The position numbers and the translations under genes were made by a program. From Marivita sp. S6314 (GTDB taxonomy: Bacteria > Pseudomonadota > Alphaproteobacteria > Rhodobacterales > Rhodobacteraceae), in NCBI RefSeq assembly GCF_023015985.1, contig NZ_JALKAO010000003.1, positions 682,001 through 746,000 on the forward strand: a stretch of 64,000 nt of DNA, given 5' to 3'. The notes beneath the pieces were generated by a model, which was not told the origin of the DNA, made no database searches, and worked only from the letters and a program-made list of their open reading frames with translations. Positions 1-64,000 of the stretch are shown here, piece by piece (position 1 is the stretch's first letter; every line of letters starts with the position of its first letter).

Positions 1-606
1 GATGCGGTCAATCTTGCGCCGCTCGGGCGGCACATGTTCCTCGTATCGCCAGCGCAACCCGCCAAAGAAATCCAATTGCCGTTCGCGGGGATGGGTCGTG
101 ACAGGGTCCGGACGTCCCAGCGCGTAGTATCCGGACCGATCGAGATACGCGTCTTCGATATTCACCGCATCCGGGTTCCGTTCCAGATCCCCGGCATAGA
201 TATCAACGGCATAACACAACATCGCATCGCGGCGTTCTTCGGTGTGGAAGGCCAGCAATTCGCCGATGGTGCGGGTCTCGCAAAACGGGAAGAACAGGAA
301 TTCCGCATTGTAGCACACATACATCCAGATGCCGGGCGCTTTCGCGATCACCGCGTTGACGATTGCCTCGCGATTGTCGTCGCGGGCCACATTGGCATCC
401 ACCCGCAGAACACGCTCTTCAACATCCGGTGCAAGTTCGAAGTCAGGCATCATGAAGACGATGACCGCCTTGAAACCAAGCTGCAGATTGTGGCGCAACG
501 TTGTGTCGATCTCGACCGCGTCTTCGGCAAAGACCAGCGCAATGGGCCCTGTGGCCAGCGCCTTGGGGTTTTGGGAAAGTAAGTCGTTTATGCCTGCATA
601 GCGCAT
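1..606 (-). CDS. Glycosyltransferase family 2-like protein, 3' end outside window
   Basis: Reading the minus strand from an ATG at 606 gives an uninterrupted frame of 202 codons that runs off the left edge. The product begins MRYAGINDLLSQNPK and contains an IALVFAEDAVEIDTTLRHN strand followed by an acidic, aromatic-rich middle and a FFGGLRWRYEEHVP segment. This resembles the small family 2 glycosyltransferases (Glyco_tranf_2_4 type) common in Rhodobacteraceae, but the sugar and acceptor cannot be told. A GAGG lies about 6 nt upstream of the start. It is divergent from miaB; the two share a 113-nt intergenic stretch. The frame has stable codon usage and the overlapping plus-strand frame at 34-582 is its shadow. 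The family call is from recalled sequence style, so moderate. Confidence 0.7.
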   Translation of the reverse strand, partial: MRYAGINDLLSQNPKALATGPIALVFAEDAVEIDTTLRHNLQLGFKAVIVFMMPDFELAPDVEERVLRVDANVARDDNREAIVNAVIAKAPGIWMYVCYNAEFLFFPFCETRTIGELLAFHTEERRDAMLCYAVDIYAGDLERNPDAVNIEDAYLDRSGYYALGRPDPVTTHPRERQLDFFGGLRWRYEEHVPPERRKIDRI

Positions 607-719
607 GAGGGGACCTCTGCGGGATTTTCGCCCAGACTCAATGAAAAAACCGTGCATTGCAAGACGGGGGCATTCTGCGGTATCGGCACGGCTTGAAACC
701 TGTCCGGAGGATTGGCCCC

Positions 720-2042
720 GTGTCCGAGCCGAAGAAGCTTTTCATCAAGACCTATGGCTGTCAGATGAACGTCTATGACAGCGAACGCATGGCCGAAGCG
801 CTGGGCGGGCAGGGCTATGTGGAAACGTCGGATCCGGCGGATGCCGACATGATCCTGATGAACACCTGCCACATCCGCGAAAAAGCGGCGGAAAAGGTGT
901 ATTCGGAACTGGGCCGCTACAAGAAATTCAAAGCGGCGAAACCGGACCTCAAGATTGGCGTGGCGGGCTGTGTCGCGCAGGCCGAAGGCCAGGAAATCAT
1001 GCGCCGTCAACCGATGGTGGATCTGGTCGTCGGCCCGCAAAGCTACCACCGCCTGCCCGAGATGGAAGCCAAGGTCCAGGACGGGAAAAAGGCGCTCGAC
1101 ACCGATTTCCCCGAAGAAGACAAGTTCGAGGTTCTCAAGAACCGTCCCAAGGCAAAACGCGGCCCAACCGCATTCCTCACCGTTCAGGAAGGCTGCGACA
1201 AGTTCTGTGCGTTCTGCGTCGTGCCCTATACCCGTGGCGCCGAAGTCAGCCGCCCCGCCGACCGCATCCTGACAGAGGCGCGCGATCTGGTAGAGCGCGG
1301 CGTGCGCGACATCACCCTGCTGGGCCAGAACGTGAATGCCTATCACGGGGCCGGAGAGGGCGGTGACTGGTCGCTGGCACGCCTCATCTGGGCGCTGAAT
1401 GATGTGGACGGGTTGGAGCGTATCCGGTTCACCACCAGCCACCCCAACGACATGACCGACGAACTGATTGAGGCGCATGGCACCTGTCCAAAACTGATGC
1501 CCTATCTTCATCTGCCCGTGCAGTCCGGCAGCGACCGCATCCTCAAAAGGATGAACCGCCAGCACACCGCCGAATGCTACCTGCGGATCATCGAGAAGCT
1601 GCGCGCGGCGCGCCCTGATCTATTGCTGTCCGGTGACTTCATCGTCGGGTTCCCGGAAGAAACCGAAGAAGATTTCCAGGCGACGCTGGAGATCATCCGC
1701 GCGTCGAACTACGGCTATGCCTACAGCTTCAAATACTCGACCCGCCCCGGCACACCGGCGGCGGAACGGGACCAACTGCCAGAAGACGTCAAGGACGATC
1801 GTTTGCAACGCCTGCAAGCCCTGATCACCAAACAGCAAAAGGCGGTGCAGGATGCGATGGTGGGCAAAGAGGTGGGCGTCCTGTTCGAAAAACCCGGACG
1901 CGACTCCGGACAAATGGTGGGCAAATCCGATCATCTGCATGCCGTGCATGTGATGGCCGATGGCATCGAGCCGGGGGATCTCAGACGTGTTCGGATCGTT
2001 GAAAGCCAACGCAATTCCCTGCGCGGGGAGCTTCTGGACTAG
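720..2042 (+). CDS. miaB: tRNA-2-methylthio-N6-dimethylallyladenosine synthase MiaB
   Basis: Radical-SAM methylthiotransferase that adds the 2-methylthio group to isopentenyl-A37 of tRNAs, using two [4Fe-4S] clusters. The N-terminal UPF0004 domain supplies cysteines C14, C50 and C84; the radical-SAM triad is C159-x3-C163-x2-C166 in [10 protein letters not shown]; a TRAM domain closes the protein. At 440 aa it has family length. I place the start at GTG 720 because GGAGG lies 10 nt upstream and the family starts just before [12 protein letters not shown]; an in-frame ATG at 657 would add 21 residues without a good ribosome site. It is probably the first gene of a run including the downstream envelope and phoH genes, but the 130-nt gap after it may hold another promoter. 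Confidence 0.97.
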
Positions 2043-2172
2043 ACCGCATATCTTGGTCTCACCGCGATATATTGAGGTTCTCTCTTTCCTGAACCGCAGT
2101 CTCTGGTAGTATGTTGCTGAATCGGTCGGCAAAGCCGTTGGCTTATCGACCATCCGAACGGGGGATGCGGGA

Positions 2173-2703
2173 ATGATGCGGCGGATATCCGCAATCGTAG
2201 TGAGTGTGGCGCTGGCACTACCGACTGTGTCGGTGGCCAAGCAGAGTGAACAGTATATTCCCGGCGTGTGGATTGATCCGGACGGGTGTGAACATTGGGT
2301 CATGGATGACGGTGTCGAGGGCTTTATGAGCCCCCATCTGCGCCGTGACGGAACGCCGGTGTGCCACAAGGTCAGCCGCTGCGCCGTCGTGCCAACGGAC
2401 ACGATGTTTGCGTCTGGCAGTGCGACCTTGGCCGCGGGCGGGGCGCAAAGCCTGCGCAACTTCTTTGCGGCGAACGCGGCAAACGGGTTTGTCATCGAAG
2501 GCCATACCGACAGCCGCGCCTCGGACCGCTCCAACATGGCGCTTAGCGAACGGCGCGCACAGGCCGTGGCGCGCGTGGCCCAGCAATCGGGCGCGCGGGT
2601 CTACTCGGTGCGCGGGTTCGGCGAACGCCGCCCCATTGCAAGCAACGCGAGCGCATCCGGCATGGCAAAAAACCGCCGGGTGGAAATCCTGTGTTTGCGG
2701 TGA
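2173..2703 (+). CDS. OmpA-family peptidoglycan-binding protein with N-terminal WIDPxGC domain
   Basis: Exported 176-aa protein. Residues 1-22 form a signal peptide. Residues about 30-65 carry the pattern WIDP-GC-HW-DDGVEG-SP-G-PVC, with two cysteines that could form a disulfide. Residues about 75-176 are an OmpA C-terminal domain with FASGSATL, EGHTDSRASD and NMALSERRAQAV, the parts that bind diaminopimelate in peptidoglycan. It is therefore expected in the periplasm or attached to the outer membrane and touching the cell wall. No transmembrane barrel is present. The next gene repeats the WIDPxGC domain alone, 14 nt after this stop, so the pair is likely co-transcribed. The role of the front domain is unknown. 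Confidence 0.9.
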   Translation: MMRRISAIVVSVALALPTVSVAKQSEQYIPGVWIDPDGCEHWVMDDGVEGFMSPHLRRDGTPVCHKVSRCAVVPTDTMFASGSATLAAGGAQSLRNFFAANAANGFVIEGHTDSRASDRSNMALSERRAQAVARVAQQSGARVYSVRGFGERRPIASNASASGMAKNRRVEILCLR

Positions 2704-2717
2704 AGGAGAGACCCCCG

Positions 2718-3023
2718 ATGCGTCCGATAACCTATCTGTGTGGCCTCGCGCTTATCACTGCAACGGCCTGCGAACGCCCAAGCCCGGACAAGAGCGTGGA
2801 TCGCGGCTGGGATGACAAACCCCTCAGCGAACTTCAGGCCGGCATCTGGATTGACCCGAACGGCTGCGATCACTGGATCATTGATGACGGTGTCGAAGGG
2901 TATCTGTCGCCCCGTCTTGATAAACGGGGTCGTCCGGTCTGCTCTGGCAATCATTCCGAAAGCAGCACCGCCATCGGTAATTTCAAGGCGGGGTCATCCT
3001 CGCTGATCGGGGACGCATTGTGA
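2718..3023 (+). CDS. Small lipoprotein with the WIDPxGC domain only
   Basis: Predicted 101-aa lipoprotein: MRPITYLCGLALITATAC looks like a lipoprotein signal with the acylated cysteine at residue 18. The mature part contains AGIWIDPNGCDHWIIDDG, closely matching the front domain of the preceding OmpA-family protein, and ends soon after without an OmpA domain. I chose the ATG at 2718, which has AAGGAGAG 8-15 nt upstream, over a longer frame starting at 2691 inside the previous gene. It looks like a duplicated and truncated copy of its neighbour, or a partner that shares the same binding surface. No function is known to me. Confidence 0.85.
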   Translation: MRPITYLCGLALITATACERPSPDKSVDRGWDDKPLSELQAGIWIDPNGCDHWIIDDGVEGYLSPRLDKRGRPVCSGNHSESSTAIGNFKAGSSSLIGDAL

Positions 3024-3098
3024 TGTCAGAGGTGACAACTTGCACTGGATGACGGAACTTGCGACCCTTCCACTGCACCCCTTGCACCGGAGATCCGT

Positions 3099-4076
3099 GT
3101 GACCACAGACACCTTGTCAGAAGCGCTGGTAGAATTTCCTGATAACCGTTTGCTCATCGACCTTTGCGGCGAATACGACCGCAACCTGACCGAAATTGAA
3201 ACCCGTCTTGGCGTGCAGATCCTGCGCCGCGGGAATCAGCTTGCCATTCACGGCGAACTCGATGCGCAGGAAGAAGCGCGTGACGTCCTGATGGCGCTTT
3301 ACCAGCGGCTCGAACAGGGGCGCAGCGTCAATCCCGGCGACATCGACCGCGAATTCCGCATGGCGCCGGAGGAAACGACACCGGACACCCAGATCGAAAT
3401 GTTCGAAGGTGGCCCGGTCGAAATCAAGACCCGCAAGAAACTGGTCGAGCCGCGCACTGACGCGCAAAAAGCCTATGTGCGGTCCTTGTTCGAAAACGAA
3501 CTGGCCTTCGGCATCGGGCCCGCAGGCACCGGCAAAACCTACCTTGCGGTGGCTGTGGGCGTGAACATGTTCATCACCGGTCAGGTCGACAAGATCATCC
3601 TCAGCCGCCCTGCGGTCGAGGCCGGTGAAAAGCTGGGCTACCTGCCGGGCGACATGAAAGACAAGGTCGACCCCTACATGCAGCCGCTCTACGACGCGCT
3701 GAATGATTTCCTGCCCGGCAAACAGCTTGCCCGCATGATCGAGGAAAAAACGGTCGAGATCGCACCGCTCGCCTTCATGCGCGGCCGCACATTGTCGAAC
3801 GCCTTTGTCGTGCTGGACGAAGCGCAAAACGCTACCTCCATGCAGATGAAGATGTTCCTGACCCGCCTGGGTGAAGGCTCGCGCATGGTGATCACCGGCG
3901 ACCGCACCCAGATCGACCTGCCGCGCGGCGTGGCCTCTGGCCTGCGCGACGCCGAACGGCTTCTCACCCATATCCCGAAAATCAGCTTCAACTACTTCAC
4001 ATCGAAAGACGTGGTGCGGCATCCGCTCGTCGCGGCCATCATCGAGGCATATGAAAAAGATGCTGAAACGCTCTGA
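3099..4076 (+). CDS. ybeZ: PhoH-like ATPase (YbeZ)
   Basis: Cytoplasmic P-loop ATPase of the PhoH family, 325 aa. An N-terminal KH-like RNA-binding segment (about 15-75) precedes the ATPase domain with Walker A GPAGTGKT at 140-147 and Walker B VVLDEAQNA near 237. PhoH2/YbeZ proteins act with the endoribonuclease YbeY in rRNA and ribosome quality control. The order phoH-ybeY-corC-lnt seen here is the conserved ybeZYX-lnt arrangement. The start is GTG 3099, with CGGAGA about 6 nt upstream. There is a 63-nt gap before ybeY that holds a repeat module. Confidence 0.95.
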   Translation: MTTDTLSEALVEFPDNRLLIDLCGEYDRNLTEIETRLGVQILRRGNQLAIHGELDAQEEARDVLMALYQRLEQGRSVNPGDIDREFRMAPEETTPDTQIEMFEGGPVEIKTRKKLVEPRTDAQKAYVRSLFENELAFGIGPAGTGKTYLAVAVGVNMFITGQVDKIILSRPAVEAGEKLGYLPGDMKDKVDPYMQPLYDALNDFLPGKQLARMIEEKTVEIAPLAFMRGRTLSNAFVVLDEAQNATSMQMKMFLTRLGEGSRMVITGDRTQIDLPRGVASGLRDAERLLTHIPKISFNYFTSKDVVRHPLVAAIIEAYEKDAETL

Positions 4077-4124
4077 TCTTCTTCGGTTTCAAAATACCTC
4101 GGGGGTTTGGGGGCTGGCCCCCAA
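4077..4124 (-). repeat. Intergenic hairpin plus AGGTATTTTGAAAC module, copy 1
   Basis: Between phoH and ybeY. Read on the minus strand it is a GC hairpin (TTGGGGG/CCCCCAA, 4107-4124) followed by CCCCCGAGGTATTTTGAAAC and a GAAGAAGA tail. The same module occurs at 14642-14690. It does not block the plus-strand operon in any obvious way because no T run follows the hairpin in that direction. Likely a family-wide small intergenic repeat. Confidence 0.6.
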
Positions 4125-4139
4125 TCACGTCATGTGACC

Positions 4140-4643
4140 ATGCTCACTGACATCGTCATCGAAGATCCGCGCTGGCAAGACGCGGGTCTTGCAGAGCTTG
4201 CCGAAACCGCGGCCATTGCCGCGCTGACGCATCTGGCCTTGCCTGTCGATGGCTATGAAATCGCCGTTCTGGCCTGTGATGACGCGCAGATCGCGACGTT
4301 AAACGCAGAGTTTCGCAAGAAGCCCACCCCGACAAATGTGCTCAGCTGGCCAAGCTACGATCTGGCCGCCCCTGACGAAGGCGGTGCGCCGGAACCGCCC
4401 CCCGCCGCTGATCCGCGCATGGGCGAAGGCCTGGGGGATATCGCGATTGCCTATGAAACCTGCCTGCGCGAGGCGTCCGATGCGGCAAAACCGTTTGACC
4501 ATCATGTCACGCATTTGATCGTGCATGGCGTGCTGCATCTTCTGGGATACGATCACGTCCGTGACGGCGATGCCACGCTGATGGAACGACTTGAAACGGA
4601 AATACTTGGCAAAATGGGTCTTCCGGACCCATATAGGAGTTGA
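4140..4643 (+). CDS. ybeY: rRNA maturation endoribonuclease YbeY
   Basis: Single-strand metallo-endoribonuclease needed for 16S rRNA 3'-end maturation and 70S ribosome quality control. The zinc site HGVLHLLGYDH supplies H129, H133 and H139; PTNVLSWP and GEGLGDIAIAYE are the other family blocks. The product is 167 aa from ATG 4140, which begins MLTDIVIEDPRW as in relatives; the longer upstream frame runs through the GC hairpin and is unlikely. An insertion rich in Pro and Ala (about residues 78-93) sits between the two conserved blocks, as is usual in alphaproteobacteria. It lies within phoH-ybeY-corC-lnt. Confidence 0.96.
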   Translation: MLTDIVIEDPRWQDAGLAELAETAAIAALTHLALPVDGYEIAVLACDDAQIATLNAEFRKKPTPTNVLSWPSYDLAAPDEGGAPEPPPAADPRMGEGLGDIAIAYETCLREASDAAKPFDHHVTHLIVHGVLHLLGYDHVRDGDATLMERLETEILGKMGLPDPYRS

Positions 4644-4678
4644 GACAGGTCATGTGACCTTTACCGGAACAGGAAACG

Positions 4679-5617
4679 ATGGGCGACAGCGACGATTCGT
4701 CTAACGCGGCGCAAAGCGCGCAGCAGATGACAGACACGACTTCCACGGGCGGTGTATTGGCCCGGATCGCAGGATTGTTCGGGACAAAAGACAGTACTCC
4801 CGAAGAAGATCCGGCGACACACGTGGCGCGGGTAACAGCGCCAATTCATGGGATGATGAACCTGCGGCGGATGCGCGTCGAAGACGTAGCTGTGCCGCGT
4901 GCCGATATCGTGTCCGTTCCCGACACGATCAGCAAATCCGAACTGGTGGATGTGTTCCGCGAAAGCGGTATGACCCGCCTGCCGGTGTTCACCGGGACGC
5001 TGGACACGCCCATCGGCATGGCGCATCTCAAGGATTTCGCGCTCAGCCACGGCTTTAACGGCAAGGACAGCAGCGCGTTCGATCTCAAGCAATTGCTGCG
5101 CCCCTTGCTGTTCGTACCACCGTCGATGCCGATCGGTGTGTTGCTGACCAAGATGCAGACCGAGCGGCGTCACATGGCGCTGGTGATCGACGAATACGGT
5201 GGCGTGGACGGTCTTGTGACCATCGAAGACCTGATCGAACAGGTCATTGGTGAGATCGAAGACGAGCATGATCTGGACGAAGGCCGCAATTTCACCCGCG
5301 AAAAGCCGGGTGTGTATATGGCCTTTGCAAGAACGCCGCTGGATGAATTTGAATCCGAAATTGGTGTCAAACTGACCGACCACGACGATATCGACGCCGA
5401 AGAGATCGAAACGCTTGGCGGGCTGGTGTTCATGCTGGCGGGCCACGTTCCCGCGCGCGGCGAAGTGGTACCACACCCCGAGGGACCGGAATTCGAAGTC
5501 ATCGACGCCGACCCGCGCCGGATCAAGCGGATGCGGGTTCACGTGACCTCAACCGCCACGGCCGACCGTGCCCAGCGGCGCGATACCGCGGACGCTGCGG
5601 CCGCATCCTCCGCCTGA
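4679..5617 (+). CDS. corC: CorC/HlyC-type CBS-domain protein (YbeX)
   Basis: Soluble CBS-pair protein of 312 aa: a polar N-terminus, two CBS motifs (about 65-185), then the C-terminal CorC_HlyC transporter-associated domain (about 205-285). It lacks the DUF21 membrane domain, so it is the short YbeX type rather than a complete membrane transporter. YbeX is linked to magnesium/cobalt homeostasis and, with ybeZ and ybeY, to ribosome metabolism. AGGAAACG precedes the ATG at 4679. The stop lies only 4 nt before lnt, so the two are translationally close. Confidence 0.92.
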
Positions 5618-5621
5618 CACC

Positions 5622-7082
5622 ATGACATATCTCCGCCGCACAACGGCCATGGCCCTTGGCGGCGTGTTTGCGCTGGGCCAGCCGCCCTTCGATCTTTTGT
5701 GGGCCGCTATATTGGCCTCGGTTGCGGTGCTGGCATTGGTCCGGTTTGACCTCACCGCCAGATCCTCTGCCTGGACCGGATGGCTCTTCGGCATCGGTTA
5801 TTTTTCCGTGTCACTGCGCTGGATCTTGGAACCGTTTCAGGTCGACGCGGCGGCCACAGGATGGATGGCACCGTTTGCGCTGGTTGGGATGGCCGCCGGT
5901 TTGGCGCTGTTCTGGGCGGGGGCATTCTGGTTGGGGCGTCGCCTGAGCGAAACGCCATTTGCCATCGCGGTCGTCTGGGCCTTTGCTGAACTTGCGCGCG
6001 CCTATGTGCTGACCGGGTTTCCCTGGGGGTTGCTGGGCTATGTCTGGGCTTCCACACCGGTGGTGCAGTGGCACAGTGTCATTGGCCCCCATGGCGTGAC
6101 GCTGGCCACGGTGTTGCTTGCAGCGATGACCGCACAGGGCGTGTCAAACCGCATGTGGCTCTTCCCGGCGGGAGCGTTGGCATGTCTGGGCTGGTTCGGC
6201 GCGGTCGCCCTGACCCCGGCAGCGCCCGTCCTTGAGGACCGTCCCGTGGTGCGGTTGATCCAGCCAAATGCGCCACAGCATCAAAAATGGGATCCCGACC
6301 ATATCCCGATCTTTTTCCAAAGGCAGGTCGATTTCACCGCGCAACTGCCGGCACCGGATCTGATCGTGTGGCCGGAAACGGCGGTCCCGAACCTGCTTCA
6401 CAACGCGGGCCCGGCATTCGAGGTGATTGCAGATGCCGCCGCCGGAACGCCGGTTGTTCTGGGTATTCAGCGCGAGGAGGCGGGCAATTACTACAATTCA
6501 CTGGTCACGCTGGATGCAGAAGGCCAAACGGACCAGCTTTACGACAAGCATCATCTTGTGCCGTTTGGGGAATACATGCCCGCTGCCGGGCTCTTCGCGC
6601 GGTTCAACATTCTGGGTCTCGCGGCGCGGGCCACGTCAGGCTATGCGGCAGGACCGGGGCCCCGGCTGATTGACCTTGGCGGGCTGGGACGTGCGCTGCC
6701 GCTGATCTGCTACGAGGCGGTGTTCCCGCAGGATGTGAACGCGGCACCGGACCGCCCGGATGTCCTGTTGCAGATCACCAATGATGCGTGGTTCGGCACC
6801 TATGCCGGACCGCAGCAGCACCTGCAGCAGGCGCGACTGCGCGCAATCGAACAGGGCCTCCCCCTGATCCGTGTCGCCAATACCGGCATCTCGACCGTGA
6901 TTGATCCCGCAGGCCGCATGATCGACCAGCTGCCACTGGGCCGTGCGGGGTTCATTGATGTTCCGGTCCCTGCAGCCCTGGCCCCCACACCCTACAGCAT
7001 CACCGGCGATTGGGCGGCGCTTGTTGCACTGATCGTGGCTTTTGCGGCAGTGTTCGGCCTCAATCGCCGCGCGCGCCATTGA
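5622..7082 (+). CDS. lnt: Apolipoprotein N-acyltransferase Lnt
   Basis: Inner-membrane enzyme that adds the third acyl chain to the N-terminal cysteine of lipoproteins before sorting. Residues about 1-210 form several membrane helices; the periplasmic nitrilase-like domain follows with the catalytic triad E252 (WPETAVPN), K309 (YDKHHLVPFGEY) and C363 (LPLICYEAVFP); a last helix closes the 486-aa protein. The start MTYLRR at 5622 is chosen because the 18 extra residues of the longer frame overlap corC and are proline-rich. It completes the ybeZYX-lnt cluster and would process the lipoproteins encoded in this window. Confidence 0.96.
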   Translation: MTYLRRTTAMALGGVFALGQPPFDLLWAAILASVAVLALVRFDLTARSSAWTGWLFGIGYFSVSLRWILEPFQVDAAATGWMAPFALVGMAAGLALFWAGAFWLGRRLSETPFAIAVVWAFAELARAYVLTGFPWGLLGYVWASTPVVQWHSVIGPHGVTLATVLLAAMTAQGVSNRMWLFPAGALACLGWFGAVALTPAAPVLEDRPVVRLIQPNAPQHQKWDPDHIPIFFQRQVDFTAQLPAPDLIVWPETAVPNLLHNAGPAFEVIADAAAGTPVVLGIQREEAGNYYNSLVTLDAEGQTDQLYDKHHLVPFGEYMPAAGLFARFNILGLAARATSGYAAGPGPRLIDLGGLGRALPLICYEAVFPQDVNAAPDRPDVLLQITNDAWFGTYAGPQQHLQQARLRAIEQGLPLIRVANTGISTVIDPAGRMIDQLPLGRAGFIDVPVPAALAPTPYSITGDWAALVALIVAFAAVFGLNRRARH

Positions 7083-7119
7083 CCTTGCCAAGCCAGACGC
7101 GTACCGCGTGAGATACCCC

Positions 7120-7162
7120 CGCCACAACGGCTTCCTGACGTGGCGGTAGACCCCAATGGAGC
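7120..7162 (+). promoter_or_regulatory. SAM/SAH riboswitch upstream of metK
   Basis: A 6-bp stem CGCCAC (7120-7125) / GTGGCG (7140-7145) encloses the loop AACGGCTTCCTGAC. The loop segment GCTTCC (7130-7135) can pair with GGAGC at 7158-7162, forming an H-type pseudoknot that contains the metK Shine-Dalgarno GGAG. The layout and the loop words CACAACGGCTTCCTG match the small SAM/SAH riboswitch known upstream of metK in Rhodobacterales. Ligand binding would hide the ribosome site and lower metK translation when SAM or SAH is plentiful. Confidence 0.9.
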
Positions 7163-7166
7163 ACTT

Positions 7167-8348
7167 ATGTCCCGACAGAATTATACGTTTACCTCGGAAT
7201 CCGTGTCCGAGGGACACCCAGATAAAGTCTGCGACCGAATTTCAGACGCAGTTCTTGACGCGTTTCTGACCGAAGAACCCGAAGCGCGCGTCGCAGCCGA
7301 AACCTTTGCAACCACCAACCGCGTGGTGATTGGTGGCGAGGTGGGCCTGTCTGACAAAGACAAGCTGGCCGATTTCATGGACCATATCCCGGATATCGCG
7401 CGCGCCTGTATCAAGGATATCGGCTACGAGCAGGACAAGTTCCATCACGCCACCTGCAAGATCACCAACCTGTTGCACCCGCAATCCGCGCATATCGCCC
7501 AGGGCGTCGACGCCGGTGAGGGCAAGGACGAAGGGGCAGGCGATCAGGGCATCATGTTCGGATACGCCACCAACGAAACCGACGCGCTCATGCCCGCGCC
7601 AATCCAGTACAGCCACGCGATCCTGCGCCGACTGGCCGAAGCGCGCAAATCCGGTGCAGAGCCGCTGCTGCGCCCCGATGCAAAGTCCCAGATCAGTGTG
7701 CGCTACGAAAACGGCAAACCTGTCGGCGTGACGTCCATCGTGCTGTCCACCCAACATGCCGATGAAAGCCAAAGCTCTGCCGACATCCGTGCGATTGTCG
7801 AACCCTATATCCGCGAAGTGCTTCCCGACGGCTGGATCAGCGCCGACACCGAATGGTGGGTCAACCCGACCGGCACCTTTGTCATTGGTGGCCCGGACGG
7901 CGACGCAGGCCTGACCGGGCGCAAGATCATCGTCGACACCTATGGCGGCGCGGCCCCGCACGGCGGCGGCGCGTTCTCGGGCAAAGACCCAACCAAGGTG
8001 GACCGCTCCGCCGCCTATGCCGCGCGCTATCTGGCGAAAAACGTGGTTGCTGCCGGGATGGCGGATCGCTGCACCATTCAGCTGTCTTACGCGATCGGCG
8101 TGTCGAAACCGCTGTCGATCTATGCCGACACACACGGCACTGGCGATCTCGAAGCGGCGGCCATCGAAGCGGCCATTCCCAAGGTGATGGACCTCACACC
8201 ACGCGGCATCCGCACCCATCTGGAACTGAACAAACCGATCTATCAGCGCACCGCGGCCTATGGCCATTTCGGGCGCGCGCCGGATGCGGATGGCGGGTTC
8301 AGCTGGGAACGCACCGATCTGGTGGATGCGCTGAAATCCTCGGTTTAA
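7167..8348 (+). CDS. metK: S-adenosylmethionine synthetase
   Basis: Makes SAM from methionine and ATP with release of phosphate and diphosphate. The 393-aa protein starts [20 protein letters not shown], has [12 protein letters not shown] (the methionine/ATP loop region) and the [19 protein letters not shown] signature. The ATG at 7167 sits 4-5 nt after GGAG, the element captured by the riboswitch; the GTG at 7140 that would lengthen the frame lies inside the riboswitch stem and is rejected. Relatives have the same length. It is followed by a 9-bp hairpin and then trmB. Confidence 0.98.
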
Positions 8349-8359
8349 GATCACTGGCA

Positions 8360-8380
8360 GGCCGGACAAAATGTCCGGCC
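8360..8380 (+). terminator. Hairpin between metK and trmB
   Basis: Perfect 9-bp inverted repeat GGCCGGACA/TGTCCGGCC with an AAA loop, 11 nt after the metK stop. No T run follows, so it may be a transcript-end stabiliser or an inefficient terminator rather than a canonical one. Confidence 0.5.
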
Positions 8381-8420
8381 TCCGTTGCCCGATATCCACG
8401 CAACCGCTAAACCCCGCGCC

Positions 8421-9137
8421 ATGACTGACACCAAACACCCCTCCGGTGCGCCGTGGCGCAACTTTTATGGCCGGTTCAAAGGCAAGACCCTGCGGTCCAG
8501 CCAAAAGGAATATCTCGAAAGCGACCTGGCGGCGCTCAGCCCGGGTGCCGTGTCGTGGGAAGACAACCCCGAGCGCACGCCACTGGAGACCCAAGCGCTG
8601 TTTGACGGCAAACCGATCTGGCTTGAGATCGGGTTCGGCGGTGGCGAACATCTGGTTCATCAGGCGCAGCAAAACCCGGATGTCGGGATCATCGGCTGTG
8701 AGCCGTTTATCAACGGTGTCGCCATGCTCTTGGGCAAAATCCGCGATGCCGGTGTCACCAACTTGCGCGTATTTCCCGGTGACGCGCGCGACATGTTCGA
8801 TGTTTTGCCCGCCGGGTCGGTGGAGAAGGCGTTTCTGCTCTATCCCGACCCGTGGCCCAAGAAGCGCCACCACCGCAGACGCTTTGTCACGCCAGAGCAT
8901 CTCGACCCGCTCTTCACATGCCTGGCACCGGGCGCAGAGTTCCGCGTGGCTACCGATATTCCCGATTACGTCCGCCAAACCATGATCGAAGTGCCCAGGG
9001 CAGGGTTCGAATGGCTGGCCGAACGTCCCTCTGACTGGCGCACGCCCTGGGGTGACTGGATCTCGACCCGCTACGAACAAAAGGCGCTGCGTGAAAACCG
9101 CGTCCCACATTACATGACATTTCGGAAACCGGCATGA
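8421..9137 (+). CDS. trmB: tRNA (guanine-N7-)-methyltransferase TrmB
   Basis: SAM-dependent methyltransferase forming m7G46 in tRNA variable loops. [12 protein letters not shown] (about 60-71) is the SAM-binding motif I and [16 protein letters not shown] is the family catalytic/tRNA-contact signature. The product is 238 aa from ATG 8421, the start that gives [18 protein letters not shown] as in relatives. Its stop overlaps the cmk start in ATGA (9134-9137), so the two are translationally coupled. The placement next to metK groups the SAM source with a SAM user. Confidence 0.96.
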
Positions 9138-9745
9138 CCACCCCCTTTACAGTCGCGATTGACGGGCCAGCTGCCGCCGGGAAAGGCACGATCAGCAAAG
9201 CCGTTGCGGCGCATTTCGGCTTTGCCCATCTGGACACCGGACTGTTGTATCGCGCGGTGGGCGCACGAATGCTGACCGGCGAAGACCCCATCGCTGCGGC
9301 GCAAAACCTGTCGGCCGAGGATCTCGACAATGCCGATCTGCGAACGGCCGAGATCGCCCAGGCCGCGTCGAAAGTTGCCGTCATTCCCGAAGTGCGGGCC
9401 GCGCTTCTTGATTTTCAGCGCGCCTTCGCACGCCGGGCCGGGGGCGCGGTGCTGGACGGGCGCGATATTGGCACGGTGATCTGCCCGCAGGCCGAGGTGA
9501 AGCTTTTTGTCACCGCCAGCGCCGATATCCGGGCGCAGCGCCGTTTTGCTGAACTGCAGGAACGCGGGGCCGACACCGATTTCGACACGGTTCTGGCTGA
9601 TGTCAAAGCCCGCGATACCCGCGATTCAACACGCGCCGACGCGCCCTTGCGCGCTGCAGAAGATGCCGTGCAACTGGACACAACCACCTTGAGCATTGAC
9701 GCCGCGGTTCAAGCCGCCATCTTGGCGGTGAAAGACCGATTGTAA
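9134..9745 (+). CDS. cmk: Cytidylate kinase
   Basis: Phosphorylates CMP and dCMP to the diphosphates. The 203-aa protein has the P-loop GPAAAGKGT at 11-19, [12 protein letters not shown] and the [12 protein letters not shown] segment that contacts the substrate. It overlaps the trmB stop by 4 nt. cmk lies upstream of rpsA in many proteobacteria; here an aldo-keto reductase is inserted between them. Confidence 0.96.
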
Positions 9746-9785
9746 CGTGCTGCGGGGTGTCCCGTGGCACAGCCGGAGACCGCTC

Positions 9786-10772
9786 ATGAATGCGCTACAC
9801 AGCTTGTCCCGTCGCTTTGGCATCGGTGCGATGTCGTTTGGCAATTTTTACGGCGCCACAACTGAAGCAAAGTCTCACGCGATCCTGGACGCTGCCCTTG
9901 ATCTGGGGGTGACCCATATCGACACGTCGAATGTCTATGGCATGGGCGGGTCCGAAACGACGATCGGCCGCTTTTTCGAACAACGCGGCGCGTCGATCCG
10001 GGACCGCTTTGTCATCGCCACCAAGGCCGGGATCACCCAGGACGCGGATGGAAACCGCCAGTTCCGCAACGATCTGGAGCATCTTGAAAGCGAATTGGAC
10101 AACAGCCTTGCCCGCATGAAGATCGATGCGGTGGACCTGATGTATATCCACCGCCGACAGGCGGACATGCCGATAGAAGAGGCCACCGGTGCGCTCGCGC
10201 GTCTGGTGGAAAAGGGAAAAGCCAAAAGCATCGGCTTTTCCGAAATCGCCCCATCGTCATTGCGGCGCGCAGCAGCCGTGCATCCCATCGCGGCGGTGCA
10301 GTCGGAATACTCGTTGTCAACACGCGCGCCGGAAATGGGCCTTGTGCAGACATGCGCGGAACTGGGCACCGCGCTGGTCGCGTTTTCACCTGTCGGTCGG
10401 TCTTTGCTCACCGATACACCGCTTGCCGCAGACGTGATCCCGACGCTGCCCTTCCTGAAAAACAACCCCCGGTTCCTTGCCCCGAACTACGCCGCCAATA
10501 TCGCGGCAACGGAAAAGCTGCGCAAGCTGGCGCAGGACCTGGGCGAACCGACAGCCGCGCTGGCCATCGCCTGGGTGATGCACCAGGGGTCCCACGTTAT
10601 CCCGATTCCCGGCACCCGCTCGGTTGCGCATTTCAAGGAACTGGTGCGCGGCACAGAGATCGCGTTGAGCGATGAAACCATGGCCCGCATCACAGAGATT
10701 CTCCCTCCGGGATGGGCCCACGGCGACCGGTATTCCGACGAACAATGGGTCGGGCCGGAACGGTATTGCTGA
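9786..10772 (+). CDS. Aldo/keto reductase
   Basis: NADPH-dependent (beta/alpha)8-barrel oxidoreductase of 328 aa. The catalytic tetrad is visible as D46, Y51, K80 and H122 in DTSNVYGMG, ATKAG and YIHR; the cofactor region AWVMHQGSHVIPIPGTRS lies near the C-terminus. Start ATG 9786 is supported by GGAG about 8 nt upstream. The substrate cannot be told from sequence. It sits between cmk and rpsA with a clear promoter downstream of it, so it is probably the last gene of the cmk transcript. Confidence 0.9.
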   Translation: MNALHSLSRRFGIGAMSFGNFYGATTEAKSHAILDAALDLGVTHIDTSNVYGMGGSETTIGRFFEQRGASIRDRFVIATKAGITQDADGNRQFRNDLEHLESELDNSLARMKIDAVDLMYIHRRQADMPIEEATGALARLVEKGKAKSIGFSEIAPSSLRRAAAVHPIAAVQSEYSLSTRAPEMGLVQTCAELGTALVAFSPVGRSLLTDTPLAADVIPTLPFLKNNPRFLAPNYAANIAATEKLRKLAQDLGEPTAALAIAWVMHQGSHVIPIPGTRSVAHFKELVRGTEIALSDETMARITEILPPGWAHGDRYSDEQWVGPERYC

Positions 10773-10818
10773 ACTTCGGACAATCGTTGCCGAAATCCCG
10801 GAAACACAGCGCAAACGC

Positions 10819-10847
10819 TTGCGCTGGACACCCTACTCTGCTAGGCC
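10819..10847 (+). promoter_or_regulatory. Putative sigma70 promoter for rpsA
   Basis: TTGCGC (10819-10824), a 17-nt spacer and TAGGCC (10842-10847) lie 185 nt before rpsA in the only sizeable gap of the region. The -35 box is half of the inverted repeat AGCGCAAACGCTTGCGCT. Spacing is ideal and the boxes resemble alphaproteobacterial growth-linked promoters; no transcription start can be proven. Confidence 0.45.
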
Positions 10848-10880
10848 GCGCGCGTCGCATAAGGCATCAAAGCCATAGAC

Positions 10881-10922
10881 AAAGATCGAGCAGGGGTCGG
10901 CAATCACCGACCCTCTTTGTTT
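10881..10922 (+). promoter_or_regulatory. rpsA leader hairpin with U-rich tail
   Basis: GGGTCGG (10894-10900) and CCGACCC (10907-10913) form a 7-bp stem with a CAATCA loop, followed by TCTTTGTTTT. AAAGA at 10881-10885 can extend pairing with TCTTT at 10914-10918. It looks like an intrinsic terminator placed inside the rpsA leader, which could act as an attenuator, or it ends the upstream transcript if the true rpsA promoter is further down. Confidence 0.5.
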
Positions 10923-11031
10923 TACGGACGCCTTGACCAATCGCCTCACCTCAAGTGCGGGCACCAACCCCAGACCGGCGGAGACAACCGCGCGGCCAGA
11001 TAAAGTGATACGTAAAGGAAACAGACGCCAC

Positions 11032-12714
11032 ATGGCTCAGAACGCATCTATGGAAGAATTCGAAGCGCTTTTGAACGAAAGCCTCGAAATGGACACACCG
11101 GACGAAGGGTCCGTTGTCAAAGGCAAGGTCATTGCTGTTGAAGCAGGCCAGGCCATCATCGACGTCGGCTACAAAATGGAAGGCCGCGTTGATCTGAAAG
11201 AATTTGCAAACCCCGGCGAAGCGCCCGACATCTCTGTTGGCGACGAAGTTGAGGTTTACCTCCGTGCCGCTGAAAACGCGCGTGGCGAAGCGGTTATCTC
11301 CCGCGAAATGGCCCGCCGCGAAGAGGCATGGGACCGTCTTGAAAAAGCCTATGCTGACGACGCCCGCGTCGAAGGCGCGATCTTTGGCCGTGTCAAAGGT
11401 GGCTTTACTGTTGATCTGGGTGGCGCGGTTGCGTTCCTTCCGGGGTCGCAGGTCGATGTGCGCCCGGTGCGCGACGCTGGCCCCCTTATGGGTCTCAAGC
11501 AGCCCTTCCAGATCCTCAAGATGGACCGCCGCCGGGGCAACATCGTTGTCTCCCGCCGTGCGATCCTCGAAGAAAGCCGCGCCGAACAGCGCGCCGAAGT
11601 CATCGGCAACCTCACCGAAGGTCAGGCTGTGGATGGTGTGGTCAAGAACATCACCGAATACGGTGCGTTCGTGGACCTTGGCGGCGTAGACGGTCTGCTG
11701 CACGTCACAGACATGGCATGGCGTCGTGTGAACCACCCGTCCGAGATCCTGTCGATCGGCGAAACCGTAAAGGTTCAGGTCATCAAGATCAACAAGGAAA
11801 CACACCGCATCAGCCTTGGCATGAAGCAGCTGCAGGAAGATCCGTGGGATCTGGTGGCCGCCAAGTACCCGCTGGAATCCACGCACACCGGTCGCGTCAC
11901 CAACATCACCGATTACGGTGCATTTGTTGAGCTTGAGCCAGGTGTTGAAGGCCTCGTTCACGTCTCGGAAATGTCCTGGACCAAGAAGAACGTGCACCCG
12001 GGCAAGATCGTGTCGACCAGCCAGGAAGTCGAAGTCATGGTTCTGGAAATCGACGGTGCCAAGCGCCGCGTGTCCCTGGGCCTCAAGCAGACCATGCGCA
12101 ACCCATGGGAAGTGTTTGCAGAAACACACCCCGAGGGCACAGAGGTCGAAGGCGAAGTCAAGAACATCACCGAATTCGGTCTGTTCGTTGGCCTCGACGG
12201 CGACATCGACGGCATGGTGCACCTCTCCGACCTGTCCTGGGACGAGCGTGGCGAAGATGCGATCCAGAACTACCGCAAGGGCGACATGGTTCAGGCCGTT
12301 GTCACCGAAGTGGATGTCGAGAAAGAGCGTATCTCGCTCTCCGTCAAAGCGCTGGGCGGCGACAAGTTCGCCGAAGCGGTTGGCGGCACCAAGCGTGGCT
12401 CGATCATCACCGTTCAGGTTACAGCCATCGAAGATGGCGGCATCGAAGTGGAATACGAAGGCATGAAGTCCTTCATCCGCCGCTCCGACCTGTCGCGTGA
12501 CCGCGCAGAGCAGCGCCCCGAGCGCTTCAATGTCGGCGACAAGGTCGACGTGCGTGTGACCAACGTGGACAGCAAGACCCGCCGTCTGGGTCTGTCGATC
12601 AAAGCCCGCGAGATTGCAGAAGAGAAAGAGGCAGTACAGCAGTACGGTTCCTCCGACTCCGGCGCATCGCTGGGTGATATCCTCGGCGCGGCGCTCAAGT
12701 CCGGCGACGACTAA
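11032..12714 (+). CDS. rpsA: 30S ribosomal protein S1
   Basis: mRNA-binding ribosomal protein of 560 aa with six S1 (OB-fold) domains in tandem; the repeat words GVVKNITEYGAFVDLGGVDGLLH, VTNITDYGAFVELEPGVEG and VKNITEFGLFVGLDGDIDG mark the central ones. ATG 11032 gives MAQNASMEEFEALLNES, the family start; AAAGGAAAC is upstream. The codons are the most biased of the window, fitting high expression. It has its own promoter and leader hairpin upstream and an intrinsic terminator downstream, so it is monocistronic. Confidence 0.98.
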   Translation: MAQNASMEEFEALLNESLEMDTPDEGSVVKGKVIAVEAGQAIIDVGYKMEGRVDLKEFANPGEAPDISVGDEVEVYLRAAENARGEAVISREMARREEAWDRLEKAYADDARVEGAIFGRVKGGFTVDLGGAVAFLPGSQVDVRPVRDAGPLMGLKQPFQILKMDRRRGNIVVSRRAILEESRAEQRAEVIGNLTEGQAVDGVVKNITEYGAFVDLGGVDGLLHVTDMAWRRVNHPSEILSIGETVKVQVIKINKETHRISLGMKQLQEDPWDLVAAKYPLESTHTGRVTNITDYGAFVELEPGVEGLVHVSEMSWTKKNVHPGKIVSTSQEVEVMVLEIDGAKRRVSLGLKQTMRNPWEVFAETHPEGTEVEGEVKNITEFGLFVGLDGDIDGMVHLSDLSWDERGEDAIQNYRKGDMVQAVVTEVDVEKERISLSVKALGGDKFAEAVGGTKRGSIITVQVTAIEDGGIEVEYEGMKSFIRRSDLSRDRAEQRPERFNVGDKVDVRVTNVDSKTRRLGLSIKAREIAEEKEAVQQYGSSDSGASLGDILGAALKSGDD

Positions 12715-12735
12715 ATCGCCTTGCAAGATAATTCG

Positions 12736-12769
12736 AAAAGCCCCGCCATCGCGCGGGGCTTTTTCTTTT
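12736..12769 (+). terminator. Rho-independent terminator of rpsA
   Basis: AAAAGCCCCGC (12736-12746), a 6-nt loop and GCGGGGCTTTTT (12753-12764), followed by CTTTT. Stem of at least 7 G-C-rich pairs and a U tract, 22 nt after the rpsA stop. Confidence 0.93.
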
Positions 12770-12858
12770 GACGGCCTGCTGCGCCATACGGTGCGCAATT
12801 CGGTGTGTCACTTGGCAGAGGGTGTCGTAACCTGTCCCTGCAACCGGAAAGCCGTACA

Positions 12859-13380
12859 TTGAAAAACCTGACATCTGCCCCTGTTCTCACAACGCGCCGC
12901 TTGATCCTGCGCGGGCCTGGCAAAAGTGATTTGCCGGCCTTCACCCGTTTCATGACCACCGGCTCCACGCTGAAAGCGCAGGACGAGACGGTGTCCGAAG
13001 AACAGGCCTGGTTCGGGTTTCTTGCGGGCGTTGGCCACTGGCATTGGCACGGCTTTGGGTTTTTCATGGTTGTCGATGCGAAAAGTGACCAGCCGCTTGG
13101 CCGGGTGGGCCTGATCAAACATTCCAATTGGCCGGATATCGAACTGGCATGGCATCTGTTTGAAGGTTCAGAAGGGCACGGCTTTGCAACGGAAGCGGCG
13201 AGAGCCGTCAAGGCATGGGCTGTTGACGACTTGGGCGTCGCGCGCCTGTGCAGTTACATTGACTGCACAAATTCGCGGTCGCAGGCCGTCGCCAAACGGC
13301 TCGGGGCCAGCACCGATGGCACACGCGCCCCGCATGAATCAGAGGCCGAGATCTGGGTGCACCCGGTGGACACCGATTGA
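12859..13380 (+). CDS. GNAT-family N-acetyltransferase (RimJ/RimL-like)
   Basis: Acetyl-CoA-dependent transferase with TTRRLILRGPGKSDLPAF at the start, a DAKSDQPLGRVGL strand, and HGFATEAARAVKAWAVD, the acyl-CoA-binding region, about residues 105-121. This is the RimJ/RimL-type branch that acetylates protein N-termini or small amines; the target is unknown. I favour TTG 12859 because GGAAAG lies 8 nt upstream and the family starts close to the TTRRLILR strand; a GTG at 12805 would add 18 residues with no ribosome site. Start uncertain, function class firm. Confidence 0.87.
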   Translation: MKNLTSAPVLTTRRLILRGPGKSDLPAFTRFMTTGSTLKAQDETVSEEQAWFGFLAGVGHWHWHGFGFFMVVDAKSDQPLGRVGLIKHSNWPDIELAWHLFEGSEGHGFATEAARAVKAWAVDDLGVARLCSYIDCTNSRSQAVAKRLGASTDGTRAPHESEAEIWVHPVDTD

Positions 13381-13543
13381 AACCTGACGGTAGGAGCATC
13401 GCCTGCCGGTGTCAGTCCGGGCCCGCCCGGTTCCCTTTCCAGTCTCCTCGTAAAGCAGCCCGCCAAGAGGCGCTTTTCGCCGATTTCCGCGCGCCCGCGC
13501 TCCCGGTCTTGTTTCGGCTTCGCTTTGTCGCCACGGTGGCGGT

Positions 13544-14608
13544 ATGACAAATGCGTTTACCACATCCGGGCTATTCGGTGACCTGTTCCAGGACCCTGAA
13601 ATTGCAGCGCAATTTTCGGCAGCGACATTCTTCAAACATGCGCTGGCGTTTGAAACCGCATGGACCGAAACCCTGATGGCGCTCGGCGCGGTCAAGCCCA
13701 AGGACGGGCAGGCCGCACTGGAGGCGATGCGCCAATACGTGCCCGACCTTCTGGCAATCCATGCCAGCAGCAATACCGATGGCCTGCCAGTGCCGGGTTT
13801 CGTGTCCCAGCTGCGCGAGCGGTTGAAGGATCGGCCTGCCAAGGCCGTCCACACAGGCGCGACCAGCCAGGACGTGATTGACACCGCGATGGTGCTGACC
13901 CTGATGGACGTGTTTGCCATCCTGGAAACCCGATTGCAGCGCGTGATTGGCGCATTGGCGCGGCTGGACGCGCACGCCCAGGGCGAGATGATGGGCCGCA
14001 CCCGGATGCAGGCGGCCTTGCCGATCCCCGTAAGCGCCCGCATCCAAAGCTGGGCAAGCCCGCTGCGCGATCATCTGGAGCGACTGGACGGCGTGCGGGC
14101 GCATGTCGGGCAGGTTCAGCTTGGCGGCCCGGTCGGGGTGCGCGATGTGCCTGCGGGGCAGGGCGATGCCGCGGCGTCAGACCTGGCGCGGCGTCTGGGG
14201 TTGCGCATCGGGCCGGTCTGGCACAGCAACCGCACGCCGATTGTCGAGGTGGGCCACTGGCTGACGCTGGTGTCCGGGTCATTGGGCAAACTGGGACAGG
14301 ATGTGGCCCTCATGGCGCAACAGGGGGTGGACGACATCAAGGTCGCGGGCGGCGGCGGGTCTTCGGCGATGCCGCACAAGGACAACCCCGTGCTGGCCGA
14401 AACGCTGGTCACGCTGGCGTGTTTCGTGGGCATCCAGAACGGCGGCTTGGCGCAGGCGCTGGTGCATGAACAGGAACGCTCGGGGGTGGCATGGGCGCTG
14501 GAATGGATGTTGCTTCCGGCCATGGCCGAGGCCACCGGGGCCGCGCTGCGCCACACTGAACAGCTGCTGGAGCGGATCACGCGCATTGGACCTGAGCACG
14601 TGGACTAA
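13544..14608 (+). CDS. pcaB: 3-carboxy-cis,cis-muconate cycloisomerase-like lyase (PcaB family)
   Basis: Member of the fumarase/aspartase superfamily. HTGATSQDV (103-111) and the signature loop GGSSAMPHKDNP (271-282), with its catalytic serine, are intact. PcaB isomerises 3-carboxy-cis,cis-muconate to 4-carboxymuconolactone, the step between PcaHG and PcaC, both encoded just downstream on the other strand; that context supports the name. At 354 aa it is about 100 residues shorter than the classic Pseudomonas enzymes and ends soon after the helical core, so it lacks the small C-terminal domain. It is convergent with the pca operon, not part of it. The 163-nt gap upstream (13381-13543) shows no gene. 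Confidence 0.82.
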   Translation: MTNAFTTSGLFGDLFQDPEIAAQFSAATFFKHALAFETAWTETLMALGAVKPKDGQAALEAMRQYVPDLLAIHASSNTDGLPVPGFVSQLRERLKDRPAKAVHTGATSQDVIDTAMVLTLMDVFAILETRLQRVIGALARLDAHAQGEMMGRTRMQAALPIPVSARIQSWASPLRDHLERLDGVRAHVGQVQLGGPVGVRDVPAGQGDAAASDLARRLGLRIGPVWHSNRTPIVEVGHWLTLVSGSLGKLGQDVALMAQQGVDDIKVAGGGGSSAMPHKDNPVLAETLVTLACFVGIQNGGLAQALVHEQERSGVAWALEWMLLPAMAEATGAALRHTEQLLERITRIGPEHVD

Positions 14609-14641
14609 AGATCGTATTGGCGATACCAATCCGATCCGGGC

Positions 14642-14690
14642 GAGGGGGCGTCGCCCCCTCGCGCTCCCCCAGGTATTTTTGAAACAGAGA
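14642..14690 (+). repeat. Intergenic hairpin plus AGGTATTTTTGAAAC module, copy 2
   Basis: GAGGGGGC/GCCCCCTC hairpin (14642-14660, GTC loop) followed by CCCCCAGGTATTTTTGAAAC (14666-14685). It lies between two convergent genes, where a bidirectional terminator would be expected, and repeats the module at 4077-4124 in the opposite orientation. Confidence 0.6.
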
Positions 14691-14698
14691 TTGACCGG

Positions 14699-15535
14699 TT
14701 ACGCGGCGGCGCGCAGCCCGAGAATGGTCCGGGCCTGTGCCGGTGTGGCCACCGGACGGTTGTGTTTCGCGCAGATTTCAGCCGCGCGGGTGACCAGCGC
14801 GGCATTGGACGGTGCAAGCGTGTGCTTGTCCCAGCGCACGTTGTCTTCAAGCCCGGTGCGCAGATGCCCGCCTTCGGCCGCCGCCCATTCGTTCAGCACG
14901 ATCTGGTTGGCCCCGATCCCCGCGGCACACCACGGCGCGTCGTCGCCAAGCAGGCGTTTGACCGTTGCGCGGTAGAAATCGAACACCGCGCGGTCCACGG
15001 GCATCGCGTTTTTGACCCCCATGACAAACTGCACATACGGCGTGTTCTTGATCTCGCCAGCCTCGAACATCGCCGCCGCGCGGAAGATGTGGGACAGGTC
15101 GAACGCCTCGATCTCGGGCTTGATGTCGTATGTGATCATTTCCGAGGCCAGCCATTTCACCAGATCCGGCGGGTTTTCATACACCCGGGTGGGAAAGTTG
15201 TTGGATCCCACAGACAGCGACGCCATGTCCGGGCGCAGCGGCAGCATCCCGCCGCGTTCGGTGCCCGCCCCGGACCGCCCGCCGGTTGAGAACTGGATGA
15301 TCATGCCGGGGCAGTGCGTCTCAACCCCCTCTTTCAACCGCGCAAAGCGGTCCGGGTCTGACGATGGCGTTTCGTCTTCGTTGCGCACATGCGCGTGCAT
15401 GATGCTGGCCCCGGCTTCAAACGCGGCGTGGGTGCTTTCGATCTGTTCTGACACAGAGGTCGGCACCGCCGGGTTGTCGGCCTTTGTGGGCACCGAACCG
15501 GTGATGGCGACGCAGATGATGGCGGGATGGGTCAT
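14699..15535 (-). CDS. Beta-keto acid cleavage enzyme (BKACE, DUF849 family)
   Basis: 278-aa TIM-barrel metalloenzyme of the 3-keto-5-aminohexanoate cleavage (Kce/BKACE) family. Members condense a beta-keto acid with acetyl-CoA and cleave it to acetoacetate plus a CoA ester. The zinc ligands are seen as H47 and H49 (MHAHVR) and probably the glutamate of LRTGLEDNVRWDK. Start ATG 15535 has GAGG 5 nt upstream; the gap from pcaG is 6 nt, so it is the last gene of the pobA-pcaCHG run. In this context the natural substrate may be 3-oxoadipate, giving succinyl-CoA directly, which is an inference; the generic annotation as a lysine-fermentation enzyme is almost certainly wrong here. Confidence 0.9.
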   Translation of the reverse strand: MTHPAIICVAITGSVPTKADNPAVPTSVSEQIESTHAAFEAGASIMHAHVRNEDETPSSDPDRFARLKEGVETHCPGMIIQFSTGGRSGAGTERGGMLPLRPDMASLSVGSNNFPTRVYENPPDLVKWLASEMITYDIKPEIEAFDLSHIFRAAAMFEAGEIKNTPYVQFVMGVKNAMPVDRAVFDFYRATVKRLLGDDAPWCAAGIGANQIVLNEWAAAEGGHLRTGLEDNVRWDKHTLAPSNAALVTRAAEICAKHNRPVATPAQARTILGLRAAA

Positions 15536-15541
15536 GGGGCC

Positions 15542-16159
15542 TCAGATATCGAAGAAGACGGTTTCATCATCGCCCTGAATGCGGATGTCAAAGCGATAGA
15601 CCGGCAGGCCATCGCGCTCGGACCGCGTGGCGATCAGGGTCTGACGGCGACGTTCCCATTCGATCAGCGTGATCACGGGATCGGTGGCATTGGCGCTGGC
15701 TTCGTCGTCGAAATAAAGCCGCGTGTGCAGGCCAAGGTTGATCCCCCGCGCCACCAGCCAGAGCGAGATATGCGGCGCCTGAACCGAGCCGTTGCGTCCC
15801 GGCGTTGGTCCGGGTTTGACCGTATCGAACCCCCATTCCCCGCTGTCGAAATCGGTGATCACGCGCCCCCAGCCGCGAAAGCCGTCCTCGACCGTGCCGG
15901 GGCTTTCGGGATGGGCATACACCCCGTCGGCATTGGCCTGCCAGGCTTCGATCAGCACATCCTTGATCGGGCTGCCGGTGCCGTCGATCACCAGTCCTTC
16001 GATGCGGATTCGCTCTCCCTTGGCGTTGGGGCCTGCAATGTCCTGCCCCAGTTCCTGATCGAAGATGTCAAACCCGGCGGCACGCGGTGCCAGCCCGATA
16101 TGGACATAGGGCCCCGCCGTCTGGGACGGGGTTTCCTTGAGATAGCCAAGATCGTCCAT
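15542..16159 (-). CDS. pcaG: Protocatechuate 3,4-dioxygenase alpha subunit
   Basis: Alpha subunit of the intradiol dioxygenase that opens protocatechuate to 3-carboxy-cis,cis-muconate. The 205-aa protein has the family N-terminus ETPSQTAGPYVHIG, IEGLVIDGTGSPIKDVLIEAWQAN in the core sandwich and HISLWLVARGIN near residue 131. As in other alpha subunits the iron-binding set is incomplete; iron sits in the beta subunit. The start codon overlaps the pcaH stop (TGATG at 16157-16161), indicating coupling. Confidence 0.95.
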   Translation of the reverse strand: MDDLGYLKETPSQTAGPYVHIGLAPRAAGFDIFDQELGQDIAGPNAKGERIRIEGLVIDGTGSPIKDVLIEAWQANADGVYAHPESPGTVEDGFRGWGRVITDFDSGEWGFDTVKPGPTPGRNGSVQAPHISLWLVARGINLGLHTRLYFDDEASANATDPVITLIEWERRRQTLIATRSERDGLPVYRFDIRIQGDDETVFFDI

Positions 16160-16884
16160 CAATTGCCCTCCAGCCGGTTTTCAAACAACGTCGACCGCCG
16201 CCCGCGCAGCACGATGTCAAAGCGGTAGGCGATGGAGTCCAGCGGCACCGTGGCCACCATGTCCAGCCGAGCGGTCAACTGTTCGATGGCATCGGGGTCG
16301 GGAATGGACTGGGCAATCGGGCACCGCGGGATCAGCGGATCGCCTTCGAAATAAAGCTGCGTGATCAGCCGCTGACAAAACGCGCTGCCAAAGATCGACA
16401 GGTGGATATGCGCGGGACGCCAGCTGTTGATATCATTGCGCCACGGATAGGCGCCGGGTTTCACGGTGCGGAAAAAGTAATACCCGTTTTCGTCCGTCAG
16501 CGTCCGGCCACAGCCGCCGAAATTGGGATCAATCGGCGCGAAATAGGTGTCTTTGCGGTGCCGGTAGCGCCCGCCTGCATTGGCCTGCCAAAGCTCGACC
16601 AGCGTGTTCGGCACGGGCCGGGCGTTTTCGTCCAGAACCCGGCCATGCAGGATGATCCGCTCGCCGATGGGGTCGCCATCCTGCGCATAGTTCTTGATCA
16701 GATCGTGGTCCAACGCGCCCAGATCACCGTGGCCAAAAGTCGGCCCGGTGATTTCGCTGACTCTTTGTTCCAGGCTGATCAGCGCAAAACGCGGCGACCG
16801 CGTCACGCTGGTCTTGTAGCGCGGGGACAGGGCCGGGGGGTGGCGGCCCGGATCGCGTTGGTAGTATTCGGCGGGGGTCGTCAT
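16159..16884 (-). CDS. pcaH: Protocatechuate 3,4-dioxygenase beta subunit
   Basis: Catalytic, Fe(III)-binding subunit, 241 aa. By motif the iron ligands are Y107 (GGRYRHR), Y146 (PGAYPWRN), H159 and H161 ([11 protein letters not shown]), so the active site is intact. It forms the (alpha-beta)n enzyme with PcaG. The start overlaps the pcaC stop by 4 nt (ATGA), and the stop overlaps the pcaG start, giving an uninterrupted pcaC-pcaH-pcaG translational chain. Confidence 0.97.
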
Positions 16885-17264
16885 GCGCGGGCCTCCTTGG
16901 CCATGTCGGCAAAGGTGTCTTTCGCCAGTTTGATGGCATGGTTGGCCTTGGGCACACCGGCATAGATCGCCACATGCATGAAGGCTTGCATGATGTCCTC
17001 CGGCGTGGCACCGGTATTGGCGGTGGCGCGCACATGCATCGGGATTTCGTTGAAGTTCCCGGTCGCGGCCAGAAGCGCCAGCGTCAGCATCGACCGTTCG
17101 CGGCGGCTGATCGTGTCATCCGACCAGACGGTGCCCCAGGCGCCTTCGGTGATCAGGTCCTGAAACGGCGTGTCAAACGCGGTCTTCGCGGCTTCGGCCC
17201 GGTCGACATGGGCATCCCCCAGAACCGCGCGGCGCGTGGCCATCCCTTGGTCTTTGCGTGTCAT
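16881..17264 (-). CDS. pcaC: 4-carboxymuconolactone decarboxylase
   Basis: Decarboxylates 4-carboxymuconolactone to 3-oxoadipate enol-lactone. The 127-aa product shows [21 protein letters not shown] and [19 protein letters not shown], the conserved AhpD-like CMD fold with its histidine. I place the start at ATG 17264, because AAAGG lies 6-7 nt upstream; the ATG at 17270 directly abuts that ribosome site. It starts 10 nt after the pobA stop. No pcaD enol-lactone hydrolase is in the window. Confidence 0.94.
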
Positions 17265-17274
17265 CGCCATCCTT

Positions 17275-18492
<1,218 letters not shown>

Positions 18493-18511
18493 TCAATTGG
18501 CATTTCGCGCC

Positions 18512-19354
18512 TTAACTGTCGCCGCCCAGATCATCCCAGATCTCGTGGATCCAGCCCTTGATCACCTGCGCCTCGTGCCAGCGGTTCGACATTTCGCGCC
18601 CGTCCGGGCCGGTCATGGCGTATTCCGGTGGCCCCAGTTCGCAGACAAAGATGCAATTCCCGGACGCATTGCGCGCCCGCCAATCCGCCAGCCCTTCGCG
18701 CCACCAGCCCTTGAACAGGTCGACCCATTTCTGGTGCTGCGGGAAATCCAGTTGCAACTGGATTTGCTGGCGGCTGGCCACGCGGCCCTGAAAACTGTCC
18801 GACCGTTTCAGAACGCGGCTGATCAGGCCAAGGTCATGGTCGGACATCGGAAACCAGAATTCCCGGTCCACCACGTAATGCGACAGGTCCGCACAAATGC
18901 GCATGTCGGGGATCCGGTCCAAAAGCTGCAATGTGACGTACAGGTCATTGGTGATGCAGTTGCGATGCGTCTCGAACTGGATCGGCACACCAATCCGGTC
19001 CGACATGCCCATCCATGTTTCGATCACCGGTACCATGTCGTCGATGGCAATCGGCATCACCTGTCCAATCACATCCACAAACGGCGCGCCGAAATCGGCG
19101 GCCATGTGCAGCGTGTCCTCAAGGCTTTCCACCGATTTGGGAAAGGCCACGATCAGCGGCGTCAGACCATTGGCCTCCATATGCGGGCGCACCGCATGCG
19201 CCACCGCCACATCCGAGGCCCCCAGATCAATCGCCATGCCGTCGAACCCGGCCCCGGCGACCATCTCGCAGACCTGATCATGGGGCAGCTTCACCCCCGT
19301 TTCGTCATGCGGCTGCATTGCCCAAAGCGACGTGTAGACCTGAAGCCGCCTCAC
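18512..19354 (-). CDS. Xylose isomerase-like TIM-barrel protein
   Basis: 280-aa protein of the sugar phosphate isomerase/epimerase superfamily (AP endonuclease 2 fold). Probable metal ligands are E in VPIQFETHRN, D and H in ICADLSHYVVD and E in FVCELGPPEY. The GTG start at 19354 overlaps the stop of the desaturase gene by 4 nt, so the two are co-translated. It ends 67 nt before pobA on the same strand. The superfamily contains isomerases, epimerases and also 3-dehydroshikimate dehydratases of about this length (AsbF/QuiC type), which would make protocatechuate; the neighbourhood makes that worth testing, but sequence alone does not decide it. Confidence 0.8.
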   Translation of the reverse strand: MRRLQVYTSLWAMQPHDETGVKLPHDQVCEMVAGAGFDGMAIDLGASDVAVAHAVRPHMEANGLTPLIVAFPKSVESLEDTLHMAADFGAPFVDVIGQVMPIAIDDMVPVIETWMGMSDRIGVPIQFETHRNCITNDLYVTLQLLDRIPDMRICADLSHYVVDREFWFPMSDHDLGLISRVLKRSDSFQGRVASRQQIQLQLDFPQHQKWVDLFKGWWREGLADWRARNASGNCIFVCELGPPEYAMTGPDGREMSNRWHEAQVIKGWIHEIWDDLGGDS

Positions 19355-20334
19355 TCTGCCGGAACCCTGCGGGTGCGGCCACCGGATGCAGGCACGATCC
19401 AGACCTCGTTCATCGGGTACTGGCTTTCATCCTTGGCCATCAGTTTCTTGATGACCTCGATCTGAAATTCGATCCAGCCCATGCGATGAACCTCACCGGC
19501 TTTGTCCTCGATCTTTTCGTTCAGTTCGCGCAGCTTCCAGAACGGCACAGCCGGGAACGTATGGTGTGCGGTGTGGTACGGCATCTGCCAGCACAGCCAG
19601 CGAAAAAACGCGTTTGTGCGGGTGGACCGGGTGTTTTCGAAAATGTCGTTCTCGTGGCTCAGCCCCAGATGTTCGATGGTGTTCTGCAACTGGTGGATTG
19701 GCTTGGTCAAAACCATCGGGATCAGCCAGAACGTCAGCGCCGCCCAGCTTCCGGTGATCACAGACACCAGTGCGATCAGCGCGTATCCGGCCAGATGCAG
19801 ACGGCTTTCGCGGATGACCTTGGCCTCTTCCTCGGGGCGGATAAACGGCTCCACGATGATCCCCCGCGCCCGACGCACAACGCCGAACACGCGGTTGCGC
19901 CAATAGGTGATCCCGCTCAGCCACAGCAGATAGGACGTCAACGTGTAGGGTTCGCGCACCAGTTCGCCATCGCGCTCCCAATCCTGTGTGTATTGGTGAT
20001 GCGCGAAATGCATGATCTGGTCGAAATCGCGCGGGAAGATCTGAACAAAACCCACGATCCGCCCGAACACTTCGTTCAACGCACGTGTCTTGAACACGGT
20101 TGCATGGCTCAACTCGTGCTGCGCGGCATATAGAAAGTTCAACAGAACACCCAGCGCAAACCCCGTGACCCAGACCCAACCGGTGCCCATCGCCTGCGCA
20201 TGCAGGATCGCCACAAGGCCGATGGCCCCCAGATGGCTGGACATCTGCAGCGCACCATGCAGGTCTGAGCGTTCGGACAAGCTGCGCAATTCCGCAGGGG
20301 TCAACAGCTTTCGGCGCGAAAAACTGGCTTCCAT
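19351..20334 (-). CDS. Membrane fatty acid desaturase/hydroxylase family protein
   Basis: 327-aa integral membrane di-iron enzyme with the three histidine boxes HELSH, HFAHHQYTQD and HTAHH and about four hydrophobic spans. The start is ATG 20334, which has GGAGG 5-6 nt upstream; longer frames (to 20505) run through the promoter region. Family members desaturate or hydroxylate lipids, alkanes or other hydrophobic molecules; the substrate here is unknown. Its 4-nt overlap with the TIM-barrel gene argues that they act on the same compound. Confidence 0.88.
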   Translation of the reverse strand: MEASFSRRKLLTPAELRSLSERSDLHGALQMSSHLGAIGLVAILHAQAMGTGWVWVTGFALGVLLNFLYAAQHELSHATVFKTRALNEVFGRIVGFVQIFPRDFDQIMHFAHHQYTQDWERDGELVREPYTLTSYLLWLSGITYWRNRVFGVVRRARGIIVEPFIRPEEEAKVIRESRLHLAGYALIALVSVITGSWAALTFWLIPMVLTKPIHQLQNTIEHLGLSHENDIFENTRSTRTNAFFRWLCWQMPYHTAHHTFPAVPFWKLRELNEKIEDKAGEVHRMGWIEFQIEVIKKLMAKDESQYPMNEVWIVPASGGRTRRVPAE

Positions 20335-20539
20335 TGGTTCCTCCATGACTGCGTCGCCAAAGAGTGACGACGTTTTGGCGAAAAGAAAAGACCCCGGGGG
20401 CGGCGAAACCCCGAAGCCGAGGGGCAAGACCCGACACCTGCCATCCTCCGCCGAAATCTCTTCGAGGCGTCGAGATGGATTGTGTCCAACCTGACTTCGC
20501 CGCACAATGGCAAAAAATCATCCAGAGGTGAGCAGACCG

Positions 20540-21670
20540 ATGCAGATGAACAGACGAGTTTTTGGCCTGGCGCTTGCCAGCCTCGGGGTTGCCGGGTGTT
20601 CTGGCGGCGTCTCCGGCACCACGTCCACCGCCCGACCAACGGGGTTGCCCGCCGATCTCAGGCCGGTGCCCAACGCACAATACACAGCATGGGTCGCCGC
20701 CTTTCAGGGGCGCGCGGCAGCACAGGGCATTTCGCAAAACACGTTGTCGGCGGCCTTTCGCGGCACCGGGTACCTGCCTGGCGTTGTCAGACGGGATCGC
20801 AACCAGACGGAATTCAAGCGCTCGCTGGAAGACTACTTGTCGATTGCCACATCTGACGAACGCGTCCGCAAGGGCCGCGCGGCCTTTGCACGCCATCAGG
20901 GCACGTTAACTGCGCTGGAACGGCAATACGGCGTCGATGCCCGCATCATCGCCGCCATCTGGGGCTTGGAAAGCTTTTACGGGGAACGGCGCGGTCAGGT
21001 GCCGGTGATCTCGGCCACCTCGACGCTGGCCTTTGACGGGCGGCGCGGCCGGTTCTTTGAACAACAACTGATCGCAGCGCTGCGCATCCTTCAAAACGGC
21101 GATATCCCGGCGTCCCGCATGACCGGAAGCTGGGCGGGCGCCATGGGGCACACCCAGTTCATCCCGACCTCCTACCTGCAATTTGCCGTCGATTTTACTG
21201 GCGACGGGCGGCGCGACATCTGGTCTGACGATCCCAGCGATGCGCTGGCCTCGGCCGCGGCCTACCTTCAGCGCAATGGCTGGACGCGCGGATTGGGATG
21301 GGGGGGCGAATCGCCCACCGGGTCCTTGCAACCCCAGCCGGGCGGGCCGCGCTTTGCCACCACGTCCAATTTCCGGGTGATCAAGCGCTACAACAATTCG
21401 GATGCCTACGCGATCGGCGTTGGCCATCTGGCGGATCGCATCGGCGGGGCAGGGCCCTTGCGCGCGCAATTCCCGCCGGATGCCAATGGCCTGACCAAAA
21501 CGGATCGCATCGCCCTGCAGCAACGGCTCACCGCGCGTGGCTTTGACACGCAAGGCGCGGATGGTGTGATCGGGTCCAACACCGAAACCGCGATCCGGGC
21601 GTATCAGGCCAGCCGGGGACTGCCACAAACCGGCACCCCGTCGCAGGCCTTGTTGCAAGCCTTGCGGTAG
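20540..21670 (+). CDS. Lytic murein transglycosylase, MltB type, with peptidoglycan-binding domain
   Basis: Predicted outer-membrane lipoprotein of 376 aa: MQMNRRVFGLALASLGVAGC gives an acylated Cys20. An SLT_2/MltB catalytic domain (about 40-290) contains IWGLESFYGE with the catalytic glutamate and GAMGHTQFIPTSYLQFA; a PG_binding_1 domain (about 310-376) ends the protein. It cleaves the MurNAc-GlcNAc bond to 1,6-anhydro products. GAGGTGAG lies 8 nt before ATG 20540. The gene is divergent from the desaturase and convergent with mtlK. Confidence 0.93.
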   Translation: MQMNRRVFGLALASLGVAGCSGGVSGTTSTARPTGLPADLRPVPNAQYTAWVAAFQGRAAAQGISQNTLSAAFRGTGYLPGVVRRDRNQTEFKRSLEDYLSIATSDERVRKGRAAFARHQGTLTALERQYGVDARIIAAIWGLESFYGERRGQVPVISATSTLAFDGRRGRFFEQQLIAALRILQNGDIPASRMTGSWAGAMGHTQFIPTSYLQFAVDFTGDGRRDIWSDDPSDALASAAAYLQRNGWTRGLGWGGESPTGSLQPQPGGPRFATTSNFRVIKRYNNSDAYAIGVGHLADRIGGAGPLRAQFPPDANGLTKTDRIALQQRLTARGFDTQGADGVIGSNTETAIRAYQASRGLPQTGTPSQALLQALR

Positions 21671-21673
21671 ACG

Positions 21674-23179
21674 TCACGCGCTCTGGCGGGTGCTTTCGGA
21701 CGGCGCATTGGCATAGCGGCGCAACGTCTTTTCGCAGCCATCGGTCCACAACATTGTAAGCCACCGCGCAAACGCATCCGCAAAGACCGGTTCCTGCGCA
21801 AGCGTGCCATAAAGCCCCGGCTGGTTCAGCCAAGTCTCAGGCGTGCCGCGCGCATCAATTGCGGCGGCGTTCAGCGCGGCCCAATGCGGGTCATTCGGTT
21901 CGATCTGCGTTCCGTCCTCGCGGTCGCCCTGACACATCCGCGCCCACAACGCCTCGACCAGCGCCAACCCTTCGACCGATCCGCCTGCCGTCAACGCGTC
22001 GCGAATGCTGGGCAGGATAAACCCGATATGCCGGGACGATCCGTCAAAGGCGACGCGGCGCGTGGTGTCGACGATTTTGGGATTGGCAAACCGGCGCGAA
22101 ATCAGGTCGATATACGAGTCCGGCGTCCGCCCGGGCACCGGCTTTACATACGGCGCGATCTCTTCGCGCTGCACTTTATTGAACAGCGCATGGATCGCCG
22201 GGTGGTTCATGGCCTCTGAAATCGACGCGATCCCAAGGATTTCGCCCGCATTGGCCAGCACCTGATGCCCGCCATTCAACATCCGGATCTTCATCGCCTC
22301 GTAGTCATGCACATCCGAGGTGAGCGTGGCCCCCACCGTTTCCCACGCGGGACGTCCGGCACAGAAATCATCCTCGATCACCCATTGGCGATAGTTTTCG
22401 TGCGTGACAGGCGCTTTGTCGTCGATCCCCATCGCATGCACGATGGCCAGTTCGGTGGGGCCGGTTGCCGGTACAATGCAATCGACCATGGAGTTCGGGA
22501 ACGTGCAGGTGCTGTCAATCCACTCTGCAAGGTCAGGATCAGACAGGCGCGCCAGCCCGACAACCGTTTGCCGCAGGATACCTCCATTGCCCTGAAGGTT
22601 GTCACAGCTCATGCCGGTAAAGGGGCCCGCCCCGCTGTCACGGCGCAGCTTCAATGCGGCAATCATTGCGCCAAAGGCGGTCTTGGGCGTGCCGGGGTTG
22701 GCCGCGTCATGCACGATATCCGGGTGTGCTGCGTCAAACCCGCCGGTGGTTCCGTTCAGGTAATACCCACCTTCGGTGACGGTCAGCGCGACGATCCGGA
22801 TGGCCGGATCGGCCATCTTGGCAATCAGCGCGTCATTCGCAGGCTGGACCGGCAGATAGTCGATCATTGACCCGGTGACCTCGACCGCGGAATGGGACGG
22901 GTCCAGTTCGATCAGCGTGGTCAGGCAGTCCTGCGCCAACAGCCGGTCGCGCTGCGCGGCATCTGCCGCGCGCACCCCGGCCCCGATGATGGCCCAGTCC
23001 AGCGACAGGCCTTCGTCGAACAAGCGGTGCAGATACCACGCCTGATGCGCCCGATGAAAGTTGCCCAAACCGATATGTACGATTCCGGCGGTCAGCGATG
23101 CCCGATCATAGCGCGGCACACGCACTCCGTCGGGTAGCGCCGACAGGGTGTCATTCGACAATGGGGTCAGCTCATCCAT
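21674..23179 (-). CDS. mtlK: Mannitol 2-dehydrogenase (polyol-specific long-chain dehydrogenase)
   Basis: Oxidises D-mannitol (and often D-arabinitol or sorbitol) to the ketose with NAD+. The 501-aa protein has the N-terminal Rossmann motif GIVHIGLGNFHRAHQ, TVTEGGYY and the polyol-dehydrogenase catalytic signature in MKIRMLNGGHQVLAN (Lys, Asn, His). It overlaps smoS by 13 nt and is the last gene of the polyol operon, as in the Rhodobacter sphaeroides smo-mtlK cluster. D-fructose or D-xylulose produced here would pass to kinases such as XylB. Confidence 0.94.
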   Translation of the reverse strand: MDELTPLSNDTLSALPDGVRVPRYDRASLTAGIVHIGLGNFHRAHQAWYLHRLFDEGLSLDWAIIGAGVRAADAAQRDRLLAQDCLTTLIELDPSHSAVEVTGSMIDYLPVQPANDALIAKMADPAIRIVALTVTEGGYYLNGTTGGFDAAHPDIVHDAANPGTPKTAFGAMIAALKLRRDSGAGPFTGMSCDNLQGNGGILRQTVVGLARLSDPDLAEWIDSTCTFPNSMVDCIVPATGPTELAIVHAMGIDDKAPVTHENYRQWVIEDDFCAGRPAWETVGATLTSDVHDYEAMKIRMLNGGHQVLANAGEILGIASISEAMNHPAIHALFNKVQREEIAPYVKPVPGRTPDSYIDLISRRFANPKIVDTTRRVAFDGSSRHIGFILPSIRDALTAGGSVEGLALVEALWARMCQGDREDGTQIEPNDPHWAALNAAAIDARGTPETWLNQPGLYGTLAQEPVFADAFARWLTMLWTDGCEKTLRRYANAPSESTRQSA

Positions 23180-23936
23180 TGGCCACCATCCACATTATAG
23201 GTTTGCGCGACGACATAGTCGGCGTCGTCACTGGCAAGAAACACGGCCATACCGGTCAGATCATCTGCCGTGCCCATGCGTCCGTAAGGAACACTTGCAC
23301 CAACTTCTTTTTTCTTCTGACCGGGGGCCTTGTTTTCGTATTTTGCAAAGAACGCGTCGACACCATCCCAGTGTTCGCCATCCACCACGCCGGGCGAAAT
23401 CGCGTTCACGTTGATGCCGTGTTCGATCAGGTTCAGACCTGCCGATTGGGTCAGACTGATGATCGCCGCCTTGGTCGCGCAATAGACCGCGACCAGAGGT
23501 TCCCCGCGACGACCCGCCTGGCTCGCCATGTTGATGATGCGGCCCTTGATGCCAGCGTCGATCATGTGTTTGGCCACGGCCTGAAGCGTGAAGAGCGTGC
23601 CCGCGACATTGATGTCAAAGGTGCGGTCAAAATCGGCGCGTGTGATTTCGGTGATCGGGGCAGCGGTAAAGATCGCGGCGTTGTTGATCAGGATGTCGAT
23701 CTGACCCAGCTGTTCGACGGTGGCGGCAACGCCCGCGTCAATGCTGGCCTGATCGGTCACATCCATCTCGACCGCAATCGCGGCATCGCCGATATCCGCC
23801 GCCGTCTGACGCGCGCGGACGATGTCGATATCCGCAATGGCAACCCGCGCACCTTCGTGCACATACCGTTCGGCGAAGGCGCGCCCGATACCACGGGCGG
23901 CCCCTGTGATCAGGGCTGTTTTGCCATCCAGACGTC

Positions 23937-23940
<4 letters not shown>
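23167..23940 (-). CDS. smoS: Sorbitol dehydrogenase SmoS (short-chain dehydrogenase)
   Basis: NAD+-dependent SDR converting D-sorbitol to D-fructose (also galactitol and L-iditol in the Rhodobacter enzyme). The 257-aa sequence has TGAARGIG (13-20), NNAA, and the catalytic S140, Y153 and K157. Long stretches such as [11 protein letters not shown] and [18 protein letters not shown] look nearly identical to the R. sphaeroides SmoS I recall. It overlaps smoK by 4 nt (ATGA) and mtlK by 13 nt. Confidence 0.95.
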
Positions 23941-24941
<1,001 letters not shown>

Positions 24942-24953
24942 GGATCAGGTTCC

Positions 24954-25784
24954 TTATTTCACCGCGCCGAATGTCAGGCCGCGGACAAGTTGCTTTTGGC
25001 TGAACCAGCCAAGGATGAGGATCGGTGCAATGGCCATTGTTGAGGCCGCGCTGAGTTTCGCAAAAAAGAGACCCTCAGGGCTGGAGTAGCTTGCGATAAA
25101 CGCGGTCAATGGCGCTGCGTTGACAGCTGTCAAATTGAGCGTCCAGAAGGCTTCGTTCCACGCAAGGATAAAGTTCAGCAGCATGGTGGAAGCAATACCC
25201 GGGATCGCCATCGGCGTGAGGATATAGAGCACCTCTTCCTTGAGCGTCGCCCCGTCCATCCGTGCCGCTTCGAGGATCTCGACCGGGATTTCGCGGAAGT
25301 AAGTATAGAGCATCCAGACGATGATCGGCAGGTTGATCAGCATCATGACGATAATCAGACCGGCGCGGCTGTCGAGCAACCCAAGCTGAATGAACAGCAG
25401 GTAGATCGGGTAAAGCACGCCCACCGCAGGCAGCATCTTGGTCGACAGCATCCAGAGCAGGATGTCCTTGGTCCGGCGTGAGGGCACAAAGGCCATCGAC
25501 CAGGCCGCAGGAACCGCAACGATCAGGCCAAGGATGGTCGACCCACCCGCGATCAGGATCGAGTTCCAGAGGAAGCGGGCGTAGTTCGACCGCTCCATCA
25601 CGACGCCGTAGTTTTCAAGTGTCCAGTCAAAGCCGAGAAAGATCGGCGGGCTGGCGATGGCCTGTGCTTCGGTCTTGAAGCTCGTCAGGATCGTCCAGAG
25701 GATCGGGAAGAAGATCAGCAATCCAATCGCCCAGGCAAGGCCCGTGTTGATCAGTTTGCGTTGGGATGTAACAGCGCGGGCCAT
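24954..25784 (-). CDS. smoG: Polyol ABC transporter permease SmoG
   Basis: 276-aa inner-membrane permease (MalG/CUT1 type) with about six helices. The EAA loop that docks on the ATPase is EILEAARMDGATLKEEVLYILTP, around residues 180-205. It starts 2 nt after the smoF stop, with no separate strong ribosome site, so translation is probably coupled. It forms the heterodimeric channel with SmoF. Confidence 0.93.
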   Translation of the reverse strand: MARAVTSQRKLINTGLAWAIGLLIFFPILWTILTSFKTEAQAIASPPIFLGFDWTLENYGVVMERSNYARFLWNSILIAGGSTILGLIVAVPAAWSMAFVPSRRTKDILLWMLSTKMLPAVGVLYPIYLLFIQLGLLDSRAGLIIVMMLINLPIIVWMLYTYFREIPVEILEAARMDGATLKEEVLYILTPMAIPGIASTMLLNFILAWNEAFWTLNLTAVNAAPLTAFIASYSSPEGLFFAKLSAASTMAIAPILILGWFSQKQLVRGLTFGAVK

Positions 25785-25786
25785 GA

Positions 25787-26653
25787 TCAGTTATCCAGGT
25801 TCTTGCCGACGATCCGCATCAGGAAGATCGCGACGATGTTTGCGAGGATGATGGCGTAGACACCACCGGCTGAACCAAGTCCGACGTTCTGACTTTCAAG
25901 CACACGCTGGAAGATCAGGTAAGACAGGGTGCGGGTTCCGAATGCACCGCCCGTTGTGACGAAAATCTCGGCAAAGATGGCCAAAAGGAAGATCGTCTGG
26001 ATCAGGATCACGATGGTGATCGCGCGGCTGAGGTGCGGAAGAATGATGTACCAGAACCGTTTCAGGTGCGGCGCGCCGTCCATTTCGGCGGCTTCCAGCT
26101 GTTCGCTGTCCAATGACTGGATCGCGGTCAGCAGGATCAGCGTCGCAAAAGGCAGCCACTGCCAGGACACGATCATGATGATCGACGGCGTTGCAGCGTC
26201 CGAAAGCCAGCTGACAGGTTCAGCGCCGAAAAAGCGCCACAGATGGGCAAAGAGGCCGTTCACCGGATCCATGAACATGTTCTTCCACACAAGCGCCGAA
26301 ACAGTCGGCATCACAAAGAACGGTGCAATCACAAGGATACGGACAACGCCCTGGCCCCACATCGGCTGATCAAGAAGGATCGCCAGAAGAATACCAAGGC
26401 AGACAGTGATGATGAGGACACCAAGCACGATGACCAATGTGGTCTGAACCGCAGGCCAGAAGGCGCTTGATGTGACGAAACGAACGTAATTGTCGAACCC
26501 GGTCCAACCCTGGTCGCCACCGCGAAGGGGCAGGTAGGTGCGGAAAGAGAACCACAATGTCATGATCAGCGGGACCAGCATCCAGCCCAGAAGCAGTACA
26601 ACTGCCGGGGCCATCATCAGTCGGGCCGCAGATCGGGAAGCCTTAGTCGCCAT
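25787..26653 (-). CDS. smoF: Polyol ABC transporter permease SmoF
   Basis: Inner-membrane permease (MalF type) of about 288 aa with six predicted helices and the EAA loop QLEAAEMDGAPHLKRFWYIILP. Two starts compete: ATG 26662, which lies 2 nt after GGAGG, and ATG 26653, better spaced at about 11 nt; I give the latter. A 12-bp hairpin upstream separates it from smoE, a common device for making far more binding protein than permease. Confidence 0.93.
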   Translation of the reverse strand: MATKASRSAARLMMAPAVVLLLGWMLVPLIMTLWFSFRTYLPLRGGDQGWTGFDNYVRFVTSSAFWPAVQTTLVIVLGVLIITVCLGILLAILLDQPMWGQGVVRILVIAPFFVMPTVSALVWKNMFMDPVNGLFAHLWRFFGAEPVSWLSDAATPSIIMIVSWQWLPFATLILLTAIQSLDSEQLEAAEMDGAPHLKRFWYIILPHLSRAITIVILIQTIFLLAIFAEIFVTTGGAFGTRTLSYLIFQRVLESQNVGLGSAGGVYAIILANIVAIFLMRIVGKNLDN

Positions 26654-26737
26654 TTGGGTCATCTCCTCCGTTGACAGACCGCCGGGTTGGCGCTGTCACG
26701 ATACGACATCTTGCGGATTTAGGGGTGGTTTTGGTGT

Positions 26738-26765
26738 CAGAGGGCGGCGGTGTCGCCGCCCTCTG
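26738..26765 (-). promoter_or_regulatory. Intercistronic 12-bp hairpin between smoE and smoF
   Basis: Perfect inverted repeat CAGAGGGCGGCG/CGCCGCCCTCTG with a 4-nt loop, 18 nt after the smoE stop. On the transcribed strand no U run follows, so it is a strong mRNA 3'-end stabiliser or partial terminator rather than a full one. Confidence 0.8.
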
Positions 26766-26782
26766 GCCTGCAAGGCAGGGAA

Positions 26783-28084
26783 TTAACGGTAGCCAGCGGC
26801 TTCCATTGCTTCGTTTGTGATCGCCTGAGCTTTCTCAAGCGCTTCTTCGACGGTCTGCTGACCAGCGTAAGCGGCAGAGAATTCCTGGCTGACTTCTGTC
26901 GCAATACCCGCAAATTCCGGGATCGCTGCGAACTGAATGCCAACGTAAGGCGAAGGCTCTACAGTGGAATTGTTCGGATCAGCCGACAGGATCGAGTCCA
27001 GTGTCATCTGAGCAAACGGAACTTTCTGGTACTCTGGGTTTTCGTAGAGCGATGTACGTGCGCCCGGAGGGACGTTTGCCCAACCTTCGTTGGCTGCAAC
27101 CAGCTCGATGTATTCCTTGGACGTGGCCCACTCGATGAACTGCTTGGCTGCTGCTTCTTTCTGAGTACCTGCCGGGATGGCCAGTGCCCATGCCCAGAGC
27201 CAGTTGGACCGCTTGCCGAGACCATTGTCAGGTGCCAGTGCAAAGCCAACCGAGTCAGCAACAGTCGAGCCGTCGCCGGTCACGAAAGATGCCGCAACTG
27301 TGGCGTCGATCCACATGCCGCACTTGCCCTGGTTGAACAGGTTCAGGTTCTCGTTAAAGCCGTTGGTCGCGTAGCCGGACGGACCGGATTCGTCCATCAT
27401 GCCCTTGAAGAAGTTCAGCGTGTTGGCCCATGCTTCTGTGTCGAACTGGGCGTTCCAGTCCATGTCGAACCAGCGTGCACCGAACGAGTTGGACATCGCT
27501 GTGATGAACGCGCCGCCTTCACCCCAACCAGCTTTGCCGCGCAGGCAGATGCCGTTGATTTCGTTGTCACGGTCGGTCATTGCCGCTGCCGCTTCACGAA
27601 TGAAGTCCCATGTCGGGGCGTCCGGCATTTCCAGACCGGCTTTTTCCATCAGGTCTGTGCGATACATGACCATGGAGCTTTCGCCGTAGAAAGGGGCCGC
27701 ATAGAGCGTGCCGTCGTGGGACAGACCGCCTGCCATCGCGGGCAGAATGTCGTCTACATCGTATTCAGCCGACAGATCGTCCAGCGGAACGAGCCATTCG
27801 TTGGCACCCCAGATCGGCGTTTCGTACATGCCGATTGTCATGATGTCGAAGGACCCACCCTTGGTGGTGATGTCGGTTGTCACGCGCTGACGCAGGACGT
27901 TTTCTTCGAGTGTCACCCACTCCACTTCGTGGCCGGTCTTGGCTGTGAAGTCGTCGGTGTAACCCTGCATACGGATCATATCGCCGTTGTTGACTGTCGC
28001 GATTGTGATCGTTTCGGCATGTGCAGCGGAAGCGGCAATAATTGCGGCGGCGCTCGCCATGCAAAGCGGCGTTCTCAGTGTCAT
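26783..28084 (-). CDS. smoE: Polyol ABC transporter substrate-binding protein SmoE
   Basis: Periplasmic binding protein, 433 aa, family 1 (maltose-binding) fold. A signal peptide ends at AASAAHA-ETITIA. It binds sorbitol, mannitol and related polyols and delivers them to SmoFG. GGGAGGAACC sits before the ATG. Codon use is strongly biased, as in rpsA, fitting high expression. It is the first gene after the operator region and LacI-family gene, and is followed by a stable hairpin. Confidence 0.94.
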   Translation of the reverse strand: MTLRTPLCMASAAAIIAASAAHAETITIATVNNGDMIRMQGYTDDFTAKTGHEVEWVTLEENVLRQRVTTDITTKGGSFDIMTIGMYETPIWGANEWLVPLDDLSAEYDVDDILPAMAGGLSHDGTLYAAPFYGESSMVMYRTDLMEKAGLEMPDAPTWDFIREAAAAMTDRDNEINGICLRGKAGWGEGGAFITAMSNSFGARWFDMDWNAQFDTEAWANTLNFFKGMMDESGPSGYATNGFNENLNLFNQGKCGMWIDATVAASFVTGDGSTVADSVGFALAPDNGLGKRSNWLWAWALAIPAGTQKEAAAKQFIEWATSKEYIELVAANEGWANVPPGARTSLYENPEYQKVPFAQMTLDSILSADPNNSTVEPSPYVGIQFAAIPEFAGIATEVSQEFSAAYAGQQTVEEALEKAQAITNEAMEAAGYR

Positions 28085-28116
28085 CCAGGTTCCTCCCTTA
28101 ATTGGACGCTGGAGAC

Positions 28117-28166
28117 ATCAAACGATTAAACTTTACGCGAGTCAACAAAATTTTTACGCGCGTAAA
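28117..28166 (-). promoter_or_regulatory. smoE promoter with LacI-family operators
   Basis: The perfect palindrome TTTACGCGCGTAAA lies at 28153-28166; a second, imperfect copy (TTTACGCGAGTCAA) is 21 bp away at 28132-28145. On the minus strand the imperfect copy reads TTGACTCGCGTAAA, so its outer half is the -35 box TTGACT (28145-28140); 17 nt further is TTTGAT (28122-28117), a fair -10. Occupancy by the adjacent regulator would block RNA polymerase. The same palindrome precedes xylB. Confidence 0.8.
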
Positions 28167-28178
28167 GTTTTGTCAGAT

Positions 28179-29210
28179 TCAGGCCGACATGCGCAGGATA
28201 AGTCGTGCAGGATAAAGGGTTTCTGCGCGATCCGGTAAATGCCCGCCATTTTCGATCACCGTGAACAATGTCTCGACGCTGTGATTCGAAACCGCGTCGT
28301 AATCATGCGCAACGGTGGTCAGGGACGGGCTGGTGTAGCGCGAAAACGGATGTCCGTCATGGCCCGCAACGCGCAGGTCACAGCCCCCGGTTTTGCCGAC
28401 GCGGACGCCACATTCATAACAGGCCGCCAGAAACCCGATGGCCAGTCGATCGTTGCTGCACAGAACGGTGTCCGTCGGCAAGGCGCGCCGCGTCAGCAGG
28501 TCCAGCCCCGCCTGATACCCGATTTCTTCGAACCCCCAACCCTCGCCCGGAACGCTCAGAACCTCCGGCTCAAGATCGAGCGCCTCCATCGAGGCCAGGT
28601 AAGCCCGGCGACGCTTGTGCGCGTTCGGGTTGGCCGGATTGGCCATTTCCAGAAAACAGGGCGGCTCGCCGGTAGAATGCAGGTACTGCACACTCTGCGA
28701 CACGAAGCTGAAATTGTCTGACCCGACAAAAGCTTCGCCCAGCCCTTCCAGATTGCTGTCAAACAGCACCGTCGGCACATCCGCGCAGAACGCTTCGATA
28801 TAGGACCGGTCCGAATTGCGCCCCAGGGGGGCCATCAGAACACCCGCAGGCTTTTGTGACCGCAGCGTATCCAGGATGTCCTTTTCCTGGTTGCGATCCC
28901 CGTGCGAGCTGAACAGCACAGGCGAATACCCGGCATCAATCACCCGTCGTTCAAGGTTGCGCGCGATCTCGGCAAAGAACGGATCGGCCAGATAAGGCAC
29001 GATCACACCGATATTCTTGGTCATGCGGCGGTTCTGGTTCACCGCATAGATGTTGGGCCGGTAGTCGTGTTTCGACAGCGCTTCCTCGATCCGGTTGCGC
29101 GTCGAGGGCCGCACGCTTTCGGGATCGTGGAAATATTTCGACAATGTCGGACGCGAGATGCCGCTCAATGCGGCAAACTCTTCCATATTCCTGACCTTCT
29201 GCGCGTCCAT
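28179..29210 (-). CDS. LacI-family regulator of the polyol operon
   Basis: 343-aa transcription factor: helix-turn-helix KVRNMEEFAALSGISRPTLSKYF at the N-terminus, hinge, then a periplasmic-binding-protein-like sensor domain (from IGVIVPYLADPFFAEIARNLE). It is expected to bind TTTACGCGCGTAAA at the smoE and xylB promoters and release it on binding a polyol or pathway product. I start it at ATG 29210, close to the helix-turn-helix; an in-frame ATG at 29240 would add 10 residues. It follows xylB by 60 nt and precedes smoE, so it is probably autoregulated through the xylB promoter. Confidence 0.9.
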   Translation of the reverse strand: MDAQKVRNMEEFAALSGISRPTLSKYFHDPESVRPSTRNRIEEALSKHDYRPNIYAVNQNRRMTKNIGVIVPYLADPFFAEIARNLERRVIDAGYSPVLFSSHGDRNQEKDILDTLRSQKPAGVLMAPLGRNSDRSYIEAFCADVPTVLFDSNLEGLGEAFVGSDNFSFVSQSVQYLHSTGEPPCFLEMANPANPNAHKRRRAYLASMEALDLEPEVLSVPGEGWGFEEIGYQAGLDLLTRRALPTDTVLCSNDRLAIGFLAACYECGVRVGKTGGCDLRVAGHDGHPFSRYTSPSLTTVAHDYDAVSNHSVETLFTVIENGGHLPDRAETLYPARLILRMSA

Positions 29211-29270
29211 GTCGTGTCTTTCTGTCCGTTTCCCTACCATATCGTAAACTGTGCACCCGGTTCCAACCCG

Positions 29271-30728
29271 TTACCCGGCAACCGCGTCGTAAAGCCTCCG
29301 GTAGCGGTTCCATTGCATCAGGTAGTGGTCGCGCACATCATCCCGTGGCGCGATGGTGTCGAAGGGGCCGGGCGCTGCCATGATCTCTTCAACCGGGGCC
29401 TTGCCCGACGGAATCATCGCCAGCCGCGCAGCCCCCAGTGCCGCGCCATGATCCGCCCCCGATGGCCGCTGCAATGGCACACCCAGCAAGGTGGCAAGCG
29501 TCTCGCACCAGAAGGTCGACTGCGCACCGCCCCCCAGCGCAACCAGCGATGTCAGGTTCGTGCCCGTCCCCTCAAGCGCCGCATGACAATCGGTCAGCGC
29601 ATAGGCCACCCCTTCCAGAACAGCCTGCGTCATGTCCTGCGCGGTATGGCTGATATCCAGCCCGATAAACCCGCCCCGGACCTTTGCATCGTTGTGCGGT
29701 GTCCGGTCGCCGGACAGGTAGGGCAGAAAAATCAGGTCGCTGGGTCCACCGATTCTGTCGGGCAGGGCGGACACCAGCGCTACAGCCTCCGTGCCCAGCG
29801 TCCGGGCCAGCCAATTCAGGCTGTCGGTCGCCGCAAGGATAACCCCCATCTGATACCAGCGGTCCGGCAGGGCATGGCAAAACGTGTGCACAGCAGTATC
29901 GGGATCAGGCGCATAACAATCCTTCGCCGCCAGCAGCACGCCGGATGTGCCAAGCGACACAAACCCCTGTCCGTCGCTCAAACACCCGGCGGCGCAAGCA
30001 GCCACCGCATTGTCACCACCGCCGCCAACCACATCCACCGGCCCGGACAGACCCCATTCGGACAGCAACGCCTCGCGCAATTGACCGGTAACCTGACTGC
30101 CTTCGAAAACCTGTGGCATCTGGTCCAGACGCATATGGCTGGCGTCAAGCGCGTCTGCTGACCAGTCCCGGCGCGCCACATCGAACCATGCGGTGCCCGA
30201 CGCATCGGACGCATCCGTGGCCTTGTCCCCGGTCAGCCAAAACCGCAGGTGATCCTTGGGCAGCAAGACGCTGCGCACCGCCTGAAACACCTCGGGGTCC
30301 TGCGATTTGACCCAGACCAGTTTTGGCGCAGTGAATCCCGGAAACACGATATTGCCGGTCACGCGTCGCATCATCGGGTCCGCATCCAGTCGCGCGGCCT
30401 CTGCATGCGCGCGCGTGTCGTTCCACAACATGGCGGGCCGCAAGACCTGATCCCGCGCGTCCAGCAACACGGCCCCGTGCATCTGCCCGCTAAGCCCGAT
30501 GGCGCGCACGGACCGCATCGCGTCGGGATATCTGGACCCAAGGTCGTGCATCACCGAACGGCAGGCCGTGATCCAGTCCGCCGGGTCCTGCTCGGACCAG
30601 CCGGGACGCGGATGTGCATTGGGATAGGTCGCAGAGGCCGACGCCACAACGGCCCCGTCCTCGCTCACCAGCACCGCCTTTAAGCCAGACGTCCCAAGAT
30701 CCAATCCAATAAACATCACATGTGACAT
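29271..30728 (-). CDS. xylB: Xylulokinase
   Basis: FGGY-family sugar kinase, 485 aa, phosphorylating D-xylulose, the product of D-arabinitol or xylitol oxidation by the operon's dehydrogenases. IGLDLGTSGLKAVLV at the start is the ATP phosphate motif, and SLGTSGVLLAA and VALGGGAQSTFWCETLA are later FGGY blocks. The start MSHVMFIGLDLG (ATG 30728) fits the family; a GTG at 30770 would add 14 polar residues. It is the first gene of the polyol regulon and has its own operator-promoter. Confidence 0.92.
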   Translation of the reverse strand: MSHVMFIGLDLGTSGLKAVLVSEDGAVVASASATYPNAHPRPGWSEQDPADWITACRSVMHDLGSRYPDAMRSVRAIGLSGQMHGAVLLDARDQVLRPAMLWNDTRAHAEAARLDADPMMRRVTGNIVFPGFTAPKLVWVKSQDPEVFQAVRSVLLPKDHLRFWLTGDKATDASDASGTAWFDVARRDWSADALDASHMRLDQMPQVFEGSQVTGQLREALLSEWGLSGPVDVVGGGGDNAVAACAAGCLSDGQGFVSLGTSGVLLAAKDCYAPDPDTAVHTFCHALPDRWYQMGVILAATDSLNWLARTLGTEAVALVSALPDRIGGPSDLIFLPYLSGDRTPHNDAKVRGGFIGLDISHTAQDMTQAVLEGVAYALTDCHAALEGTGTNLTSLVALGGGAQSTFWCETLATLLGVPLQRPSGADHGAALGAARLAMIPSGKAPVEEIMAAPGPFDTIAPRDDVRDHYLMQWNRYRRLYDAVAG

Positions 30729-30774
30729 CCCGATATGCCGGAGATGACAAGATCGGGATTCTCCTCTCACTGTA

Positions 30775-30805
30775 AGTTTACGCGCGTAAAGGTTGCTCGG
30801 GTCAA
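30775..30805 (-). promoter_or_regulatory. xylB promoter with LacI-family operator
   Basis: TTTACGCGCGTAAA at 30777-30790 is identical to the smoE operator. On the minus strand TTGACC (30805-30800) can serve as -35, with the palindrome overlapping the spacer and the weak -10 (TAAACT after 19 nt). The shared site ties xylB and smoE to one regulator. Confidence 0.78.
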
Positions 30806-30979
30806 CCCAAAATATCCATGATGCCGGTTTTCGGGGGACAAAACACCCCGGATAGAGGCCGTGTACCGCCCGATAGACGCGGCTGGTTTGGCGATATGGC
30901 CCGATTGCGGTAAACTCGCATCAATCCCAGAAAAGGCGGCTCAGATCGCCAAACTCTCGATACCAGACCGAGGCAGTCC

Positions 30980-31438
30980 ATGTTTGCAGTGTTGCGATTT
31001 TTCAGATCGACGATGGTTCTGTTGTGGCTGTGCGGTGCCTTGGCCGCCAGTACAATTGCGCTGGGCGTGCAGGCCATGACCTTGTCAGCGCAGGTGGCGA
31101 CCCTGACCAGCAGCGCTGCCGCGACAGCGCTCAAACACCGCAAGGAGGTCGCCAAGGCCGTGAGCAAAACCAAGGCTAAGGCCCGCTTGCGCCGGATGAT
31201 GGTTGCGGTGCCGGTTCTGGGCGGTGGGGCGGCGCTTGCCTTTGAAGCGCAGGATTATCAGGACTGGCAGGCGCAACACCCCGATGGCAGCTTTGCCGAC
31301 TACACCTGCGAAGCCGCAACCCTGAGCGCCGAAGTGGTCGACGAGACCCTTCAGGAATTGCCGGAAACCCTGCGCCCCTCGCGCGAAACGGTACTCAACT
31401 GGCTGGGAGACTGCCCCGAACCCGTGTCCTCACCCTGA
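30980..31438 (+). CDS. Small membrane protein of unknown function
   Basis: 152-aa frame beginning MFAVLRFFRSTMVLLWLCGA. It has a hydrophobic helix at about 12-32, an alanine-rich segment, a very basic patch (KHRKEVAKAVSKTKAKARLRR, roughly 52-72), a second hydrophobic stretch (73-88) and an acidic C-terminal part with two cysteines (YTCEAATL, WLGDCPEP). I do not recognise the family. Codon usage fits its neighbours. A ribosome site is weak (GGCAGTCC). The 189 nt between xylB and this gene hold the xylB promoter and no other gene. Confidence 0.7.
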   Translation: MFAVLRFFRSTMVLLWLCGALAASTIALGVQAMTLSAQVATLTSSAAATALKHRKEVAKAVSKTKAKARLRRMMVAVPVLGGGAALAFEAQDYQDWQAQHPDGSFADYTCEAATLSAEVVDETLQELPETLRPSRETVLNWLGDCPEPVSSP

Positions 31439-31521
31439 CGCGCACGGTCCCTTGATCCTGAACAAGGTGCGCAGCAGAAAGATGGGCGATACCCAAGATC
31501 GGCTACAAAGGGTGTGCTGTT

Positions 31522-32190
31522 ATGGGATGGTTTGAATTCACACTGGCACTGGCGGTGTTCTTTATCAGCCACGCGGCCTTGGTCCGTCCGCCGGTCAAGG
31601 GGCCAATCGTTGCTCAGATCGGCGCGCGCTGGTTTTCCGTGGCCTATTCCGCCGTCTCAATCGGGCTTTTGGTCTGGGTCGTGATCGCCGCCGGGCGCGC
31701 GCCCTTTGTCGAGCTTTGGCCGTGGTCGCCCTGGCAATCCTGGGGGGCAATGGCGCTGGTGCTTGCGGCCTGTTGCCTTTTTGCGGTGGCTTTGGGCGCA
31801 CCGAACCCGTTTTCTTTTGGCGGTGGCGACGCCGCCCGCTTTGATCCCGCGCAGCCGGGCATCGTTCGCCTGACCCGGCATCCTTTTTTGTGGGTGTTAT
31901 TGCTCTGGGCCTTTGCGCATGTGATCCCCAATGGCAATCTGGCACATGTGATCCTGTTTGGCGGGTTTGCGGGATTTGCCGCGCTTGGCATGCGCATGGT
32001 GGATCGCCGCCGGCAGCGCCTGCTTGGCCCCGATTGGGCAAAGCTCGACACCGCACGGCGGCAGACCCCGATCTCGCAGATCTGGCACCCGAAGCGCCGC
32101 ACCCTCCAGCGCGTCTTGATGGGTGGCACTGTCTTCGCGCTCCTGCTGGTGCTGCATCCCGTTGTGATCGGGATTGATCCCTGGCCGTAA
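31522..32190 (+). CDS. NnrU-family membrane protein
   Basis: 222-aa polytopic protein (about six helices) with RPPVKGPIVAQIGARWFSVAYS near the start and RLTRHPFLWVLLLWAFAHV in the middle, matching NnrU/NnuR-type proteins. NnrU is associated with nitric oxide and nitrite reduction in denitrifiers and resembles isoprenylcysteine methyltransferase-like membrane enzymes; no denitrification gene is nearby, so the role here is open. ATG 31522 is the only sensible start. The 176-nt gap after it (32191-32366) has no gene. Confidence 0.85.
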   Translation: MGWFEFTLALAVFFISHAALVRPPVKGPIVAQIGARWFSVAYSAVSIGLLVWVVIAAGRAPFVELWPWSPWQSWGAMALVLAACCLFAVALGAPNPFSFGGGDAARFDPAQPGIVRLTRHPFLWVLLLWAFAHVIPNGNLAHVILFGGFAGFAALGMRMVDRRRQRLLGPDWAKLDTARRQTPISQIWHPKRRTLQRVLMGGTVFALLLVLHPVVIGIDPWP

Positions 32191-32366
32191 ACATGGGGCG
32201 AATTTGCACCTTATGCCCCCGCCAATCGCCACATACGCGGCGCGCGGAACGGCAGGGCTCCGCTCTAATGTGCGATACGTCACCACGCTGTCATTTGCAG
32301 AATGTAAGGAAATGCCGTATCTAGTGCGTACAGCAGCAATAAAAACAACAATTTGCGTTATTGAGT

Positions 32367-32825
32367 ATGGCGAAGATAGGTAAACAGATTGCGGCTCTTC
32401 CAATGCGTTGGACGAAGAGCGGAAAATTCCAGGTTTTGATGGTCACCTCGCGGGACACCGGCCGCTGGATCATGCCCAAGGGCTGGACCATGAATGGCAA
32501 AAAACCCTGGGCCGCGGCCGAGATCGAGGCGCTCGAAGAGGCCGGTGCGCTGGGCTATATCGGTCACGAAACGATTGGCCACTACACATACAAAAAGAAA
32601 CTCGGCAAGGGGCAAAGCATCACCTGCGCCGTGGATGTCTACCCGATGGTGGTGGAACGGCTAAAAGCCAACTGGAAAGAACGCGCGGAGCGCAAACGCA
32701 AGTGGTTCAGCGCCAAGGGCGCCGCCAAACGCGTGAGCGAACCGGAACTGGCAGAGCTTCTGAACAGCCTCGCCAAGAAACCCGCGAAACAGCCGGTGAT
32801 CCGGGAATTCCTGAAAGCCTCCTGA
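32367..32825 (+). CDS. Nudix hydrolase (DIPP-like)
   Basis: 152-aa Nudix protein. MPKGWTMNGKKPWAAAEIEALEEAGALG is the Nudix box region (given here only by position, about 37-64); the metal-binding ExxEE-G core is kept but the usual arginine of the REUxEE motif is isoleucine. The PKGW opening resembles diadenosine/diphosphoinositol polyphosphate hydrolases. The ATG at 32367 gives MAKIGKQIAALP; a TTG two codons earlier is possible. A long basic helix (ERAERKRKWFSAKGAAKR) follows the domain. It is convergent with the cytochrome c peroxidase gene 14 nt away. Confidence 0.85.
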   Translation: MAKIGKQIAALPMRWTKSGKFQVLMVTSRDTGRWIMPKGWTMNGKKPWAAAEIEALEEAGALGYIGHETIGHYTYKKKLGKGQSITCAVDVYPMVVERLKANWKERAERKRKWFSAKGAAKRVSEPELAELLNSLAKKPAKQPVIREFLKAS

Positions 32826-32839
32826 CGCGCTGGCCCGCG

Positions 32840-34111
32840 TCAATCCACCGGCAACCCGCTGGGCACGGTTTCGGGTGTGCCCAAAGGCCGTTCCAGCGCC
32901 GTCTTGCCCGTCAGGCTTTCCAGGAACGCGACGATATCTTCCACCTCCGCATCGCTAAGCGCGACGGGGCGGACGTCCAGAAACGCCGCCTGCCGGTCCA
33001 TCTCCAGCGCATCCGACTGGATCACCAGATCAATTTCGGTCAACCACGGAACATCCGGTAACGCCGCCTGAGCAAGCGTCCAGTCCGCGCGCGCCGTCAG
33101 CGGATCGGCCATGTGTCGCACCATGTCGCGCAAATGGGCATAGGCCCCGTTATGCCCGTAAGGGGCTGTCAACGTCACGTTGCGCAAACTGGGTGTGCGG
33201 AACCGGTAGGCGTCCTCAAGATCATCTGTCGCCCCCATCCGCCCCACATCGCGCGGGATCGGATCCCATTTGCGGGTGCGCCCCGGGCCAAAGGCGGGCA
33301 GGGCAACCGCATGGAAATCCTGATCGGTGAACAGCGGCCCGTTATGACACTGCGCGCAATTGGCCTTGCCAAAGAACAACTGCCGACCGCGCTCCGCCGC
33401 GTCTGGCAACGGTGTCCCGTGCAAAAGGAAATCATCATACGGGCTGTCGTAATTTGCCCATTCCGTCCCGATAAACGCCGCCAGCGCGTTGGCGATCTCG
33501 ACAATCGTCACCTCTTCGGGCCGTTCGATATGGTCAAACGCAGCGACAAACATCTCGCCATATTCCGGGATCGTCCGCACCCGTTTCGCAAGGATCGGCC
33601 AGCCCAGATCAATCCGGTCCGCAATCGCGCCGACAACCTCGTTCTCGCCGATATTGCCCGCCATTTCGGCCTGTGACGTCATCGGAAACACCGCCTGCGC
33701 CGCCAACAGCGAGTCCAGCCCAACAGGCAGCCACTCCTCGGCAGGGCTGTCAAACCCATTCCCGTAAATCTCCGACGGCTCCAGCCGCCCGTCATGGAAC
33801 ATCACCCGCACGTCGGTGTGCCCAAGGTTCCACAGCGCCGGTGCATTGCGCGGGATGCGCTTGCGGATCGCGTCCGGCCCGTCCCCCGGCAAACGCTCGG
33901 GTCCAAGGCCAACGCCCCCCTCACCAATGCCCAAAGACAGACCATCCGTGCCGCCCAGATCATGATGATGACACGTCCCGCACGAGATATTCTTGTTCCC
34001 GCTCAAAATCTTGTCGTAAAACAACAGTTGACCAATCCGCGCCTGATCCGCATCGAAGGCAATGAAATCCTCCGCCGTGATCGGCTGCGCCACCGCAGGC
34101 GCGCCCAGCAA
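32840..34111 (-). CDS. Di-haem cytochrome c peroxidase homologue (MauG/CCP family), start unresolved
   Basis: Periplasmic c-type cytochrome with two CxxCH sites, CGTCHHHD and CAQCHNG, and the family block LFTDQDFHAVALPAFGPGR. Such proteins reduce hydrogen peroxide or act as MauG-like oxidants. The end at 32840 is firm. The beginning is not: the frame continues upstream through GLLFALLGAPAVAQP, a good signal-peptide core and cleavage site, but no ATG, GTG or TTG precedes it in frame for over 400 nt. I give the first usable codon, TTG 34111, which would shorten the signal peptide too much. AAAGG at 34138-34134 suggests a start near 34129-34121 (ATC or CTG). It is divergent from the Sel1 gene. 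Confidence 0.82.
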   Translation of the reverse strand: MLGAPAVAQPITAEDFIAFDADQARIGQLLFYDKILSGNKNISCGTCHHHDLGGTDGLSLGIGEGGVGLGPERLPGDGPDAIRKRIPRNAPALWNLGHTDVRVMFHDGRLEPSEIYGNGFDSPAEEWLPVGLDSLLAAQAVFPMTSQAEMAGNIGENEVVGAIADRIDLGWPILAKRVRTIPEYGEMFVAAFDHIERPEEVTIVEIANALAAFIGTEWANYDSPYDDFLLHGTPLPDAAERGRQLFFGKANCAQCHNGPLFTDQDFHAVALPAFGPGRTRKWDPIPRDVGRMGATDDLEDAYRFRTPSLRNVTLTAPYGHNGAYAHLRDMVRHMADPLTARADWTLAQAALPDVPWLTEIDLVIQSDALEMDRQAAFLDVRPVALSDAEVEDIVAFLESLTGKTALERPLGTPETVPSGLPVD

Positions 34112-34129
34112 CGCAAAGAGCAGACCGAT

Positions 34130-34606
34130 ATGACCTTTCTTCGCCCGCTTGCCCTGTGCCTCTGCCTCGCCACGCCCGCGCTGGCCGACATCGAAGACGC
34201 GCGCGACCTGATGGAAGAGGGCCGCTTTGAAGAGGCCCGCGAGGCCCTCTGGCCCGCCGCCCGTTCGGGAAATGCCGAGGCCGAGGAACTCATCGGCGTC
34301 ATGTACGCGCTGGGCCTCGGGGTCGAGCAAGACTACGTCCGCGCCTTCGACTGGTACCTGCGCGCCGCCATGAAGGGTCACGCGGGCGCGCAATCGGGCA
34401 TCGGTTGGTACTACGAGACGGGCTTGGGCCTGCCCGCCCCCGATCTGGTCCGCGCGTTCCTCTGGTATCAACTCAGCACCATAGGCGGAGACCCCGACGC
34501 CGCGATCTCGGTCGAGGAAGTGGTCAAGAAAATGACGCCGGAACAAATCGAACATGCGCAAACGCTCGTGGATGACTACAGGGTCTGGCTCTACCCGTTT
34601 CGATGA
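34130..34606 (+). CDS. Exported Sel1-repeat (TPR-like) protein
   Basis: 158-aa protein with a signal peptide (MTFLRPLALCLCLATPALA) and at least three Sel1-like repeats: GNAEAEELIGVMYALGLGVEQ, YVRAFDWYLRAAMKGHAGAQ and a degenerate third. Sel1 proteins are short helical scaffolds for protein contacts, here in the periplasm. ATG 34130 has AAAGAG about 10 nt upstream and is practically back-to-back with the start of the cytochrome peroxidase gene, so the two may share a regulatory region that lies within coding sequence. Confidence 0.87.
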   Translation: MTFLRPLALCLCLATPALADIEDARDLMEEGRFEEAREALWPAARSGNAEAEELIGVMYALGLGVEQDYVRAFDWYLRAAMKGHAGAQSGIGWYYETGLGLPAPDLVRAFLWYQLSTIGGDPDAAISVEEVVKKMTPEQIEHAQTLVDDYRVWLYPFR

Positions 34607-34666
34607 GTGTTGCGGATTGCTCTAGCAGGGGCAAGTGGCGGGAATGTGGCGTAGCATTATCGGGTA

Positions 34667-34704
34667 TTGACCCGCAGTAGATTGTAACATGATCTTATTG
34701 TAAC
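34667..34704 (+). promoter_or_regulatory. Putative promoter of the AIPR gene with ATTGTAAC direct repeats
   Basis: TTGACC (34667-34672), 17-nt spacer, TGATCT (34690-34695). The octamer ATTGTAAC occurs twice (34681-34688 and 34697-34704), flanking the -10 at a 16-bp period. The gap 34607-34736 is AT-richer than the surroundings and holds no gene. Confidence 0.45.
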
Positions 34705-34736
34705 CGAGCCCTAATGACCATAAGCGAGGTGATGAA

Positions 34737-36440
34737 TTGTCGAGCCTAAAAGTCCGCCAGATTCAATCCAAACTGCGAAACATGTTCGAGGAGCATCTCG
34801 ACCTAACGGGCATTTCTGAGACTGATGCGCAACGCGACGTGAAGATACTAACTCGTTGTCTGGCCGCTTTCGCAGTTTACTTATCCACAGGATGTACCAC
34901 CTCAGAGGCTGCGAATTCTGTTTGGGACGGTAGTGATGACAATGGGATCGATGCGGCATATTTCGATCCTGAAGAAAGACAGGTCGTGGTTGTCCAGTCC
35001 AAGTGGATACAATCTGGCACCGGTGAACCAGAGGCGAGTTCAGTATCGACTTTTGCAGACGGTGTGAGAGATTTAGTTGAAAACGCGATAGATAGTTTCG
35101 CGGAGCGTTTACACGATAAAGTAATGTCCATTTCCGAAGCGCTGATGCAACCCGGAACAACAATTCGCCTAGTTGTTGTATCCACTGGGTCAAGCGAACT
35201 CGCGGAACACGGAACGCGAAAACTAGATCGTCTCACTTCCGAACTGAACGATGGTGAAGACGATGGCATAGCCACGAGCACGGTCTATGGTATGGCCGAA
35301 GTCTTTGCGGGTCTGGCCTCAGACGCCAATGTCGGCCAAATCACTCTTGCGGCAACTCTTTTGGATTGGTCCAGAGTCACTCATCCTCACCGGGCGTATG
35401 TTGGTATTATCGACGGAAGCCAGTTGAAATCTTGGTGGCACAGCCACGGCAAAAGGATCGTAGCAAAGAACATTCGTTATGCATTAGGCGATACTGACGT
35501 CAACATTCAGATTAGGGCCACCGCAGAGACCGCGCCGGAAGACTTCTGGTATTTCCACAATGGTATCACGCTTATCGCGGACAAGGCCTCCCGCGCGCCT
35601 AGCGCGTCGTCTTCCCATGCGTCAGGGAACTTCGAGTTTCGTGGGGCTTCAATCGTAAACGGCGCACAAACCGTTAGCACCTTGGCAAAGGTAGAGGACG
35701 ACGAAGCTCTAGGCAGCGTACGTGTTTCAATGCGAGTTATCCTGTTGGATGAGGCACCCGAAGACTTTGGTTCCAGTGTTACAAGAACTAATAACCTTCA
35801 GAATCGAGTTGAAGGACGCGATTTTGTATCTCGGGATCCCGAGCAGGATAGAATTCGTGGGGAAATGTCGCTGGAGCAAGTTGACTACCAGATCCATCGC
35901 AGCGAGGATTTTGTACCCACCGCTCTTTCTTGTGACCTTATTGAAGTTACAACGGCGTTAGCTTGCGCGTCCTCTGAGCCGTCTCACTCCGTAGCGGCAA
36001 AAACCGGTATTGGTCGATTTTACAACGATTTGTCTCGGGCTCCGTACAAATCGATTTTTAATGCGAGAACCTCTGGGGCAAGAGCTTTCAACGCTGTTCG
36101 CGTGTTACGTGCTGTCGACGAATGGATTAGTGAACGCAAGTCGCAGGCCGATCGCCGAAGTGGGTATTCATGGGGTTTATTGGTCCACGGCAACCGAGCT
36201 ATTGCGGCTTCCGTCTTTGAAAGGCTTGGAATGGCTATGCTTGACCAACCCATTTCGGAGTTTCCGGATGACTACGAAACAATAGTTTATCGGGTCTGTG
36301 ATGAGGTTTACCCGGTCATGCTTAATCATCTTGAAACGGATTTCCCGAACAAGGCTCTAGCAGTGCTTTTCAAAGGGCCAACAAACTGTAAGGCAATATA
36401 TGAATCGGTTTCCACTCAGCTTGCTGAGGCGCGGGCCTAG
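34737..36440 (+). CDS. AIPR-family (abortive infection phage resistance) protein
   Basis: 567-aa protein. The N-terminal part has a Mrr/PD-(D/E)xK-like nuclease pattern: D72 in DDNGIDAAYFD, then VVVVQSKW giving Q87 and K89. The AIPR domain follows from about 238: KNIRYALGDTDVN, FWYFHNGITLIAD, SIVNGAQTVSTLA and NNLQNRVEGRDFVSRDPEQ. AIPR proteins are found in defence loci and are thought to act as abortive-infection nucleases. Start TTG 34737 is set by GAGGTGAT 5-8 nt upstream. The gene is visibly AT-richer, with many TTA, AGA and GTA codons unlike its neighbours, and stands alone between core genes, which suggests recent transfer. No modification enzyme, toxin or immunity gene accompanies it. 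Confidence 0.87.
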   Translation: MSSLKVRQIQSKLRNMFEEHLDLTGISETDAQRDVKILTRCLAAFAVYLSTGCTTSEAANSVWDGSDDNGIDAAYFDPEERQVVVVQSKWIQSGTGEPEASSVSTFADGVRDLVENAIDSFAERLHDKVMSISEALMQPGTTIRLVVVSTGSSELAEHGTRKLDRLTSELNDGEDDGIATSTVYGMAEVFAGLASDANVGQITLAATLLDWSRVTHPHRAYVGIIDGSQLKSWWHSHGKRIVAKNIRYALGDTDVNIQIRATAETAPEDFWYFHNGITLIADKASRAPSASSSHASGNFEFRGASIVNGAQTVSTLAKVEDDEALGSVRVSMRVILLDEAPEDFGSSVTRTNNLQNRVEGRDFVSRDPEQDRIRGEMSLEQVDYQIHRSEDFVPTALSCDLIEVTTALACASSEPSHSVAAKTGIGRFYNDLSRAPYKSIFNARTSGARAFNAVRVLRAVDEWISERKSQADRRSGYSWGLLVHGNRAIAASVFERLGMAMLDQPISEFPDDYETIVYRVCDEVYPVMLNHLETDFPNKALAVLFKGPTNCKAIYESVSTQLAEARA

Positions 36441-36451
36441 AGCGCGAAACA

Positions 36452-36679
36452 GCGGGCGCAAGCCCGCCGCGCATCGCCGACGCGCCCCAACGCGGCGGCG
36501 ATTTGGATGGGGCAGGGCACTGGTCCGACCATCTTCGGATTTGGCAGACATAAACCAAGAAGCTCCACCATTCGGATCGCCCCCGCGCGCGTCGGCGATG
36601 CGCGGCGCGTCCCAAGCGGGTGTCCGAGCCTTCGAAGGCTCGGGGACGTCTTTTCGAAAAGACGTGCCACCGCGCGGTG
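36452..36679. repeat. Cluster of palindromes and a 20-bp inverted repeat after the AIPR gene
   Basis: Starts with a GCGGGC-GCAA-GCCCGC hairpin (36452-36467), a possible terminator for the AIPR gene. A 20-bp perfect inverted repeat pairs 36466-36485 with 36587-36606. Then come three adjacent perfect palindromes: CCGAGCCTTCGAAGGCTCGG (36624-36643), ACGTCTTTTCGAAAAGACGT (36646-36665) and CACCGCGCGGTG (36668-36679). No gene is convincing here; frames on either strand lack ribosome sites and are broken by the repeats. Confidence 0.8.
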
Positions 36680-37028
36680 TATATCGAAGGTGTTAACCAC
36701 CCATCCCCCATACCCCAGCCCACAAAGCGCTTTGAGCGGGAAGGGTCACTCCCATGCCGCGACACCAACTGACTCGCGAGGTTTGCGAATAACAAATATC
36801 GTGTATTGCCAATGTCCCGAAAGCGCGTAGCGCGGCAGGGTATTGGCGATCCATGATTTCGCAAAACTCGCAACTTTCTCTCTGATGCCGGAAGGTTGGC
36901 CATGAGAGACCGGTCTCCGAACAGGCTTGGGTCTCCCCCAAGTACAGGCCCCGCGTTGAATCGCGGATACAGAGGGAAACCGTCAGACCCATAAGGGCGG
37001 CGCCGCTTCTTCTCTACCAACACAGGCC
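36680..37028. other. Gene-free stretch, no recognised feature
   Basis: A minus-strand frame of 99 codons (36693-36992) exists but begins without a good ribosome site and has a cysteine- and serine-rich composition unlike real neighbours. Short self-complementary words (AAAGCGCTTT near 36726) occur. I see nothing I can name. Confidence 0.4.
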
Positions 37029-37117
37029 GCCGGGCAAATGCCCGGCCTACAAGAAACCCCCAACTGGCAGAGCAGGCTCTGACCGGTCCAAACGCGTAGG
37101 CCGGGCTTCAGCCCGGC
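37029..37117. repeat. Inverted pair of GTAG-type REP sequences (REPIN-like)
   Basis: Plus-strand copy: GTAG then GCCGGGC-TTCA-GCCCGGC (37096-37117). Minus-strand copy: GTAG then GCCGGGC-ATTT-GCCCGGC (37050 down to 37029). The two GTAG ends face each other across 45 nt. GTAG followed by an imperfect or perfect hairpin is the hallmark of REP sequences mobilised by RAYT transposases; no RAYT gene is in the window. Confidence 0.72.
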
Positions 37118-37127
37118 ACCCGCCAAC

Positions 37128-37157
37128 AAAAAAGGCCCCGAGGTGTCCCCCGGGGCC
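37128..37157 (-). terminator. Rho-independent terminator of the TRAP operon
   Basis: On the minus strand GGCCCCG (37157-37151), a 10-nt loop, CGGGGCC (37140-37134) and a run of six U (37133-37128), 23 nt after the dctP stop. Confidence 0.92.
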
Positions 37158-37179
37158 ACTCTTTCGCGTGAAAGAACCC

Positions 37180-38238
37180 TTAGTTCAGGTCCGCCTCATA
37201 GGCCGCACCCAGTTCAGCCTCGGCTTCCTCGACCGCCTTGGTCAGCGCCTCGTAAATCTCAGGGCCGCCATCAACATTCTCCTGGAACCAGTCAAACACC
37301 GGCGCCGCCGCCTCGCGGAAGGCCGCCTTTTCCTCGGGCGTCGGCACATACAGATCCCCGCCACCGGCGACGAACTCTTCATAGGCCGCAATCGACTTGC
37401 GCTTGGGCGAGGCGAATGTCGCCTGCTGCAACGCATAGAACCCGTCCGCCACAACGCGGCGCAGGTCTTCGGGCAGGCCCAGGAACTTTTCGTTGTTCAT
37501 CACCCAGATCGCCCCCATGTAGGCGTGACCGTCCAGGGTGACGTACTGCAGACCCGCATCCGGGAACTTCATGCCCATGATGTCGGTGATGCCGTTCTTC
37601 GATCCGTCAACCACACCCGTCTGGAACGAGGTGAACAGCTCCGGCCAGGAAATCGGCGTCGGGGCAGCACCCAGCGCCTTCACCACTTCCTGCGGCAGGT
37701 CGGCGACCACGGTGCGGATCTTGAGACCTTCGAGGTCAGACGGCATCTGCACCCGACGTTGCGTGTTGGCAAAGTTGCGCCAGCCGCCGGTGTTGCCGAT
37801 GGTCATGATGCGGATCGTGTCGCCCGAGTCCTCCAGCGCCATGTCACGCATCGTGCGGGTGAAATCGCCCGATAGCACGTGCTCGGCCACGCGGTCATCC
37901 GACATCAGATACGGCAGGTCCAGAACCTGCACGTAAGGGAAGATGCCAGCCGCACCGCCCGAGGTTGTCACGAACACGTCGATGGACCCGTCCGAGACAC
38001 CTTGCAGACATTCCGCACCGCCCGAACACAGCTGTGTACCGATGAAGAGCTCCACCGCGATGCGCCCGTTCGAGGCGTTCTCGACATGGTTCTTGAAGAC
38101 GACGAGACCGTCATAGTCCTCGTCATTCTCGTTCGAGTTGGCTGTGGCCCGGATCGTGAAATCCTGCGCTGCAGCGGTGATGGCGCTTCCCGCCAATAGC
38201 GCGGCTGTCAGTGCCGCTGTTGTCAGACCTTTGAGCAT
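37180..38238 (-). CDS. TRAP transporter substrate-binding protein (DctP family)
   Basis: Periplasmic solute receptor, 352 aa. Signal peptide MLKGLTTAALTAALLAGSAITAAA, then FTIRATANSNENDEDYDGLVVFKNHVE and the DctP blocks LEGLKIRTVVADLPQEVVKALGA and QTGVVDGSKNGITDI. In DctP proteins an arginine of the LKIR strand clamps the ligand's acid group. GGGAGAACC precedes ATG 38238. It is the last gene of the dctQ-dctM-dctP series, followed by a strong terminator. The flanking sulfonate-type enzymes suggest sulfoquinovose or its glyceryl glycoside as ligand, an inference. Confidence 0.92.
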   Translation of the reverse strand: MLKGLTTAALTAALLAGSAITAAAQDFTIRATANSNENDEDYDGLVVFKNHVENASNGRIAVELFIGTQLCSGGAECLQGVSDGSIDVFVTTSGGAAGIFPYVQVLDLPYLMSDDRVAEHVLSGDFTRTMRDMALEDSGDTIRIMTIGNTGGWRNFANTQRRVQMPSDLEGLKIRTVVADLPQEVVKALGAAPTPISWPELFTSFQTGVVDGSKNGITDIMGMKFPDAGLQYVTLDGHAYMGAIWVMNNEKFLGLPEDLRRVVADGFYALQQATFASPKRKSIAAYEEFVAGGGDLYVPTPEEKAAFREAAAPVFDWFQENVDGGPEIYEALTKAVEEAEAELGAAYEADLN

Positions 38239-38297
38239 TTGGTTCTCCCTGTCGCTTCTATTTTGGTCAGTTACACGGGCCATGTGACCCGCAGGTG

Positions 38298-39587
38298 TCA
38301 GTCCGCAAACCCGGTGAGGCGCGGGATGGTCATGGATATTTCGGGAATGAAGGTGATGAGGAAAATCACCACGATCTCGATGGCAAGGAACGGCAGGATC
38401 GCTTTTGAGATCGTCTCCACCCGTTCGCCCGAGACCGAGGAGGCGACGAAGAGCACAAGCCCCATTGGCGGTGTGGCCAGTCCCACGGTCAGGTTCACCG
38501 ACATGATGATCGCAAAGTGAATCGGATCGACACCCAGATCGACAAAGATCGGCCCGAGGATCGGCCCCAGGATGATGATCGCAGGCCCGGCGTCGAGGAA
38601 CATGCCGACGACGAACAAAAGCAGGTTGATCAGGAACAGCAGGATCAACGGGTTCTCGCTTAGCCCCAGTACAAACTCGGCCAGAATCTCGGGCGTGTGC
38701 GACAGTGACACGACCGTCTTGAACGCCATCGCCGCCCCGACCAACAGCAGCACCGTCGCAGATGTCATCGCGGCGCGCATCAGCACATCGGGCAGGTCGC
38801 GCAGTTTCAGGGTGTTCAGCACGAACATCCCCACGATGATCGCATAGGCCACCGCCACCGCCGCTGCCTCGGTTGGCGTGAAGACACCGGCCAGAATGCC
38901 ACCGAGGATGATCACCGGGGTCATGAGTGGGAAGAACGCCTTGAGCGACGCTTGCCCGCGCTCGCCCCAGCTTGCCTTGCCGCGCGACGCCGGGAAGTCG
39001 TACCGATCCGCCTGCCAGCGCACCATCAACATCAGCCCGACACCCACAAGGATCCCCGGCACAATGCCTGCCAGGAACAGCGCGGCGACGCTTTCCCCCA
39101 TGACATAGGCGTAGATGATCATGATGCCCGAGGGTGGAATGATCGGGCCAATCACCGAAGACGCGGCCGTGATCGCGGCGGCAAATTTACGGGTGTAGCC
39201 CTCTTTCTCCATCGCCGGGATCAGCATCGACCCCAGTGCCGAGGTGTCGGCAACAGCAGAGCCTGACAAACCCGCAAACAGCATTGAAGACAACACGTTC
39301 ACATGCGCCAGACCGCCCCGGAAATGGCCCATCATGGCTTGCGAAAATTCCACCAGCCGCATCGTGATGCCGCCGCGGTTCATTAACTCGCCCGCCAGCA
39401 TGAAGAACGGGATCGCCATGAGTGGGAACGACGCCATGCCGTTATAGACGTTGCGATAGAGCAGGATCAGGTCACGTTCCTGACCGTTGAGCCAAAGCAT
39501 GATGCCCGGCGCGGCCAGCATGCCGAAAAACACCGGCAGGCCGATCATCAGGAACAGCAGAAAGAGCGGAAGGAACCAAACCAGCAT
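38298..39587 (-). CDS. TRAP transporter large permease (DctM)
   Basis: 429-aa inner-membrane protein with about twelve helices; GSAVADTSALGSMLIPAMEKEGY and GPIIPPSGIMIIYAYV are the conserved DctM loops. It carries the sodium-coupled transport path with DctQ. ATG 39587 (MLVWFLPLFLLFL) has GGAG 7 nt upstream and lies 4 nt after the dctQ stop; a longer frame overlapping dctQ is rejected. Confidence 0.94.
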   Translation of the reverse strand: MLVWFLPLFLLFLMIGLPVFFGMLAAPGIMLWLNGQERDLILLYRNVYNGMASFPLMAIPFFMLAGELMNRGGITMRLVEFSQAMMGHFRGGLAHVNVLSSMLFAGLSGSAVADTSALGSMLIPAMEKEGYTRKFAAAITAASSVIGPIIPPSGIMIIYAYVMGESVAALFLAGIVPGILVGVGLMLMVRWQADRYDFPASRGKASWGERGQASLKAFFPLMTPVIILGGILAGVFTPTEAAAVAVAYAIIVGMFVLNTLKLRDLPDVLMRAAMTSATVLLLVGAAMAFKTVVSLSHTPEILAEFVLGLSENPLILLFLINLLLFVVGMFLDAGPAIIILGPILGPIFVDLGVDPIHFAIIMSVNLTVGLATPPMGLVLFVASSVSGERVETISKAILPFLAIEIVVIFLITFIPEISMTIPRLTGFAD

Positions 39588-39591
39588 GTCG

Positions 39592-40170
39592 TCACTCCGC
39601 CTGTAATTCTGAATCGAGAAGGGATCGAAGATGCGCTTCGCCACCCAACAGCGTGATCACCGCGCGCAGGATCAATTCGATATTGACCACCAGCAATAGG
39701 CACAGACCGGTCACAAGCGACGCGATCTGCCAGCTGTTTGGCATTTTCTCCCATCCGTCAGTGGTGGGGTAATACAGGGATGCGCTTTTGAACTTGCCCG
39801 CAAGGCTGGTCATTTCGCCAAGGCCCATCTGAGCCCCGATAAACAGCACGCCGCCCGAAATCACGAGAAGGATCAGGCTCAGGATCGTTCCCGGCAGCTT
39901 TGGAAGCGCGCCCGAGATAATCTCCAACGCCACGAACCCGCCGCGCCGATAGGCCGATGGCGCAATCGCGGCCGTCATCCAGAGCATGAGAAAAATGGCC
40001 AGCTCTTCGGGCCAGGGCAGGGCGTTGCCCAGAATATAGCGGAAAAACACCTGCAGAAGGATCGCCACGACCATCAGCCCGATGGCCAGAACGGCAATCC
40101 AGCGCCCGATCCTCAGCACGATATCCAGCACAGTTTCCAATGGCCTGAGCAGCCAAAGCAATGCGGCCAT
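39592..40170 (-). CDS. TRAP transporter small permease (DctQ)
   Basis: 192-aa membrane protein with four helices and the typical segment QVFFRYILGNALPWPEELAIFLMLWM. It pairs with DctM and contacts the binding protein. GGGAGGAGG lies just before ATG 40170. It starts 78 nt after the flavin reductase stop, without an obvious promoter, so the transporter may be read through from the monooxygenase genes. Confidence 0.94.
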   Translation of the reverse strand: MAALLWLLRPLETVLDIVLRIGRWIAVLAIGLMVVAILLQVFFRYILGNALPWPEELAIFLMLWMTAAIAPSAYRRGGFVALEIISGALPKLPGTILSLILLVISGGVLFIGAQMGLGEMTSLAGKFKSASLYYPTTDGWEKMPNSWQIASLVTGLCLLLVVNIELILRAVITLLGGEAHLRSLLDSELQAE

Positions 40171-40248
40171 GACTGGCCTCCTCCCTATCCCAATCGCCCT
40201 GTTTTCCGGCGACGGACCCCGTTTTGTTATTTATGTCATCGGGGCCGG

Positions 40249-40755
40249 TTATGACGTTTGCGCAAATCCTCCGTAGCATCCTCCGTGAAACAACAGCGGC
40301 GCGCCGGGTCGGGTGCTGGCGCGGGTAACCCGGGCGATCACAACCGAATGGTCGCCGCCATCATGTTCCGCGACTTTCGTGCATTCGAACCGGCTCAGAC
40401 AGCCGTTGAGCAGTGGCACATTGTTCAGCCCGACCTCCCAATCGAACTGATCAAACGGATCGCCCTGCCGTGCGAAGGCGCTGCACATTGCAGCTTGCTC
40501 TGCGCCCATGACGTGGATCGCAAAATGATCGGCGGCCATGAAGAACGGGTAGCGGGTCGACGACTTCGCAGGCGACCACAGCACCAGCGGCGGGTCGAGC
40601 GACACGCTGGCAAAGCTGTTGGCGGTGATGCCCAAAGGCCCTGTCGACGTGTTGCATGTGATGACCGTGACCCCGGTCGCGAACTGCCCCAACGCGTCGC
40701 GAAAGGCGCGGGCATTTTCGAGCGACGGATCGAAGCTGTGGGTCATATCGGTCAT
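40249..40755 (-). CDS. Flavin reductase of a two-component monooxygenase (SmoA-like)
   Basis: 168-aa member of the flavin reductase (HpaC/DIM6-NTAB) family: FRDALGQFATGVTVITC, LGITANSFASVSLDPPLVLWSP and HFAIHVMGAEQ are its FMN-binding strands. It would supply reduced FMN to the SsuD-like monooxygenase two genes upstream. ATG 40755 has GAGGAC 6 nt upstream and lies 7 nt after the aldo-keto reductase stop, so they are co-transcribed. The match to SmoA of the sulfoquinovose monooxygenase pathway rests on the gene trio, not on this sequence alone. Confidence 0.9.
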   Translation of the reverse strand: MTDMTHSFDPSLENARAFRDALGQFATGVTVITCNTSTGPLGITANSFASVSLDPPLVLWSPAKSSTRYPFFMAADHFAIHVMGAEQAAMCSAFARQGDPFDQFDWEVGLNNVPLLNGCLSRFECTKVAEHDGGDHSVVIARVTRASTRPGAPLLFHGGCYGGFAQTS

Positions 40756-40762
40756 ATTGTCC

Positions 40763-41650
40763 TCAGGCGACTTCGCGGCCAAGGGCGTGGGTATAGAGGT
40801 CAAACCATGTCTCCCGGTCGATCTGGACCTTTGCAGCATCGCCGATGCGTTTGATGCGGTCCAGATTATTGGTGCCGAGGACAGGTAGAATGCGCGACGG
40901 ATGTGCCAAGAGCCACGCAATCGCAACAGCCGCTTCATCGACGCCTTTTGCATCGCCGATCTGCGTGAGCGCCGCGCGCAGTTTGGCGTTGTCCGCGTCA
41001 AACAGGGCACCGCCGCCCAGCGGGGACCACGCCATCGGCGGTTGGCCGTTCATCTGGTGAAACGCGATGTCGCCATTGGTGAAGGGGGCGTGATGCAGCA
41101 GGCTGATCTCGATCTGGTTGGTGACCAGCTTGGTCTTCATGCCCGATTGCAGCAGATCCCAATCATAGGGCCGGAAGTTTGACACGCCAACCGCGCGGAC
41201 TTTGCCGGATTGGACGATGTCATCCAGCGCCGCACCGGTTTCATGGTGGTCCATCAGAGGATCGGGGCGGTGGATGAGCAGCAGGTCAATGTGGTCGATC
41301 TTCATCAACCGCAGGGAATGATCGACCGACGCCAAGATATGCGCGCGGCTTGTATCGTAGTATTTAACCTTTGCGTCGGCATAGCGGCCGGCAGGGGCCA
41401 CGATATCGCATTTTGTGACAATCTCGATCCGGTTGCGCAGCTCGGGTGTGAGCGCGTTGCCCATGATTTCTTCGGCGGCGTAGCCGCCATAAATATCGGC
41501 CTGATCCATCGTGGTGATGCCCTGATCCAGGCAGGCGCTGATCTTGTTCTGGATGTGACCCGCGCTGGTGTCGGCGTCATCGCCAAGGCGCCACATGCCG
41601 TAGACAAGGCGGCTCAGGTCAAGGTGGTCGTTGAAAGTTACGCGATCCAT
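40763..41650 (-). CDS. YdhF-like aldo/keto reductase (SmoB-like)
   Basis: 295-aa aldo-keto reductase. Its start LDLSRLVYGMWRLGDDAD, DQADIYGGYAAEEIMG and MAWSPLGGGALF closely resemble SmoB, the NADPH-dependent 6-dehydroglucose reductase of the Agrobacterium sulfoquinovose monooxygenase pathway, as I remember it. The tetrad D-Y-K-H is present (DQADIYGG, TKCD, LIHRPD). It would reduce 6-oxo-glucose, formed by the monooxygenase, to glucose. It lies 109 nt after the monooxygenase stop, with a hairpin between. Confidence 0.88.
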   Translation of the reverse strand: MDRVTFNDHLDLSRLVYGMWRLGDDADTSAGHIQNKISACLDQGITTMDQADIYGGYAAEEIMGNALTPELRNRIEIVTKCDIVAPAGRYADAKVKYYDTSRAHILASVDHSLRLMKIDHIDLLLIHRPDPLMDHHETGAALDDIVQSGKVRAVGVSNFRPYDWDLLQSGMKTKLVTNQIEISLLHHAPFTNGDIAFHQMNGQPPMAWSPLGGGALFDADNAKLRAALTQIGDAKGVDEAAVAIAWLLAHPSRILPVLGTNNLDRIKRIGDAAKVQIDRETWFDLYTHALGREVA

Positions 41651-41697
41651 GCTGATCCCTTCGGCATTGGATTGGTGTTTGTGTTCATATCGCCGAA

Positions 41698-41720
41698 CAG
41701 ATTCTTCGGAGAAGAATCTG
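41698..41720 (-). terminator. Hairpin between monooxygenase and reductase genes
   Basis: CAGATTCTTC/GAAGAATCTG, 10-bp perfect stem with a GGA loop, 40 nt past the monooxygenase stop. No run of U follows on the minus strand, so it may be a partial terminator or 3'-end stabiliser that sets the ratio of the two enzymes. Confidence 0.6.
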
Positions 41721-41759
41721 GGCGCTCAAAATTAAATTCTGGTGACTTTTCGTGGCGCA

Positions 41760-42935
41760 TCAGCGACGCACCCCCGCACCAAGCGGTGTCAGTGGGGTGC
41801 TCTCGGGCACCCGACCATAGGCTTCGGGCAATGAGCACGTTTTCATATGCGGCAACACCCGGCTGCCGAAATGGCGGCATTCGTCGATATGCGGATAGCC
41901 TGACAGGATAAACGCGCGGATGCCCATTTTCTGGTACGCTTCCAGTTCGGACAGCACCTGATCGGTCGATCCAACCAAAGCCGCCCCACAGCCCGACCGC
42001 GCCCGCCCCACACCGGTCCAGAGATGCGGTTCGATGAACCCCTCCATATCCGCCAGATCCCGGTTCCTCGCCTGGTGCGACACACCCAGTGATCCGGCGT
42101 CCAACGCGCGTTCGCGGATTGTTTTGCCCTGCTCATCATCCAGCTTTGACACGATATGTTCCGCGTATTCGCGCGCCTCGGCCTCGGTGTCGCGCACGAT
42201 CACATGCACCCGCAGGCCATAATCCAGCGTCCGGTTGTAGCGTTCGGCCACCGCGTTCACGTCTGTCATGCGCTGGGCCAGCGCCTCTTTTTGCTCGGGC
42301 CACATCAGGTAGACGTCGCAATGCTGGCCGCACAGCTCCAGCGCGGCAGGGGAGTACCCGCCGAAATACAAAAGCGGCCCGCCGGTCTGGTAGGGGCGCA
42401 CGGGATCGGTGGTCAGGCCTTTGAACGTGTAGACCTCGCCTTCGTAATTGATCTCTTCCTGCGTCCACGCCTGTTTGAGGATCTCCACCACCTCGCGGGA
42501 TCGTTGGTAGCGGAACGCGCTGTCTTCTTTTTCGCCGGGAAAGTCGGACGAGATGATGTTCACCGTCAGCCGCCCTTCCAGCATGTGGTCCAGCGTCGCG
42601 ATGGTGCGGGCCAGCATGATGGGTTGCACTTCGCCGCAGCGCACGGCGGCGAGCATGTTGATGCGGTCGGTGATCGGTGCGCAGCCCGCGACGAAACTCA
42701 ATGTGTCCTGACCCACCTGATAGGACGAGGGGCACAGGATATTGCGAAAGCCCTGTGCCTCGGCCTCGCGTACGATGTCTGAACAATGCGCCCAGCTTGA
42801 GCGCAGCTTGCCGTCCGGCACACCCAGAAATTCGTAATCGTCCGAACACAATGCCGAAAACCATGACACCTCGGCCGCATCCATATCAGGAGAGGTGATG
42901 GGGACGATGGTCATAAAGGTGTCTCCGGCAGACAT
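41760..42935 (-). CDS. FMNH2-dependent sulfonate monooxygenase (SsuD/SmoC-like, LLM class)
   Basis: 391-aa luciferase-like monooxygenase. GRLTVNIISSDFPGE, LLYFGGYSPAALE, WTGVGRARSGCGAALVGS and AFILSGYPHIDECRHFG are SsuD-type signatures for binding reduced flavin and a sulfonate. With a flavin reductase and a SmoB-like reductase beside it, the best candidate reaction is oxygenolytic cleavage of sulfoquinovose to 6-oxo-glucose and sulfite. ATG 42935 has AGAGGAAATC immediately upstream; a longer frame to 42974 crosses the operator. First gene of the minus-strand operon, divergent from the GntR regulator. Confidence 0.9.
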   Translation of the reverse strand: MSAGDTFMTIVPITSPDMDAAEVSWFSALCSDDYEFLGVPDGKLRSSWAHCSDIVREAEAQGFRNILCPSSYQVGQDTLSFVAGCAPITDRINMLAAVRCGEVQPIMLARTIATLDHMLEGRLTVNIISSDFPGEKEDSAFRYQRSREVVEILKQAWTQEEINYEGEVYTFKGLTTDPVRPYQTGGPLLYFGGYSPAALELCGQHCDVYLMWPEQKEALAQRMTDVNAVAERYNRTLDYGLRVHVIVRDTEAEAREYAEHIVSKLDDEQGKTIRERALDAGSLGVSHQARNRDLADMEGFIEPHLWTGVGRARSGCGAALVGSTDQVLSELEAYQKMGIRAFILSGYPHIDECRHFGSRVLPHMKTCSLPEAYGRVPESTPLTPLGAGVRR

Positions 42936-42959
42936 GATTTCCTCTTGCGTAACACCCGC

Positions 42960-42986
42960 ATTGATGTAGATCAATAGTGTATCAAT
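42960..42986. promoter_or_regulatory. Putative GntR operator between divergent genes
   Basis: ATTGAT-GTAG-ATCAAT is a perfect palindrome at 42960-42975; a further ATCAAT half-site follows at 42981-42986, 11 bp from the first. It lies in the 65-nt gap between the monooxygenase and the regulator, 25 nt from the former start, a position from which a repressor could control both directions. Confidence 0.65.
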
Positions 42987-43000
42987 TTTTGGTGCCCGAA

Positions 43001-43702
43001 ATGCCCGACACCCACGCCCTGCCGAAATTCGTTCAGATCAGCGAGCTTCTGATCCGCGATATTCAGGCCGGGCGATTGGTTGATGGAGAGCGCCTGCCGC
43101 CCGAGCGGGACATGGCGGCGCGCCTGGGGATTTCTGTCGGCACGTTGCGCAAATCGCTGGATGAACTGACCGCGCTGGGCCTGCTGGAGCGGGTGCAGGG
43201 GTCTGGCAACTATGTGTGCGCACAAGAGGATACGCAATCGGTCTATGCGTTTTTCCGGGTGGAGCTGTTGGACGGCGGCGGGTTGCCTACGGCAGAGCTG
43301 TTGTCGGTGGATCGCCTGCCCAAGCCGGATGGCCTGCCGCAATTCGGGCGCAGTGCTGAGGGGCATCGCATCCGGCGCTTGCGGCGGCTCAATGGCGTGC
43401 CTGCGGTGCTGGAAGAGATCTGGCTTGATGGGTCGTACACCGAAGCCATTGATGCCGATGCGCTGCGGGAATCGCTGTACCTCTATTACCGCGAGTCGCT
43501 GGGGCTTTGGATCACCAAGGCCGAGGACCGGCTGGACCTGTCCACTGTTCCCGACTGGGCACCCCCTGCATTTGGCCGCGACCCGGCGCAGCCGTGTATG
43601 CGCGCCACGCGTATCAGCTATGGCCCCGATGGCAGTTCGGCCGAGGCGTCTTGGAACTGGATCAACACAGACGTCGCGACCTATGTCGCGCGCATCACCT
43701 GA
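43001..43702 (+). CDS. GntR/HutC-family transcriptional regulator
   Basis: A winged helix-turn-helix (about 10-70; LPPERDMAARLGISVGTLRKSLDEL) is followed by a UTRA-type ligand domain (about 85-233). Such regulators sense small substrates, often sugars. I start it at ATG 43001 (MPDTHALPKFVQ); the GTG at 42977 falls inside the operator. 233 aa. It is divergent from the monooxygenase operon and 9 nt before a Gfo/Idh/MocA gene, so it likely controls both. Confidence 0.9.
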   Translation: MPDTHALPKFVQISELLIRDIQAGRLVDGERLPPERDMAARLGISVGTLRKSLDELTALGLLERVQGSGNYVCAQEDTQSVYAFFRVELLDGGGLPTAELLSVDRLPKPDGLPQFGRSAEGHRIRRLRRLNGVPAVLEEIWLDGSYTEAIDADALRESLYLYYRESLGLWITKAEDRLDLSTVPDWAPPAFGRDPAQPCMRATRISYGPDGSSAEASWNWINTDVATYVARIT

Positions 43703-43711
43703 AGGACGACC

Positions 43712-44803
43712 ATGGACATCATCAATTACGGCATCATCGGATGCGGCATGATGGGGCAGGAGCACCTGCGCAATATCGCGTTGCTGGAGGGCGCGCGGGT
43801 GGCGGCGATCTATGAGCCGGACGAGATCATGGCGAACGCGGCCAAGGCGATTGCGCCGAATGCGCAGCTTTGTGCGTCGCTGGACGAGCTGCTGACCCGC
43901 GATGATCTGGACTGCCTTCTGGTCGCAAGTCCAAACCATTGCCATGTCGATGCGTTAGAGCAGATCGCGGACACCAATCCACTGCCGCTGCTGATGGAAA
44001 AACCGCTCTATACCCATCCGGTGGATATCGCGCGGGTCGAGGCGATCGCGGGCAGTTATGCGTCACCGATCTGGGTTGCGATGGAATACCGCTACATGCC
44101 GCCGATCCAGACGCTGATTGACGAGGTGCAGCGCGCGACCGGTGGGGTGAAGATGCTCACCATCCGCGAACACCGCTTTCCGTTCCTGCCCAAGGTTGGC
44201 GACTGGAACCGGTTCAACCGCAACACCGGGGGCACGCTGGTTGAGAAATGTTGTCATTTTTTTGACCTGATGCGCCTGATCCTGCGCTCTGATCCGGTGC
44301 GGATTTCGGCCAGCGCGGGGCAGGAGGTCAACCATCTGGACGAAACCTATGGTGGCGAGGTGCCGGACATTTGGGACAGCGGATATGTCATGATCGACTT
44401 TGCCAATGGCGCGCGAGCGATGCTGGAACTGTGTATGTACGCCGAAGGCGCGCGCTATCAAGAGGAGATCAGCGCCGTCGGTCCGCACGGTAAGATTGAG
44501 GCATTTGTGCCGGGGCCGGGTCGGTTCTGGCCCACGCATCTTGGAGTGCCGCCGGTTGCGCAGGTGATTGTCAGCCCGCGCCACCCCAAGGGACCGCAAG
44601 CGGTCGAGATCCCCGTTGACCCCACCCTTCTGGATGCCGGTGATCATAACGGGTCGACCTTTTACCAGCACGTCAAGTTCCTTGATTTGGTGCGGAAAGG
44701 CGGCGTTCCGGAGGTCACACTCGGGGATGGCGCCTGGGCGGTTCGCATGGGGATGGCGGCGCAAAATTCTGCGCGAACTCAGAGTGTCGTTGCCACGTTT
44801 TGA
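43712..44803 (+). CDS. Gfo/Idh/MocA-family NAD(P)-binding protein, candidate sulfoquinovosidase
   Basis: 363-aa protein with Rossmann motif YGIIGCGMMGQEHLRNI, the EKPLYTHP motif of the family and a C-terminal alpha/beta domain with RNTGGTLVEKCCHFFDLMR. Most relatives are sugar dehydrogenases. A branch of this fold has been described as NAD+-dependent sulfoquinovosidases (CAZy GH188, from memory) that free sulfoquinovose from its glycosides; the gene neighbours here fit that role and no GH31 sulfoquinovosidase is present. Which of the two it is cannot be settled from sequence alone. AAGGACG lies just upstream of the ATG. Confidence 0.85.
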   Translation: MDIINYGIIGCGMMGQEHLRNIALLEGARVAAIYEPDEIMANAAKAIAPNAQLCASLDELLTRDDLDCLLVASPNHCHVDALEQIADTNPLPLLMEKPLYTHPVDIARVEAIAGSYASPIWVAMEYRYMPPIQTLIDEVQRATGGVKMLTIREHRFPFLPKVGDWNRFNRNTGGTLVEKCCHFFDLMRLILRSDPVRISASAGQEVNHLDETYGGEVPDIWDSGYVMIDFANGARAMLELCMYAEGARYQEEISAVGPHGKIEAFVPGPGRFWPTHLGVPPVAQVIVSPRHPKGPQAVEIPVDPTLLDAGDHNGSTFYQHVKFLDLVRKGGVPEVTLGDGAWAVRMGMAAQNSARTQSVVATF

Positions 44804-44971
44804 ACACAATTCGACCGTAATTTTCACGCAACACTCTGCTAGCGCGGGGAAAAATTCGAATCATTCCCAAAAATCGTGCTTTGCGATGCATGGTTTTTGA
44901 GCTACGCAAGTGTCAGAGCAAAAATAAGCCGAACCCAAAATTGGGCGGCGTTGAGGTAGAGCGGTGTTGTT

Positions 44972-47900
44972 ATGAATGCGATTAATTTCGTTGTCCGTAC
45001 CCCTGTGGGTGCGATCGAGCGTGGTGTAGTTGGTACGACTGATCAGGGCTTCCTGGTTGACGCTTCTGGCGGCCGCGAAATCTCTTTGAACCTTCATCGA
45101 ACCGATATGCGCGGCTATGATCGCGCCGGGAACGATCTGCAGCTGACGCTGGCCGATGGCCGGGTGATCGTGCTGGAAGACTATTTCGAATCCGGGGGCG
45201 CCAGTCGCTTGTTCCTGAGCACCGATGGCGTGCTGAGCGAAGTGACCTTTGCCCAGGGGGATGGCGGGGTTCTTTACGCGCAATACGGGGATGTGTCGGC
45301 CTGGGGCAAATGGAGCCCGGACGACGCGCTGATTTTCTTTGACCGCGCCGAAGTGCTGGCAGCGGACATGGTTGTCGCGGATGGCGACGGCGGCGTATCT
45401 ATGCTGGGTGCCGGGCTGCTGGCGGGGGGTAGCTTGTTGCCGCTTCTGGGTGCCGGCGCTGCGGTGGCAACCGGTGCGGCGGTTCTCGGCGGCGATGGTG
45501 ACGGCGGCGGTGGCGGCGGGAGCCTTGTTGGTTCCGGCGGCGACGGCGGTGGTCCCAAGACCCCCACGGTGGACGACGCGGAATACGTCATCGGCGGTGA
45601 CGGCCTGACAGAAGAGGACCGCAGCGTTCTGGTTAGCGGGACCGCGAACGAGGGCGACATGGTTGTCGTCACGATTGGCGACAAGACACAGACAACGACC
45701 ACAGGGTCGGACGGAAACTGGGACGTCGTCTTTGAAGGCCCGAACTTCCCGGCGGACGGGGAATACGTGGCTGACGTGGTCATCACCGGCGAGGTTGATG
45801 TCACGCTCACCGGGCCGACGATTGTTATCGATACAACGCCGCCGCCTGTTGTCATCACCAGCGGCACAACCGCATCCGGCGACATTGTCACGGAAAGCGA
45901 ATTTGACGCGGGCGTGACCATCACCGGCACCACGGAAATCGGGGCCTCGGTTGTTCTGATCGCGGGTGGCGTCAGCCATGTCTGCGACGTGGATGCGCAG
46001 GGCAACTGGAGCGTGACGCTGTCTAGCTCGACCTTCGAGCGGGGCGAATACATTTCCGATATTTCGGTTGTCGCGACAGACAGTTTTGGCAACTCCACCA
46101 CCATCACCGACGGTGTTGAGATTGACACCGTGTCCGGTGTGACAGTCAACACAACCATCATCGAGACCGACGGCATCATCAATGCCGACGAGCGCACCGA
46201 TGGCGTTGAAATCACAGGCACAACCGACATTGGATCGTCCGTGGTTGTCGAGATGAACGGCTTTACCCGTCAGGCAACAGTCGATGCGAATGGCAACTGG
46301 ACGGTGACCTTCAGCGCGACGGAAATTCCGCTGGGTGAACAAGACCTTACCATCAATGCGGCCGCGACGGACGAAGTGGGCAACATCAGCACCACATCGG
46401 GCGATGTGCGCCTTGATACGCTGGTGCGCAACTTTGACATCACCAGCCAGGCGGGTGGCGCAGATGGCGTTGTGAACGCCGAAGAAGCGTCGCAGGGCAT
46501 GACCGTCACCGGCACAACCGAGATTGGCGCAAGCGTGACTGTGACGCTGGGTGGCGTGTCTCGTGAGGCCAGCGTTGACGCGTCGGGCAACTGGACCGTG
46601 ACTTACCTGTCCGGTGAACTGCCATCCGGTGAGCAATCCGCAATCCTGAGCGCAAGTTCGACCGATATCGCGGGCAACACGGCTGTTGAAACGCGCACGG
46701 TGATCTTTGACACCGATGCAGGCCTGCTGACGATCAGCCCCGAACCCATCGAAATGGATGACGTCGTCAACGAGGCGGAAGCGTCCGACGGCGTGATCAT
46801 CACCGGGACATCGACCCCCAATGCGATTGTGGATGTCACGTTGGACGGTGTGTCCAAGACGGTTCAGACCGATGGCTTTGGCGTCTGGCGCGCGAACTAC
46901 ATGGCGGGCGAAATCCGTCCCGGCGAATACGAAGCGCAGATCACGGCCTACACCGTGGATGCGGCGGGCAATGAACTGACCCGGACCGATACGGTCATGG
47001 TCGACACGTTTGTGCGCAACTTCGCCGTCAGCGCGAACCCGGTGACAGCCGACAACATCGTCAACGATGCCGAGCAAAACGGCGGTGTGACCCTCACGGG
47101 CACAACCGAACCGGGTGGATCGGTGACCGTGGTTGTCGAAGGCATCACGCGGATTGCGAATGTGGATGCGGCGGGCAACTGGACCGTCAGCTACTCGGGT
47201 CTTGAGATCCCGGACGGCACCTACACCACCACGGCCCAGATCAGCACCGAAGATCGTGCGGGCAACACGGCGACCACCTCCAAGACTTTCCAGGTCGACA
47301 CCGAGGTTGTGCCGCTGACCAGCACCAGCACACCCGGCGGCAGCGACGGTGTTGTTGGCGAGGCCGAAAGCGCGCAAGGCTTTACGTTGACCGGTCAGGT
47401 TGAGCAGGGCTCCAGCGTCACCGTCACCATCGGCGGGCAGGCGATGACGGCACAGGTCAGCGCAAGCGGCGCATGGTCGGTGGCGGTTCCATCAAGCGTG
47501 ATCCCGGTTGTGAATGGCGAAAACGTGTCGATTGCCATTTCGGCGACAGACGCGGCGGGCAACACCAAGTCGATCACCGAAACGATGGTGGTGGACAACG
47601 TGGCCCCGGATGCACCGGACATGACGGCGATCACCCGCGAGGGCACGCAGTCGGTGCGCGGTATCTTCCTTGAAAGCTCGGACCACGATATTGCGATTGA
47701 TAAGGTCAGCGGATCGGGTGGTTTCGGCCAGCCGCAATCCGTGGGCTTCAGCGAATTTGAAAATCCGAACTCGGGTGAAACGCAGTACACGTTCAATCAG
47801 GTTGTGCCGGACGGGTCCGACCTTGTGGTCACCGCAACAGACAGCGCGGGTAACATGACCGGGACGTATATCGTGGTCGACAACCCGAACACCAGCCAGT

Positions 47901-48184
47901 CCAACGTGACATTGGCGGGCAATATCGGCGGTCACGAGATCAAGGCCATTGATCTTAACTTCACCGAGGAAGCCACTCTGACGATCACCGAAGCGCAGAT
48001 CGTCGCGCTGGCAGGCGAGACGAACGAAGTTCGGATTTCCGGCAACTCGGACGACGCGGTGCGCATCACGGGTGCAACGCGCACAGGCAGCCGTGTTGAG
48101 GATGGCGACAACTACAACGTCTATGATCTGGGCGATGCAACCGTTCTGATCGATGACGAAATCACAAACGTAACGACGATTTAA
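44972..48184 (+). CDS. BapA-type large repetitive adhesin, type I secretion substrate
   Basis: 1070-aa acidic surface protein. Residues 1-140 form a BapA prefix-like domain (ISLNLHRTDMRGYDRAGNDL, GRVIVLEDYF), followed by a hydrophobic Gly/Ala stretch (143-175) and a glycine linker (176-195). Seven Ig-like repeats of about 98 residues span roughly 197-885, each with a GVTITGTTEIGASVTV-like strand, NGNWTVT and an ATD-AGN strand. The tail (885-1070) lacks obvious RTX nonapeptides and ends VLIDDEITNVTTI, a plausible type I export signal. TolC, ABC and HlyD genes follow directly. It likely mediates attachment or biofilm. Upstream 44804-44971 is AT-rich and probably its promoter. Confidence 0.9.
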   Translation: MNAINFVVRTPVGAIERGVVGTTDQGFLVDASGGREISLNLHRTDMRGYDRAGNDLQLTLADGRVIVLEDYFESGGASRLFLSTDGVLSEVTFAQGDGGVLYAQYGDVSAWGKWSPDDALIFFDRAEVLAADMVVADGDGGVSMLGAGLLAGGSLLPLLGAGAAVATGAAVLGGDGDGGGGGGSLVGSGGDGGGPKTPTVDDAEYVIGGDGLTEEDRSVLVSGTANEGDMVVVTIGDKTQTTTTGSDGNWDVVFEGPNFPADGEYVADVVITGEVDVTLTGPTIVIDTTPPPVVITSGTTASGDIVTESEFDAGVTITGTTEIGASVVLIAGGVSHVCDVDAQGNWSVTLSSSTFERGEYISDISVVATDSFGNSTTITDGVEIDTVSGVTVNTTIIETDGIINADERTDGVEITGTTDIGSSVVVEMNGFTRQATVDANGNWTVTFSATEIPLGEQDLTINAAATDEVGNISTTSGDVRLDTLVRNFDITSQAGGADGVVNAEEASQGMTVTGTTEIGASVTVTLGGVSREASVDASGNWTVTYLSGELPSGEQSAILSASSTDIAGNTAVETRTVIFDTDAGLLTISPEPIEMDDVVNEAEASDGVIITGTSTPNAIVDVTLDGVSKTVQTDGFGVWRANYMAGEIRPGEYEAQITAYTVDAAGNELTRTDTVMVDTFVRNFAVSANPVTADNIVNDAEQNGGVTLTGTTEPGGSVTVVVEGITRIANVDAAGNWTVSYSGLEIPDGTYTTTAQISTEDRAGNTATTSKTFQVDTEVVPLTSTSTPGGSDGVVGEAESAQGFTLTGQVEQGSSVTVTIGGQAMTAQVSASGAWSVAVPSSVIPVVNGENVSIAISATDAAGNTKSITETMVVDNVAPDAPDMTAITREGTQSVRGIFLESSDHDIAIDKVSGSGGFGQPQSVGFSEFENPNSGETQYTFNQVVPDGSDLVVTATDSAGNMTGTYIVVDNPNTSQSNVTLAGNIGGHEIKAIDLNFTEEATLTITEAQIVALAGETNEVRISGNSDDAVRITGATRTGSRVEDGDNYNVYDLGDATVLIDDEITNVTTI

Positions 48185-48268
48185 CGAGGTAAGACCAGTT
48201 CGGGCCACGTGTATTGGTGGCCCGAGCCCCGACAATAAAAAACAGCTTCAAGCGGGGGCTCACACGAC

Positions 48269-49600
48269 ATGAGGCACAATAAAGGGGCCATTGCAGGTGC
48301 GGTGCTTGCGGTAACGGCTCTTTCGGGATGTATGCAGGATTTGGGGGACGGAACCGTGTCGCGGTTCCTTCAGGCGCAACCAGGTAAAGATGCGCCCACA
48401 TCGGCCGAGACCAAGGCCGCCGCCCAAAAAGAGGTGTCACCGGACGAGGTGTCCCCCATCATTTCAGACCTGGCCGCGCGCAACAGCGTTCTGGTGGACG
48501 GGTCCCCCTATGCCAAGGTGGCCGCTGGTGTGCTGGCCGCAGATGCCCGCGTGGCAGAGGCAGAGCTTCATGTGGCGCAGCTTCGGGCCGAGGCGGCCTC
48601 AAAGAACTGGTTTCCAACGCTGTCGCCCCGCATTTCACTGACCTCGCTTGGGGATTTCGTGGCGGATCTGGTGATCCAGCAGGTGCTGTTTGATAACGGC
48701 CGCAAGAAAGCCGAGCGTGATCTGGCGAAGGCCGATGTCGAACTGGCCGCCGTTGCCTTGTCGGAAAGCAGCAATACCCGCGTCTATGACGGGTTGGTTC
48801 TGTATCTTCAGGCCGAAGAGGGTCGATCCGCGTCGCAGCTTTACGGTCAGGCGCTCAAGGACATGCGCCATTTCGAATGGGTTATGGATGAACGCGTCAA
48901 AGGTGGCGTGTCAGATTTCTCGGACCTGAATATCCTGCGGCAGAAGCTGGCGGATTTGCGGGCGCGCCATACGGCGGCGCAGGAAAAGACGAGCCGCGCG
49001 ATTTCCGAACTGAACGCGATGTCGAGCACGGCGCTGGGTGACCTGCGTGGTCTGCGCGGTATGACGTCCACGCCGTCGGACACGTCGCTTGCGGTGCTTC
49101 GGGCGATGGTGGAACGCGACCAGCAGATCGCCGAGGCAAAGATCGCCCGCGCGCAGCATTTGCCGGGGCTTTCGGCAGGCGGGTCGGTGCGCGATGGCGG
49201 GCGGGGTATCACCCTGAATGCCGCCGCGGATCAGATGCTGGGGCTGGGCACGGGGGCATCGCTCAAGGCGATCGAGGCCACGAAGGTCACAGCCGACCGC
49301 AAGGTCACCGAAGCGCGCGATATCTCGAACCGGGCGGTTGAGGCTGATCGGCGCGCACTTGAGGCGCTGAAGCGGCAGGCGAACGAGGCCGTTGGCCTGC
49401 GCAAACAGGCCAAGTCCAACCTTGATCTGTTCCAGCGCCAGTATGAAGCGGGCACGCGGCAGGTGATGGATGTGGTTGGTGTTTACGAAACCTTCCTGCG
49501 CGCGCTCGAACGCGAACTGGACCTGACCTATCAGGCTGCCCGCGCAGAGCTGGACGCGGCCAAGCGCCTTGGCGTCCTTGCAGATGGAGCAAAGATTTGA
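48269..49600 (+). CDS. TolC-family outer-membrane protein of type I secretion
   Basis: 443-aa protein. The start MRHNKGAIAGAVLAVTALSGC is a lipoprotein-type signal with Cys21. The mature part is alpha-helical, with two related halves rich in heptad patterns (ADARVAEAELHVAQLRAEAAS and RALEALKRQANEAVGL), the outer-membrane factor pattern that builds the exit channel. Its stop overlaps the ABC gene start. Directly after the adhesin gene (84-nt gap), it should be the exit duct for that protein. Confidence 0.9.
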   Translation: MRHNKGAIAGAVLAVTALSGCMQDLGDGTVSRFLQAQPGKDAPTSAETKAAAQKEVSPDEVSPIISDLAARNSVLVDGSPYAKVAAGVLAADARVAEAELHVAQLRAEAASKNWFPTLSPRISLTSLGDFVADLVIQQVLFDNGRKKAERDLAKADVELAAVALSESSNTRVYDGLVLYLQAEEGRSASQLYGQALKDMRHFEWVMDERVKGGVSDFSDLNILRQKLADLRARHTAAQEKTSRAISELNAMSSTALGDLRGLRGMTSTPSDTSLAVLRAMVERDQQIAEAKIARAQHLPGLSAGGSVRDGGRGITLNAAADQMLGLGTGASLKAIEATKVTADRKVTEARDISNRAVEADRRALEALKRQANEAVGLRKQAKSNLDLFQRQYEAGTRQVMDVVGVYETFLRALERELDLTYQAARAELDAAKRLGVLADGAKI

Positions 49601-51816
49601 GCAGCGTCAGCAATATCACCCTGTTGTCAGGGAAAGCCAAAGACGCGGTTCTGCGGATCGTACCTCAGGGTGCAAAGCCGGCGAACGAACCCAAGCGCGC
49701 GCCGCGCTATTCCGACCGTGTTGTGGCCCGGACGGAATTGATCCGCACTTATGCCGGGCGGCTGGGTCTGACGACCATCGCCGCCGATATCCAGGATGCG
49801 ATCAACCTGCATCTGGATCCCGATGGGGCTGTCGGAGAGGACTCGCTTTTGGCCGGGGCCAAGGCCGCCGGGATGCTGGCGCAGGGCGTGCATGTGCAAC
49901 GCCCCGAGCCCAAACACTGGCCCGCGATTGCCTTGATGACCAACGGGCAGGCGGTGCTGGTGCTGTCGCAGGACCGCATGACGCTGTCGATCTGGGACGA
50001 GTCCGCCCCGGACAAGACCGAACGCGTGGATGTTGCCGAATTTGCGCCATTCTATAGCGGCGTGCTGATCCGGGGCGAAGCGCCGGTTGAGGCGTTGGCC
50101 GACACCCATGCCGCCATGGATCGCAAATCCCATTGGTTTTGGGGCAGTTTCACGAATTACACGCGCCAGTTCGGCGAAGTCGCGGTTGGGTCTTTCGTGG
50201 CCAACCTGTTGGCCGTGTCCGTCGCGCTCTTTTCGCTTCAGGTTTATGACCGGGTGATCCCGCATCAATCCTCGGCCACGCTTTGGGTGCTGGCCATCGG
50301 GGCGGGCATGGCGCTGATGCTTGAGGCGTTCCTCAAGGTGGCGCGGTCCACCTTGCTGGATGGCGCGGGGCGACAGATCGAAACCGGGGTGCAGCAAACC
50401 TTGCTGAACCGGCTTTTGGGAATGCGCTCTGACGCGGCGGGGCGGTCTCCGTCCCAGTTGTTTGCGTCGATGCGCGAGTTTTCATCCGTGCGTGAATTCT
50501 TCACGGCGGGCACCGTCGGGGCCTTGGCCGACATTCCGTTTATCCTGCTTTTCCTGCTGATGGTGTGGTCCATCGCAGGCAGCGTAGTCTGGGTGCTGGT
50601 GATCGGGGCCGTGTTGATGGTCTTGCCGGGGTTCTTCCTGCAAAAGAAGATGATCCGCATCACGCAGGAAATGCAGGGTGCGTCGACCAAACAGTCACGT
50701 CTTTTGAACGAGGCGGTGACCGAACTGGACACGATCAAGACCCAGCGCGCCGAAGACCGGTTTGCGCGGTCCTGGGAAGAACTGACCTCGGTTCAGTCGC
50801 TTAAATCCTCAGAGCAGCGCCGACTGGCCGCAGCGCTGACATTCTGGAGCCAGGGGGTTCAGCAGGCGACCTATGTAGGCGCAGTGATTGCAGGGACGTA
50901 TCTGGTGTTCGCGGGCGAATTTACCGTGGGGTCGATCATCGCGGTGGGCATCCTGACGTCCCGGACCCTTGCGCCGTTGACGCAATTGTCGGGCATCATG
51001 GCGCGCTGGGGCAACGTAAAAGCCGCGCTGGATGCGCTGGACGGTGTGGCCCAGCTTCCGCAGGACCGCGCCGAGAACCGCAAGTATCTGCGCCGCGAAA
51101 AGCTGGAAGGCCGGTTCGAGCTGCGCGAAGTGGCGTTCCGGTACGATGAAGACAGCCCAGCGGTGCTTGAGATCCCGAGCCTTGTGATCCAGCCGGGTCA
51201 GACCTTGGCGATCCTCGGGACCAACGGGTCCGGCAAGTCGACCTTGCTCAAACTGTTGTCCGGGCTTTATGCGCCGACCTCCGGGTCGATCCTGATCGAC
51301 GGGACCGAGATGAACCAGATCGACATGCGCGACCTGCGCCGGTCGCTGGGCTATCTGGGTCAGGACGTGCGGCTGTTTCATGGCACGCTGCGGGACAACC
51401 TGAACCTCAACATGATGGAGCGCGATGACGACCGGCTGTTCGAAGCGCTGGATTTTGCCGGGTTGGGGCAGTTCGTGAAAAGCCATCCGCAGGGGCTTGA
51501 TCTGGCGATCCGCGACGGGGGCGAAGGCCTGTCTGTCGGTCAGCGCCAGTCGATCGGCTGGGCGCGGCTGTGGCTGCAGGACCCGGATGTGTGTTTGCTG
51601 GACGAACCCACGGCGGCACTGGACCAGACGCTGGAGAAGACGCTGATCTCGCGGCTGGAAAGCTGGCTGGCCGACCGCACGGCAATCGTGGCGACGCACC
51701 GGGTTCCGATCCTGGCCATTGCCGACCGCACAAGCGTTCTGGCCAACGGGCGTCTTGTCGTGGACGGGCCGCGGGATCAGGTGCTCAATCATCTGCGCGC
51801 CGGGCAGGGGGCATAA
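49597..51816 (+). CDS. Type I secretion ABC transporter (LapB-like)
   Basis: 739-aa inner-membrane exporter with three parts: an N-terminal peptidase C39-like domain without the catalytic cysteine (about 40-165), a six-helix membrane domain (about 185-470) and an ATPase with Walker A GTNGSGKST, signature LSVGQRQSIGW and Walker B CLLDEPTAALD. This layout is typical for exporters of large adhesins, where the inactive C39 domain holds the substrate. TTG 49597 overlaps the preceding stop (TTTGA) and has GGAG upstream. Confidence 0.95.
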   Translation: MSSVSNITLLSGKAKDAVLRIVPQGAKPANEPKRAPRYSDRVVARTELIRTYAGRLGLTTIAADIQDAINLHLDPDGAVGEDSLLAGAKAAGMLAQGVHVQRPEPKHWPAIALMTNGQAVLVLSQDRMTLSIWDESAPDKTERVDVAEFAPFYSGVLIRGEAPVEALADTHAAMDRKSHWFWGSFTNYTRQFGEVAVGSFVANLLAVSVALFSLQVYDRVIPHQSSATLWVLAIGAGMALMLEAFLKVARSTLLDGAGRQIETGVQQTLLNRLLGMRSDAAGRSPSQLFASMREFSSVREFFTAGTVGALADIPFILLFLLMVWSIAGSVVWVLVIGAVLMVLPGFFLQKKMIRITQEMQGASTKQSRLLNEAVTELDTIKTQRAEDRFARSWEELTSVQSLKSSEQRRLAAALTFWSQGVQQATYVGAVIAGTYLVFAGEFTVGSIIAVGILTSRTLAPLTQLSGIMARWGNVKAALDALDGVAQLPQDRAENRKYLRREKLEGRFELREVAFRYDEDSPAVLEIPSLVIQPGQTLAILGTNGSGKSTLLKLLSGLYAPTSGSILIDGTEMNQIDMRDLRRSLGYLGQDVRLFHGTLRDNLNLNMMERDDDRLFEALDFAGLGQFVKSHPQGLDLAIRDGGEGLSVGQRQSIGWARLWLQDPDVCLLDEPTAALDQTLEKTLISRLESWLADRTAIVATHRVPILAIADRTSVLANGRLVVDGPRDQVLNHLRAGQGA

Positions 51817-51818
51817 CC

Positions 51819-53000
51819 ATGGCGGTGAGCACAACAGACCTGTCGGCACAGTTGGGCCGACGCCTGCGCGGGCCGTCCATGGTGATCTGGTTGTCCGGGG
51901 CAGCGGTGTGGCTGTTTATCATCTGGGCCGCCTATGCGTGGATCGACGAGATCGTGCGCGCGGATGGCGAGTTTATCTCGACATCCCGACCACAGATCAT
52001 TCAAAACCTCGAAGGGGGTATCCTGGCCGAATTGCTGGTCAAGGAAGGCGACGAGGTGATGCGGGGCGATGTGCTGGCGCGGCTGTATGGCACGCAGTTC
52101 CGGTCATCGGTGGACGATCTGGAAGACCAGATCACCGCGCTCGATATTCGCCGTCTGCGGATCGAAGCCGAGATGGCCGGATTGGTGCAATTCGATGTGC
52201 CGCCGGACCTGCGGCAGCGCAGCCCGGAAATGGCGGCCTCTGAACAGGCGCTTCTGGCGGCGCGTCAGCTTGATTTCAACGCCCGCCATGACGGCGCACG
52301 CCGCGTTCTGGAACAGGCCGCGCGCGAAAACGAGTTGATGGAAGACCTGTTGGCCAAAAAGGTCGTGGCGCTGATCGAAGTGACCCGCACCCGCAAGGCG
52401 CTGGCCGATGCGCAGATCAAGATGGACGAGATCATCACCCAGACCGAACTTGCCCGCGCGCAGGAATATTCCGAGACGCTGAAAGAGCTTGCGACCTTGC
52501 GGCAGAACCTGCGGTCCTCGCAGGATCAGCTTGACCGTACGGTGCTGGTCAGCCCGATGCACGGCGTGGTCAACAAGCTCGGTGTGACAACGATTGGCGG
52601 CGTTGTGCGCCCCGGTGAAGAGATCCTGCAGATCATTCCGCTGGGCGAAGAGTTGTTTGTCGAGGCAAAGATCGCGCCGGAAAACATTGCCAATATCCGT
52701 CCGGGCCAGGAGGCGACGATCAAGCTGTCGGCCTATGATTTCACGATCTTCGGATCGCTGAAGGGACGGGTGGATGTGGTGTCGGCAGACACGTTCAAGG
52801 ACCCGCGCCGCCCCGAGGCACCGGCGCATTACAAAGCCACGGTGCGCGTGGACAAGACATCGCTGACAGACCGTCAGCGCCACCTTGAAATCCGCCCCGG
52901 CATGCAAGCCACGGTCGAGTTGCACACCGGCGAAAAGACCGTGCTGCAATACCTGCTCAAGCCGCTTTACAAGTCCCGCGAGGCGTTCCGCGAACCATAA
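51819..53000 (+). CDS. HlyD-family membrane fusion protein of type I secretion
   Basis: 393-aa periplasmic adaptor: a cytoplasmic start, one helix (about 21-40; VIWLSGAAVWLFIIWAAYAW), a lipoyl/barrel-sandwich strand IIQNLEGGILAELLVKEGDEV, a long coiled coil (about 95-235) and a beta-barrel end. ATG 51819 is 2 nt after the ABC stop; a longer frame starting inside the ABC gene is rejected. With the ABC exporter and TolC protein it forms the complete channel for the adhesin. Confidence 0.94.
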   Translation: MAVSTTDLSAQLGRRLRGPSMVIWLSGAAVWLFIIWAAYAWIDEIVRADGEFISTSRPQIIQNLEGGILAELLVKEGDEVMRGDVLARLYGTQFRSSVDDLEDQITALDIRRLRIEAEMAGLVQFDVPPDLRQRSPEMAASEQALLAARQLDFNARHDGARRVLEQAARENELMEDLLAKKVVALIEVTRTRKALADAQIKMDEIITQTELARAQEYSETLKELATLRQNLRSSQDQLDRTVLVSPMHGVVNKLGVTTIGGVVRPGEEILQIIPLGEELFVEAKIAPENIANIRPGQEATIKLSAYDFTIFGSLKGRVDVVSADTFKDPRRPEAPAHYKATVRVDKTSLTDRQRHLEIRPGMQATVELHTGEKTVLQYLLKPLYKSREAFREP

Positions 53001-53353
53001 GGACTGGCCGGGCGAGGCCCGTCCAGACAGGATCAGCGCCTGACGGCGCGCGCCTTTGGTGAGGCGACGCCCGTGCCTGATGACCTGCGGTGTGGGACGT
53101 GTGGCGGGGCATATTTGGAAAAAGAAGAAAGACCAAACAGGTCCACCCCACCCGTGGCACCTTGTCGAGCGTGGCTCTTGGTCAACCGGTGGGTGGGGCG
53201 TCTCCTTTTACGGTCATCGGCATGCCTGCCTGTACCGCATCTTCAAGTCTCGGGCAGTTTGGTTAAGCAGATATGAAGATCGGGCGAGGCCCTTTGCATC
53301 TTCTTTTTCCCAATATGCACAAATGACGTGGACACAGTGGGGCCGGTCAAAGG
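53001..53353. repeat. Gene-free gap with two inverted copies of a short intergenic repeat
   Basis: GCATATTTGGAAAAAGAAGA lies at 53109-53128 and a near copy (GCATATTGGGAAAAAGAAGA) on the minus strand at 53318-53299. The same 20-mer occurs at 59839-59858. A weak CCCCACCC/GGGTGGGG pair (53146-53153 and 53191-53198) is between them. Frames in this gap have no coding character; this is where the two convergent operons end. Confidence 0.65.
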
Positions 53354-53797
53354 TCAGCTGTCGGTGTCCATCCAGATGGTGACCGGCCCGTCATTGAGCA
53401 GCGCCACTTTCATATCCGCGCCGAACTGGCCTTTGGCGACGGGAATGCCTTGCGCCGCCATTTGGGTGGCGAAGTATTCATACAGCCGGTTGCCGTCCTC
53501 GGGTGCGGCGGCGGTTGAAAAGCCGGGGCGGTTGCCGCGGGATGTGTCGGCGGCAAGTGTGAACTGGCTCACCACCAAAGCGCGGCCGTCGATGTCCTTG
53601 ACAGACCTGTTCATGCGGCCGTCGTCGTCTTTGAAAATGCGCAGCTTGGCGATCTTGGCGGCGAGTTTGTCGGCCTGTGCCTCGGTGTCGCCCTGCATGG
53701 CACAGATCAGGATCAGAAGGCCGGGGCCGATCTCGCCGATAGTTGTGCCGTCCACGGTTACCGAGGCCTGTGTCACGCGTTGGATCAGGGCCCGCAT
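53354..53797 (-). CDS. dtd: D-aminoacyl-tRNA deacylase
   Basis: Homodimeric proofreading enzyme that removes D-amino acids (and glycine from tRNA-Ala) mischarged on tRNA. The 147-aa protein has the conserved SQFTL at 77-81 and the GPVT element in [10 protein letters not shown] near the C-terminus, which together form the active site. The start ATG 53797 lies 2 nt after the accA stop, so it is co-transcribed with accA; the much longer frame reaching 54211 overlaps accA. Confidence 0.96.
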
Positions 53798-53799
53798 GG

Positions 53800-54762
53800 T
53801 TACGCCGCCAGGCCCTTGGAGCCGATGTCGAGGAATTTCTGTCGGCGTTGGGCGATCAGCTTTTTCGGTTTGGTGCCGGAGAGGTCTTTCAGCATCGCCC
53901 GGATGGCATGACCGACCGACCGGATGGTGTCCTGCCGTGCGCGGTGCGCGCCGCCCAGCGGTTCGGGGATCACCTGATCGGCCACGCCGAGGGTTTGCAG
54001 CTCTTGTGCGGTCAGGCGCAGGGCCTCGGCGGCTTCGCGCATCTTTTCGGCGTCTTTCCACAGGATCGACGCGCAGCCTTCGGGCGAGATCACCGAGTAG
54101 ACCGAATGTTCCAGCATCGCCAGACGGTTCGCCGTGGCAAAGGCCACCGCGCCGCCCGAGCCGCCTTCGCCGATCACGACAGAGATCAGGGGTACGCCGA
54201 TCTGCAGGCATTTTTCGGTGGAGCGGGCAATCGCCTCGGACTGTCCGCGTTCTTCGGCACCTTTGCCGGGATAGGCGCCGGGCGTGTCGACAAGGGTGAT
54301 CACCGGCAGGCCGAACTTGTCGGCCATCTCCATCAGGCGCACGGCCTTGCGGTAGCCTTCGGGACGCGCCATGCCGAAATTGCGTTTCAGGCGGCTTTCG
54401 GTGTCGTGGCCTTTTTCGTGCCCGATCACCACGACGGGGGTGTCGTCGAAGCGGGCAAGCCCGCCCATGACCGCGTCGTCATCGGCAAAATTCCGGTCCC
54501 CGGCCAGCGGCGTGTATTCGGTGAACAGCGCATCGATGTAGTCTTTGCAATGCGGGCGATCCGGGTGGCGGGCGATCTGGCATTTCCGCCAGGGGGTCAG
54601 TTTCTTGTAGAGATCCTTGAGCAGCGCGTGGGCCTTGTCGTCGAGCGCCCGGGCTTCGTCCTCGATGTCCATCTCGTCATTGGTGCGGGCCATGGCGCGC
54701 AGTTCTTCGGCTTTGCCTTCGATCTCGGCCAGCGGTTTTTCAAAGTCGAGGTAGTTGGTCAT
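53800..54762 (-). CDS. accA: Acetyl-CoA carboxylase carboxyltransferase subunit alpha
   Basis: Transfers CO2 from carboxybiotin to acetyl-CoA with AccD, the first step of fatty acid synthesis. The 320-aa protein starts [21 protein letters not shown] (ATG 54762) and has [31 protein letters not shown] and [12 protein letters not shown], typical AccA blocks. The longer frame to 54900 adds unrelated residues across the promoter region shared with the AraC gene. Confidence 0.97.
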
Positions 54763-54893
54763 CGGGCACCTGCCTGTTGTTCGTCGGTGATATATGGCCG
54801 GGGTGGCTGGATTTTGCAATCTGGTGGTCCCGGCAGTTTCGCAAGATTTGTCTCTCGGGTCCGGGGCAGGGTGGTCGCACGAAAGGACGGATG

Positions 54894-55739
54894 ATGGCAT
54901 TGATCAATTACGAAGCCCGGCTGCGCCGTGTGTTGCACCATATCTATGACAACCCTGCGGGCGATCTGTCATTGGATGCGCTGGCGGATGTCGCGGCGAT
55001 GTCGCGGTTTCACTGGCACCGGGTGTTTGTTGCGATGACCGGCGAAACCTGCGCCCAGGCGGTGCGGCGCATCCGCGCTCATCGGGCCGCGCATTGGCTG
55101 ATCCAGACCGATTGGCCCATCGCGCTGATTGCGGCGCGGTCCGGGCATCAAAACGCGCAAAGCTTTGCGCGGTCCTTTCGCACCCAATTCGGTGTCACGC
55201 CTGCGGTGTTCCGCGAGAGTGGCGTGCCCGGAGATTTTGAACTTTTGAGGAAAGGACATGTGACCATGGCAGATTTCGAGATCCGCGAGATGACAGAGAC
55301 CCGGCTGTTTGGCCTGCCGCACCGGGGGGCGTATTCGGAGATCGGACAGGCGTTTCAACACGTGGCGGCCGTTTTTTCGGCGCGGGGTTTGTGGCCACAG
55401 GCGCGGGGGATGGTGGCGGTGTACCATTGCGATCCGTCTTCCATGCCCGAAGCTGACCTGCGTAGCCATGCCGGGGTGCGGGTCGACGAGGGTGTGGCGC
55501 TGCCGGACGGGCTTGAAGAGCTGCGTTTGGCGGGCGGGGCGCATGCGGTGTCGCGCTACAAGGGGCCCTATGCCGGGCTGCCTGCTGCGTGGGATGCGCT
55601 TTACGGCAAGGCGTTGCCGGCGTCAGGGCGGATGCCGGCCGACGGGCCGTCCTTCGAGGTGTATCTCAATGATCCGACCGACACCGCGCCGGAGGATTTG
55701 CTGACTGAGATCTGCGTGCCCTTGGCGTCAGGTCCATAG
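54894..55739 (+). CDS. AraC-family regulator with GyrI-like effector domain
   Basis: 281-aa protein: two helix-turn-helices of the AraC type (about 1-108; [21 protein letters not shown] and [20 protein letters not shown]), then a GyrI/SbmC-like small-molecule-binding domain (about 120-281; the [18 protein letters not shown] strand). Regulators of this build (Rob/MarA-like) respond to lipophilic drugs or metabolites. AAAGGA 6 nt upstream favours ATG 54894 over 54891. Divergent from accA; convergent with the LysE gene, overlapping it by 12 nt at the 3' ends. Confidence 0.9.
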
Positions 55740-56324
55740 AACCGGGATCAGGGAGGCGACCAGAAGCGTTGCCATGCTCCAGTTGAACAGGCGCAAGCGG
55801 TTGGGGCGGTTCAGCAGGCGGCGGACCTGTTGACCGAGCAGCGTCCAGCTTGTGGTGGAGATGCAGCCCATCGCGACATAGCTTCCCGCCACCCAAAGGA
55901 TCGCCGCGAGATCGCGCCCGGTTGCGTAAAGCGTGATGGCCCCCAGCGCCATCGACCAGGCCTTGGGGTTCACCCATTGGAAGGCGGCGGCCTGAAGGAA
56001 TGTCAGCGGTGAGCTGCCGGTGTCCGGCGTGCCGTCCGGCGGCGCGGCGCGGGCGATTTTCCAGGCAAGCCACAGCATGTAGAAGACCGACAGCACCTTG
56101 AGGATCGTGTAGGAGGGTGGCCAGGCGTCAAATACCTGCATCACGCCAAGGCCCACCGGGACGATCATCATCGGAAAGCCAAGGCCAACCCCCAGCATAT
56201 GCGGGATCGACCGGCGGAAGCCGAAATTCGCGCCGGAGGTCATCAACATGAGGTTGTTGGGGCCCGGCGTGATCACGGTGACAAGGGCAAAGCCCGCGAG
56301 TGCGAAGAGGAGGTCTGGAGTCAT
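55728..56324 (-). CDS. LysE/RhtB-family amino acid exporter
   Basis: 198-aa inner-membrane protein with about six helices and the family signature ITPGPNNLMLMTSGANFGFRRS near the N-terminus. It exports amino acids or related metabolites. I place the start at ATG 56324 (MTPDLLFALAGFALVT), the normal family beginning; upstream in-frame ATGs at 56333 and 56336 exist and no Shine-Dalgarno distinguishes them. It is divergent from an Lrp-type regulator 74 nt away, the standard exporter-regulator pair. Confidence 0.92.
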   Translation of the reverse strand: MTPDLLFALAGFALVTVITPGPNNLMLMTSGANFGFRRSIPHMLGVGLGFPMMIVPVGLGVMQVFDAWPPSYTILKVLSVFYMLWLAWKIARAAPPDGTPDTGSSPLTFLQAAAFQWVNPKAWSMALGAITLYATGRDLAAILWVAGSYVAMGCISTTSWTLLGQQVRRLLNRPNRLRLFNWSMATLLVASLIPVLWT

Positions 56325-56398
56325 AAGTGGCATCATGTGCCAAGTGCTGCGCATTGGGATTGCGAAATATGTCGGAGATGCCGTAGCCTTTGCAACAT

Positions 56399-56851
56399 AT
56401 GAGTGATCTTGATCAAATTGACCGCCAGATATTGCACGTCTTGGCGCAGGACGGGCGGATCAGCAACCTCGCGCTGGCCGAGCGGGTTGGGTTGTCGCCC
56501 TCGGCCTGCCTGCGGCGCGTGAGTGCATTGGAACGGTCGGGTGTCATCACCGGGTACCGGGCTGTGCTGAGCCCGGAGAAAACCGGTATCGGGTTTGTGG
56601 CCTATGTCACTGTCGGTCTGAGCCAGCACACCAAGGCCGCGCAGGAAGCGTTCGAGCGGGCAATCTCGCGCAGTCCGGAGGTGCGGGAGTGTCACAACAT
56701 CACCGGATCGGTTGAGTATTTGTTGCGGGTCGAGGCGGCGGATCTGGCTGCATACAAGCATTTTCACACCGAAGTGCTTGGGGTGTTGCCGCAGGTGAAC
56801 GCGATTACGTCTTATGTCGTTATGGGCTCACCGAAGGATACGCGCGCCTGA
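56399..56851 (+). CDS. Lrp/AsnC-family transcriptional regulator
   Basis: 150-aa regulator with an N-terminal helix-turn-helix (LDQIDRQILHVLAQDGRISNL, then LSPSACLRRVSALERSGVI) and a C-terminal RAM/ACT domain for amino acid sensing (VRECHNITGSVEYLLRVEAADL). It very probably controls the divergent LysE-type exporter in response to the exported amino acid. ATG 56399 is preferred over a TTG at 56390. Confidence 0.93.
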   Translation: MSDLDQIDRQILHVLAQDGRISNLALAERVGLSPSACLRRVSALERSGVITGYRAVLSPEKTGIGFVAYVTVGLSQHTKAAQEAFERAISRSPEVRECHNITGSVEYLLRVEAADLAAYKHFHTEVLGVLPQVNAITSYVVMGSPKDTRA

Positions 56852-56921
56852 ACGTGCGGAGACTCGCCGATGGGGTTCGGGGCGCATTGTGTGTGCTGCG
56901 GGCCTGCGGCATGTCTTCGGG

Positions 56922-57407
56922 ATGATGAAACTCTGTCGCCGCGCGTTTGTGATGTCCGGGTGTCTGGCTCTTGCGGGATGCGGTCGGACCCGTTTGGTGC
57001 GGCCGGGTACAGAGGAGCCACCCTATCCCAACGAGACGCCTGAATTGCGCCGGTTGATTGTTGCCGCAGCAGAGCGCAATGACGTGCCGGTGTCGCTGGT
57101 TCAGCGGGTTATCGTTCGGGAAAGCACCCATCGGCCCGCGGCGCGCAATGGCCCGTACTATGGATTGATGCAGATCTTGCCCGCCACGGCCCGGTCCATG
57201 GGGTTTCGGGGGCGGCCGTCCGCCCTTTTGGACGCAGAGACGAACCTGAAATACGCTGTACGGTATCTGCGCGGCGCGTGGTTGGTGTCGGATGGCGATG
57301 AGGCGACGGCGGTGAAGTGGTACGCGCGCGGCTATTATTTCGAAGCGAAGCGCCGTGGCCTGTTGGATGAAACCGGGGTGCATGGGCGCAAAGCCTGGCC
57401 GGATTGA
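56922..57407 (+). CDS. Lytic transglycosylase SLT-domain lipoprotein
   Basis: 161-aa protein with a lipoprotein signal (SGCLALAGC, lipidated at about Cys20) and one SLT domain: VIVRESTHRPAARNGPYYGL with the catalytic glutamate, GLMQILPATARSMGF, and NLKYAVRYLRGA. It cleaves peptidoglycan to anhydro-muropeptides. Starts at 56922 and 56925 are both ATG. Genes this short usually act in local wall remodelling. A 24-bp palindrome follows its stop. Confidence 0.92.
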   Translation: MMKLCRRAFVMSGCLALAGCGRTRLVRPGTEEPPYPNETPELRRLIVAAAERNDVPVSLVQRVIVRESTHRPAARNGPYYGLMQILPATARSMGFRGRPSALLDAETNLKYAVRYLRGAWLVSDGDEATAVKWYARGYYFEAKRRGLLDETGVHGRKAWPD

Positions 57408-57431
57408 TTTCAAGAATTTATTAAACGCTTT

Positions 57432-57459
57432 CTGAAATTCTTCGTACGAAGAATTTCGG
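57432..57459. terminator. 24-bp perfect palindrome between convergent genes
   Basis: The sequence from 57434 to 57457 is its own reverse complement: left half GAAATTCTTCGT, right half ACGAAGAATTTC; a T-G wobble and a C-G pair extend it to 57432-57459. It lies 26 nt after the transglycosylase stop and 105 nt after the mcl1 stop on the other strand, a likely bidirectional terminator. Similar TTCTTC/GAAGAA hairpins occur at 41698 and near 58678. Confidence 0.65.
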
Positions 57460-57562
57460 ACCCCTCCAGTAAATTTTGGGGACGCGGTCGGTGCAGGGTG
57501 GCGCTTTAAGGACGCTGCGGCGCTGTTGCGCAATCCGCAGCGTCCAAGGTGGGCGGCGCAGT

Positions 57563-58525
57563 TTATTCGTTTGCGGCAATCATCTCTGCCTGGCGGACGA
57601 TCACTTCGGCCTGTTTGATGGACGCGATATCAACCAAACGCCCCTTATAGACAGTTGCCCCTTCGCCATTTGCTTTTGCCGTTTCCATTGCGGCAAGGAT
57701 TTCGCGCGCTTCGGTCACGGCGTCATCCGACGGGGTGAACACCTCGTTGGCCAGTGCGATTTGCTTGGGGTGGATTGCCCATTTGCCTACCATCCCGAGT
57801 GTCGCGGATCGGAGCGCCTGCGCGCGGAAGCCGTCATCGTCCGAGAAGTCGCCGAACGGACCATCGACTGGCAAAATGCCATGTGTGCGGCAGGCGGCAA
57901 CAATTGCGGCTTGCGCCCAGTGCCAGGGATCGGACCAGTGTTTCTGGCCGTCGTGGAGCATGTAGTAGTTCTCCTGCGTGCCGCCGATGCCGGTGGTTTG
58001 CATGCCCATGGAGGCGGCGAAGTCGGCCGCGCCGAGGCTCATGGCCTCAAGGCGGGGGGACGCGGCTGCGATGTCTTCGACATGGGCGATGCCTGCGGCG
58101 GATTCGATGATCACTTCGAAGGCGATGGGCTTTTCGCGCCCCTTGGCCGTTTCAATGGCGGTCACCAATGCGTCGACGGCGTAGATGTCGCCCGCGCAGC
58201 CCACCTTTGGGATCATGATCTGGTCGAGGCGCGGTCCGGCCTGTTCCAGCAGATCCACAACATCCCGGTACCAATACGGCGTGTCGAGGCCGTTGATTCG
58301 GACCGATAGGGTCTTGGTGCCCCAATCAATGGTGTTGATCGCCTCGATGACGTTGGCGCGGGCGATGTCCTTGTCGGTTGGGGCCACGCTGTCTTCGAGA
58401 TCGAGATTGATCACGTCCGCTGCCGAGGCCGCCATCTTTGCAAAAAGCTTGGTGTTCGATCCGGGGCCAAAGAGCTGGCAGCGGTTCGGGCGGGCAGGGG
58501 CAGTGGGTTGAATGCGGAAGGACAT
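57563..58525 (-). CDS. mcl1: L-malyl-CoA/beta-methylmalyl-CoA lyase
   Basis: CitE-like aldolase of the ethylmalonyl-CoA pathway. It cleaves (2R,3S)-beta-methylmalyl-CoA to glyoxylate and propionyl-CoA and forms or cleaves malyl-CoA. The 320-aa sequence (NRCQLFGPGSNTKLFAKM, DLEDSVAPTDKD, MGMQTTGIGGTQENYYM, GKWAIHPKQIALANEVF) is almost the R. sphaeroides Mcl1 I recall. AAGAGGCGC precedes ATG 58525. The gap to dgcN (58526-58808) contains TTGCGCAA at 58588-58595 and no gene. Confidence 0.96.
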   Translation of the reverse strand: MSFRIQPTAPARPNRCQLFGPGSNTKLFAKMAASAADVINLDLEDSVAPTDKDIARANVIEAINTIDWGTKTLSVRINGLDTPYWYRDVVDLLEQAGPRLDQIMIPKVGCAGDIYAVDALVTAIETAKGREKPIAFEVIIESAAGIAHVEDIAAASPRLEAMSLGAADFAASMGMQTTGIGGTQENYYMLHDGQKHWSDPWHWAQAAIVAACRTHGILPVDGPFGDFSDDDGFRAQALRSATLGMVGKWAIHPKQIALANEVFTPSDDAVTEAREILAAMETAKANGEGATVYKGRLVDIASIKQAEVIVRQAEMIAANE

Positions 58526-58808
58526 GAGCGCCTCTTGGTAAGGATATTTCGTTTTTCGTTACAATTGAGTTATGAAATTGCGCCGCTTTGCGCAAGCGCA
58601 TTTTGCAGTTGCAGCATCGGCAGTGCAGCATGTGCGAGGGTCGGGGAGGTATTCTGCGCGTAGCTGTAGTTTCTGCGAAGAATCTTCGGGAAATTTTGAG
58701 TTCATTCGAAGATTTCACGCAGCCGGTCCGAAATGTGCAGAGAAACGGGAGAAATTCTTGAAATGGCGCTGCTAGTGTCGCGGGAAACCTGCAGACGGAG
58801 CACGCGCC

Positions 58809-59813
58809 ATGATTCAGACCCCTTACCTGCTTTTCCTCGGAGACGCCCCGGACCAACTGGCTGCGAAAGTGGCGCAAGGGATCAAGGACTGGCGGCCGGA
58901 AAACGCTGTTGGCCAGTACCGGATGCCCGGCTGTGGCGCCGATATGGGTGTGGCGGACATGACGCTGGAAGAGGGGCTTGCTGCGGGCGCAAAGACGCTG
59001 GTGATTGGCGTGGCGAACCGGGGTGGCGTGATTTCCGACGAGTGGAAGAAGGTCCTGGTGGAAGCGCTGCAGCTTGGCTACGACGTGGCGGCGGGGCTGC
59101 ACAACCTGCTGCGCAATGAAGACGAATTGCAGGCCGCGGCGCGGGTCAATGGGCGCACACTGTTTGATGTGCGTATCCCAAGCGTTGCCTATCCCATCGC
59201 AAACGGGAAGAAGCGCAGCGGCAAGCGGGTGCTGGCGATTGGTACCGATTGTTCCTGCGGCAAGATGTATACCGCGATGTCGATGGATGCCGAAATGGTC
59301 AAGCGCGGCTTGAAATCGGACTTCCGGGCGACGGGTCAGACCGGGATCCTGGTCACCGGCAAAGGCGTGCCCTTGGATGCGGTGATTGCCGATTTCATGG
59401 CCGGTGCGGTTGAATACCTGACGCCGGACAATGATGACGATCACTGGGATCATATCGAGGGGCAGGGCAGCCTGTTCCATGTGTCCTATTCCGGGGTCAC
59501 CATGGCGTTGATCCATGGCGGGCAGCCGGATGCGCTGATCCTGTGCCACGAACCGACCCGCACCCATATGCGCGGTTTGCCCGATTACAGCCTGCCTTCG
59601 CTGGAACAGTTGCGCGACACGGCGTTGCCGTTGGCGCGGGTGGCGAACCCGAATTGCCAGGTGGCGGGTGTGTCTGTGAACACGAAAGCATTGCCGGAAG
59701 ATGAAGCGCTGGCATTGTTGGCGGATATGGAGACACGTCTGGGCTTGCCGGCCACCGATCCGTTCCGGTTTGGTGCGGGCAAATTGGTGGACGCGCTGCT
59801 GGCGCTCGACTGA
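58809..59813 (+). CDS. dgcN: N-acetyltransferase DgcN (DUF1611 family)
   Basis: 334-aa DUF1611 protein: an N-terminal domain to about 135, then a P-loop-type domain with IGTDCSCGKMYTAMSMDAEM. DgcN was shown in marine bacteria to N-acetylate D-glutamate and other D-amino acids, feeding the racemase DgcA. The next gene is dgcA, so the pair is complete. The start ATG follows GACGGAG. An aminotransferase and an FAD oxidase for amino acids lie 2 kb on, widening the D-amino-acid theme. Confidence 0.92.
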   Translation: MIQTPYLLFLGDAPDQLAAKVAQGIKDWRPENAVGQYRMPGCGADMGVADMTLEEGLAAGAKTLVIGVANRGGVISDEWKKVLVEALQLGYDVAAGLHNLLRNEDELQAAARVNGRTLFDVRIPSVAYPIANGKKRSGKRVLAIGTDCSCGKMYTAMSMDAEMVKRGLKSDFRATGQTGILVTGKGVPLDAVIADFMAGAVEYLTPDNDDDHWDHIEGQGSLFHVSYSGVTMALIHGGQPDALILCHEPTRTHMRGLPDYSLPSLEQLRDTALPLARVANPNCQVAGVSVNTKALPEDEALALLADMETRLGLPATDPFRFGAGKLVDALLALD

Positions 59814-59835
59814 TCCGCGTTTGGCGGGGCGGGTG

Positions 59836-59860
59836 TTGGCATATTTGGAAAAAGAAGATC
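59836..59860 (+). repeat. Short intergenic repeat between dgcN and dgcA
   Basis: Contains GCATATTTGGAAAAAGAAGA (59839-59858), identical to 53109-53128. It lies in the 63-nt space between two genes that should be co-transcribed. Confidence 0.6.
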
Positions 59861-59876
59861 CGGGGAAGGGCTGCGC

Positions 59877-60839
59877 ATGATAGAGGTCAAGCGGGATGTG
59901 TTCAAGCTGGCGCAGGTGTTCACCATCTCACGCGGGTCGCGCACCGAAGCCAAGGTTCTGACGGTTCGGGTGACGCGGGACGGCGTAACGGGGTGGGGCG
60001 AATGTGTGCCCTATGCGCGGTACGGTGAAACGCTGGAGAGTGTTGAGGCGGAAATCCTTGGATTGCCGGAAGGCATTGACCGAACCGCCCTTCAGGAGGC
60101 CTTGCCGCCCGGGGCCGCCCGCAATGCGGTGGATTGTGCCTTGTGGGATCTGGAGGCCAAGGCGGCGGGCAAACGGGTGTGGGAGCTGGCAGGTTTGACG
60201 CAGCCCAAGCCCGAGATCACCGCCTACACCTTGTCGCTGGACACACCGGAAGGCATGCAGGCGCAGGCGGCGCAGAATGCGCATCGGCCATTGCTCAAGA
60301 TCAAGCTGGGCACGCCGGATGACATGCCGCGACTCGAAGCGGTGCGCGCCGGGGCTCCGGCGTCAAAGATCATTGTGGATGCCAATGAAGGTTGGTCGGC
60401 GGAGGTCTATGCCGATCTTGCGCCGCATCTGCTGCGGCTGGGTGTGGCCTTGGTTGAGCAGCCCTTGCCTGCGGGTGAGGATGACGCGCTGGTGGGCATT
60501 GACCGCCCTGTGCCATTATGTGCCGATGAAAGCTGCCATGACCGGGCGTCTTTGCCCGGGTTGGCGGGCAAATATGACATGGTGAATATCAAGCTGGATA
60601 AAACCGGCGGGTTGACCGAAGCGTTGGCGCTGCGAGATGCGGCGCGTGCGGCGGGGTATGACCTCATGGTCGGCTGTATGGTGGGATCGTCGCTGGCCAT
60701 GGCCCCGGCGGTTCTGTTGGCGCAGGGGGCTGCGGTGACGGATCTGGATGGACCGTTGCTGTTGGCCGAGGATCGGGACGTGCCGCTGGTGTTTGATGAG
60801 GCCGGGGTCCACCCGTCGAAGCCCGCGCTTTGGGGGTAG
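59877..60839 (+). CDS. dgcA: N-acetyl-D-amino acid racemase DgcA (enolase superfamily)
   Basis: 320-aa muconate-lactonising-type enolase. Catalytic lysines KIK (LKIKLG), metal ligands D (VDANEGW), E (EQPLP), D (ADES) and the opposite lysine NIKLDKTGG are all present. Relatives are called dipeptide epimerases; next to dgcN the better call is the racemase that turns N-acetyl-D-Glu into N-acetyl-L-Glu. It ends 3 nt before the stop of the convergent DUF5671 gene. Confidence 0.92.
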   Translation: MIEVKRDVFKLAQVFTISRGSRTEAKVLTVRVTRDGVTGWGECVPYARYGETLESVEAEILGLPEGIDRTALQEALPPGAARNAVDCALWDLEAKAAGKRVWELAGLTQPKPEITAYTLSLDTPEGMQAQAAQNAHRPLLKIKLGTPDDMPRLEAVRAGAPASKIIVDANEGWSAEVYADLAPHLLRLGVALVEQPLPAGEDDALVGIDRPVPLCADESCHDRASLPGLAGKYDMVNIKLDKTGGLTEALALRDAARAAGYDLMVGCMVGSSLAMAPAVLLAQGAAVTDLDGPLLLAEDRDVPLVFDEAGVHPSKPALWG

Positions 60840-60842
60840 GCC

Positions 60843-61847
60843 CTAGTTGATATTGCGTTCCTGACACACCGTATTGCCGTCAATGCGCATGGCGGATGTG
60901 TAGATCGTGGCCGGGTCTTCGACGTCGATGCACAGGCTGAACCGGGTGTCGGTCACACGCGCATAGACGATGTCTGCCGCGAAGCCAGTCAGGCGCAGGG
61001 GCGCGTTGGCGCAGTCCATCGGGTCAAATTCACTTGGCAAGGGCGCGGTGAGGGCGGCGCATTGGCTCAGGTTGCTGCTCAGTGTGGACAGATCGCTGAG
61101 GCGGGCGCGGTCGCGCTGTTCCAGGCGGCCTTGGGCGGGGCCGCCGATCGTCATCAGGGTGAGACCAACAGCGATGATGGCGAGGGCGGTCAGGATCCAG
61201 CCTGCCGGGATCGAGGGCAGTGCCGCAAACCGGCTGCGATTGTCCTTGAAATAGGCCAGAACAATCAGCGCCATAAGCGCGACGGTGGCGGATTTCAGGG
61301 CAAAGCGCAGCGTCATCTGCCCGTCGAGCCAGCGATAGATCAGAAACAAGGCATCGGTCAGCAGCGCGATGACGGCGCAGAGCAACGCCAGTGCCGAGAG
61401 CCAGCGGCGCACGCCGGTGAACCTGCGGGCGGGATCGCCGCCGGTGGCGCGACGGTCAGAGCGGTCCAGCCACCAGAACACCGGCAAGAACACCACCAAC
61501 GCCGCGATGGACCAGCGCAACCCGGCGACCTGGCCGCTGTAAATCCGTTCGGTGCTGTCGGGAAAGCGGATGTTGATCTGGCCGAACCACAGCACCAGCG
61601 CATTGCCGACAACCACACCGAAGACTATGAACAAGAGCGCGTAGAAAAACGCGTCGCGCGCCGAATTGGACCGGACCGGGCGCGGGATCGGGCCTGCGAT
61701 GTCATCCGCAAGCCAGCCATCCAGCGCCGCGTTTACTTCGGTGTCGGCCCACCCGGCCTTGAGCAGGGCCGCTCGTGTGTCGTCCTGGGACAGGCCGCGT
61801 TGCAGGGCGTTGCGGACAAAATGGGACAGGTCTGGATCAATCGACAT
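60843..61847 (-). CDS. DUF5671-domain membrane protein
   Basis: 334-aa protein. Residues 1-50 are a UBA-like helical bundle (MSIDPDLSHFVRNALQRGLSQ, then DTRAALLKAGWADTEVNAALD); then about six helices (ARDAFFYALLFIVFGVVVGNA and onward) of DUF5671 type; a periplasmic tail with three cysteines (SQCAALTAP, MDCANAP, VCQERNIN). Start ATG 61847 is followed by the family's N-terminus; the longer frame to 61940 overlaps the promoter of dat. Function unknown. It separates dgcA from dat on the opposite strand. Confidence 0.85.
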   Translation of the reverse strand: MSIDPDLSHFVRNALQRGLSQDDTRAALLKAGWADTEVNAALDGWLADDIAGPIPRPVRSNSARDAFFYALLFIVFGVVVGNALVLWFGQINIRFPDSTERIYSGQVAGLRWSIAALVVFLPVFWWLDRSDRRATGGDPARRFTGVRRWLSALALLCAVIALLTDALFLIYRWLDGQMTLRFALKSATVALMALIVLAYFKDNRSRFAALPSIPAGWILTALAIIAVGLTLMTIGGPAQGRLEQRDRARLSDLSTLSSNLSQCAALTAPLPSEFDPMDCANAPLRLTGFAADIVYARVTDTRFSLCIDVEDPATIYTSAMRIDGNTVCQERNIN

Positions 61848-62021
61848 ATCCCCATCCTGACGCGGGCGCGGGCGGTTGTCCAAGTGAAAGCAGACACGCG
61901 CCCGGCGGCGCGCGGAATTGCGCGGGGTGCGGGGCGACATTCGCTTGATCCTCTGCGCTGACTGGCTTTAGAACGACAGACGAAAAGCAACGGTATTTCC
62001 CCTGATCTGAGAGGCCCGCCC

Positions 62022-62885
62022 ATGACCCGCACCGTATACGTGAACGGCGAGTATGTTCCCGAGCATGAGGCGAAGATCTCGATCTTCGACCGCGCCTTTC
62101 TGATGGCGGACGGGGTTTATGAAGTGACCTCGGTTCTGGGCGGTAAGCTGATCGATTTTGCGGGGCACGCGAAGCGGCTGGAGCGGTCTTTGAACGAGCT
62201 CGATATCAAGAAGCCTGCGGTCTATGACGACTTGCTGGACATTCACCGCGAGCTGGTGAAGGTCAACGAAATCGAGGACGGGCTGGTCTATCTGCAGATC
62301 ACGCGCGGGTCTGATGGCGACCGGGATTTCGCGTTTCCGGATCGTGAGACGACGGAGCCAGGTGTGGTGCTCTTTACCCAGAACAAGCCCGGGCTGGCGC
62401 AAAGCCCTGCGGCCAAGACCGGGATCAAGGTGATCTCGATCGAGGATCAGCGCTGGGGACGGCGCGACATCAAGACGGTGCAATTGCTGTACCCGTCGAT
62501 GGGCAAGATGATGGCCAAGAAGGCGGGTGCGGATGATGCCTGGATGGTGCAGGACGGCGCGGTGACCGAAGGCACCAGCAACAACGCCTATATCATCAAG
62601 GGCAACACGATCATCACGCGGGCGCTGTCGAATGACATTCTGCACGGGATCACCCGTGCCGCCGTGCTGCGTTTTGCCAAGGAAGCGCAGATGCAGGTGG
62701 AGGAGCGCAACTTTACCATCGACGAGGCGAAAGAGGCGGATGAGGCGTTTGTCACCTCGGCCTCGGCCTTTGTGATGCCGGTGGTCGAGATTGACGGTGT
62801 GGCGCTGGGCGATGGCACGCCGGGCGCGCGCGCGTTGCGGCTGCGCGAGATCTACCTTGAAGAAAGCCTGAAGGCCGCGATCTAG
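62022..62885 (+). CDS. dat: D-amino acid aminotransferase
   Basis: 287-aa PLP enzyme of fold type IV. The Schiff-base lysine is K151 (RRDIKTVQLLYP), and VTEGTSNNAYII, ITRGSDGDRDFAFP and SIFDRAFLMADGVYE are further family blocks. It moves the amino group between D-amino acids and 2-oxo acids, with D-Glu/2-oxoglutarate the usual pair, so it complements dgcN-dgcA. Branched-chain aminotransferase is the alternative but the fit is worse. The next gene starts 5 nt after its stop, indicating an operon. Confidence 0.92.
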   Translation: MTRTVYVNGEYVPEHEAKISIFDRAFLMADGVYEVTSVLGGKLIDFAGHAKRLERSLNELDIKKPAVYDDLLDIHRELVKVNEIEDGLVYLQITRGSDGDRDFAFPDRETTEPGVVLFTQNKPGLAQSPAAKTGIKVISIEDQRWGRRDIKTVQLLYPSMGKMMAKKAGADDAWMVQDGAVTEGTSNNAYIIKGNTIITRALSNDILHGITRAAVLRFAKEAQMQVEERNFTIDEAKEADEAFVTSASAFVMPVVEIDGVALGDGTPGARALRLREIYLEESLKAAI

Positions 62886-62889
62886 GGCC

Positions 62890-64000
62890 ATGCCGTTCCA
62901 GTCGCCGGAGAAGGATCGCTATGACGTCGTGATTGTCGGAGGCGCAATCATGGGGTCGGCGGCTGCGTGGTTTCTGAGCGATAGCGACAGCTTTGACGGA
63001 TCGGTTCTTGTCGTGGACCGGGACATGAGTTTTGCCCAAACCGCGACAGCGCATTCGACAAGCTGTATCCGCCAGCAGTTCTCGACCGACCTGAACGTGC
63101 GGATCAGCCAGTTCGGGGCGGATTTCGTCAAGAACATGCGGAGCTATATGGGGGGCGATGCGCGGGTGCCGGAATTAACCATCCGCAGCTTTGGCTACAT
63201 GTACCTGGCCGATACCGAGGCGTTTGCCGAGGATCTGCGCGAGCGACATGCTGTGCAGGTCGCGGCGGGCGCGGCGACGCGGCTGATGTCGCGGGAGGAG
63301 ATTGCCGAGGCGTACCCGTTCTACGCGCTGGACGACATCGTGCTTGGATCGATCAACACCGTGGACGAGGGCTATTACGACAGCATGGCCGTGTTCGAAT
63401 GGATGCGGCGGCAGGCCCGTGATCGCGGTGTGTCCTATCTGGAAAACGAGGTGATGGACATCTCGGTCGTGGACAATCGCGTGGCGTCGGTCACGCTGGC
63501 AACAGGCGAAGTGATCGCCTGCGGGCATGTGGTAAATGCCTCGGGCCCGCGTGCGGCGCGCACGGCGGCGATGGCGGGTGTTGCGTTGCCGGTGGAGCCG
63601 CGCAAGCGGTATTCGTGGATCTTCACCGCCGAGACACCGCTGGACCGCGATCTTCCGCTGACGATTGATCCTTCGGGGTTGCACGTGCGGGAAAACGGTG
63701 GCGGCACCTATCAGGCGGGGGGGCATTTCGGTGCGGATGACGCGGTGGATTTTGACGATTTCGCCATGGATCACGCGTTGTGGGAAAACGAAGCCTGGCC
63801 GCTTTTGGCGACGCGCATTCCGCAGTTCGAAGCGGTGAAGCTGACCCATAGCTGGGCCGGACATTACGAGATGAACACGGTCGACTATAATGCCATTATC
63901 GGCCCGCATCCCGAAATCGGAAACCTGCTGTTCCTGAACGGCTTTTCCGGCCACGGCTTGCAGCAGGCCCCGGCGATGGGACGCGGGATTGCCGAATGGC
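62890..64000 (+). CDS. FAD-dependent amino-acid oxidoreductase (DAO family), C-terminus outside window
   Basis: The frame starts at ATG 62890 and runs 370 codons to the edge without a stop. YDVVIVGGAIMGSAAAWFLS is the FAD Rossmann motif, STSCIRQQFSTDLN and LFLNGFSGHGLQQAPAMGRG are DAO-family blocks near the flavin. Enzymes of this group oxidise D-amino acids, sarcosine or similar amines; beside dat and dgcNA a D-amino acid dehydrogenase role is likely. Only a few C-terminal residues should be missing. Confidence 0.9.
   Translation, partial: MPFQSPEKDRYDVVIVGGAIMGSAAAWFLSDSDSFDGSVLVVDRDMSFAQTATAHSTSCIRQQFSTDLNVRISQFGADFVKNMRSYMGGDARVPELTIRSFGYMYLADTEAFAEDLRERHAVQVAAGAATRLMSREEIAEAYPFYALDDIVLGSINTVDEGYYDSMAVFEWMRRQARDRGVSYLENEVMDISVVDNRVASVTLATGEVIACGHVVNASGPRAARTAAMAGVALPVEPRKRYSWIFTAETPLDRDLPLTIDPSGLHVRENGGGTYQAGGHFGADDAVDFDDFAMDHALWENEAWPLLATRIPQFEAVKLTHSWAGHYEMNTVDYNAIIGPHPEIGNLLFLNGFSGHGLQQAPAMGRGIAEW

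Follow-up and report, generated by a model that had tools for sequence, protein, structure and literature searches.

Sulfoquinovose (SQ), a sulfur-containing sugar of plants and algae, is produced at ~10 billion tons/year (PMC10755693). Its import by marine bacteria is little described. In Agrobacterium, the sulfo-SMO cluster presumably comprises SmoABC and a GH31 enzyme in addition to its importer. That importer is of the ABC type (PMC9594981, PMC8873060), and the accounts of SQ-type import in these and related sources name either ABC importers (PMC9594981, PMC8873060, PMC12421959) or E. coli YihO (PMC8873060). According to Kaur et al. 2023 (PMC10755693), nearly all sulfo-SMO clusters of marine Roseobacters contain GH188, which also occurs in other SQ pathways, sulfo-EMP clusters among them. 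Because GH188 in Roseobacter sulfo-SMO clusters has been published, the pairing of a sulfo-SMO pathway with GH188 is not new, and the same source describes this cluster type as common in Roseobacters (PMC10755693). The new part of the locus described here is its TRAP importer; the open-access literature searched contained, among the matches listed, no TRAP importer tied to SQ.

A probable sulfo-SMO gene cluster with a TRAP importer

Within the window, the 64,000-nucleotide stretch of Marivita DNA analyzed, positions 37180–44803 hold eight genes with intact frames. Sequence comparison indicates that this locus, from a Roseobacter-group bacterium, is very probably a sulfolytic SQ (sulfo-SMO) gene cluster whose substrate enters through a TRAP importer. 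On the minus strand lie the genes for a predicted FMNH2-dependent sulfoquinovose monooxygenase, SmoC (384 aa, 41760..42914), an aldo-keto reductase and predicted 6-dehydroglucose reductase, SmoB (295 aa, 40763..41650), and a flavin reductase, SmoA (168 aa, 40249..40755; 151 bits to 4xhy). These are followed by the TRAP small membrane subunit DctQ (39592..40170), the large membrane subunit DctM (38298..39644; Pfam DctM, 403 bits) and the solute-binding protein DctP (37180..38238). The terminator proposed after dctP in an earlier note is present as a strong terminator-like hairpin (37134..37157, minus strand) with a 10-bp stem and a T run. Divergent from smoC, on the plus strand, are a GntR/UTRA regulator (43001..43702; first GTG at 42977) and a predicted GH188 gene (43712..44803). 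The likely starts of SmoC (ATG 42914), SmoA (ATG 40755), DctP (ATG 38238) and GntR (ATG 43001) differ slightly from those of the mechanical open reading frames.

The genes and gene order reported in the earlier note were upheld by the intact frames, by the expected Pfam domains (Bac_luciferase, Aldo_ket_red, Flavin_Reduct, DctQ, DctM, DctP, UTRA with GntR, and GFO_IDH_MocA) and by recurrence of the order elsewhere. In total, 80 loci were scanned. Where at least 6 kb lay downstream of SmoC, SmoB followed on the same strand in 65/66 loci, SmoA in 56/66 and DctP in 51/66; where at least 2.5 kb lay upstream, divergent GH188 was found in 71/72 and GntR in 70/72. As in Agrobacterium, the SmoC, SmoB and SmoA homologs share one operon, but here a TRAP importer takes the place of the ABC importer of the cited accounts, GH188 takes the place of the presumed GH31, and the regulator is of the GntR type. 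GH188 accompanying sulfo-SMO genes is common to this locus and the published Roseobacter clusters, whereas the Results text of PMC10755693 names neither a TRAP importer nor the di-haem/Sel1 pair described below.

The same TRAP importer accompanies two putative types of SQ cluster

DctP, DctQ and DctM were each identified at the locus by Pfam. Across the family, a DctP ortholog was present in 102 of 295 genomes, and SmoC was found within 12 kb of it in 72, on a different contig in 4 and nowhere in 26. Tateyamaria omphalii and Primorskyibacter flagellatus are among the isolates in which SMO and TRAP genes occur together. The proposal that a TRAP importer accompanies sulfo-SMO genes is well supported by comparison. 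A putative hybrid sulfo-EMP cluster, with GH188, adjoined the TRAP genes in 18 of the 26 genomes lacking SmoC; another 5 carried other Smo or GH188/GntR genes, and 3 carried neither in the stretch examined. Conversely, 48 of the 124 family genomes with SmoC lacked this DctP ortholog, indicating that the TRAP importer is not obligatory for SmoC genomes. (The total of 124 omits one of 125 matches, G046, which is SsuD-like at 36% identity; a survey match in G216 was split in two and one piece was counted.) Among 15 TRAP-less loci covering 6 kb or more beyond SmoC, 5 had an alpha-glucoside-type ABC operon directly downstream of it. This operon comes with a GH13 gene of its own, and in L061 also with a LacI regulator, so it may be only a neighbor rather than a substitute for the TRAP importer.

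Among the DctP loci of 367 class-level genomes, 7 were outside the family. Two were SMO-TRAP loci (L131, L135) and two EMP-TRAP loci (L133, L134), while L136 had DctP near sulfo-EMP-type genes and no GH188 match. The remaining two, L120 and L132, had neither cluster in the stretch examined, with SmoC on another contig. In a DctP tree, from which one locus with a DctP shorter than 320 aa was dropped, SMO and EMP loci were intermixed, and well-supported branches forced at least 6 label changes for SMO and at least 5 for EMP, counted as gains or losses on bootstrap values that are not fully settled.

These distributions bear on the possibility that the catabolic genes are indeed sulfo-SMO but that the TRAP importer is a mere neighbor importing another acid. 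The 48 SmoC genomes without such a DctP would suit that explanation, as would the 3/102 DctP genomes without Smo or sulfo-EMP genes in the stretch examined, but the same DctP recurs in SQ-type clusters of two kinds, its tree shows repeated label changes, and sulfo-EMP-type genes are close by even for the distant DctPs from L107 and L136 (47–49%). We consider a neighboring, unrelated importer improbable. SQ or its glycoside, as predicted for the TRAP importer, is the only obvious cargo common to both cluster types.

DctP itself, a proposed binder of SQ or SQ-glycerol in view of the recurrent linkage, has a signal peptide visible by eye and a predicted structure of moderate confidence (pLDDT 76). 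By E-value, the first-ranked Foldseek match was the isethionate-binding protein IseP (8t9t), and the solved DctPs were distant from the model, at 17–25% identity among the 50 matches listed. The DctP family is common to this locus and the small-sulfonate TRAP importers (IseP; DHPS entry 24gc), but identity to IseP is only ~21%, the proposed cargo here is a C6 sulfosugar or glycoside, and C71 and C77 are invariant in the 34 aligned sequences of this DctP. Also invariant in that alignment are R154 and R175, which may correspond to the anion-anchoring arginines known from SiaP.

The 18 family loci of the second type share TRAP and GH188 with the present locus but differ in their catabolic enzymes, namely an isomerase, a PfkB kinase, a DeoC/LacD aldolase and an aldehyde dehydrogenase. 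Isomerase, kinase and GH188 matches were found in 18/18, the aldolase in 16/18 and a DeoR-type regulator in 14/18. The sulfo-EMP label is provisional, since Pfam was run on L099 only and the other loci were assigned by similarity to it, the L099 aldolase resembles 8tnf and tagatose-bisphosphate aldolases more than it does YihT, and the isomerase had no match in the PDB.

In both cluster types, the TRAP genes are often followed by a MauG/cytochrome c peroxidase-like di-haem gene (here 32840..34129, minus strand, start codon provisional) and a divergent gene for a Sel1-repeat protein (Pfam Sel1; 34130..34606, plus strand). This pair occurred in 15/18 of the hybrid sulfo-EMP loci. Among the matches listed, the di-haem gene lay within 8 kb of DctP in 64 of the 77 genomes having both, with orthologs separated from paralogs at an identity gap near 51% and G017 (51%) placed with the paralogs. 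The protein has a Pfam CCP_MauG domain and two CxxCH motifs, and scored 107 bits against the NCBIfam MauG model (cut-off 444); its nearest model was TIGR03981, at 242 bits of a cut-off of 340. Retention of the peroxidase axial Met was rejected, as the column held His in 44/53 sequences and Met in 9/53.

GH188 and the substrate of the cluster

The earlier note recognized the divergent Gfo/Idh/MocA gene but missed its enzyme role: by sequence and active-site residues, its product is predicted to be a GH188 NAD-dependent sulfoquinovosidase of the SqgA type (543 bits to 8zn9; 49% identity to 8qc3). Eight of the nine published active-site residues of ArSqgA are identical in the alignment (K97, Y126, R155, L159, K161, E178, H182 and H312), including the whole sulfonate triad, while Glu163, the ninth, lacks a match at the corresponding offset. 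All eight were kept in 102/102 GH188 sequences, a set that leaves out rows shorter than 330 aa or interrupted by a stop and in which, as in the spacer set below, a few genomes were sampled twice (e.g. L006 and L108, L013 and L109). No signal peptide was seen by eye in the GH188 protein. Pfam detected no GH31 domain in any protein of 37180–44803, eight in all; the earlier statement that the locus lacks GH31 therefore stands, but the absence of a glycosidase that it implied does not.

The substrate could instead be a sulfosugar related to SQ, such as sulfofucose or a modified SQ glycoside. SmoC is 77%, not 100%, identical to the studied enzymes and a Paracoccus grows on or otherwise uses sulfofucose (PMC12421959), but the GH188 residues kept here are eight of the nine named in published SQ complexes, and we judge a substrate other than SQ very improbable.

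The monooxygenase and reductase were assigned by score. SmoC is 76.8% identical over 383 residues to 7olf and 76.0% identical to 7oh2, both of which we take to be SmoC structures, the PDB names themselves being generic. SmoB scored 417 bits against 7bby/7bbz, presumably SmoB structures, versus 212 bits against YdhF (1og6). A role in obtaining sulfur from simple alkanesulfonates or methanesulfonate (SsuD/MsuD type) is rejected as almost certainly wrong, since SmoC, although of the same luciferase-like superfamily and scoring 235 bits against the NCBIfam SsuD model, falls far below that model's cut-off of 518, scores 690 bits against 7olf versus 195 against the best SsuD/MsuD-like structure, and is linked to SmoB and GH188, which suit a sugar. 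When checked by score, the monooxygenase was not placed among the methanesulfonate or alkanesulfonate enzymes, and comparison supports the sulfo-SMO assignment of the earlier note well.

Regulation and proposed pathway

The spacer between smoC and the GntR gene contains a putative tandem operator (42965..42985, minus strand). Its core form, TTGAT-N6-TTGAT, recurred in 76/85 SMO spacers, compared with a shuffled mean of 0.02, and a longer form in 36/85 (the window included, a few genomes twice). At up to 3 mismatches, the longer form occurs in the genome only at 42965..42985. These tandem repeats are probably the site through which the GntR/UTRA regulator acts on both divergent transcripts.

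In the pathway that we propose, DctP would capture SQ or SQ-glycerol in the periplasm for import by DctQM. A cytoplasmic GH188 would then release SQ from SQ-glycerol, using NAD+ as its catalytic cofactor, as the published residues suggest. By analogy with close relatives, SmoA would supply FMNH2, SmoC would oxidize SQ to 6-dehydroglucose and sulfite, and SmoB would reduce 6-dehydroglucose to glucose.

More tentatively, and with less than even confidence, we suggest that this TRAP clade is dedicated to importing sulfosugars and serves as an interchangeable front end: Alphaproteobacteria may exchange the back end (sulfo-SMO or hybrid sulfo-EMP) but retain TRAP and GH188, and the periplasmic di-haem peroxidase-like protein and divergent Sel1 protein may perform an unrecognized periplasmic step or protection tied to sulfosugar use. 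Should the di-haem/Sel1 pair prove functional, it would add a so far unstudied component to sulfosugar use. A TRAP importer common to two unrelated SQ-type pathways provides a way to test SQ uptake in the sea, as well as a marker that does not depend on the catabolic genes.

Gene content and identity of the cluster

The genes and gene order proposed in the earlier note for positions 37180-44803 were confirmed, and all reading frames of the cluster are intact in the window. On the minus strand lie SmoC (41760-42914), SmoB (40763-41650) and SmoA (40249-40755), then DctQ, DctM and DctP (37180-38238), with a terminator-like hairpin after dctP on the same strand (37157-37134). Divergent from SmoC, on the plus strand, a GntR/UTRA regulator is followed by a Gfo/Idh/MocA gene, which ends at 44803. 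Immediately 3' of the latter is a 1070-aa protein with repeated Ig-like units (44972-48184), adhesin-like by its translation; judged by translation, the minus strand at 25787-30770 also carries genes for a sugar ABC transporter, together with a xylulokinase-like gene and one for a LacI-type regulator.

The top PDB matches of SmoC over 383 residues were 7olf (690 bits, 76.8% identity) and 7oh2 (685 bits, 76.0%), which we take to be the published SmoC structures, their PDB molecule names being generic. The next match, an alkanesulfonate monooxygenase entry, reached 195 bits, and the NCBIfam SsuD model scored 235 bits, below its cut-off of 518. On the strength of this score gap and the sub-cut-off SsuD score, the monooxygenase therefore appears SmoC-like rather than SsuD- or MsuD-like, and the earlier assignment to sulfo-SMO held against both alkanesulfonate and methanesulfonate enzymes. 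SmoB matched 7bby at 417 bits vs 212 bits for YdhF (1og6); 7bby/7bbz, again under generic molecule names, are presumably SmoB. The window cluster is a member of an already published pathway type.

A genome scan returned at least 80 SMO loci, mostly from the Roseobacter group with some from SAR116 and other Alphaproteobacteria. Among scanned loci with at least 6 kb downstream, SmoB (65/66), SmoA (56/66) and DctP (51/66) share the strand of SmoC; where at least 2.5 kb lies upstream, GH188, the family of the Gfo/Idh/MocA protein (see below), is divergent in 71/72 and GntR in 70/72. At the cut-offs set, the 295 Rhodobacteraceae genomes hold SmoC in 125 (124 used), a DctP ortholog in 102 and GH188 in 145, and SmoC and GH188 lie within 12 kb in 115 of the 124. 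In certain TRAP-less SMO loci (L006, L007, L013, L056 and L061), an ABC operon of the alpha-glucoside type that includes GH13 lies directly downstream.

Of 85 spacers between SmoC and GntR, that of the window among them, 76 carry TTGAT-N6-TTGAT (shuffled mean 0.02) and 36 carry a longer form; with up to three mismatches, the longer form has one site in the genome, in this spacer of the window. The motif is likely a putative local GntR operator, part of which may be promoter.

The same TRAP transporter adjoins two catabolic clusters

Among the 102 family genomes with DctP, SmoC lies within 12 kb in 72, on another contig in 4, and is absent from 26. We retrieved the DctP regions of these 26 for gene content. 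In 18, genes related to those of locus L099 adjoin the same TRAP: an isomerase whose C-terminal domain is of the L-fucose-isomerase kind (18), a PfkB kinase (18), GH188 (18), a DeoC/LacD aldolase (16), a DeoR regulator (14) and an aldehyde dehydrogenase (10), Pfam domains having been checked on L099 alone and the other loci judged by likeness to it. These loci are provisionally hybrid sulfo-EMP clusters, sets of which occur in Proteobacteria according to a review (PMC12890257). The label is provisional because YihT is a less close relative of the L099 aldolase than 8tnf and tagatose-bisphosphate aldolases are, and because the L099 isomerase had no match in a PDB search. At L092, L093, L095, L098 and L102 the TRAP lies beside SmoB, SmoA or GH188/GntR, yet SmoC is lacking; the regions retrieved at L096, L103 and L106 hold neither Smo nor sulfo-EMP genes. 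At L102, a Rieske oxygenase gene lies close to SmoB.

SMO and sulfo-EMP labels are intermixed on the DctP tree. Well-supported branches force at least six changes of the SMO label and at least five of the EMP label, each a gain or a loss, with bootstrap support not fully settled. A class-level scan of Alphaproteobacteria found DctP in 12/367 genomes, 7 of them from outside the family. L131 and L135 are SMO-TRAP loci and L133 and L134 EMP-TRAP loci, while L136 has a distant DctP (49%) near sulfo-EMP-type genes and no GH188 match. L120 (a 3-kb contig) and L132 show neither cluster in the available stretch; SmoC is on another contig of the same genomes. SmoC itself occurs in 9/367 genomes, including G639, which has no such DctP.

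A di-haem/Sel1 pair often follows DctP

Beyond dctP lie a minus-strand gene of the di-haem cytochrome c peroxidase/MauG family (32840-34129) and, divergent from it, a plus-strand Sel1-repeat gene (34130-34606). Between this pair and dctP is an abortive-infection type AIPR-domain gene (PF10592; 34737-36440), possibly an insertion. Of the loci that have DctP, 36/55 from the SMO scan, 15/18 sulfo-EMP and 3/8 others show the pair after it in the same orientation; the pair is absent despite at least 5 kb available in 14, 3 and 3, respectively, and 5, 0 and 2 offer too little room to judge. Outside the family, 6 of the 7 loci likewise have the pair after DctP.

With orthologs separated from paralogs by a count line of our own, the di-haem gene occurs in 83/295 family genomes, 77 of them with DctP, which is within 8 kb in 64. 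In four of the six genomes with the ortholog but without DctP, SmoC is about 3 kb away. Among the matches listed, none of the 37 genomes with both a paralog (44-51%) and DctP has the two close together. The protein reached no cut-off among the NCBIfam models listed, and no in-frame ATG, GTG or TTG closely precedes its apparent signal peptide. In an open-access search, the two papers naming both sulfoquinovose (SQ) and cytochrome c peroxidase bore titles on subjects other than bacterial SQ use; peroxide protection or periplasmic modification are guesses at the role of the di-haem protein. A PhyH-family dioxygenase gene lies near the TRAP and di-haem genes at L096 (7994-8758), L099, L103 and L104 (8913-9605).

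GH188 and the probable cargo of the transporter

Structures matched by the Gfo/Idh/MocA protein include 8zn9 (543 bits) and two of SqgA, 8qc3 (356 bits) and 8qc2 (353 bits). Kaur et al. 2023 (PMC10755693) introduce GH188 as a new NAD-dependent sulfoquinovosidase family founded by SqgA, list the SQ-holding residues, and report that nearly all sulfo-SMO clusters of marine Roseobacters contain GH188. In the window protein, eight of the nine residues are identical (K97, Y126, R155, L159, K161, E178, H182 and H312); at the ninth, Glu163, the alignment is not at the same offset. All eight are kept in 102/102 GH188 sequences from related loci (82 SMO, 18 sulfo-EMP, 2 other), a set from which short or broken rows were dropped and in which a few genomes appear twice. 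The absence of GH31 reported earlier stands, but the implied lack of a glycosidase does not, given these matches and residues. By eye the window GH188 has no signal peptide, its Rossmann fold starting directly at the N-terminus, so SQ glycosides would have to enter the cell uncleaved.

Solved relatives of DctP are distant in sequence. By Foldseek E-value, the first rank for the DctP model (mean pLDDT 76) was the isethionate-binding DctP IseP in its apo form (21% identity); many other DctPs followed closely and 4pfr had a higher TM-score, and the ranking is a poor guide to the ligand of the modelled protein. R154, R175, C71 and C77 are invariant among 34 aligned DctP sequences, R154 and R175 presumably being the usual anion anchors.

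Because the same TRAP stands beside two unrelated SQ-type back ends, whose obvious shared cargo is SQ or its glycoside, it is most likely the SQ importer. Against this role, such a DctP is missing from 48 of the family's 124 SmoC genomes. No TRAP importer for SQ was found named in the open-access SQ literature searched, key papers lying outside that search, and its novelty is not certain. The comparison ties the TRAP transporter to SQ independently of the catabolic pathway.
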